Positions 1 through 33,187 of a stretch of DNA of 33,187 bases are shown piece after piece; position 1 is the first letter of the stretch, and every line of letters begins with the position of its first letter. The stretch is from Bacteroidales bacterium (GTDB lineage Bacteria; Bacteroidota; Bacteroidia; Bacteroidales; UBA12077), in contig JAUWQL010000025.1 in NCBI GenBank assembly GCA_030611105.1, forward strand, positions 1 through 33,187. Direction: 5' to 3'. A program made the translations under genes and the position numbers. Under the pieces are notes generated by a model, which saw only the letters and a program-made list of their open reading frames with translations, was not told where the DNA came from and did not search any database.

Positions 1-30
1 AGTAAAAAGTAGGTGGGTTGCCCCACCTAC
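1..30 (-). terminator. intrinsic terminator, 9-bp stem with GCAA loop
   Basis: On the minus strand GTAGGTGGG (30-22) pairs perfectly with CCCACCTAC (17-9) around a GNRA-type GCAA loop, followed at once by TTTTT (8-4). There is no T-run on the plus strand side, so the direction is leftward. Confidence 0.8.
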
Positions 31-91
31 ACAAGATGAACATCCGTATAAAGCTTTCGCAGGAAGTCCTCTTTCCATTGATGCAAAAGTA
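1..91 (-). ncRNA. putative small RNA or attenuated leader
   Basis: Read on the minus strand, a TACTTTTG box (84-91) matches the Bacteroidota -7 consensus TAnnTTTG. It predicts a start near position 77. About 45 nt later comes a strong intrinsic terminator (30 down to 1). The predicted transcript is about 75 nt and carries no open frame of note. No clear TTTG -33 box is visible at the usual spacing. I do not recognise an Rfam family. It could be a free sRNA or a leader that terminates before a gene to the left of the window. Confidence 0.45.
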
Positions 92-210
92 CGGAAAAAA
101 GATTAAAATTTATTTGGAATTTTAGATAGTATCTTTAGCCCTGATACGTTAAATTTTTCAACGTTAATTTAAACCAGTATTAATACATTATGGAAATTAC
201 GAGTATGAAA

Positions 211-244
211 TAAAAAATCCCACAGTTAAACTGCAGGATTTATT
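211..244 (-). terminator. terminator of the lemA-TPM operon
   Basis: On the minus strand AAATCC pairs with GGATTT around an inner CAG/CTG stem, followed by a run of six T. It lies about 60 bp beyond the stop of the last TPM gene at 305, as expected for the end of that operon. Confidence 0.7.
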
Positions 245-304
245 TTATCAAAAGATATACTAATAAACTATTTACTCATAAACCAATAACCCAGTAAATT
301 AAAT

Positions 305-1090
305 TTACCAGCTTCCTCCGGCGCCACCGCCACCAAAACCTCCTCCACCGAAGCCGCCAAATCCACCTCCGCCCGAAGAGAAATTACCAAAACTTCCACC
401 GTGACTCCTGCTAGAAGCCATCATACTCATTGCAATCCAGAACGGAACATTATGGCCAACAGAGTAATGACGTGCGCGTCTTGCTCTTCCCACAAAACTA
501 AATATTATTACAATTAGAAAGATTATAATTCCCGGAATAGCCGATGCGGGACTACTGCTTGTAGCTTTGCGATATGCATCGGCTGTGTATTCACCTTTTG
601 TTAATTCAATAATTCTGTTTGTAGCTTCATCAAGGCCTTTATAATACATTCCCTGCTTAAAATACGGGATAATCTCATTGTCAACTATTCGTTTGGTAAT
701 TGCGTCAGGTACAGCACCTTCAACACCATAACCTGTTGCAATAAAAACTTCACCTTTTGAATTCTGATATTTAGGTTTTACAAGAATTAAAATTCCGTTG
801 TTTTTACCTTTTTGTCCAATTCCCCATTTTTCACCTAGCCCAAATGCATAGGAAGCAGGATCATATCCATCCAGGGATTTAACTATAACAATTGCAATTT
901 GAGTAGATGATTGATTATTAAATTGCACTAATTTATTTTCCAAAGCTTGGTTTTCTTGTACACTAAGAAAATTAGTATAATCATTTACTATTCTGGGCGG
1001 ATTTGCTTTTTCAGGAAAATCCTGAGCAACTGCATTTATTGAAATTACAGATAATAATATCAATAATATATGTTTGATTCTTTTTTGCAT
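305..1090 (-). CDS. secreted TPM-domain protein with Gly-rich C-terminus (YgcG family)
   Basis: This is an envelope protein of the TPM (TPM_phosphatase/YgcG) family, 261 aa from the chosen start. Residues 1-22 form a signal peptide ending in VAQ. The TPM domain covers about residues 25-160. A transmembrane segment (IPGIIIFLIVIIFSF) follows near residue 187, and the C-terminus is a glycine-rich tail ending GGAGGSW. This order of domains is typical of the family, whose biochemical role is poorly defined: some members bind metals or show phosphatase activity, and a plant homologue acts in photosystem II repair. An in-frame ATG at 1123 exists but lies inside the upstream gene and precedes the signal peptide. 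I chose the ATG at 1090, which gives a clean signal sequence 7 bp after the upstream stop. It is the last gene of the lemA operon. Confidence 0.85.
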   Translation of the reverse strand: MQKRIKHILLILLSVISINAVAQDFPEKANPPRIVNDYTNFLSVQENQALENKLVQFNNQSSTQIAIVIVKSLDGYDPASYAFGLGEKWGIGQKGKNNGILILVKPKYQNSKGEVFIATGYGVEGAVPDAITKRIVDNEIIPYFKQGMYYKGLDEATNRIIELTKGEYTADAYRKATSSSPASAIPGIIIFLIVIIFSFVGRARRARHYSVGHNVPFWIAMSMMASSRSHGGSFGNFSSGGGGFGGFGGGGFGGGGAGGSW

Positions 1091-1097
1091 AGTAGTA

Positions 1098-1538
1098 TTA
1101 TTTATCGTCAAATGAAATTTCATCAGATAATTCGTTTACATCATCTTTCTGATATGGAAAATGTTCTTTTAAAGCTAATCCGGTCATTTTAATGCCTGTG
1201 CTTAATCCAATATCAAACTCATCCTTTTTAAAATGATTTATTACAGTTTCTTTTATTTCGTCCCAGAAATTATCAGGTGTAACAGCATTGATTCCTGCAT
1301 CGCCTAAAATGGCAAATTTTCGGTCGTTAATAGATAAATAGAAAAGCACCCCATTTCGCAATTCTGTTTTATGAATGGCTAGCTTTTCAAACATATAAGC
1401 AGCACGGTCTAACACATCTTCTTTGCAATCCGATTCGATGTGTACACGTATTTCTCCCGATGTATTTAATTCAGCTTCTTTAATAGCATCGGTTATTAAT
1501 TTCTTTTGTTCTTCGTTAAAAAATTGTGATGATTTCAT
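1098..1538 (-). CDS. TPM-domain protein, short cytoplasmic-type paralogue
   Basis: This 146-aa protein consists almost entirely of one TPM domain. It begins FNEEQKKLITDAIKEAE, and its core contains the typical TSGEIRVHIE strand, the NGVLFYLSINDRKFAILGD segment and an F..G...G C-terminal helix. There is no signal peptide and no transmembrane segment, unlike the neighbouring TPM protein. The middle position in a lemA - TPM - TPM operon is a frequent arrangement in Bacteroidota. It starts 10 bp after lemA and ends 7 bp before the secreted TPM gene, so the three are almost certainly co-transcribed. The molecular function is unknown. Confidence 0.85.
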   Translation of the reverse strand: MKSSQFFNEEQKKLITDAIKEAELNTSGEIRVHIESDCKEDVLDRAAYMFEKLAIHKTELRNGVLFYLSINDRKFAILGDAGINAVTPDNFWDEIKETVINHFKKDEFDIGLSTGIKMTGLALKEHFPYQKDDVNELSDEISFDDK

Positions 1539-1548
1539 AAGTTTATGA

Positions 1549-2139
1549 TTAAAATTCTACTTTTGGTACTTCATTTGCATTTTCCTGTGCTTTGAAATAT
1601 GCTTTTTCTTCAAAATTGAAAATATTTGCATATATATTTTTAGGGAACTGCTTTATATAGGTGTTAAATGTCTGAGCGCTGTTATTAAATTTTTGACGCT
1701 CCACAGTTATTCTGTTTTCAGTGCCTTCAAGCTGTGCCTGTAATTCCAGAAAGTTCTGATTTGCTTTTAAATCAGGGTATCGTTCAACAACAACCATTAG
1801 TTTTGATAAAGCCGAACTTAAACCACTCTGAGCTTGTTGAAAAGCCTGAATACTTGCAGCATTTAAATTACTCGGATCAATTGTTGTTGATGTAGCTTTT
1901 GCCCTTGCTTCAACAACTCCGGTTAAAGTTTCCTGCTCATGTGCCGCATAACCTTTAACTGTATTAACCAGATTAGGTATTAGATCTGCGCGACGTTGAT
2001 ATACATTTTCAACTTGAGCCCATTGCGAAACAACAGCTTCGTCCATAGCTACCATTTTGTTATAAGTCCCTTTAACTGACGAATAAATAAAGATTGCTAT
2101 TACAGCAATTACAATTATTATAATCCACGATTTTTTCAT
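1549..2139 (-). CDS. lemA: LemA family protein
   Basis: This 196-aa protein has one N-terminal transmembrane helix (residues 4-20) followed by a long helical domain. It carries the LemA hallmark block QVENVYQRRADLIPNLVNTV at about residues 42-61 and, later, a LEGTENRITVERQKFN helix. LemA proteins are membrane-anchored helical bundles of uncertain function. Association with TPM proteins is common and suggests a shared envelope role. It is the first gene of the operon, with a good promoter about 30 bp upstream (2170-2200). Length and motifs are normal for the family. Confidence 0.92.
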   Translation of the reverse strand: MKKSWIIIIVIAVIAIFIYSSVKGTYNKMVAMDEAVVSQWAQVENVYQRRADLIPNLVNTVKGYAAHEQETLTGVVEARAKATSTTIDPSNLNAASIQAFQQAQSGLSSALSKLMVVVERYPDLKANQNFLELQAQLEGTENRITVERQKFNNSAQTFNTYIKQFPKNIYANIFNFEEKAYFKAQENANEVPKVEF

Positions 2140-2169
2140 TTTTTAAAGATTTTAAGATTTACGATTCTT

Positions 2170-2200
2170 CAAATTTAATTATATATCAGCTTGCATCAAA
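2170..2200 (-). promoter_or_regulatory. Bacteroidota-type promoter for lemA operon
   Basis: On the minus strand a TTTG -33 box (2200-2197) is followed by a 19-bp spacer and TAAATTTG (2177-2170), matching TTTG-N17-23-TAnnTTTG exactly. The predicted start near 2163 gives a leader of about 24 nt before the lemA ATG at 2139. Confidence 0.75.
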
Positions 2201-2419
2201 TAGTATGCTAATATAAATATTCAGAAATTATGTCAGTAATAAATGTCATATAATGATTTTTATCTTTCTTAATAAACTCATAATTTGTATTTTTGGCATT
2301 GTTTTAATTATAGCAGAACCTGATAAATTATGAACCGGACAAATTGCTATTCTCTTTTAACCGATAATATCTTAAGGATAAGATATCCATAGTTAAGGGT
2401 GCCCAAAAAGTTATTATCT
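2201..2419. other. intergenic region upstream of hutU with a short inverted repeat
   Basis: No gene is seen here. A perfect 8-bp inverted repeat, ATATCTTA / TAAGATAT with loop AGGA, lies at 2367-2386 and could be an operator. A TATTTTTG -7-like box (2288-2295, plus strand) has no matching -33 box. If it is used, hutU would have a leader of about 300 nt that contains the palindromic element at 2420-2515. Confidence 0.35.
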
Positions 2420-2515
2420 GTCATCCCCTCCCGGATAGTTATCGGGATGATTGGGGATCTCATAATTTATCTCTTTAATAGTTAATTAAGAGATTCCCTT
2501 TTTCAAGGGAATGAC
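2420..2515. repeat. REPIN-like composite palindrome A
   Basis: The element starts with GTCATCCC and ends with GGAATGAC. The left half is a palindrome with core CCCGGATAGTTATCGGGA that runs to GGGGATCTC. The right half, read in reverse, is GTCATTCCC ... GGGAATCTCT. Two related palindromes thus sit in inverted order around an AT-rich spacer. The same plan occurs at 4610-4673. Confidence 0.6.
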
Positions 2516-2594
2516 AATTCAAGACTTTTTGATTAGCTTTTAATTAAATTATTAAAGTATCATTTTCAATTTAATCATCAAAAAATATAATATA

Positions 2595-4601
2595 ATGACA
2601 AGAGAAGAATTTCAAAAAGTAGTTTTACAAGGGATTCCTAAAGAATTGCCTTCTCCGAAACCATACGACCCGGAAATTAGCCATGCTCCAAAACGTAAAG
2701 AGATTTTAACAATAATTGAAAAGAAACTTGCCGTAAAAAATGCTTTGCGATATTTCGATAAAAAGCATCACGAAGTATTAGCTAAGGAATTTGCTGAGGA
2801 ACTGGAAATGTATGGTAGAATTTATATGTATCGTTTCCGTCCTGATTATAAAATTTATTCCCGTTCAATTGATGATTTCCCTGCAAAATCACGTCAGGCT
2901 CAGGCTATCATGTTAATGTTAAGTAATAATCTGGATTATGCTGTAGCACAGCATCCTCATGAGTTAATTACTTATGGTGGTAACGGAGCTGTTTTCCAGA
3001 ACTGGGCACAGTATTTACTTACAATGAAATATTTGGCTGAAATGACTGATGAACAAACACTGGTTCTTTATTCCGGTCATCCAATGGGAATATTTCCATC
3101 ACATAAAGATGCCCCAAGAGTTGTTGTGTCAAACGGTATGATGATTTCAAATTATTCTAAACCGGACGATTGGGAGAAGTTTAATGCTTTAGGCGTTACA
3201 CAGTACGGTCAAATGACAGCTGGTTCATTTATGTATATCGGGCCACAAGGAATTGTGCATGGTACAACTATTACTTTATTAAATGCAAGTAGAAAAATTG
3301 CTAAATCGGGTGAAGGACCGGAAGGAAAAATATTTGTTACTTCAGGCTTAGGAGGTATGAGTGGTGCTCAACCTAAAGCAGGAAATATTGCGGGTATTGT
3401 TAGTATTACTGCTGAAATAAATCCAAAAGCTGCGTATAAACGCCAGGAGCAGGGCTGGGTTGACGAAGTTATTGAAGATGTTGATAAAACTATTGATACC
3501 GCCCTTGAGTATAGCGAAAAGAAAGTAGCTTATTCAATAGCTTATTTAGGAAATATTGTTGATTTATGGGAGAGATTGGCAGAACGTAAAGTTTATATTC
3601 ATTTAGGATCTGATCAAACTTCATTACATAATCCGTGGGCCGGAGGATATTATCCCGCCGGATTAACTTACGAAGAATCGAATAAAATGATGGTTGAAAA
3701 TCCTGAAGGATTTAAAACCCATGTTCATAATTCACTAAAAAGGCAAGTTACAGCAATTAATAAATTAGCTGAAATAGGAATGTATTTTTTCGATTATGGA
3801 AATGCTTTTTTATTGGAGTCAAGTCGTGCCGGTGCCGATGTAATGAAAGAAGATGGTAATTTCAAGTATTCATCGTATGTTCAGGATATTATGGGGCCAA
3901 TGTGTTTCGATTATGGTTTTGGACCATTTCGTTGGGTTTGTACATCATCAAAACCTGAAGATCTGGATTTAACAGACCAGATTGCAATAGATGTTTTGGA
4001 GGAAATAGCGAAAACTGCTCCTATTGAAATATCTCAGCAGATGAAAGATAATATTAGATGGATTAGCGAAGCCAAGAAAAACAAATTGGTAGTAGGTTCG
4101 CAAGCACGTATTTTATATGCCGATTGCGAAGGCCGAACAAAAATTGCAGCAGCATTTAACAAGGCTGTGAAAGATGGAAGACTGTCTGCTCCGGTTGTTC
4201 TGGGTCGTGATCATCATGATACTTCCGGAACTGATTCACCTTTCCGCGAAACTTCAAATATTTATGATGGCTCACAATTTACAGCCGATATGGCAATTCA
4301 AAACGTAATTGGTGACTCATTTCGTGGTGCTACATGGGTTTCAATACACAATGGAGGAGGAGTTGGATGGGGCGAAGTAATTAATGGAGGTTTTGGAATG
4401 GTGCTGGATGGAAGTGAAGATGCCGACCGACGATTACGAATGATGTTACACTGGGATGTAAACAATGGTATTGCCCGCCGAAGTTGGGCTAGAAACGATG
4501 GTGCATTATTTGCTGTTAAACGCGAAATGGAACGTACTCCCGATTTAAAAGTTACCCTTGCAAATATTGCCGACGATGAATTGATTGATAGATTATTTTA
4601 A
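2595..4601 (+). CDS. hutU: urocanate hydratase (urocanase), long form
   Basis: Urocanase adds water to urocanate, giving 4-imidazolone-5-propionate, the second step of histidine breakdown in the cytoplasm, with tightly bound NAD+ as electrophile. Visible blocks include YGGNGAVFQNWAQYLLTMKY (residues 127-146), LYSGHPMG, TSGLGGMSGAQPKA, FDYGFGPFRWV and HNGGGVGWGEVINGG. At 668 aa it exceeds the roughly 555-aa Pseudomonas type and resembles the longer form found in animals and many Bacteroidota. In the short form an active-site cysteine lies in FQGLPARICW; the aligned stretch here reads VVGSQARILY, with Leu507 at the cysteine position and a Cys at 511. No hutH, hutI or ftcD lies nearby. Palindromic repeats flank the gene on both sides and a terminator follows. 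Confidence 0.95.
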   Translation: MTREEFQKVVLQGIPKELPSPKPYDPEISHAPKRKEILTIIEKKLAVKNALRYFDKKHHEVLAKEFAEELEMYGRIYMYRFRPDYKIYSRSIDDFPAKSRQAQAIMLMLSNNLDYAVAQHPHELITYGGNGAVFQNWAQYLLTMKYLAEMTDEQTLVLYSGHPMGIFPSHKDAPRVVVSNGMMISNYSKPDDWEKFNALGVTQYGQMTAGSFMYIGPQGIVHGTTITLLNASRKIAKSGEGPEGKIFVTSGLGGMSGAQPKAGNIAGIVSITAEINPKAAYKRQEQGWVDEVIEDVDKTIDTALEYSEKKVAYSIAYLGNIVDLWERLAERKVYIHLGSDQTSLHNPWAGGYYPAGLTYEESNKMMVENPEGFKTHVHNSLKRQVTAINKLAEIGMYFFDYGNAFLLESSRAGADVMKEDGNFKYSSYVQDIMGPMCFDYGFGPFRWVCTSSKPEDLDLTDQIAIDVLEEIAKTAPIEISQQMKDNIRWISEAKKNKLVVGSQARILYADCEGRTKIAAAFNKAVKDGRLSAPVVLGRDHHDTSGTDSPFRETSNIYDGSQFTADMAIQNVIGDSFRGATWVSIHNGGGVGWGEVINGGFGMVLDGSEDADRRLRMMLHWDVNNGIARRSWARNDGALFAVKREMERTPDLKVTLANIADDELIDRLF

Positions 4602-4609
4602 AAATGATG

Positions 4610-4673
4610 GTCATTCCTGCGTAGGCAGGAATCTATTTTGAAAAAGAGATTCCTGCTCTTCGGCCGGAATGAC
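4610..4673. repeat. REPIN-like composite palindrome B
   Basis: The element begins GTCATTCC and ends GGAATGAC, an 8-bp terminal inverted repeat. Left unit: GTCATTCCTGC, a short loop, then GCAGGAATCT. Right unit, reversed: GTCATTCCGGCC, then GCAGGAATCTCT. Two hairpin units are therefore arranged head to head around a short AT-rich spacer. It starts 8 bp after the hutU stop codon. Confidence 0.65.
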
Positions 4674-4689
4674 ATAGTAAATTAACATT

Positions 4690-4720
4690 GAGCCTTGAAT
4701 TAAATTTCAGGGCTTTTTTG
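4690..4720 (+). terminator. intrinsic terminator of hutU
   Basis: AGCCTTGAA (4691-4699) pairs with TTCAGGGCT (4706-4714), with one G-U pair, followed by a run of six T ending at 4719. It lies after repeat B and before the end of the convergent mlaD-like gene. Confidence 0.75.
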
Positions 4721-4740
4721 TTCTTAACAAAGATTTCTTC

Positions 4741-5796
4741 TTACTTTTCCTTTTTCGAAAATAGCCTGATTAACCAATTTCTTTTAACAACGTTTGCTGC
4801 TTCTTCTACTTCTTTTGCACTTTTGTTTACATTTTGTACAGCAATTTCAATACTGTCAGCAAAAGCGGTATCATAAATCAAACGTGCAATTAATCCCTGA
4901 CCTTCATTTATTTCATTTGTAATTTTTACAAGATTATCAGATAATATTTTGGCTTTTTCAGTTGTGTAATCCAGATTTTTACCTACTCTGCTTAGTCCGG
5001 AAGTAAAAGTTGTATCAGTGAATATTTCACCAAATAATCCCTGCCCACGATTTATCTGTTCAGTAATTTCAACCAGATTTTGTGTTGATTTTTGCAGATT
5101 TCCTCCGGTTAAAAATAATTGGTTTGCCAAAACGGTATCTGATAAAAGCATTCCAATGGTTCCTTCTTCCTTAGAAATCTTATCTGTAATATCTGCAAAG
5201 TTATTTGTAAGTTTAGCCGTATTTTTGCCAATTCGACTAAGATTATTTGAGAATGAAGTATCGGCAAATAATTTCCCGAAAGCACCTTCGCCGCGATTAA
5301 TTTTATCAGTAATTTCTGCCACGTTTTTAGTAATTATGGCAGTGTTTATACTCGATGTATTTAACTGTCGAAGAATTTTGTCTATTTGAACAACTTCAAT
5401 TGTTTCAAGAATATCTCCTTCTTCAATAATATCAACATTAATGCTCCCAGTGTAAATGTTAACTATCTTATTCCCCATTAAACCCTCTGATCCAATCTCC
5501 ATTTTAGAATCTTTTCGAATAAATTGCCTTACATTTTCCTGAATTGATATATCTACTCTAACCAGGGAATCATTAATTATTTGAACTTTAGAAACAGTTC
5601 CCACGTTTATACCTGAAAAACGTGCGTTATTTCCTACTTTCAGTCCGCTTATATCAGTAAAAATACCGCTTATCTGGATTTTTTTACTAAAGATATTAAT
5701 TTGGCTTCCTATGTAATAAATACCAAGGATAAATAATAAAACTCCAATTGCAACAAAGAAACCAAGCCTGATATTATGTTTTTTGGTGTCACGCAT
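4741..5796 (-). CDS. MCE/MlaD family protein
   Basis: This is the substrate-binding component of an Mla-type ABC transporter that moves phospholipids between membranes. It is 351 aa. One N-terminal transmembrane helix (about residues 12-30) anchors it in the inner membrane, and an MCE domain follows at about residues 39-117, including FTDISGLKVGNNARFSGINVG. Residues 160-330 carry four repeats centred on [NS]-x-x-[EQ]-G-x(7)-[DS]-T, starting at 167, 208, 249 and 297, i.e. 41, 41 and 48 residues apart. They lie in long amphipathic helices likely to extend into the periplasm. The protein is well beyond the roughly 180-aa E. coli MlaD. It is the third gene of the operon, 11 bp after the ATPase gene. 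Confidence 0.9.
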   Translation of the reverse strand: MRDTKKHNIRLGFFVAIGVLLFILGIYYIGSQINIFSKKIQISGIFTDISGLKVGNNARFSGINVGTVSKVQIINDSLVRVDISIQENVRQFIRKDSKMEIGSEGLMGNKIVNIYTGSINVDIIEEGDILETIEVVQIDKILRQLNTSSINTAIITKNVAEITDKINRGEGAFGKLFADTSFSNNLSRIGKNTAKLTNNFADITDKISKEEGTIGMLLSDTVLANQLFLTGGNLQKSTQNLVEITEQINRGQGLFGEIFTDTTFTSGLSRVGKNLDYTTEKAKILSDNLVKITNEINEGQGLIARLIYDTAFADSIEIAVQNVNKSAKEVEEAANVVKRNWLIRLFSKKEK

Positions 5797-5807
5797 AACT
5801 CTTAATT

Positions 5808-6590
5808 TTAATCAATTTTAAAATATGAACGAACCCATTCATCATCAGAACTTTTAAGCTCATCGAAAGTGCCTTCGGTACGAATTATTCCTTCGTGTAA
5901 AATCATCATCCTGTCTGATGTGATTTTTGAACAATTCAGATCATGAGATATTATTATTGATGACGCGTTATATTTATTTTGTATTTTAAGAATCAAGTTA
6001 CTAATTTCTCTTGATGTTAATGGATCTAAACCCGTTGTTGGTTCGTCGTAAAGAATAATTTCAGGTTTTAATATCAATGTTCTTGCTACGCCAATGCGTT
6101 TTTTCATTCCGCCTGAAAGTTCAGATGGCATTTTGTCAATAGCATCAACTAATCCGACATTTTCTAAAGTATCAACAATAAGTTCTTCAATAACATATGG
6201 ATCGGTAATGGTTTTGTTTCTACGTAAGGGAAATTCAAGATTTTCTCTAACTGTCATCGAATCATACAGTGCATTTCCCTGAAAGATAAATCCCACTCTT
6301 GTTCTTAGTACATTAAGCTCTCGCGGGTTCATTTCAGCTACTTCTTTTCCGAAAACTTTAAGCGAACCCGCATCAGGATAAATTAAACCGACAATACATT
6401 TTATAAGTACAGATTTTCCTATTCCGGATTTTCCTAAAATAACTAAATTTTCACCTTCCCGAACGGTCAGATTAATGTCTTTCAATACATTATTTCCATT
6501 GAAAGATTTTTTCAGATGTTCAATTTGAATAACAATTTTATGATTGTTGATCATACTATTACTGATAATATTTTCTTTTTGCTCAAGCAT
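5808..6590 (-). CDS. ABC transporter ATPase, MlaF type
   Basis: This cytoplasmic ATPase powers the Mla-type lipid transporter encoded with it. From the chosen start it is 260 aa. Visible motifs are Walker A GKSGIGKS (residues 53-60), Q-loop FIFQG (101-105), signature LSGGMKKR (158-165), Walker B IILYDEP with D182 and E183, and switch histidine in IIISHD. The frame extends upstream to a TTG at 6635 and an ATG at 6608, but both overlap the permease gene. The ATG at 6590 begins one base after the permease stop and is preferred; an ATG at 6554 is also possible. The gene order permease - ATPase - MCE is the usual one in this phylum. Confidence 0.92.
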   Translation of the reverse strand: MLEQKENIISNSMINNHKIVIQIEHLKKSFNGNNVLKDINLTVREGENLVILGKSGIGKSVLIKCIVGLIYPDAGSLKVFGKEVAEMNPRELNVLRTRVGFIFQGNALYDSMTVRENLEFPLRRNKTITDPYVIEELIVDTLENVGLVDAIDKMPSELSGGMKKRIGVARTLILKPEIILYDEPTTGLDPLTSREISNLILKIQNKYNASSIIISHDLNCSKITSDRMMILHEGIIRTEGTFDELKSSDDEWVRSYFKID

Positions 6591-6591
6591 T

Positions 6592-7434
6592 TTAAATCGA
6601 GAAAACATGAAATACTTCTGATAACTGAACAGCAATTAAATCAATAATAAAAATTACCAAAGATGAAATAACTACTGCTGAATTTGCAGCCTTGCCAACA
6701 CCTTCAGTGCCATTTTCAGAGAAATAACCTTTATAGCAACTAATAATACCTATAGCAAAACCAAAAAAGAATGTTTTAATAGTTGCCGGAATCAGGTCGT
6801 AATAATGTAAAGAGTCAAAAGCCTGGTTTATAAATAATGGAAACGAAATGAAACCATGCATGTTTACTGCAATATAAGAGCCAAAGAAAGATATGGCATC
6901 AGAGTAAAAAACCAATATTGGAATCATAAATGTTGTTGCAATTACGCGGGTTACAACAAGGTATTTCATTGGATTTGTGCCTGATACTTCCATTGCATCA
7001 ATTTGTTCGGTAACACGCATTGAGCCAAGCTCGGCGCCTATCCCCGAACCAATTTTGCCTGCACAAATCAAAGCTGTAATTACAGGGCCTATCTCACGTA
7101 CGATGGATACAGAAACCATTCCCGGCAACCATGATTCAGCTCCAAACTCTGCCATAACAGGCCTTGATTGCAAGGTAAGTACAAGCCCCATAATAAATGC
7201 GGTTATTCCAATTAACGGAAGAGTACTTAATCCAATACTGTATGTTTGTTTTAGTAATTCTTTATGTTCGTATGGTGGACGAAATAATTCACGAAAAAAG
7301 TTACCGGTAAACCGGCTTAACCCACCAATCTCATTTAAAAAACTTTCAACATTTTTAAATCGGGAAAGATCAAATTCGTTATGATTTGATTTTGGTGCTT
7401 CATTTCTAAATATTTTTTTAATATTTAGGTTCAT
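6592..7434 (-). CDS. MlaE-type ABC transporter permease
   Basis: This is the inner-membrane permease of the MlaE (DUF140) family, which forms a dimer with the MlaF ATPase and passes phospholipids to or from the MCE ring. It is 280 aa from the ATG at 7434; the frame can be extended two codons to a GTG at 7440. The first 60 residues are polar and amphipathic. Then follow about five hydrophobic segments with the family core LPLIGITAFIMGLVLTLQ, SIVREIGPVITALICAGKIGSG (the conserved EIGPV block) and AELGSMRVTEQIDAMEV, which lies by the coupling helix. It is the first gene of the operon. No clear consensus promoter was found in the 97 bp upstream. Confidence 0.92.
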   Translation of the reverse strand: MNLNIKKIFRNEAPKSNHNEFDLSRFKNVESFLNEIGGLSRFTGNFFRELFRPPYEHKELLKQTYSIGLSTLPLIGITAFIMGLVLTLQSRPVMAEFGAESWLPGMVSVSIVREIGPVITALICAGKIGSGIGAELGSMRVTEQIDAMEVSGTNPMKYLVVTRVIATTFMIPILVFYSDAISFFGSYIAVNMHGFISFPLFINQAFDSLHYYDLIPATIKTFFFGFAIGIISCYKGYFSENGTEGVGKAANSAVVISSLVIFIIDLIAVQLSEVFHVFSI

Positions 7435-7531
7435 AATCACTTTTTATTTGAACAAATAAAAAGGTAAGATACAAATTATTCATTGAAAAAATCTTTAAAT
7501 GAATGCAAAATTTGTTGAGAATTACCAAAAT

Positions 7532-7864
7532 CTAATTAAACATTAAATTGTATGGACGATCTATTTCTTTTCTAAGCTCTTCAATTCCGATATTCCTGCT
7601 TTTACGTAAAAATTCTTTTTTGTCGAAGAAAATTAAAATGCTTGGAACTGTAAAGATTGAATTCTGAGCAGCAATTTCAGGATAAAGTACTGTATCGGAA
7701 TAAAACATTTCAATATTTGGGAATTCTGTTTGTAGCAAATTATGAATTTTAGGTTTCAATACTTTACATACATTGCATTTCTCGTGCGAAAAATAAATTA
7801 AAGCTCCGGGAGTATTTTCTATAGTATCATTAAATTCTTCAATTGAGGTAATCGTATTAAGCAT
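7532..7864 (-). CDS. thioredoxin family protein
   Basis: This is a 110-aa thioredoxin-fold protein without a signal peptide, so it probably acts in the cytoplasm. The active-site pair is C30-N-V-C33 in HEKCNVCKVLKPKI, rather than the WCGPC of classical thioredoxin, and the preceding strand is ALIYFSH. The cis-proline region is VPSILIFFDKKE. Such small divergent thioredoxins are common in Bacteroidota and their partners are unknown. Its start codon overlaps the stop of the upstream CoA-binding gene by one base, so the two form a translationally coupled pair. Confidence 0.85.
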   Translation of the reverse strand: MLNTITSIEEFNDTIENTPGALIYFSHEKCNVCKVLKPKIHNLLQTEFPNIEMFYSDTVLYPEIAAQNSIFTVPSILIFFDKKEFLRKSRNIGIEELRKEIDRPYNLMFN

Positions 7865-8223
7865 TAGTACTTATTTGAATTCAACATAATTAAGGTGCAA
7901 GCAATAGAAACTTCAATATTATTTTTCATTGCGAGTTCTATAAGTTCCTGGTTTTCGGCCCCCGGGTTAAATATAATTCGTTTTGGTGAAAGTTGTAAAA
8001 TATAATCGTAATATTCTTTTTGATTGTCGGAATTAAGGTATAATGTTACTGTGTGAATATCTTTAATTATGGGTTTGCCAACAACGATTTTTTGCCACAT
8101 AATATCACCTTCTCGAATTCCAATAGGAACCACATCGTATCCATGACGAACCAGGCTTTTTACTGCTTTATGCGAAAACCTGATTGGATTAGGACTTGCT
8201 CCTAAAACAAGAGTCCTTTTCAT
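7864..8223 (-). CDS. CoA-binding domain protein (YccU-like)
   Basis: This 119-aa protein matches the small single-domain CoA-binding family (Rossmann fold, as in YccU). It starts with the nucleotide-binding strand and loop TLVLGASPNPIRFSHKAVKSL, followed by HGYDVVPIGIREGDI and the C-terminal RIIFNPGAENQEL block. The family resembles the CoA-binding domain of succinyl-CoA synthetase, but the physiological role is not established. It overlaps the downstream thioredoxin-like gene by one base. The 124 bp upstream, between this gene and ispF, show no recognisable promoter or gene. Confidence 0.85.
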   Translation of the reverse strand: MKRTLVLGASPNPIRFSHKAVKSLVRHGYDVVPIGIREGDIMWQKIVVGKPIIKDIHTVTLYLNSDNQKEYYDYILQLSPKRIIFNPGAENQELIELAMKNNIEVSIACTLIMLNSNKY

Positions 8224-8347
8224 GTTTAAAATTTTTTTGAACTGAAAAATTCAATGTGTTAATTTATTGCCCGTTCGTTATTATTGAAGTGCAATAATGA
8301 AATTCTTTTGTAAGATATAAAAAAATAGCTAATAATAAAAGGACTAT

Positions 8348-8830
8348 TTAAACTGATTTATGAATTAAAACAACAGCATGAGCTGCAATGCCTTCTTCTC
8401 TGCCAATAAATCCTAATTTTTCTGTGGTAGTAGCTTTTACAGAAATATTATCTTGGTCAGTATTTATAATATTTGCTAGTGTTTTTGTTATTTCAGGTAT
8501 ATAATCTTTGATCTTGGGTTTCTGTAAACAGATAGTAGAATCGATGTTAACTAAAAAATATCCTTTATTTGAAATGATATTCATTGTTTTTTGCAATAAT
8601 ATTTTGCTGTCGATATTTTTAAATTCTGAATCTGTATCCGGAAAATGAAAACCAATATCACGCATAGCGGCAGCACCTAAAAGTGCATCACAAATGGCAT
8701 GAATTAAAACATCACCATCAGAGTGAGCTATGCATCCTTTAGAATGAGGAATTTTTATTCCTCCAAGGTATAAATCTCTACCTTCTTCTAATTGATGTAC
8801 ATCATAACCGTATCCGATTCTAAAATTCAT
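8348..8830 (-). CDS. ispF: 2-C-methyl-D-erythritol 2,4-cyclodiphosphate synthase
   Basis: IspF cyclises 4-diphosphocytidyl-methylerythritol 2-phosphate to MEcPP in the MEP isoprenoid pathway, as a cytoplasmic homotrimer. Length (160 aa) is normal. The metal-binding residues D10 and H12 in GYGYDVHQL and H44 in SDGDVLIH are present. So are the FPDTD loop and the C-terminal KATTTEKLGFIGREEGIAAHA block, which binds the cytidine nucleotide. The start codon lies directly beside the stop of porV (8831), so it is the downstream gene of a porV-ispF transcript. Isoprenoids are not obviously linked to T9SS; the link may be only positional. Confidence 0.96.
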   Translation of the reverse strand: MNFRIGYGYDVHQLEEGRDLYLGGIKIPHSKGCIAHSDGDVLIHAICDALLGAAAMRDIGFHFPDTDSEFKNIDSKILLQKTMNIISNKGYFLVNIDSTICLQKPKIKDYIPEITKTLANIINTDQDNISVKATTTEKLGFIGREEGIAAHAVVLIHKSV

Positions 8831-10018
8831 TTATCCTCGTTTTTCTCGTTGTTGTAATTTAAATGCCTGAAAATCCAGACCTAATGTAAATCGTACGGTA
8901 TTAGCTAAAGGATTATTTTGTTTAACAGGAATCAAATACGAAAAATCGATAGTGAAAACATTAAGTCTTAAACCGGCACCAACCGAAAAATATTTCCTGT
9001 TACCTTTAGTTTCATGTTCGTGAAAATATCCGGCACGAACAGCAAATTGATTAGCATACCAGTATTCTGCGCCAACGGAGTATTTAATTTCGTGCAGTTC
9101 TTCTTTCCAGCCACCTGGCGCATCGTAAAAAGATTGAATCATTCCTTCAAGGACTGAAACATCGGCATCTTTACCAGCAATAATAATGTCACCATCCATT
9201 ATTGGAGGTGTGGGAACTAAAAACTTATTTATATCCAAAGCTAAAGTTAACGAATTATATTCATCAATATTATATTTTAATGCTGTACCAATTTTTAAAT
9301 TTGTTGGTAAAAAATCCTTTTGAATATCGGTATATGAAATTTTATTTCCAATATTTGAAATATTAATACCAAATGACCAGGTAGCATTTTGTTCTCCCAG
9401 TTTAAGTTTATCGTTGAAATAATACATTGACACATCGGCAGCAACAGCGTTACCCGCTTTTGTTTCTCCTCCCGCAACTATGGCTCCACCTGTAATATCG
9501 GATCGGATATACCTGAATGCAACTCCTCCAGAAATTTTTTCAGAGAATGCTCTGGCATAGGTTACATCAAATGACATTTCGTAAGGTGTATGTTGCCCGT
9601 TATATTCTCCGAATTCATCTGTAAACTGAATATCTCCCAGGTCAAAATATAACAATGTTACAGCTACTGTTTGTTTTTTGTCAATTCTTTTATAAAAAGA
9701 TAAATACCCTAAGTTTATATCATTTACCAAATTTCGTAACCATGGAGTATACGATACAGAAAGTCCCATATCACTATCAATAAAAGCATATTTTGCCGGA
9801 TTCCAGTGCATTGAATTATAATCAGGCGAGGTAGCTGCACCAACATCACCCATTGCTCCGGCTCTTGAATCAGGAGCAATTGTTAAAAACGAAGCAGAAT
9901 ATTCGAGTGGATTATTTGCTCCGGCCAGTTCCTCTGTCGTGATATCTCCATTCTGGCCATGCATAGTTTGTCCTAAAAAAGTCAAAAATACAATTGCAAT
10001 AAAAATTTTCTTTATCAT
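8831..10018 (-). CDS. porV: type IX secretion outer membrane protein PorV (LptO)
   Basis: PorV is a FadL-like outer membrane beta barrel that shuttles T9SS cargo from the Sov/SprA translocon to the PorU sortase and anchors the attachment complex. This copy is 395 aa with a signal peptide ending in HGQ (about residue 22). The family block SASFLTIAPDSRAGAMGDVG is clear at about residues 41-60, followed by the MHWNPAKYAF segment and alternating barrel strands, ending with aromatic strands before a polar KLQQREKRG tail. It lies directly downstream of porU, the usual pairing. A promoter in the porU-porV gap (10043-10072) could drive it separately. Confidence 0.94.
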   Translation of the reverse strand: MIKKIFIAIVFLTFLGQTMHGQNGDITTEELAGANNPLEYSASFLTIAPDSRAGAMGDVGAATSPDYNSMHWNPAKYAFIDSDMGLSVSYTPWLRNLVNDINLGYLSFYKRIDKKQTVAVTLLYFDLGDIQFTDEFGEYNGQHTPYEMSFDVTYARAFSEKISGGVAFRYIRSDITGGAIVAGGETKAGNAVAADVSMYYFNDKLKLGEQNATWSFGINISNIGNKISYTDIQKDFLPTNLKIGTALKYNIDEYNSLTLALDINKFLVPTPPIMDGDIIIAGKDADVSVLEGMIQSFYDAPGGWKEELHEIKYSVGAEYWYANQFAVRAGYFHEHETKGNRKYFSVGAGLRLNVFTIDFSYLIPVKQNNPLANTVRFTLGLDFQAFKLQQREKRG

Positions 10019-10042
10019 AGTTCACTAAAAATATAAGAGCTG

Positions 10043-10072
10043 CAAATATAGAATTATTTACTGATTAACAAT
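10043..10072 (-). promoter_or_regulatory. promoter between porU and porV
   Basis: On the minus strand ATTG (10072-10069, one mismatch to TTTG) is followed by an 18-bp spacer and TATATTTG (10050-10043), a perfect -7 box. The predicted start near 10036 gives an 18-nt leader before the porV ATG at 10018. The whole site fits inside the 58-bp intergenic gap. Confidence 0.65.
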
Positions 10073-10076
10073 ACGA

Positions 10077-13000
10077 TTATTTTAGAATAACAAGCTTTTC
10101 AATTTTCTTAACTGTTTCTCCATCAATTGTTCTAACCTTGATTTGATATATATAAACACCTCTTCCGATTATATCTCCAAAGTCATCAAGCCCATTCCAG
10201 TTTATAGGTTCAGAACGAAAAGCATTTGAGTTTATTATGGTATTAATTGTTTTTACAAGTTTGCCTGAAACTGTAAAAATTTGAATTAGAATTTCCAAAT
10301 CTTCGTTAGGCCTGTTGTGATCGAAATAAAATGAGGTTTGTTCGGTAAATGGATTAGGATAATTAAATAGATTTTTTATCGCTAAATTTTCTGACTCAGC
10401 TACAATAAAATCCAGGTTTTCTTCAGATGAATTATTATAAACATCCCAAACTTTTAATTTTAAATTATGATCGCCATCTTCCAGTTCGGAAAATAAATAT
10501 TCTATCTTTCCTTTTTGATAATCGTCAATATCAGATTCATAGTAATCATTTAAAACAATAATATTATTGCTATTATTATCAAGTGTTATGGTAATGTCAT
10601 GGCCTATACCATTTCCGACAGTATTTATACCGCTACTATCTGTAAGTACAGCAAATAATCTTGGGTTTTCGTCAGTAACACCACCTGAAACAAAGTTTTC
10701 ATCATTCATATATAATTGAACATTCGGGCCAATATTGTCGAGTTCTGCATTATCGTTTGAACCGCCAATTATAAAATCATCAAAATAACCTTTTGCATCG
10801 TTATTTGTGCTTAAAGAGTAGTAGCTTATTTTACCATTATCAAAATGGTAAGAGATATCTTTAGGAACAACAAAACTAAACTGAAATTTCCCGTTTATAA
10901 CACTTGCTTTTCCCTTATAAAGTATATTATTCTGAGTCTGAAATTCCATTGGGTTACCACCATCATTCCCCAAAGTAGTTATTGTTCTTTCTTTATCTAA
11001 TACCAATGGATATACTATGCCATTGTACGAAGACGCTAAAACACCGGAATTATTTTCTATATGCCCGTGAAAGGTAACTTTTGTTAATGCGTTTAAGGTA
11101 TCGGTATAATTACTTACGCTATTATGATTTATTGAATCGGTAATAATATTGTATTCCGGTAATGGCATTTTTAATGCAGGATCGCCTAATAAAGTAAAGT
11201 TTCGTTTATTATTTTCTGTTCCGGAAGCGTTTTTTGATAATCTCATGATATCACCTAAAGATCGAGTATCTCCTTTGTAATCTTTTTCAAAAACATAGTT
11301 GTAAAAATTTCGATTTAAAGTATAGTTAGGACTTGAATAAACCAGCCTGGTTGTTGAAAACAGAGCGATACCGCCACCATTTGGGTTAAGCAATACCAGT
11401 TCGCCTGCCGAAGTATATTGATGATTATCGAAACGACTAAATTCGCAGGTTGCAGTCATAAATACTGCAAGTTTATCGAAATTTACCAGGGAGTTAATAT
11501 CATCGATAGAAAGTACCCGCTCATGTGCTAATCCACTTTCTCCTCCATGCCCGGTATAATTAAAAATCAAAATGCCATTGTTAATTTCATCATTTATTAA
11601 CCTGTTAACTTCAGGGTAACTTTCAATAATGGCCGATGACTCTTGTGGGAAGGCATCGAGATATAATTTATTAATAAAGAAATAATGATAGCTTGTATCT
11701 ACGAAAGTTGCTAAACGATCAGCATCGCGCATATGAATATTATTGTCTTCGTCATCACCAACAAAACATATTGAATTAATCCAGTCTCCTTTATTTTCAA
11801 TGTTTAAATATGATTTTATTTTCTCAACTATTTGTTGAGCCTCTTCAGCTGATTTAACAGGGAGCCTTCCAATTCCGATATCGACTAAACCGGAATTGTC
11901 AGCTTCTACATTATCTGTAGCATCAAGCAATCCAAAAAAATCATCTGTTACAAATGAGGTAGTTGGATTTAAAGAATTTTCTGACTGATAAGTTAAAATG
12001 TAATTTATATTACTGGCAGTTATTGATTTGTGATCGTAAGAACCATCTCCTATAAATAATAAGTATTTTAATGTGTCGGTAGTGGATGGACGATCGTAAA
12101 TCATTCTGACAAAATTTCTGATTGCTGTAGCATCAGACGTTCCGGATGAAAATTCATTAAAAATTTGTTCCGGAGTAACGATTACAACTGATAACCCATC
12201 TTGTTGTTCGTGGATATCTGCTATTTCATTTGCCTGTGAAATAAAATCAGGATGTGTAACTATAATCATATCCCGATGATTAATACTATGCAGATTCTGA
12301 TTTTCAATATTTCCAACTAATTCTGGAAGTAGAAAATTGTCGGGATTAAATGCAATAAATTCGTTTAAACCGGGATTAACAGTTACTTTTATTAAAATTG
12401 AAGAACCAGACAAGTCGGTTGCCAAATTTTCAGGTTGATTTGGGTTTGTAACATCCCATACTTTTGTTGATGAACCCGTATTCTGGATTTCAAATTCAAT
12501 AATTTTCGGTGTCGTTTCGGAATTAAAATATCTAAAAAGAAGTTGATCATCACTCATCGATAATTGACGTTCTGCATTTATAGTAATATAATCGAGCCAA
12601 CCTTCTGACGAGGAAGAAGATTTATTATAATTTATGGTAATAGTAAAATTATCGGTTGAGCTTGTAAAATTACCTTCAGCTATATTTCTAATTGCATAAG
12701 TAGATGTGTATGAGCTCATATTTACAGCTGCTATTTCCGGGTTTGCAATTGTTTGATAACCTGATGTGATATTGAATGTTGTATTAGCCGATGATCTTGC
12801 AGCTAAAGCCGTTTTCAAACGAATAGGAGATGACTTTACAAGATTTGGAAACTCAAACTCAAAACTATAATTAGTTGTTATATCAAAATGTTCACCAAAC
12901 CATAATTGACCTGATTCAAGTAGATTCTCCTGTTCAATTTCATGATGAAGAAAGTCTGTAAAAGTAGTGTAGGTTTCGATGGTACTCCCAACAGGATTAG

Positions 13001-13895
13001 TAATTGAATTTACTGTACTTAATGAACCAACATCAGTTGTTAAAAAGAAATAGTTATAAATGGAGTAAATGTGTTTTGCTAAATAATAAAAGTTATCATC
13101 TAAATTGTATTGCCATTTGTCGGGCCCATTAGCGTAGAACAAAACATAATCACCATCATTAAAAATTCCATCACTCCCTTTATCAAAGTAAATCGGGTTT
13201 TGAATTAAATCATCCTGGCAAGGTTCTGTGTTAAGTATAGGGAGCATTCCTGAAGAATTACCATAAATCTTTAAATTACCCGGATTTGTAAACCCCATAT
13301 CAATTAATTCGGAATAAGATATTTTATAAATTCCGTCTTGATTTAACCTGATTTTTACCCAACTACCATTTTTAAGCACTGATTCTGAGATAAAACTTTT
13401 AGTTTTTAAACCAGCCTTTACAACAGGGGTTCTTGGTATTATCTCTATATTAAAAGAAACAACTTTTTCGATTTGTCCGTTTAAACGATTGTTCCTTAAG
13501 GGTAATATATTTAATTGTATGTACGCTTGTTTTCTTTTATAACTAATTTTTGATTCGTATGAAATATTTTCAGGAATTTGGTTCTTATATTTTACAATTG
13601 CCTGTTCTTTACCTGAAAGCGTTTCATACTTAATATTTGTGACTTTCAGTTCGACATTTGGCGAACTTACTTTTATTAGCTCAAAATAATACGGATAAAA
13701 ATTTTCATGATTATAATAACATGCATTTTCAAAAAACAGAAATTCTGTTTTATTAATATTTTTCTGGCTAAGCTGGTAATAATGCGAAATTGTTTTGGGC
13801 GAATCCCAGTTTATTTTTCGGTTTAATGTTCTTTTTTGACCAAATGTGTATAAAATGATGAAAAATAATAGACTAAAAATGAGTATTCTTTTCAT
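10077..13895 (-). CDS. porU: type IX secretion sortase PorU (C25 gingipain-like peptidase)
   Basis: PorU is the cell-surface T9SS sortase: it removes the C-terminal signal of cargo proteins and joins them to anionic LPS or other acceptors. From the chosen ATG it has 1272 aa. The signal peptide covers residues 1-20 (LLFFIILYTFGQ). The C25 peptidase domain lies around residues 540-910, with catalytic H783 in FNYTGHGG and C817 in FMTATCEFSRFD. The C-terminus (about residues 1175-1272) has the YPNPF motif, TVSGKLVKTI, NWNGLDDFG and IGRGVYIYQIKV, i.e. a T9SS type A sorting domain, which PorU itself normally retains. A start 30 bp upstream (13925) was rejected because it precedes the signal peptide. 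Confidence 0.95.
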   Translation of the reverse strand: MKRILIFSLLFFIILYTFGQKRTLNRKINWDSPKTISHYYQLSQKNINKTEFLFFENACYYNHENFYPYYFELIKVSSPNVELKVTNIKYETLSGKEQAIVKYKNQIPENISYESKISYKRKQAYIQLNILPLRNNRLNGQIEKVVSFNIEIIPRTPVVKAGLKTKSFISESVLKNGSWVKIRLNQDGIYKISYSELIDMGFTNPGNLKIYGNSSGMLPILNTEPCQDDLIQNPIYFDKGSDGIFNDGDYVLFYANGPDKWQYNLDDNFYYLAKHIYSIYNYFFLTTDVGSLSTVNSITNPVGSTIETYTTFTDFLHHEIEQENLLESGQLWFGEHFDITTNYSFEFEFPNLVKSSPIRLKTALAARSSANTTFNITSGYQTIANPEIAAVNMSSYTSTYAIRNIAEGNFTSSTDNFTITINYNKSSSSSEGWLDYITINAERQLSMSDDQLLFRYFNSETTPKIIEFEIQNTGSSTKVWDVTNPNQPENLATDLSGSSILIKVTVNPGLNEFIAFNPDNFLLPELVGNIENQNLHSINHRDMIIVTHPDFISQANEIADIHEQQDGLSVVIVTPEQIFNEFSSGTSDATAIRNFVRMIYDRPSTTDTLKYLLFIGDGSYDHKSITASNINYILTYQSENSLNPTTSFVTDDFFGLLDATDNVEADNSGLVDIGIGRLPVKSAEEAQQIVEKIKSYLNIENKGDWINSICFVGDDEDNNIHMRDADRLATFVDTSYHYFFINKLYLDAFPQESSAIIESYPEVNRLINDEINNGILIFNYTGHGGESGLAHERVLSIDDINSLVNFDKLAVFMTATCEFSRFDNHQYTSAGELVLLNPNGGGIALFSTTRLVYSSPNYTLNRNFYNYVFEKDYKGDTRSLGDIMRLSKNASGTENNKRNFTLLGDPALKMPLPEYNIITDSINHNSVSNYTDTLNALTKVTFHGHIENNSGVLASSYNGIVYPLVLDKERTITTLGNDGGNPMEFQTQNNILYKGKASVINGKFQFSFVVPKDISYHFDNGKISYYSLSTNNDAKGYFDDFIIGGSNDNAELDNIGPNVQLYMNDENFVSGGVTDENPRLFAVLTDSSGINTVGNGIGHDITITLDNNSNNIIVLNDYYESDIDDYQKGKIEYLFSELEDGDHNLKLKVWDVYNNSSEENLDFIVAESENLAIKNLFNYPNPFTEQTSFYFDHNRPNEDLEILIQIFTVSGKLVKTINTIINSNAFRSEPINWNGLDDFGDIIGRGVYIYQIKVRTIDGETVKKIEKLVILK

Positions 13896-14036
13896 TAGGT
13901 TTGATAATTTTATACAAAGAAACAAAACTTTATTAAAGTAATAATGAATTTTTAAATTCGTTATCTTTAAATCATAATCAATAAAACGGCAATCAATAAG
14001 TTTATATTGTAAGAATAATTACGATATTTATTTTAA

Positions 14037-15011
14037 ATGAAAAGGATTTTTATAATAATAATGGTATTAATTATAAAACAGTCATACTGTCAGGATGTTG
14101 AATTCTCGCAATATTACGCAAATCCTTTATACTTAAACCCTGCTTTTGCAGGATCAGATAATTATGCCAGAGTTTCATTAAATTACAGAACAATCTTACC
14201 AACATCATTTGGCGATTACAGCACTTATAGTGCATCCATCGATAAATATTATGATGAATTAAGTGGAGGTGTAGGATTTCAGATAATGAATGACAGGCAG
14301 GCGCAAGGAACAATTAATGATTTGGGATTTAATCTGATATATTCTTATCATGCTAAACTAAGGAAGAAATGGGCTATTGCTACAGGTTTTAGACTTGGAT
14401 ATAATATTAAAACCTTAAATGGGAATAATTTGGTATATCCAGATATGATCGATCCTATTGATGGTGTTTCATCTTCCGGAATGGAAAGCGGGCTTTATCA
14501 AAAATCCTTATATTTCGATTTTTCATTTGGAATGTTAACATGGTACGAAAATTATTATTTAGGTGTTGCTGTTGATCATCTTACAAAACCACAAATCTCC
14601 TTAGGGAGCGATGATCCTGGTCCTATCGGAAGAAAATACACCCTTCATGGAGGTATGGAAATTCCATTTTATAATAGCCTTGAAAGAGTACATATGACAT
14701 TATCTCCAAATCTTATTTTTCAAATGCAAGGTGCATCATCAAAATTAAATTTAGGTGTTTATTTAAATAAGAATTATTTAACAAGTGGAGTTTGGTTAAA
14801 AACAAATACCAGTTTTGATTTAACAGGTTGTGTATTAATGTTGGGTTATGTAACTGATTATTCTATATTTGCTTACAGTTATGATGTACCTTTTTACCTG
14901 GGGGGATTAAGTGGGGTTATTTCAGGAGGCCATGAGGTAACCTTTTTGTATAAATTCATGTATAAAAGAAAGAAGAAAAAAATAAAGGCAATAAAATGTC
15001 CTAAAATTTAG
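14037..15011 (+). CDS. PorP/SprF family T9SS outer membrane protein
   Basis: This 324-aa outer membrane beta-barrel protein has a signal peptide (about residues 1-18, ending YCQ). The family signature FSQYYANPLYLNPAFAGS lies right after it, followed by repeated amphipathic strands and a lysine-rich C-terminus (KRKKKKIKAI). PorP/SprF proteins work with T9SS; some, such as SprF, are dedicated to one surface cargo, while PorP belongs to the core machinery. Several paralogues usually occur per genome, so I cannot say which this is. It is divergent from porU across 141 bp, and 74 bp upstream of the gldJ-like gene. Confidence 0.9.
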   Translation: MKRIFIIIMVLIIKQSYCQDVEFSQYYANPLYLNPAFAGSDNYARVSLNYRTILPTSFGDYSTYSASIDKYYDELSGGVGFQIMNDRQAQGTINDLGFNLIYSYHAKLRKKWAIATGFRLGYNIKTLNGNNLVYPDMIDPIDGVSSSGMESGLYQKSLYFDFSFGMLTWYENYYLGVAVDHLTKPQISLGSDDPGPIGRKYTLHGGMEIPFYNSLERVHMTLSPNLIFQMQGASSKLNLGVYLNKNYLTSGVWLKTNTSFDLTGCVLMLGYVTDYSIFAYSYDVPFYLGGLSGVISGGHEVTFLYKFMYKRKKKKIKAIKCPKI

Positions 15012-15012
15012 T

Positions 15013-15020
15013 TATATTTG
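15013..15020 (+). promoter_or_regulatory. second -7 box upstream of gldJ-like gene
   Basis: TATATTTG, a perfect match to TAnnTTTG, begins two bases after the stop of the porP-like gene. No TTTG box is seen at the normal spacing upstream, so this is weaker than the site at 15035-15063. Confidence 0.35.
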
Positions 15021-15034
15021 TATGTCAAATCTTG

Positions 15035-15063
15035 TTTGTAGAGAAAAAAATATATTATATTTG
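15035..15063 (+). promoter_or_regulatory. consensus promoter for gldJ-like gene
   Basis: TTTG (15035-15038), a 17-bp spacer and TATATTTG (15056-15063) match the Bacteroidota housekeeping promoter exactly. The predicted start near 15070 leaves a leader of about 16 nt before the ATG at 15086. Confidence 0.8.
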
Positions 15064-15085
15064 AAATAAAAAAAATAGCATTACC

Positions 15086-16591
15086 ATGAACGTAAAGTTA
15101 AACATTTTCCCTTTAGTACTTATTAGTATGCTTATTGTAACCGGTTGTAGCTTATTCGGTGGAGGGAACCAACCTGCAAAAACAGGAAGTGAATCTCAAA
15201 CCACAGGATGGGAATATAATGATCCTGACAATGGTGGTTTTGAGGTTAAAACAGATTATGTTGAAGAAGCTGGTCCGGGTTTAGTCCTTATCGAGGGAGG
15301 TACCTACACTATGGGACAAACAGAACAGGATGTTACTTATGACTGGAACAATGTACCAAGAAGAGTTACCATTGCTTCATTTTATATGGATCAGACCGAA
15401 GTAAGAAATGTTGATTATAGAGAATATTTGCATTGGATAAGAAGAGTATTTGTTGATTATCCTGAAGTTTATAAAAATGCATTACCTGACACTTTAGTTT
15501 GGAGAAGTCCTTTGGCATATAATGAACCTTACGTTGATTATTATTTCAGGCATCCTGCATATAATGAATATCCGGTTGTTGGTGTTGATTGGTTACAGGC
15601 AAATGATTTTTGTGTGTGGAGAACCGATCGTGTTAATGAGATGATGCTTATTAATGAAGGTATTCTTGATGTGGATCCTAATCAAATTGGTCGTGAGAAT
15701 TTCAATACAGGAGCTTATCTTGCAGGGCAATATGAAGGTCTTGTTATTGAAAACTTACCTTCTTTAGATCCTAATAAAGAAAGTCGAAGAGTAACAATGG
15801 AAGATGGTATTTTACTTCCTAAATACAGACTCCCAACAGAAGCAGAATGGGAATATGCCGCTGTTGCATTAATTGGAAACACTTATGACGAAAGATTATA
15901 CGAAAGAAGATTATATCCCTGGGATGGACATAATGTTCGTAAACCACCTCCAGGAAGAGATATGGGTATAATGATGGCAAACTTTAAACGTGGCCGTGGT
16001 GATATGATGGGTATGGCAGGAGATTTAAATGATAATGGATCGATTACGGTTCCTGTTAGTTCGTTCTGGCAAAATGATTTTGGATTATATTGTATGGCTG
16101 GTAATGTTAACGAATGGGTATTAGATGTTTATCGTCCACTTTCTTATGAAGATGTAGCTGATTTCCGCCCATTCCGTGGTAATGTTTTTGAAACTTTTGT
16201 AAGAAATGAAGATGGAAGTATAGCAGCAAAAGATAGCTTGGGTAGACTTAAAACTCGTCCTGTTACTGACGAAGAGGCTGCAGGTAGAACTAACTACCAG
16301 AGAGCCGATTATATTAACTATAGAGATGGTGATTTGATGTCAAGAACTGATTATGAAAGTCAGGAAGCTGCAAGAGGTGGTGCATCAACCGGACAAATGT
16401 ACTCGCAGGAATTAGGAGATATGGTTTCTTTGGTTACTGATAAGGTTAGAGTATATAAAGGAGGATCATGGAAAGATAGAGCCTATTGGTTAAATCCTGC
16501 TTCACGAAGATTCTTAGATCAGGATGAAGCGCGCGATGATTTAGGTTTTAGATGTGCCATGGTTAGAGTGGGTAGTCCAAGTGGTAGATAA
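15086..16591 (+). CDS. gldJ: GldJ-like gliding/T9SS lipoprotein (SUMF1/FGE fold)
   Basis: This is a 501-aa lipoprotein. The lipobox is IVTGC with C21 as the lipidated residue, followed by a SLFGGG linker. The rest is a formylglycine-generating-enzyme-like (SUMF1) domain: GPGLVLIEGGTYTMGQT (about residue 68), FYMDQTEVRN, KYRLPTEAEWEYAA, LYCMAGNVNEWVLD, and the C-terminal VYKGGSWKDRAYWLNPASRR with LGFRCAMVR. In T9SS and gliding bacteria such lipoproteins are GldJ or its paralogue GldK/PorK, structural parts of the outer-membrane-associated ring rather than enzymes. I prefer GldJ because porV-porU lie near and murF follows; GldK is usually followed by gldL, gldM and gldN, which are absent here. 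Confidence 0.75.
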   Translation: MNVKLNIFPLVLISMLIVTGCSLFGGGNQPAKTGSESQTTGWEYNDPDNGGFEVKTDYVEEAGPGLVLIEGGTYTMGQTEQDVTYDWNNVPRRVTIASFYMDQTEVRNVDYREYLHWIRRVFVDYPEVYKNALPDTLVWRSPLAYNEPYVDYYFRHPAYNEYPVVGVDWLQANDFCVWRTDRVNEMMLINEGILDVDPNQIGRENFNTGAYLAGQYEGLVIENLPSLDPNKESRRVTMEDGILLPKYRLPTEAEWEYAAVALIGNTYDERLYERRLYPWDGHNVRKPPPGRDMGIMMANFKRGRGDMMGMAGDLNDNGSITVPVSSFWQNDFGLYCMAGNVNEWVLDVYRPLSYEDVADFRPFRGNVFETFVRNEDGSIAAKDSLGRLKTRPVTDEEAAGRTNYQRADYINYRDGDLMSRTDYESQEAARGGASTGQMYSQELGDMVSLVTDKVRVYKGGSWKDRAYWLNPASRRFLDQDEARDDLGFRCAMVRVGSPSGR

Positions 16592-16615
16592 ATAGAGTTT
16601 AATTTATTGATATAT

Positions 16616-16645
16616 AAAAACCTCATAATATAATGAGGTTTTTTT
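16616..16645 (+). terminator. intrinsic terminator after gldJ-like gene
   Basis: AAACCTCAT pairs with ATGAGGTTT around a short AT loop, followed by a T-run that ends at 16645. It lies 14 bp before the murF start, so murF depends on read-through or on a promoter not recognised here. Confidence 0.8.
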
Positions 16646-16659
16646 ATTTAATCTGATAA

Positions 16660-17952
16660 ATGAAAATAGAACGTTTATATCAAATTTTTCTAAGAAGTAA
16701 AAAAGTAACTACTGATAGTCGGAATGCAGAAAATAATGCCTTGTTTTTTGCTCTTAAAGGCAAATTTTTTGATGGTAATACGTATGCAAAAAATGCATTA
16801 GAAAATGGATGCTCTTTTGCTATTGTTGATAATCCGGATTATGTTCAAGGCGATAATTATATTTTGGTTGATGATGTTTTAGAAACATTACAATTATTGG
16901 GAAATTATCATAAAAAACAGTTAGATATTCCAATTATAGCAATCACAGGAACAAATGGCAAAACAACAACAAAGGAATTATTAGCTAATGTTTTAAGTAA
17001 AAAGTATAAAGTTTCTTATACAGCAGGGAATTTAAATAATCATATTGGCGTTCCGTTAACGCTTCTATCAATGAATGAAAATACTCAAATTGGAATTGTT
17101 GAGATGGGAGCAAACCACATAAATGAAATTAAAAATTTGTGTGAAATTGCGGAACCGGATTTTGGTATAATTACCAATGTTGGGAAAGCGCACATGGAAG
17201 GGTTCGGATCTTTTGAGAATATAATTAAAACTAAAAAAGAGTTATACGATTATTTAAAATTTAAAGATGGCAAAGTTTTTTACAATTCAAACAACTCATT
17301 ACTGAAAAAAATAATTATTGAATTAAATCTTAATGCTATTGCATTTGGTAGCTTAAACAATAAAATTTATGGTGATATTATAACATCTGACCGGTTTCTT
17401 TATGTAAATATTAAGATGGAAAACTTTCAGGCACTGATAAAAACTCAATTAATTGGAAATTATAACCTCGAAAATGTATTGGCTGCTGCAAGTATAGGAT
17501 ATTATAATGGGATTAACCCGGAATTAATTGTGTCTGCAATTGAAGAGTATGTTCCAAAGAATAATAGATCTCAGTTTTTGAGAACAGAAAAGAACAATTT
17601 GTTCCTTGATTCGTACAATGCAAATCCAACAAGTGTTGAGGCATCTTTAAAGAACTTTGCTTCACTGAAAATTAATAATAAATATATTATTCTTGGTGAT
17701 ATGCTGGAATTGGGAACTGAATCGGAATCGGAGCATGAAAAGATTATTGGCTTATTACAAGATTATTCTTTTGATAAAATTATTTTGGTAGGAAACATTT
17801 ACAATTCGTTAAAAGTTCCGGATAAGTTTTTGCAGTTTGGAGATGTAAATGAACTGAAGAACTGGCTTGAAAATAGCAATATAGTTCACTCAAATGTTCT
17901 TATTAAAGGTTCCAGAGGAATTCAGTTAGAAAAAATCGTAGAATTATTATAA
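16660..17952 (+). CDS. murF: UDP-N-acetylmuramoyl-tripeptide--D-alanyl-D-alanine ligase
   Basis: MurF adds D-Ala-D-Ala to UDP-MurNAc-tripeptide, using ATP, in the last cytoplasmic step of the peptidoglycan precursor pathway. The 430-aa length is normal. Visible are the N-terminal substrate domain (VTTDSRNAENNALFFALKG, residues 16-34), the Mur ligase P-loop GTNGKTT (97-103), NLNNHIGVPLTLL, the VEMGANHINEI block, the late LDSYNANPTSVEASL segment and the Rossmann domain with ILGDMLELG. Mur ligase domains 1, 2 and 3 are all present. It overlaps the convergent glycosyltransferase gene by 6 bp. In Bacteroidota with T9SS it is often found beside gldJ. Confidence 0.96.
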   Translation: MKIERLYQIFLRSKKVTTDSRNAENNALFFALKGKFFDGNTYAKNALENGCSFAIVDNPDYVQGDNYILVDDVLETLQLLGNYHKKQLDIPIIAITGTNGKTTTKELLANVLSKKYKVSYTAGNLNNHIGVPLTLLSMNENTQIGIVEMGANHINEIKNLCEIAEPDFGIITNVGKAHMEGFGSFENIIKTKKELYDYLKFKDGKVFYNSNNSLLKKIIIELNLNAIAFGSLNNKIYGDIITSDRFLYVNIKMENFQALIKTQLIGNYNLENVLAAASIGYYNGINPELIVSAIEEYVPKNNRSQFLRTEKNNLFLDSYNANPTSVEASLKNFASLKINNKYIILGDMLELGTESESEHEKIIGLLQDYSFDKIILVGNIYNSLKVPDKFLQFGDVNELKNWLENSNIVHSNVLIKGSRGIQLEKIVELL

Positions 17953-18969
17953 ATCAAGGCTTCTGAATAATTGCTTCTTTCTTAGAAAATAATCTATAAT
18001 AATACTTTTTGAATAAATTTCTTTATGATTATTAACTGTTTTATTTAAAAGCAATTTTTCCCTTTTTCTTCGGAGTATTTTCAAAGATTTATAGAAATGA
18101 AAGTGAGCTTTTAATACAGCATTGAATTTTGGGAATGAAAATTTTAAAAGAAATGTTATTGCTGATAATCCGTCCAGAATCATTCTTGAAAATAAAATTG
18201 GAAATAATTTGCCTTTTGGTAAGTTCTTATATAAAAGAAATAAGTTATTTCTGAAATTTAAATATAATTTAAATGGGCTGTTATTTGGCAAAGTTCCACC
18301 GCCCACATGATAAACAGTTGATTCAGGATTGTAAACTATACGGTAACCAATATTTTTCAGTCGCCAGCATAAGTCAATTTCTTCCATATGAGCAAAGAAA
18401 TCATCATCAAAACCATTGACTTTTTTAAAGACTTCTGAACGAATAACCATACAAGCTCCGGTAGCCCAAAAAATATCAATTATATCATTGTATTGACCAT
18501 TATCGATTTCAATTTTGTTTAAGATACGACCACGACAGAAGGGATAGCCATGTTTGTCGATGAATCCACCAGCGGCACCGGCGTATTCAAAGTGATCTTT
18601 TTGATGAAAAGACTTTATTTTTGGCTGACAGGCCGCAATAGTGGAATCAGAATCTAATAATTTTATTAAAGGTTTTAACCAGTTTTCTGAAACTTCGATA
18701 TCGCTGTTTAAAAGAACAAAATATTCTGCTTCTATTTGGTTCAAGGCTTTGTTATAACCTCCGCTATATCCATAATTTTTATCCAGAATAATTTGACGTA
18801 ATTCAGGATAATTTTTATTTAAGAAATCTACGGAATCGTCTTTAGAATCATTATCTGCAATTATAATTTCTGTTTCAGGATTCTGAGTATATTTAATAAG
18901 TGCTGGTAAAAATTGCTCCAGGTATTTTTTACCATTCCAGTTTAGTATTACAATTGCAGTTTTTAGCAT
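17947..18969 (-). CDS. family 2 glycosyltransferase (WbbL/rhamnosyltransferase-like)
   Basis: This 340-aa GT2 (GT-A fold) enzyme uses a nucleotide sugar to build a surface glycan; the sugar and acceptor cannot be read from sequence. It has the N-terminal AIVILNWNGKKYLEQFLPAL strand and helix, ADNDSKDDSV, the GYSGGYNKAL segment, the metal-binding NSDIEV with D90, and the later GFDDDFFAHMEEIDLCWRLKNIGY block that contains the ED catalytic region. The C-terminal 90 residues are basic and hydrophobic, suggesting attachment to the membrane surface. It starts 24 bp after the acyltransferase stop, so the two probably share a transcript with the phosphatase gene. Confidence 0.9.
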   Translation of the reverse strand: MLKTAIVILNWNGKKYLEQFLPALIKYTQNPETEIIIADNDSKDDSVDFLNKNYPELRQIILDKNYGYSGGYNKALNQIEAEYFVLLNSDIEVSENWLKPLIKLLDSDSTIAACQPKIKSFHQKDHFEYAGAAGGFIDKHGYPFCRGRILNKIEIDNGQYNDIIDIFWATGACMVIRSEVFKKVNGFDDDFFAHMEEIDLCWRLKNIGYRIVYNPESTVYHVGGGTLPNNSPFKLYLNFRNNLFLLYKNLPKGKLFPILFSRMILDGLSAITFLLKFSFPKFNAVLKAHFHFYKSLKILRRKREKLLLNKTVNNHKEIYSKSIIIDYFLRKKQLFRSLDL

Positions 18970-18993
18970 TTTTTGTTCATTAATTTTTTTTTG

Positions 18994-19863
18994 TTATTTT
19001 TTAAATTTCCAACGATTATGCGACCATAAGTACAATTCAGGTTTGTCGATAATTAATTTTTCTAAAAATCTCAAATAAGTATCTGTAATTTCATTATCAG
19101 TGCAGTTCGCAGTATCTTCAAAAAGCAAGCTTGATTTGAAAATATATTTTCCTCTTTTCACTTTTTCTAAATATAAGAACATAACTGCTGCGTTTAGTTT
19201 CTTAGCAAATTTTTCAGGTCCTAAGAAAACATTAGTTTCTTGATTTAAAAATGTAGTCCAATAATTACCTTCTTTTTTGTGTGGACGTTGATCTGCAATT
19301 AAACCTAATAAAATTAATTTATTATTTCTCTTATATTCAAGAACAGTTTTATATGAATTGTGCATTGTTACAGGAACCGCTCCAAATTTTTCACGCATAT
19401 TGTAGAAAAGTTTATCGAAAAACCTATTGTTTAAAGGTTTATAAACTCCTAAAACCTGATGTGGTGATAATAAAGGTAAAGCTAAGAATACTTCCCAATT
19501 ACCATAATGACCGGTTACTGCAATAATATTTTTATTTTTTTTATAAAGCTCTTTTGCAATATCTCCTTCTTCGATTTTTACTAATTTGAGAATTCTTTTT
19601 TTCGACATTGTTATAAGAGCAATGTTTTCAATAAATGTATCGCCCAGATGATGGAAAAATTTTTTTGCAATATTGTTTATTTCTTTATCCGATTTTTCCG
19701 GAAAAGAATTTCGAAGATTTTTAAAAACAACTTTTTTACGATATCCTATTATATAGTATAATACAACATAAAGAAAATCTGCTAATCCATATAAAATAAA
19801 TTCAGGCGATTTGCTTAAAAGCCAGCTTAATGCTATAAAAAGATATGCTCCTATTTGTTTCAC
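18994..19863 (-). CDS. LpxL/HtrB-type lysophospholipid acyltransferase
   Basis: This 289-aa enzyme of the LpxL/LpxM lipid A late acyltransferase family transfers a fatty acyl chain onto a lipid A-type acceptor at the inner membrane. It has an N-terminal hydrophobic anchor (about residues 5-40), the catalytic HX4E motif H119-Y-G-N-W-E124, and later the ADQRPHKKEGNYWTTFLNQE block that matches the conserved DQ..P..G....F segment. The start is a GTG codon: an in-frame stop lies 21 bp upstream and no suitable ATG exists. It lies 10 bp downstream of the inositol phosphatase gene and 24 bp upstream of the glycosyltransferase gene. Confidence 0.9.
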   Translation of the reverse strand: MKQIGAYLFIALSWLLSKSPEFILYGLADFLYVVLYYIIGYRKKVVFKNLRNSFPEKSDKEINNIAKKFFHHLGDTFIENIALITMSKKRILKLVKIEEGDIAKELYKKNKNIIAVTGHYGNWEVFLALPLLSPHQVLGVYKPLNNRFFDKLFYNMREKFGAVPVTMHNSYKTVLEYKRNNKLILLGLIADQRPHKKEGNYWTTFLNQETNVFLGPEKFAKKLNAAVMFLYLEKVKRGKYIFKSSLLFEDTANCTDNEITDTYLRFLEKLIIDKPELYLWSHNRWKFKK

Positions 19864-19873
19864 TACTATTAAT

Positions 19874-20668
19874 TTAATTGATCATGATTTTTTTTATATT
19901 ATTCAGAAAGTTATCGAAAACAAAGCTATTAGTTGCAATAATTTCTTCACCAAAAATATAATTGTTTTCACCTTTAAAATCTGATACTTTCCCTCCTGCT
20001 TGTTGAACAATAAAAGCTCCGGCAGCAACATCCCACGGGCTTAAGCTATATTCGTAAAATGCTTCGAATCTGCCACATGCGACATAAACTAAATCTGTTG
20101 CTGCTGAACCCAGTCTGCGAACACCATGCGAGTTTTCCATGAAATACTCCAGAGATTCAAGAAACGGTTTTATTCTTTTATAATCATAATAGGGGAAACC
20201 TGTTGCAATTAAGCTATTTTCAATTGTTTCTGTCTCGGAAACTTTTATTATTTCCCCGTTTAAGAATGCAGGACTGTCTTTCCATGCATAAAAACATTCA
20301 TTCAGTCCCAATTCGTGTACAATTCCCAGTATAATTTTATCATTTTCCATTAAAGCAATACTTATTGCAAATGGAGTTAATCCATGAATAAAATTTGTGG
20401 TTCCATCAAGTGGATCTATTATCCAATTATATATATCACCTTTTTTGACAGACGTTCCTTCTTCAGCAATAAATCCAGCCTCGGGTAATATTTTTGTTAA
20501 TCCATCGACAAGTTTCTGTTCTGCAGTTTTATCAACATAGGTTACGAAATCGTGTAATCCTTTTTCTTCAACGTTTAAGTGTGTAATATTATTTTTTTCG
20601 GATAGAATAAATTCTCCAACACTTTTAGTTAAATCTATAACTTGCCGACAAATATTTTCGAGATTCAT
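19874..20668 (-). CDS. suhB: inositol monophosphatase family protein (SuhB-like)
   Basis: This 264-aa Mg-dependent phosphatase of the FIG superfamily hydrolyses inositol phosphates or related sugar phosphates. Motifs: FVTYVDKTAEQKL, AEEG with E69/E70, the metal-binding DPLDGTTN with D85 and D88, and the C-terminal SPWDVAAGAFIVQQAGG, where the Asp also binds metal. Length is standard. Bacterial SuhB also has roles in rRNA transcription complexes in E. coli; whether that applies here is unknown, and the gene name is by family only. It has its own -7 box and a structured leader of about 88 nt, and appears to be the first gene of an operon with the acyltransferase and glycosyltransferase. Confidence 0.9.
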   Translation of the reverse strand: MNLENICRQVIDLTKSVGEFILSEKNNITHLNVEEKGLHDFVTYVDKTAEQKLVDGLTKILPEAGFIAEEGTSVKKGDIYNWIIDPLDGTTNFIHGLTPFAISIALMENDKIILGIVHELGLNECFYAWKDSPAFLNGEIIKVSETETIENSLIATGFPYYDYKRIKPFLESLEYFMENSHGVRRLGSAATDLVYVACGRFEAFYEYSLSPWDVAAGAFIVQQAGGKVSDFKGENNYIFGEEIIATNSFVFDNFLNNIKKIMIN

Positions 20669-20707
20669 ATATATGTTTTATTTCAAATACTGCTTATCTT
20701 CTCTTAA

Positions 20708-20761
20708 ATCCGTTTCACAGGTAATATCTTCCGTGGAACCGCTTGGAGCGGTGCAACGGAT
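20708..20761 (-). promoter_or_regulatory. structured 5' leader upstream of inositol phosphatase gene
   Basis: In the predicted transcript, 5' ATCCGTT (20761-20755) can pair with AACGGAT (20714-20708) over 7 bp, enclosing a CCGCT/AGCGG hairpin. The same 5' segment can pair instead with ACGGA at 20734-20730. These pairings exclude each other. No T-run follows. It could be an RNA switch or a dispersed repeat; I do not recognise it. Confidence 0.4.
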
Positions 20762-20762
20762 A

Positions 20763-20770
20763 CAAATATA
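20763..20770 (-). promoter_or_regulatory. -7 box for inositol phosphatase operon
   Basis: TATATTTG on the minus strand matches TAnnTTTG exactly. The predicted start near 20756 falls at the beginning of the structured leader. No TTTG -33 box is visible at the usual distance. Confidence 0.5.
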
Positions 20771-20809
20771 ATAATCGTAGAAACGTATACCTATACCTGA
20801 TATTATCTT

Positions 20810-22120
20810 TTAACTCATTTTAACATTTACATTGCCACTTTCTGATACCGATTCTAATTTTACCTTTTTAATTTTTCCTACAAGAGATTTATTATGTTCG
20901 ATTTCAACCTTGATATAATTGCCTGTAAATCCATACATTAAATCATTCTTTTTATATGCCTCAAATAAAACTTCTGCTTCTTTTCCAATATTCTGCCTGT
21001 AAAAACCGGATTGCTTTTTTATTGCAAGCTCCCGTAATTTTTTACTTCTTTTTGTAATAATATTTTTAGGATTTTTTTCATCAAAACTAGCAGACTTTGT
21101 ATTAGGCCGTTCGGAATATGAAAATACATGATAAAAAGACGCATCTAAATCAGCAAGAAATTTATAGGTGTCGTTAAAATCGGTATCTGTTTCTCCCGGA
21201 AAACCAACGATAACATCCACTCCGACGAATGCATCAGGCATGAGTTTCTTTATCTGATCAACGCGCAATTTTAAAAGTTCACGCTTATAGCGCCGTTGCA
21301 TTTTTTCTAGTATCTTATTGCAACCTGATTGTAGTGGAATATGAAAATGATGTAATATTTTTTTTGATTTTGATACGAACTCAATGATTTCATCTTTCAG
21401 TAAATTAGGTTCTATAGACGATATGCGAATTCTTTCAATACCGTCAACTTTTTCGAGCGATTTTATTAAGTCAATAAATGTTTCATTAGTTGATTTACCA
21501 AAATCACCAATATTAACACCTGTTAAAATAATTTCTTTAATACCTGACTCTGCAATCTCTTGTGCTTGCTGTACTAATTCCGATATTCTTTTGTTTCTGC
21601 TTTTGCCACGGGCTAATGGAATTGTGCAATAAGTACAGGAATAATCACAACCATCCTGAACTTTTAAAAATGATCTTGTACGGTCAGCTTCGGAATGCGA
21701 TGAGTCGAATTGATCCACTTCCTCAATTTTACAAGAATAAACCTCGGGTGTTTTATTTTTTTGCAAACTATTCAGGTGTTCAAGAATATTAAATTTTTCT
21801 TTTGTTCCAAGAACTAAATCAATACCTAAATTTTGTGCTATTTCTTCAGATTTTAATTGCGCATAGCATCCCACAACTGCAATAAATGCGTCTGGGTTTT
21901 TATTTTGAATCTTTTTTATTGCCTGTCTGCACTTTTTATCGGCTTGTTCCGTAACCGAACAAGTGTTAATAACATAAATATCAGCTTCAGAATTAAACCC
22001 GACAACATCAAATCCTTTTTCTTTAAAATTTCTTGAAATGGTTGATGTTTCTGAAAAGTTGAGCTTACATCCTAAAGTGTGAAATGCAACTGTTTTTCCT
22101 TTACCCCCTGAATATCCCAT
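20810..22120 (-). CDS. mtaB: tRNA t6A37 methylthiotransferase MtaB
   Basis: MtaB is a radical-SAM enzyme that converts t6A at position 37 of ANN-decoding tRNAs to ms2t6A. From the chosen start it is 436 aa. The N-terminal MTTase domain carries the three auxiliary cluster cysteines C18 (HTLGCKLN), C54 (INTCSVTE) and C85 (VGCYAQ). The radical SAM motif is C158-x3-C162-x2-C165 in CDYSCTYCTIPLARG. A C-terminal TRAM-type domain follows (about residues 370-430). HTLGCKLNFSE identifies MtaB rather than MiaB or RimO. The frame extends to a TTG at 22144, but the -7 box at 22142-22149 covers that codon, so the ATG at 22120 is preferred. Confidence 0.95.
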   Translation of the reverse strand: MGYSGGKGKTVAFHTLGCKLNFSETSTISRNFKEKGFDVVGFNSEADIYVINTCSVTEQADKKCRQAIKKIQNKNPDAFIAVVGCYAQLKSEEIAQNLGIDLVLGTKEKFNILEHLNSLQKNKTPEVYSCKIEEVDQFDSSHSEADRTRSFLKVQDGCDYSCTYCTIPLARGKSRNKRISELVQQAQEIAESGIKEIILTGVNIGDFGKSTNETFIDLIKSLEKVDGIERIRISSIEPNLLKDEIIEFVSKSKKILHHFHIPLQSGCNKILEKMQRRYKRELLKLRVDQIKKLMPDAFVGVDVIVGFPGETDTDFNDTYKFLADLDASFYHVFSYSERPNTKSASFDEKNPKNIITKRSKKLRELAIKKQSGFYRQNIGKEAEVLFEAYKKNDLMYGFTGNYIKVEIEHNKSLVGKIKKVKLESVSESGNVNVKMS

Positions 22121-22141
22121 TTTATACCTTTTCTCAGGGTG

Positions 22142-22149
22142 CAAAGTTA
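22142..22149 (-). promoter_or_regulatory. -7 box for mtaB; decides the start codon
   Basis: On the minus strand TAACTTTG matches TAnnTTTG. Transcription would begin near 22135, downstream of the possible TTG start at 22144, leaving a 15-nt leader before the ATG at 22120. A -33 TTTG is not apparent. Confidence 0.5.
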
Positions 22150-22233
22150 AATTATTTAATTTGAATTTGATTAATTTGTTTCCTGTGATAGTCTTTTAAA
22201 GTTGTTTTATAATACCAAGTTTGGGGCAATTCT

Positions 22234-22737
22234 TTAATGAATATTTTTAGGATAATCAAAAAATGATTTTGTAGTTTTCGCCTGATCAATTTCTGACCAT
22301 GAGTTTAATTCTAATTTCAATCCAATAATTCCAGTAGTTGGTAAATTATCAATTTTATTCTTAAGGAAATAATTTGCCAAATCAGTAAACGTAGGATTAT
22401 GACCAAAAATCATTAAAGAATTAATACTGTTTTCTGTTTGCTTGATAATATCAAGTACAATACTTGTTTCTGCTAAATATAAACCTTCGTTTATTATAAT
22501 CTCGTTGTATGGAAAATTAAAAGTTCTGGCAAAAATTGTTGCAGAGTGTAATGCTCTTACAGCAGGGCTCGATATAATTTTTTCAGGTATTTTATTTTGG
22601 TACAATAAGCGTTCAGCTATTTTATATCCATCATTTATGCCACGTTCTTTCAAAGGGCGATCAATATCAGAGATATCCCCATAATTCTGGATCGATTTAC
22701 CATGACGAACAATATATAAATATTTAAATGAGCTCAT
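22234..22737 (-). CDS. histidine phosphatase family protein (SixA-like)
   Basis: This 167-aa member of the histidine phosphatase (phosphoglycerate mutase-like) superfamily carries the catalytic RHG at residues 11-13 in YIVRHGKS. Other family residues are in ERGINDGYKIAERL, SSPAVRALHSATIFA and the second catalytic histidine in LMIFGHNPTFTDLAN. Size and motifs match SixA, which removes phosphate from phosphohistidine domains in E. coli, but the substrate here is unknown. The frame extends to a TTG at 22752; the ATG at 22737 starts directly before the first beta strand and is preferred. It lies 44 bp downstream of the PhoH gene. Confidence 0.87.
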   Translation of the reverse strand: MSSFKYLYIVRHGKSIQNYGDISDIDRPLKERGINDGYKIAERLLYQNKIPEKIISSPAVRALHSATIFARTFNFPYNEIIINEGLYLAETSIVLDIIKQTENSINSLMIFGHNPTFTDLANYFLKNKIDNLPTTGIIGLKLELNSWSEIDQAKTTKSFFDYPKNIH

Positions 22738-22781
22738 GTATATTATTATCAATTATCAAACCCTGGTTACTAATTACTATA

Positions 22782-24104
22782 TTAAAGTAAATCGCTTGCT
22801 AATTCAGATAGATAACTTCTCTCTCCTTTTACTAAATTAACATGAGCAAAAATATCTTGTCCCTTCATTCTGTCAGCAAGGAAACTTAATCCGTTCGATT
22901 TTGAATCAAGGTATGGAGAGTCAATCTGATGAATATCGCCTGTAAAAATCATTTTTGTTCCTTCACCCGCACGGGTAATGATTGTTTTTACTTCGTGAGG
23001 AGTAAGGTTTTGTGCTTCATCGACAATAAAAAACACATTCGATAAACTTCGACCACGAATATATGCTAGTGGAGTAATTACCAATTTTTCCGCCTTTTGC
23101 ATTTCCTCTATTTGCATGTATTCTTTGCTTTGAGCTTTAAATTGATTTTTTATTACAGTTAAATTATCGAAAAGTGGTTGCATATAAGGAAGAATTTTTT
23201 CTTTTACATCTCCTGGTAAGAAGCCTAAATCTCTGTTTGCCAGAGGGACAATAGGTCTTGCTAAAAGAATTTGATTAAACTTTTTTTCCTGGTGTAATGC
23301 TGCAGCAAGAGCCAATAATGTCTTACCGGTTCCGGCTTTACCTGTAAGTGCAATTAATTGAATGTCGGCTCTTAATAATGCATCTATAGAAAAAGTTTGT
23401 TCTGCATTTCGTGGATCAATACCATAAGTTCTATGTTTTTCAACTCTTTGTAAAACCTTTTCAAAAGGATCGTAATGAGCCAACGCTGAAGATTTCTGAC
23501 CTTTTAGAATAAAATATTGATGTGGTAAAGGTTTTAATTTAAACTTACTAATTGGAATTCCTTCATGCGATTCGTAGAATTTTGAAATTAGTTGATCATC
23601 AATATTATCAAGAGTTTCTATATCCTTATGTATCTTTTCTATATCAGCAATCTGGTCATTTTTATAATCCTGAGCTAAAATTCCTAATGATTTTGCTTTC
23701 ATTCTCAGATTAATATCTTTGCTAACAAGAATAACTTCTTGTCCCTTTTTCTTTACTTTAACATCTTCGGCTATAGCTAAAATCCTATGATCAGGAGTTG
23801 GTTCCGGGAAAGATACTTTAAGTTGATCGGAATATGCTTTTCCTGTTTCTATTGATAATTTACCCAATCCTTTGCCTAAAGATATACCACCATTAAATAA
23901 GTTGTCGCCCGATAATTTATCTAACTCACGCGTAAATTCTCTGGCATGAAAATTTATCTGATTATCTCCTTTTTTTAGATGATCTAACTCTTCTAAAACA
24001 ACGATAGGTAAAACGATGTCGTTTTCCTGAAATTTATATAAACAATTAAAATCATGAAGAATAACGTTTGTGTCAATTACAAAAATTTTCTTATTTTTTT
24101 TCAT
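22782..24104 (-). CDS. PhoH family ATPase with N-terminal PIN domain (PhoH2-like)
   Basis: This is a two-domain protein of 440 aa. The N-terminal PIN nuclease domain (about residues 1-145) has the acidic residues D11 in FVIDTNVILHD, E39 in VVLEELD, and further Asp in DHRILAIAED and SKDINLRMKA. The C-terminal PhoH ATPase domain (about residues 225-440) has Walker A GKAGTGKT (255-262), ILLARPIV, Walker B FFIVDEAQNLTP and the downstream TGDIHQID. PIN-PhoH fusions (PhoH2) have been described as RNA helicase-ribonucleases in mycobacteria. The architecture here is complete and conserved in Bacteroidota. It is divergent from folC across 193 bp. Confidence 0.93.
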   Translation of the reverse strand: MKKNKKIFVIDTNVILHDFNCLYKFQENDIVLPIVVLEELDHLKKGDNQINFHAREFTRELDKLSGDNLFNGGISLGKGLGKLSIETGKAYSDQLKVSFPEPTPDHRILAIAEDVKVKKKGQEVILVSKDINLRMKAKSLGILAQDYKNDQIADIEKIHKDIETLDNIDDQLISKFYESHEGIPISKFKLKPLPHQYFILKGQKSSALAHYDPFEKVLQRVEKHRTYGIDPRNAEQTFSIDALLRADIQLIALTGKAGTGKTLLALAAALHQEKKFNQILLARPIVPLANRDLGFLPGDVKEKILPYMQPLFDNLTVIKNQFKAQSKEYMQIEEMQKAEKLVITPLAYIRGRSLSNVFFIVDEAQNLTPHEVKTIITRAGEGTKMIFTGDIHQIDSPYLDSKSNGLSFLADRMKGQDIFAHVNLVKGERSYLSELASDLL

Positions 24105-24271
24105 AAGGCATTATTTAAGTCTGCTAGAGTATGGTTAGTTTTATAGCTTACTAAATTAACATAATTATTTTTGAATAAACTAAGGTATCCTGAACAAATA
24201 TTGTTTTTATCAGGATGTAAACGAAGTGATTTAAACCAGAAGTATCCATTATATTACTGTGTAATTTTACT

Positions 24272-24279
24272 TATTTTTG
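24272..24279 (+). promoter_or_regulatory. -7 box for folC
   Basis: TATTTTTG matches TAnnTTTG and lies 18 bp upstream of the folC ATG at 24298. No convincing -33 box was found upstream. Confidence 0.4.
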
Positions 24280-24297
24280 AGGTTTTAATAAAATATA

Positions 24298-25587
24298 ATG
24301 AATTATCAGGAAACACTTATTTGGTTATATAGTCAATTGCCTATGTATCAACGACAGGGTGAGGCAGCCTATAAAGCAAATCTCAATAATACCTTGGAGC
24401 TGGATGAATATTTTGATCATCCACATCGAAAATTTAAAAGTATTCATGTTGCAGGAACCAATGGTAAAGGTTCTGTTTCTCATATGCTGGCATCTGTATT
24501 GCAGGAGTCGGAATATAAGGTTGGACTTTACACATCGCCGCATTTAAAAGATTTCAGAGAGCGAATAAGGATAAACGGGCAGATGGTTTCTGAAAATTTC
24601 GTTGTAAAATTTGTGAAAGACCATCGGGCAAAATTTGAAAAAATTAAACCATCCTTTTTCGAAATGACCGTTGCAATGGCCTTTGATTATTTTGCAAAAG
24701 AAAATATTGATGTAGCAGTTGTTGAGGTGGGAATGGGAGGAAGGTTAGATTCTACAAATATCATTCACCCTGATTTATCCATTATTACGAATATAAGTTT
24801 AGACCATACTTTTTTTCTAGGAAATTCTCTTTCCGAAATTGCCAAAGAAAAGGCAGGTATAATTAAAAAAGACACCCCGGTAGTTATTGGTGAAACACAA
24901 ACTGAGACAGAGACTAGTTTTAAGAATTTTGCTCAAGAAAAACAAACAGACATTTATTTTGCTGATCAGTATTATAAATCTGAATATGCTTTGTTATCAA
25001 TTGATAACAAACAGGTTTTTAATATAAATAAAAATAATAATATAGCATACTCAGATTTGAAATTAGATCTTTTAGGGACTTATCAGAAAAAAAATCTACT
25101 GACTGTTTTACGATCTATTGATTTGTTAATCGAAAAAGGATATAACATAAAAAATCAAGCAATATACAATGGCTTAGAAAGGGTTTCAAAGAATACCAGC
25201 TTGCAAGGCCGCTGGCAGATACTGGGCTTTAATCCGACCATAGTTTGTGATACAGCACATAATCTGGATGGGATAACTTTAGTGCTGAATCAATTAAATC
25301 AAACACCACATAAGAATTTGCATATTGTTGTTGGTGTTGTTGATGATAAAAATATTGGAAGTATTTTAGAAATATTACCTAAAAACGCAAAATATTATTT
25401 TACAAAAGCAAATATTCCTCGTGCTTTAGATCAAAATATATTAAAAGAAAAAGCCAATAAATTTGACTTAATTGGAGATGCATACGGAAGAGTGCAGGAA
25501 GCATTCGTGAGCGCGAAAGAAAATGCAGGAGTTAACGATTTGATTTTCATTGGAGGTAGTACTTTTGTTGTCGCCGAAGTACTATGA
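24298..25587 (+). CDS. folC: folylpolyglutamate synthase / dihydrofolate synthase
   Basis: FolC joins glutamate to dihydropteroate and/or extends the polyglutamate tail of folates, in the cytoplasm with ATP. It is 429 aa, normal for the family. The Mur-ligase-like P-loop GTNGKGS lies at residues 53-59, followed by VGLYTSPHLKDFRERIRING, the VEVGMGGRLDSTN block and ISLDHTFFLGNSLSEIAKEKAGI, where the family normally has carbamylated Lys. The C-terminal domain contains DTAHNLDGI and VVGVVDDKN. Whether it has both activities cannot be told from the sequence. The tRNA promoter lies 25 bp after its stop. Confidence 0.95.
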   Translation: MNYQETLIWLYSQLPMYQRQGEAAYKANLNNTLELDEYFDHPHRKFKSIHVAGTNGKGSVSHMLASVLQESEYKVGLYTSPHLKDFRERIRINGQMVSENFVVKFVKDHRAKFEKIKPSFFEMTVAMAFDYFAKENIDVAVVEVGMGGRLDSTNIIHPDLSIITNISLDHTFFLGNSLSEIAKEKAGIIKKDTPVVIGETQTETETSFKNFAQEKQTDIYFADQYYKSEYALLSIDNKQVFNINKNNNIAYSDLKLDLLGTYQKKNLLTVLRSIDLLIEKGYNIKNQAIYNGLERVSKNTSLQGRWQILGFNPTIVCDTAHNLDGITLVLNQLNQTPHKNLHIVVGVVDDKNIGSILEILPKNAKYYFTKANIPRALDQNILKEKANKFDLIGDAYGRVQEAFVSAKENAGVNDLIFIGGSTFVVAEVL

Positions 25588-25612
25588 TTTTTTAAAAAAA
25601 TTAAAAATTATT

Positions 25613-25642
25613 TTTGTAGAATAAAAAAGAGACTTATATTTG
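25613..25642 (+). promoter_or_regulatory. consensus promoter upstream of tRNA-like remnant and tRNA-Val
   Basis: TTTG (25613-25616), an 18-bp spacer and TATATTTG (25635-25642) match the Bacteroidota consensus perfectly. The predicted start near 25649 would place the tRNA-like remnant in the 5' leader of the tRNA-Val precursor. Confidence 0.8.
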
Positions 25643-25673
25643 CATCGCTTTTGAAAACAAAGCATACTAAAAA

Positions 25674-25745
25674 GGGAGATTTCCCGATAGATATCGGGAC
25701 AGCTGGTTCAGAGCATCCCGATTATGATCGGGAGAGTCGCTTGAC
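25674..25745 (+). pseudogene. tRNA-like remnant carrying two 18-bp palindromes
   Basis: The segment begins GGGAGATT like the tRNA-Val 98 bp downstream and shares a 16-bp exact match, CAGCTGGTTCAGAGCA (25700-25715 versus 25784-25799). A palindrome TCCCGATAGATATCGGGA (25682-25699) replaces the AGCT of the 5' D-stem. A second, TCCCGATTATGATCGGGA (25716-25733), sits exactly where the anticodon stem-loop would be. No T-loop TTCGAAT and no 3' acceptor strand follow, so it cannot be a working tRNA. Confidence 0.6.
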
Positions 25746-25771
25746 CAGAGTTCTTTAAAATAAAAATATTA

Positions 25772-25849
25772 GGGAGATTAGCTCAGCTGGTTCAGAGCAC
25801 CTGCCTTACAAGCAGGGGGTCACTGGTTCGAATCCAGTATCTCCCACCA
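25772..25849 (+). tRNA. tRNA-Val (anticodon UAC), CCA encoded
   Basis: The cloverleaf is complete: acceptor GGGAGAT/ATCTCCC, D-arm GCTC...GAGC, anticodon stem CCTGC/GCAGG with loop CTTACAA giving anticodon UAC, and T-arm ACTGG/CCAGT with loop TTCGAAT. The discriminator base is A and the 3' CCA is encoded at 25847-25849. An intrinsic terminator follows 5 bp later. Confidence 0.96.
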
Positions 25850-25853
25850 CACC

Positions 25854-25888
25854 AAAAGGATTAGACAAAAAGTTTAATCCTTTTTTTA
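25854..25888 (+). terminator. intrinsic terminator after tRNA-Val
   Basis: AAAAGGATTA (25854-25863) pairs with TAATCCTTTT (25875-25884), followed by more T to 25887. It ends the tRNA transcript and separates it from the giant surface-protein gene. Confidence 0.85.
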
Positions 25889-26067
25889 TATAAAAATGCT
25901 TCGTCATGAATTAAGTTGCCAATAATTGAACATTCTGTGAATAAATAATATTTCATAGTCTGAGATAAATGCTTATATTCACACCTTTAAAAGAGATAAT
26001 AATCACATTTAAAATACATTTAATCAAATAATCAGGTTGGTTCATCAATTTTTGACATTGATATATG
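25889..26067. other. intergenic region, nothing recognised
   Basis: This is AT-rich sequence between the tRNA terminator and the promoter region of the giant gene. I see no gene, repeat or RNA structure that I can support. Confidence 0.5.
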
Positions 26068-26142
26068 TAATTTTGTGTAAAATGATGAAACTTTTTGCCT
26101 GTAAATCAGGTAAAAGAATAATAAATAATGTAACATTATTTA
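26068..26142 (+). promoter_or_regulatory. -7 box and start-proximal hairpin before giant gene
   Basis: TAATTTTG (26068-26075) matches the -7 consensus; an upstream TTTG lies only 13 bp away, so the spacing is short. A perfect 9-bp inverted repeat, TAAATAATG / CATTATTTA with loop TAA (26122-26142), ends two bases before the ATG at 26145. It would fold over the ribosome-binding region or could be an operator. Confidence 0.45.
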
Positions 26143-26144
26143 AT

Positions 26145-29100
26145 ATGAAGAAAATAATACTCATTTGCTTTATAGCATTATTAGCTTTAAATGTTAATGC
26201 ACAGACAGGACCAGGTGGAGTTGGAAATTCAGATGGAACAAGCGGACAACCCAAAAATGTACTTTGGCTTGATGCAAATACATTAGGTTATGCAGACGGT
26301 GACGATTTAGATATATGGACAGACCTTTCGGGAAATAATAATGATTTAACTCAGGCAACAACTACACTTACTCCATTTTTTATGGATAATGTAACAGATA
26401 ATCTTAACGGACATCCTATTGCAAGGTTTTCAAAAGCCGACAATAGAATTATAATAAATCCTTTTAGTGATATGCCGACATCCGGCATCACTACTTTTAT
26501 TATATATAAAACTTCCGACAGCGGCGACGGGCTTGTTTCTTATAACACAGCAAGCAGAGATAACGCATTTCTTTTATATAATAACAGCTCATTAACTACA
26601 TATCTTAACGGAGGTAATAATAATTCTTCTTATGCATTTAACAGTGGAAGTTGGCAAATAATGTCACATAAATGGAAAAGTAGCGGAGGTGATTTAATAA
26701 TAAACCATAACGGAGACCAGATACATACTACAGCTTTTCAAAATGGAATATCAATACCAACCGGCGGTTGCCTCGCAATAGGAGGCGAGCAAGATGCTGT
26801 TGACGGAGGTTATACTCCAGGACAAGCTTTTCAAGGAGATATTGCCGAAATTATCATGTATAATTCTTTCTTAAACTCTGCACAACGAATAATAGTAGAA
26901 AATTATCTCAGCGAAAAATACAATCTCACTTTTACTACTGGCACAAACGATAAATATACCGGTAACGATGCTGCTTATGTTTACAATATTGCCGGAATAG
27001 GACAAGAAGCCGACGGAGACCACACTCAAACTACTTCCGGGGGATTATACATTTATGAATGGAACTCAAGCCTTGCCAACGGAGAATATCTTATGCTTGG
27101 CCATGATAATACAACTAATAATTCCACAACAATTTATACCGGAGGTGATTTGCCAACCGGAACTGAGGCCTCATGGGCTCGACAGTGGTACGTTGAAAAA
27201 ACTTCTACCGATGGAATCGATGCAAAACTTATTTTTGATTTTAAAGAAGGACTCACAGACGGACAATATCCTGCCAATGTTGCAAATTATGTATTATTAT
27301 ACAGAGCCGCAACAACCGGTAATTACTCTAAAGTAACAGTAGCCGGACAAGGAACTGTTGATGCCGACCAGGTTTACTTTAATATTTCTGATGCAAATTT
27401 ATCTGACGGATATTATACAATAGCTTCCGATGATACTATTAATAGCCCTGTTGAAGGTGTAGCCGGCAGAACCTGGTATGCTCTTGCAAGCGGCGACTGG
27501 GATACCTGGGATTTCTGGACCCTCGACCCTTCTGGTGCATTGCCAAACAATCCTGACCATGAAACTCCTGATGTTATTGATAAGGTAGTTATTCATACCG
27601 GAAAAACCATTACTATTTCGGCAAATACAAAAACAGTAGCTTCTATAACTGTTGATGGAATTTTACAACTCGGCACAACTTCAGGACATAATTTTACCGA
27701 AATTAGAGGAGCTGGAAGGATCAGGCTTGCAAGCGATAATTTCCCTCTCGGCGATGCTACTCACTTTACTTCTGCCGGAGAAGGTGAGGGAACAGTTGTT
27801 TGGCAGGGAGGCTCGTATAACTTATCAACGGCACATACATTCTATAAAATGGAAGTTGATTTAGATAATGCCGCAAATATACTTACCCTGCTTGCCGATT
27901 ATACGATTAACGGAGACATGGTAATTGAAACAGGTATTTTACAAATTAATGATAACGCATCCACAACAAATCTTAATATTGAAGTACAAGGAAATATTAC
28001 AGTTGAGGTTAACGGACAAATTCTGACAGGAACTGGAAATGCACGACATCAATTTGATATGTACGGCGATTTTACAAATAACGGAACTGTAAAATTTACT
28101 AACCGGGTTGCCCCGAATTATACCGCAGAAGCAACAGATGGTATAGTTGATGCAAATTTTTTAAGTGATAATTCCAACCAAACGATTTTATGTAACGGAA
28201 TAACAAATTTTTACCGTATTGAAATTGACAAAGGTGCCGATATGACTTATGAATTAGCAATTGAAGCTAGTGTTGTTGCTAATTTTAAGTTATACGGTTA
28301 TGCAAACGAAGCACACGGAGATGTCGCACAACTTGCAAGTAATGCAAATGCACTCGCTTTAATAAAAGGAACTGTTCGTATAAAATCTAATGTTGAAATT
28401 CCTCATCTTAACAGAAACGGAAATTATAATATTTCCGAAGCTGCAAGGCTTTGGGTTGACGGTGGAACTGTTTCATCAAGTGTCTCTAACTCAATTGTGC
28501 CTTATGGTGTTGCACAAATATCTGCCGGTACTTTTGAAGCATTAGTTCCGCAAGGATTTACACTTAGAGAAAACGGCTCGGTTGTAGTCGAAGGCGGAAC
28601 ATTAAATGCAAATCAAATCAGAACATCTGTATTGGGTCCATCTCATGTAGGAAGTTATATACAAACAGGAGGAACAGCGAATTTACTTGGTACAAATACT
28701 AATACAGATTATTATGTTTTTAATTTAACTTTCCCTGAAAATGTTTTTCAAATGACGGGAGGAACTTTACATATCCACGAAGCACACGGAAAAGGCGGAA
28801 TATTTATTAATTCAGACCCTTCAAATGTTAACGTAACCGGCGGAACTGTAATTTGTGAAATTGACGATTCCGAAGATTTTATAATTACTTCAAGAGCATC
28901 ATTTTGGAATGTAATTATGCGAAATACCACAGCTACTAATGACCATGTTCTTGATGCAGGCGTTAATGTTGGTGCTACTGATGTCAATTTAGCAGCTCAA
29001 CCCCTCGTAGTGCTTAATGATTTAACACTTGAAGGTGCAAATAGTTTAGAATTTATTACAAATAATACTGATGTTTTAATTGGGCGAAATTTCATCATTG

Positions 29101-32100
29101 AAGATGGAGCTACATATACTCATGGAACAAATACTACTAAATTTGTTGGTAGTACAGATAGTGATATTGAAATTGGAGCTACTACCGGAAGCTTAGGATT
29201 TTACAATTTGGAGATAGAAAAAGACCAAAATCCTACATCCGGATCTTATTACGATGTTGAAATTTTAGAATGTACAGGAAGAACTACAGATCCGGCAAAT
29301 GCTGATAATACAATTATTCAAATTTCAAATAACCTTACCATAAATCGTGGGCAGTTTACTGTTCAAAGATATACGGTAAGTTTATTAGGTGATTTATCTA
29401 TTACTGACGGAAAGATGATTTATAATGGTGCACTTCCCGGAAGGATTACACTTGAGGGACCAGCGGCGCAATCAATTACAGGTTCTGCAATTTATAATCC
29501 TGTTTTTGGAAACATTGAATTAGATAATGCTAACGGTGGTACGGTTAATTCAGATATAGAATTAGAGAACTTTATTCTAACAACCGGAATACTTGATCTT
29601 GGTACAAATCGATTAACAATCGACACGAATTTTGTTGAAAATGGTAATGCTGTTGCTTTTAGTGCAACTAAAATGATACAAACATCTGCAGCTCATGGTG
29701 CCAGGGGATTAAAGTTAAAGATGGATGATGATTATACCGGTGGGGCAACAGTTAATTTTCCCGTAGGTTCAAATGGCTACTGGACAGAAGTTGATGTTAA
29801 TATAAATACGTCTGTAGGTAGTGTAACAGGCTATTTAAACATAACACCTGTAAATCTATATCATCCTACAAGACCTAGTGGTGGTTGCGATGCTATTGAG
29901 GGATATTGGAAAACAACATCAAGTGGATTAAGTAGTACTGCCTCAGGTGTGGAATACCAATTCTATAGTTCTTATCCTGATCCTCCGGGTGGAGGAGATT
30001 TCGAATACTTTTTAATTGGTGGTACATGGACTAGAGATGATGGAGCAACAACTCCCGGATGGATAACGTTCGAAGATGCAGACCTGGATGGATTTCCTGA
30101 TGAGGCGGATTTTACTATAGGTAAAAATGCATGTTTTAATAATGTAGACTACGTTTATAGTGTGGCCACCGGTGATTGGGATGCCGGAGCTATATGGAAT
30201 ATTGGAGCTGAACCGGAAACCTATGATTATGTGTATATTAAAGATGGCCATACTGTATCAGTTACAGCAAACGGGCAAGATGCCGGAAAACTTATCGTTT
30301 ATTCAGGGGGAACTTTAGATATAAGTACATTTACCGGTTTAACATACAATATAGTAAAAGGTGGAGGAGAGATTAGAATTTCTTCAAATACAATTCCTTC
30401 GGCCGATTATGAAGATTTTGTATTTAATGATACTGCTATTTTTGAGTATTATGGAGGTACATATATTATACCAACAGATTTAACAGCTTATCCGAATTTA
30501 GAAATAACTGGCACAGGTGCAAAAACACTTCCTAATCAAGATATTATAGTTAAGCAAAATCTTACCATTGATAATGAAACTTTAATTTTAAATGATGGAG
30601 ATGATCTGTTTGTTACCGATACTGTTTTTATAGATAATGCAGGTATACTGCAATATCCTACAAATGCAGATCCTTGTGATATTACAGTTTTTAAATCAAT
30701 TGATTTAAGTGGAAATTCTGCCGCAAATACTATACAGGTAGAATCGGGAGGATCAAATACGGGAAATCATAATTTATATGTTTGGGAAGATATTATACTA
30801 AATGCAAATGCTGTAATCGATCTCTATGATGCTGCCGATAATGCGGTTGATCTTTACTTTAATGGTGATGGTAATTCACAGGTAAATGATGCAGGTGGTG
30901 CATCTATCGATCTTAATAGATTAATAATTGACAAGTCTGTTAATACTTCTGATGTTGATTTTCTTGAAGCATTTACCTTGAATGGACCAACAAATGGATT
31001 AAGTACGGAAAAAGCATTATATCTAATTAGTGGAGATTTAACAATTGATGATGCAGGTACAGATATTAATTTAACAACAGGAGACGATGATTTTGAAATA
31101 CCCGGAACAGCCAGCCTTGAAGTTAAACAAGGTGTAGTAAATGTTTCCGGAGATGACTCCGGTATTTCTCTTGACGGGAAATTACTTATCAGCGGAGGAA
31201 CTGTTGATATGGACGATGCTGTAAACAACGGAAACAATTACATAGAATATTCTGCTTCAGGAAATGCAGAGCTTGTGATTTCTGCCGGCTCACTTACAGT
31301 AGGTTCGCAAATAAGAAGAGGACTGGGTTCTTCAGCAGGTATTTTAACTTATACTCAAAGTGGGGGAACTGTTATTATTGGGAAAAATGCAGCACCCGAG
31401 GGAAACAGGGGTGTTTTTGAAATTCTTAATACCGGAAGTTCATTTACGCACTCAGCTGGTAATTTATATATAGTCCGCAAACAAATAAATCCGACTTTTG
31501 CAACACTTTATCTTGATCCCGAAACAAGCAGTTTAACTGCCGGAACAACAATAACACTTGGTAATGCAAGTACACCGGCAAGTCAGGAGTTCGGTATATA
31601 TTCTACAATTAATCTTCAAAACCTAAGTCTTGATAATACAAGTACAAATAATCCCAAAGCTAAAATGTGGACTGTTCCATTATCAATGGATGGTGAACTT
31701 ACAATTCAAAACGGAACGGAATTTAAAGCAAATGGATTAGACTTGAACCTATATGGCGACTTTACAAATAACGGAACATTTTCAGCTAATCAAAATACAA
31801 CATACTTTAAAGGAACAGCAGATCAGGCAATCGATGGTAATACAACTTTTTATAATCTTACTAACCAAAATACAGCTAACCTTAACCTTGTTGCAGCTAA
31901 TACCGATATTACGATTGAAAACATCCTTACAAACGAATCAGGAAGTACCATAAATGATAATAGTAATGATATTTTTGTTTATGGCGATATTGATATGTCA
32001 GGAGTACATGTTTACGGGGGCGCAGGCGATGGTATTACACTAAATGGAACCTCGCAACAAATAATGACCGGTGATGGAACTTTTGGGAAATTAACAATTA

Positions 32101-33187
32101 ATAATGCAAACGGAATTGATGTGCCTGTAGGTAATGAATTAACAATAAATGATTATTTAAAACTCGAGTCGGGTATTTTCGATATTGGCGGGAATTTATT
32201 AACACTTAATATTAATTGTGTAATACAGGAAGCGAATCCTTTCGGAGCGAATAATATGATACAAACAAATATTTCATTTACCGATAATGGTATTAAAAAA
32301 ATATTCCCTTCAGGTGCTCTTAATTTTATTTATCCTCTTGGTTCGGGTGGAAAATATACTCCTGTAGAAATTATAACTACAGTTAATACAGCCACCGGTG
32401 CATATATTATTGCAAAAGGAGCAGATGAATTACATCCGAGTATCCAGGAAGATGCTGAAGCTCCCGATCCTGAAATAACAGATGCAGATAATGTTTTGCA
32501 ATATTATTGGGTTTTAACAGCAAATGGATTTACAGATATGGATGCTACAGTCGAGATGTATTACGATACCAGTGATGTTGAAGTAACAGCACCGTATGAT
32601 GTTTATGATTATATAACCGCTAAATTATTATCCGATGGAACAGGAAACTGGTATAAATATGATGATGTAAGTAAATTTGATGAGCCAAATCAAAAGTTGA
32701 TTTTTGATATTTCGAATGCTGATGATATTGACATTGCCGGCGATTATACCGCAGGTGTTGATGGTTCCTCGTTTAATGGTGCAATACCCGACCAGGTTCC
32801 ATTATACACTTCAAATGGTTCCGGTACAACAATGGACTGGCATACAGCAGCAACATGGGTGCATGATGCAGGATTACCTGATATCCCGAGAGGAGCGAGG
32901 GTTAGGATTCTTGCCGGAGATATTGTACAAACATTAGTTAATTATATTTCAGCATATACATCTGAGATTAATGGAACACTTGATGTAGGTACTACTTTCG
33001 GAAACAGGGTAGGTGTTGTTTCAGGAACAGGTACTCTTTACACCGAAAGAGGTAGTCTGCCTGCCGGATATTATGAAACATTCTTCTCGGCCAGCGGTGG
33101 AACAATAGAATTTGGAGGCTCTACAGATTATAGTGTTTTAAGTAATATTACACAAGTAAATAATATTAAATTCAGCGAAACAGGCGA
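26145..33187 (+). CDS. giant secreted surface protein, LamG-like plus beta-helix modules (3' end outside window)
   Basis: The frame is open from the ATG to the right edge: 2347 codons without a stop. Residues 1-19 form a signal peptide (LALNVNA/Q). Residues about 36-263 are a LamG/concanavalin-like domain, starting VLWLDANTLGYADGDDLDIW and ending GDIAEIIMYN...VENYLSEKYNL. Residues 264-430 form a second domain often seen behind such LamG domains in Bacteroidota. From about residue 442 the protein consists of glycine-, asparagine- and threonine-rich beta strands with recurring FYNL-E-I type steps, organised as a macro-repeat of about 890 residues. No transmembrane segment or enzyme motif is visible. 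It is probably a cell-surface or biofilm adhesin exported by Sec and then T9SS; the C-terminal sorting domain needed to prove that lies outside the window. Confidence 0.9.
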   Translation, partial: MKKIILICFIALLALNVNAQTGPGGVGNSDGTSGQPKNVLWLDANTLGYADGDDLDIWTDLSGNNNDLTQATTTLTPFFMDNVTDNLNGHPIARFSKADNRIIINPFSDMPTSGITTFIIYKTSDSGDGLVSYNTASRDNAFLLYNNSSLTTYLNGGNNNSSYAFNSGSWQIMSHKWKSSGGDLIINHNGDQIHTTAFQNGISIPTGGCLAIGGEQDAVDGGYTPGQAFQGDIAEIIMYNSFLNSAQRIIVENYLSEKYNLTFTTGTNDKYTGNDAAYVYNIAGIGQEADGDHTQTTSGGLYIYEWNSSLANGEYLMLGHDNTTNNSTTIYTGGDLPTGTEASWARQWYVEKTSTDGIDAKLIFDFKEGLTDGQYPANVANYVLLYRAATTGNYSKVTVAGQGTVDADQVYFNISDANLSDGYYTIASDDTINSPVEGVAGRTWYALASGDWDTWDFWTLDPSGALPNNPDHETPDVIDKVVIHTGKTITISANTKTVASITVDGILQLGTTSGHNFTEIRGAGRIRLASDNFPLGDATHFTSAGEGEGTVVWQGGSYNLSTAHTFYKMEVDLDNAANILTLLADYTINGDMVIETGILQINDNASTTNLNIEVQGNITVEVNGQILTGTGNARHQFDMYGDFTNNGTVKFTNRVAPNYTAEATDGIVDANFLSDNSNQTILCNGITNFYRIEIDKGADMTYELAIEASVVANFKLYGYANEAHGDVAQLASNANALALIKGTVRIKSNVEIPHLNRNGNYNISEAARLWVDGGTVSSSVSNSIVPYGVAQISAGTFEALVPQGFTLRENGSVVVEGGTLNANQIRTSVLGPSHVGSYIQTGGTANLLGTNTNTDYYVFNLTFPENVFQMTGGTLHIHEAHGKGGIFINSDPSNVNVTGGTVICEIDDSEDFIITSRASFWNVIMRNTTATNDHVLDAGVNVGATDVNLAAQPLVVLNDLTLEGANSLEFITNNTDVLIGRNFIIEDGATYTHGTNTTKFVGSTDSDIEIGATTGSLGFYNLEIEKDQNPTSGSYYDVEILECTGRTTDPANADNTIIQISNNLTINRGQFTVQRYTVSLLGDLSITDGKMIYNGALPGRITLEGPAAQSITGSAIYNPVFGNIELDNANGGTVNSDIELENFILTTGILDLGTNRLTIDTNFVENGNAVAFSATKMIQTSAAHGARGLKLKMDDDYTGGATVNFPVGSNGYWTEVDVNINTSVGSVTGYLNITPVNLYHPTRPSGGCDAIEGYWKTTSSGLSSTASGVEYQFYSSYPDPPGGGDFEYFLIGGTWTRDDGATTPGWITFEDADLDGFPDEADFTIGKNACFNNVDYVYSVATGDWDAGAIWNIGAEPETYDYVYIKDGHTVSVTANGQDAGKLIVYSGGTLDISTFTGLTYNIVKGGGEIRISSNTIPSADYEDFVFNDTAIFEYYGGTYIIPTDLTAYPNLEITGTGAKTLPNQDIIVKQNLTIDNETLILNDGDDLFVTDTVFIDNAGILQYPTNADPCDITVFKSIDLSGNSAANTIQVESGGSNTGNHNLYVWEDIILNANAVIDLYDAADNAVDLYFNGDGNSQVNDAGGASIDLNRLIIDKSVNTSDVDFLEAFTLNGPTNGLSTEKALYLISGDLTIDDAGTDINLTTGDDDFEIPGTASLEVKQGVVNVSGDDSGISLDGKLLISGGTVDMDDAVNNGNNYIEYSASGNAELVISAGSLTVGSQIRRGLGSSAGILTYTQSGGTVIIGKNAAPEGNRGVFEILNTGSSFTHSAGNLYIVRKQINPTFATLYLDPETSSLTAGTTITLGNASTPASQEFGIYSTINLQNLSLDNTSTNNPKAKMWTVPLSMDGELTIQNGTEFKANGLDLNLYGDFTNNGTFSANQNTTYFKGTADQAIDGNTTFYNLTNQNTANLNLVAANTDITIENILTNESGSTINDNSNDIFVYGDIDMSGVHVYGGAGDGITLNGTSQQIMTGDGTFGKLTINNANGIDVPVGNELTINDYLKLESGIFDIGGNLLTLNINCVIQEANPFGANNMIQTNISFTDNGIKKIFPSGALNFIYPLGSGGKYTPVEIITTVNTATGAYIIAKGADELHPSIQEDAEAPDPEITDADNVLQYYWVLTANGFTDMDATVEMYYDTSDVEVTAPYDVYDYITAKLLSDGTGNWYKYDDVSKFDEPNQKLIFDISNADDIDIAGDYTAGVDGSSFNGAIPDQVPLYTSNGSGTTMDWHTAATWVHDAGLPDIPRGARVRILAGDIVQTLVNYISAYTSEINGTLDVGTTFGNRVGVVSGTGTLYTERGSLPAGYYETFFSASGGTIEFGGSTDYSVLSNITQVNNIKFSETG
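27492..33187 (+). repeat. protein-level macro-repeat, about 890 residues per unit
   Basis: Each unit opens with a W-rich signature: GDWDTWDFW (27492), GDWDAGAIW (30171) and MDWHTAATW (32832). Each is followed by P...D.V.I..G..[VI] and a GxLxxGT-like strand. The Trp codons of DW lie 2679 and 2661 bp apart (893 and 887 residues). Units 1 and 2 both contain a late NFPVGSNG / FIYPLGSGG block (29754 and 32325). The nucleotide sequences have diverged, so this is old duplication. Unit 3 is cut by the window edge. Confidence 0.7.

Follow-up and report, generated by a model that had tools for sequence, protein, structure and literature searches.

A C-terminal tail common to giant surface proteins and to a companion encoded beside a type B/SprF gene pair in Bacteroidales

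We analyzed a window of 33,187 nucleotides from a Bacteroidales bacterium and found that the giant gene at its end encodes a protein whose C-terminal tail recurs at the C-terminus of the protein encoded by the next gene. The tag appears to couple the giant and this companion of ~310 residues to a dedicated three-gene unit, consisting of the companion, a type B CTD protein and a porin of a distinct PorP/SprF clade. The coupling of tag and triad is demonstrated by comparative genomics, and we favor, by a small measure, the idea that the C-terminal address tag docks giants and companion on an SprF-anchored surface complex, where docking itself is inferred. The giant's frame is best explained as encoding a surface adhesin or stalk protein of ~2,930 residues and ~320 kDa with a LamG-like head and an Ig-like stalk, and we consider this reading, taken as a whole, slightly more probable than not.

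The giant's frame (26145..33187, + strand) was open from the ATG at 26145 to the end of the window, giving 2,347 residues without a stop. The mechanical start of the frame was a TTG 36 codons upstream of this ATG; the ATG itself opens a typical Sec signal peptide, MKKIILICFIALLALNVNA-Q (residues 1-20, 26145..26204, + strand), which was judged by eye on the directly read sequence. As the window is the entire contig C182 of genome G000 (217 contigs, 3.77 Mb, 89.7% complete), the frame runs off the end of the assembly. An exact overlap of 68 bp (33120..33187, no strand assigned) joins the end of C182 in frame to the start of contig C30, on which the giant continues for 585 further residues (C30:1-1824) to a TAA stop at C30:1822-1824, ending in VPDTGPQYHIEDGWSN. 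Joined across C182 and C30, the giant has 2,932 residues, of which 1-2347 lie in the window. The uninterrupted 7-kb frame described in the first-pass annotation is thus real, with no stop or frameshift just past the window, and the signal peptide that it described is plausibly of the Sec type.

Several observations support the join. Super-repeat 3 (head residues 2230-2454; 32832..33187 within the window, + strand; E 1.4e-48 with a profile that includes the joined giant itself) spans the junction, and relatives with the giant on a single contig carry the same repeat at the same place (e.g., 2300-2522 in G012). Single-contig giants in seven relatives had 2,947, 2,970, 3,013, 3,024, 3,082, 3,096 and 4,062 residues, and the genes downstream of the giant agreed with those of relatives. 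The upstream neighbor of the giant (24298..25587, + strand) is a folC-like gene, named from its sequence; folC was also found upstream of the giant in G006, G014, G022 and G024, with identities of 67.6-74.1%, and genes other than folC were found there in G007, G011, G012 and G017.

The domain architecture agreed with the outline given in the first-pass annotation. Its LamG-like domain corresponds to a LamG/pentaxin-like lectin domain (residues 113-247; 26481..26885, + strand) that matched Pfam PF00354 Pentaxin (E 1.1e-14, 55 bits against a cut-off of 25), its unnamed second domain to the segment 266-439, which had no Pfam match at E 1, and its long beta-rich modules to three G8/beta super-repeats of ~890 residues each, beginning at 444, 1338 and 2230, the first two with G8-like heads. 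In super-repeat 1 (residues 444-1337; 27474..30155, + strand; profile E 2.5e-113), G8 PF10162 scored 25.8 bits against a cut-off of 22.9 when the segment was searched and 21.3, below the cut-off, in the whole protein. In super-repeat 2 (residues 1338-2229; 30156..32831, + strand; profile E 5.5e-41), it scored 19.6 bits (E 8.7e-4), under the curated cut-off, and the 123 residues of super-repeat 3 within the window had no Pfam match. Self-BLAST of the giant gave no repeats at E 1e-3; the repeats were seen by a profile built from matches that include the giant itself. The giant accordingly has the features of a G8 and LamG-type surface protein, with Pentaxin over its cut-off and G8 over its cut-off in one segment only.

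The C-terminal part of the giant consists of Ig-like domains. One Pfam Ig-like_POM152 match over the cut-off was found in the part on C30, and AlphaFold2 modeled the last 293 residues as three Ig-like domains (mean pLDDT 94.0), followed by the tail as a low-confidence extension of these well-folded domains, with a pLDDT of 61 falling to 50. Among the structural matches of the three domains, the first and the third were to GhpA, the grappling-hook protein of Aureispira (9flu_A, E 9.6e-10, and 9fly_A, E 3.0e-9; 20-21% identity; TM 0.57 and 0.45 on the query), a likeness that concerns the shared Ig-like stalk fold alone. By sequence, the part of the giant on C30 (P0002) matched no PDB chain at E 0.01.

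The first-pass annotation had proposed a candidate T9SS adhesin, and it was unable to see the tail because the tail lies on the next contig. Neither the type A sorting domain TIGR04183 nor the type B sorting domain TIGR04131/CHU_C was present at the completed C-terminus of the giant or in 33 giant C-termini searched with NCBIfam; therefore, the giant is not a type A or B T9SS adhesin. The part of the proposal that is supported is that the protein is giant, secreted and adhesin-like and that T9SS genes occur in its genome. The same genome gave 36 TIGR04183 and 8 TIGR04131 matches over the cut-off, and the former model thus works here. The giant ends had no NCBIfam matches, and Ig-like_POM152 was the only Pfam family over the cut-off in P0002; a model for cl41395 (type C, ChiA type) was absent from the set. 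A divergent type B CTD at the giant's end was ruled out by hhalign, as 23 giant ends (last 130 residues) showed no profile similarity to 20 type B CTDs (0.7%); without the tag, the values were 0.5% for the giant ends and 0.2% for the companions.

The T9SS genes of the window form a compact T9SS/gliding locus ~10 kb from the giant. A PorP/SprF-family gene (14037..15011, + strand; TIGR03519 E 2.2e-57) lies directly beside gldJ, the two occupying 14037-16591, and porU and porV lie on the other strand. GldJ is a short form of the gliding lipoprotein (15086..16591, + strand; TIGR03530, 400 bits against a cut-off of 382.9), PorU is a long form of the T9SS sortase (10077..13925, - strand; NF033707, 1368 bits), and PorV is the T9SS outer-membrane shuttle (8831..10018, - strand; NF033710 E 5.4e-149). 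This PorP/SprF gene is a second member of its family, is not linked to the tag and is ~25% identical to the tag-linked one.

The tail of the giant, predicted to be disordered, reads TGPQYHIEDGWSN, and the companion ends in TGPIYHIVNTWAN (longer form TPTTGPIYHIVNTWAN). The consensus of the tag is P-x-T-G-P-x-Y-H-I-x-N-x(1-5)-stop, with a conserved part of ~13 residues. TGPxYHI occurred at exactly two sites in G000, the C-termini of the giant and of the next gene, and the reversed-pattern control gave 0. The looser TGxxYHx occurred at 8 sites against 3 for the reversed control, and the other six sites comprised one internal site and five in frames with 1-47 codons upstream. Among the genomes of the family, TGPxYHI was present in 13 of 25, with 25 matches (control 0), all 25 of them C-terminal; one of these, in G017, lies in a frame with only 4 codons before it.

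We then considered the tag beyond the family. The stricter TGPxYHIPN gave 43 matches in 42 stretches among 84,980 species genomes, and all 43 lay 10-14 residues before a stop, a position that rules out a chance motif; two of the 43, in frames of few codons, are probably broken copies. Of the 42 records, 40 were labeled Bacteroidales, Bacteroidota/Bacteroidetes or named Bacteroidota species, and the other two (Acidobacteriota, Woesearchaeota) look like misbinned contigs. An order-wide scan with the short pattern gave 47 matches in 30 of 393 genomes, and its reversed control gave 18 matches in 17 genomes; single short-pattern matches are therefore no evidence, and only C-terminal ones in real genes were used. 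When one locus was read in each of the 25 newly matched genomes, 16 were tail matches and 9 were chance occurrences in very short frames or in unrelated ones (L048, L049, L051-L054, L057, L066, L067). The cultured Perlabentimonas gracilis M08_MB carries two tagged proteins (521 and at least 1,866 residues) on one contig, and its tagged companion adjoins a type B gene on another contig. The strings GPIYHI, YHIPN, GPQYHI, TGPIYH, GPEYHI and GPVYHI appeared in no open-access paper searched, with subscription papers and preprints outside the scope, and searches for a third CTD type or for T9SS cargo that lacks a CTD returned no matching description. Tiny frames ending in a perfect tag were seen in L041 near 15843 (in G017; KEIT-TGPIYHIPNNFNY) and in L090 near 1856, and they are probably broken tagged genes.

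On C30, the giant is followed by the companion (2296-3234; 312 residues, with a signal peptide recognized by eye), a 340-residue protein with a type B CTD (3411-4433; TIGR04131 7.5e-20) and a PorP/SprF porin of the triad clade (4461-5450; TIGR03519 E 5.7e-80). The gene order of a type B/SprF anchoring cluster, in which a PorP/SprF gene comes after the type B CTD gene, is thus present here. The companion had no Pfam or NCBIfam match over the cut-off, nor did any of 31 members at E 1e-3. At full length, it reached Pfam DUF6727 below the threshold (E 6.7e-4; 19.9 bits, with the cut-off at 22.3), and this match was absent at E 1e-3 for the mature companion and for 30 other members. The tail of the companion was also coil in AlphaFold2 (pLDDT 82 then 60), and a search of 72,556 plasmids gave no companion match. 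After the type B gene, two consecutive SprF-clade genes were seen in L130, L131 and L217. Beyond the triad of G000, short proteins resembling REP-associated (IS200-like) transposases, identified by eye at C30:5607-6134 and 9155-9508, flank TPR and beta-lactamase-like genes.

The triad of companion, type B and SprF genes recurs throughout the order. With the HMM cut set at E 1e-6, companion homologues comprised 64 unique rows, 61 of them with the relaxed tail. For the linkage count, companions of up to 600 residues at this E cut were used. Of the 29 rows with 3 kb or more downstream, 28 had a type B CTD gene and then an SprF gene after the companion; counted by gene, the figure is 27 of 28, since the broken gene L047 accounts for two of the 29 rows. 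In the remaining row, L041, the type B and SprF genes lay two short ORFs further on. The triad SprF forms its own clade, with identities of 71-86% in the genus, 38-50% across the order and ~25% to the other PorP/SprF of the window. Its C-terminus, FGDNTRRYRWLNRF, holds no cysteine, and the consensus of 20 aligned sequences likewise shows a conserved RRYRWLNRF; the Cys-X-Cys C-tail of SprB-type gliding adhesin systems is thus lacking in the clade, and movement on a gliding track is not predicted by that feature.

The position of the giant relative to the triad varied. In the genus, giants lay upstream of the companion, directly or with tagged genes between them (G011, G014, G022), and the giant also adjoined the triad in G066, G176, G269 and G343 of other families. 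The giant was apart from the triad in G117, G161 and G256 (on other contigs, the companion being preceded by different genes), in G333 (~160 kb away) and in Perlabentimonas (another contig); the triad of G396 is located at the end of a contig. Tagged giants encoded apart from the triad are as expected of a portable signal with a shared receptor. Tandem companions were present in L187, L188, L189/L195, L190, L191 and L193, and the second tail differed systematically (T[SQG]xIxHxxN, e.g., TSPIQHLKNL and TQPIKHIQNI), as though one triad had two dialects of the tag.

Most companions had been found by the motif, and conservation among these is biased; therefore, companions were also sought with a whole-protein profile. 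At E 1e-3, the profile detected companions in 16 of the 25 genomes of the family, in G016 only via the end of its giant; at E 1e-8, it detected them in 27 of the 295 genomes of the order. Among 20 unique companions found by homology only, 10 ended in TGxxYH[ILV] and 18 fit [TS][GSQD]xxxH[ILV], a relaxed form that was written after those tails had been seen; the two tails outside even this form were TGPIYYV and TGPIYTI.

Tails within a genome shifted in parallel, as in G004 (TGTIYHV and TGQMYHV), G173 (TGPIFHI and SGPNFHI) and G270 (TGTIYHLPNQ and TDTIYRNPNQ), in all of which the upstream tagged frames are cut by contig or locus ends. For 15 pairs and 8 positions, with the class-specific fourth position left out and one giant tail per genome chosen by us, we counted 98 identities within genomes against a shuffled mean of 87.7, a value reached by 0 of 20,000 shuffles; this figure is inflated by shared ancestry, which the test does not remove any more than gene conversion, and several of the giant tails come from cut frames. 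A BLAST comparison had suggested that companion and giant share only the tag (21 residues), a view corrected by profile comparison of the terminal Ig-like domains, for which hhalign gave 98.1% with the tag and 85-86% without it. The terminal domains of giant and companion are thus probably related beyond the tag, as judged from these profiles, and the functional unit could be domain plus tail. The giants' last domain gave 69% and 95% against other Ig-like domains of the same giants; it is about as close to them as to the companion's and therefore is not a special domain by sequence.

Cases against the coupling were also seen. With records grouped by accession prefix, fifteen genomes showed a giant-type tail in the scan of 84,980 genomes, and 10 of these also showed a companion tail there. 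Among the remaining five, G414 and G011 have a companion, G415 has, at the start of a contig, a triad SprF adjoining a type B gene, and G413 has a tagged giant with neither a companion nor a triad-grade SprF; G416, a 0.9-Mb record labeled archaeal with a tagged giant, is probably misbinned. In G016, the triad SprF lies at a contig end, the contig of the giant ends soon after the gene, and the giant ends early, at TGPTYHLP. Two weaker companion-like tagged proteins, in L101/L124 and L075 (E 2.4e-4 and 3.7e-5), with no type B gene adjoining, fall below the E cut of the linkage count. G018, rated 100% complete in 80 contigs, lacked both TGPxYHI sites and a companion, and its best SprF match (6.3e-53, compared with 5.4e-164 in G000) was not of triad grade.

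Type B CTD proteins are described, in excerpts of PMC12618676 and PMC9143113, as secreted and anchored through a cognate PorP/SprF. On this model, the T9SS would export the type B protein of the triad, and its cognate SprF would retain it at the outer membrane, as in the known type B/SprF pairs. The tails of companion and giant would be bound by the type B/SprF complex, which would form a common surface dock, and giants encoded elsewhere in the genome might use the same dock. We infer binding of the tag, with the type B/SprF complex as its partner, and export of the giant via the T9SS. A broader statement, which we put forward tentatively and at slightly under even chances, is that TGxxYHI is the portable address tag of an unrecognized Bacteroidales surface-display system, in which any protein with an Ig-like domain and the 13-residue tail at its end, whatever the position of its gene, would be brought to and held by one dock of companion, type B protein and special SprF.

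The main rival, which we regard as unlikely, takes the terminal Ig-like domain and tail as a new T9SS export signal, additional to types A, B and C, that the translocon or the clade SprF would read directly, so that the tag would act in export and not in docking after it. Known T9SS CTDs are likewise C-terminal and Ig-like in passages of PMC11285876 and PMC11969387, and one shuttle can serve several cargos, as parts of PMC12618676 state for Fjoh_1677. The giant carries no other recognized outer-membrane export signal, and the hhalign values between the terminal domains of giant and companion, high even without the tag, also fit such a signal. However, neither the giant ends nor the companions resemble type B CTDs at the profile level, CTDs are folded whereas the model shows a disordered tail, and the separate type B gene between companion and SprF in nearly all loci is left unexplained.

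We consider it improbable that the tail is a processing site, at which a sortase such as PorU would cut T|G and join the giant to a surface glycan, in the manner of LPXT|G sortases and PorU. P-x-T-G recalls LPXTG, and the window encodes the long form of PorU. Sections of PMC11969387 give PT/GI as the preferred CTD cleavage consensus of Prevotella intermedia. Yet Y, H and I are strongly conserved after the presumed cut, which is odd for a discarded part; the 10-14 residues from T to the stop include no hydrophobic segment or basic tail as in LPXTG substrates; the giant has no PorV-binding type A CTD; and several second companions have S and Q in place of G. Little credence is likewise given to an ordinary stalk protein, in which conservation of the last strand and tail would serve folding or stability and not sorting, and the linkage to type B/SprF would be historical. 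That the tail sits on generic Ig-like domains agrees with this explanation, but giants away from the triad in other genera share the tail of the triad companion, tails co-vary within genomes, and the tail is predicted to be disordered, not packed.

Docking on a type B/SprF complex has partial parallels in known systems. SprB/SprF of Flavobacterium johnsoniae and PG1035/PorP of Porphyromonas gingivalis are alike in having a giant adhesin, a Sec signal and a cluster whose last genes encode a type B CTD protein and its SprF, whereas here a separate protein of ~340 residues bears the CTD and the giant ends in a short tail. The sprC-sprD-sprB-sprF operon likewise combines a large adhesin with accessory genes and sprF, as Rhodes reportedly found in 2011. 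SprB bears a type B CTD itself according to excerpts of PMC12618676, unlike the giant. The SprF of F. johnsoniae has a Cys-X-Cys tail that is disulfide-linked to GldK in the portion of PMC12635249 concerned, whereas the clade SprF ends in RRYRWLNRF without cysteine. The T9SS signals described in passages of PMC10202324 are types A, B and C, all C-terminal on secreted proteins of Bacteroidota, and the CTDs described in parts of PMC11969387 are folded and lie within the last ~100 residues, with a short form of 43-55 residues in Prevotella intermedia. In contrast to these folded CTDs, the tag has ~13 conserved residues, is predicted to be disordered and matches no type A or B model. LPXTG and PEP-CTERM sorting tags are, likewise, short C-terminal motifs common to otherwise different proteins of one genome, but they have a transmembrane segment and a basic end, neither of which is present here. 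We filed the tail as a putative form of C-terminal addressing tied to type B/SprF, with the giant itself outside the criteria of that system.

The tail was in no catalogue searched, the companion belongs to no family over the cut-off, and none of the 33 giant ends was recognized in NCBIfam. T9SS cargo of Bacteroidota is recognized largely by CTD models, and tagged giants are invisible to the NCBIfam ones (0/33). If the portable-tag reading is true, cargo would be separated from anchor, in contrast to described T9SS cargos with their own folded CTD. Should the tag prove to be a targeting signal, 13 residues would be enough to predict a class of very large adhesins together with their anchor. 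The tag may also serve as an experimental handle on how giants without a CTD reach the surface and on what type B/SprF complexes do beyond their own substrate.

A tRNA-Val gene lies at 25772-25849, between the folC-like gene and the giant. Just before it, at 25675-25750, the window holds tRNA-like pieces (gggagat..., gctggttcagagca...) that were not called as a tRNA and that, by eye, look like a decayed or partial copy.
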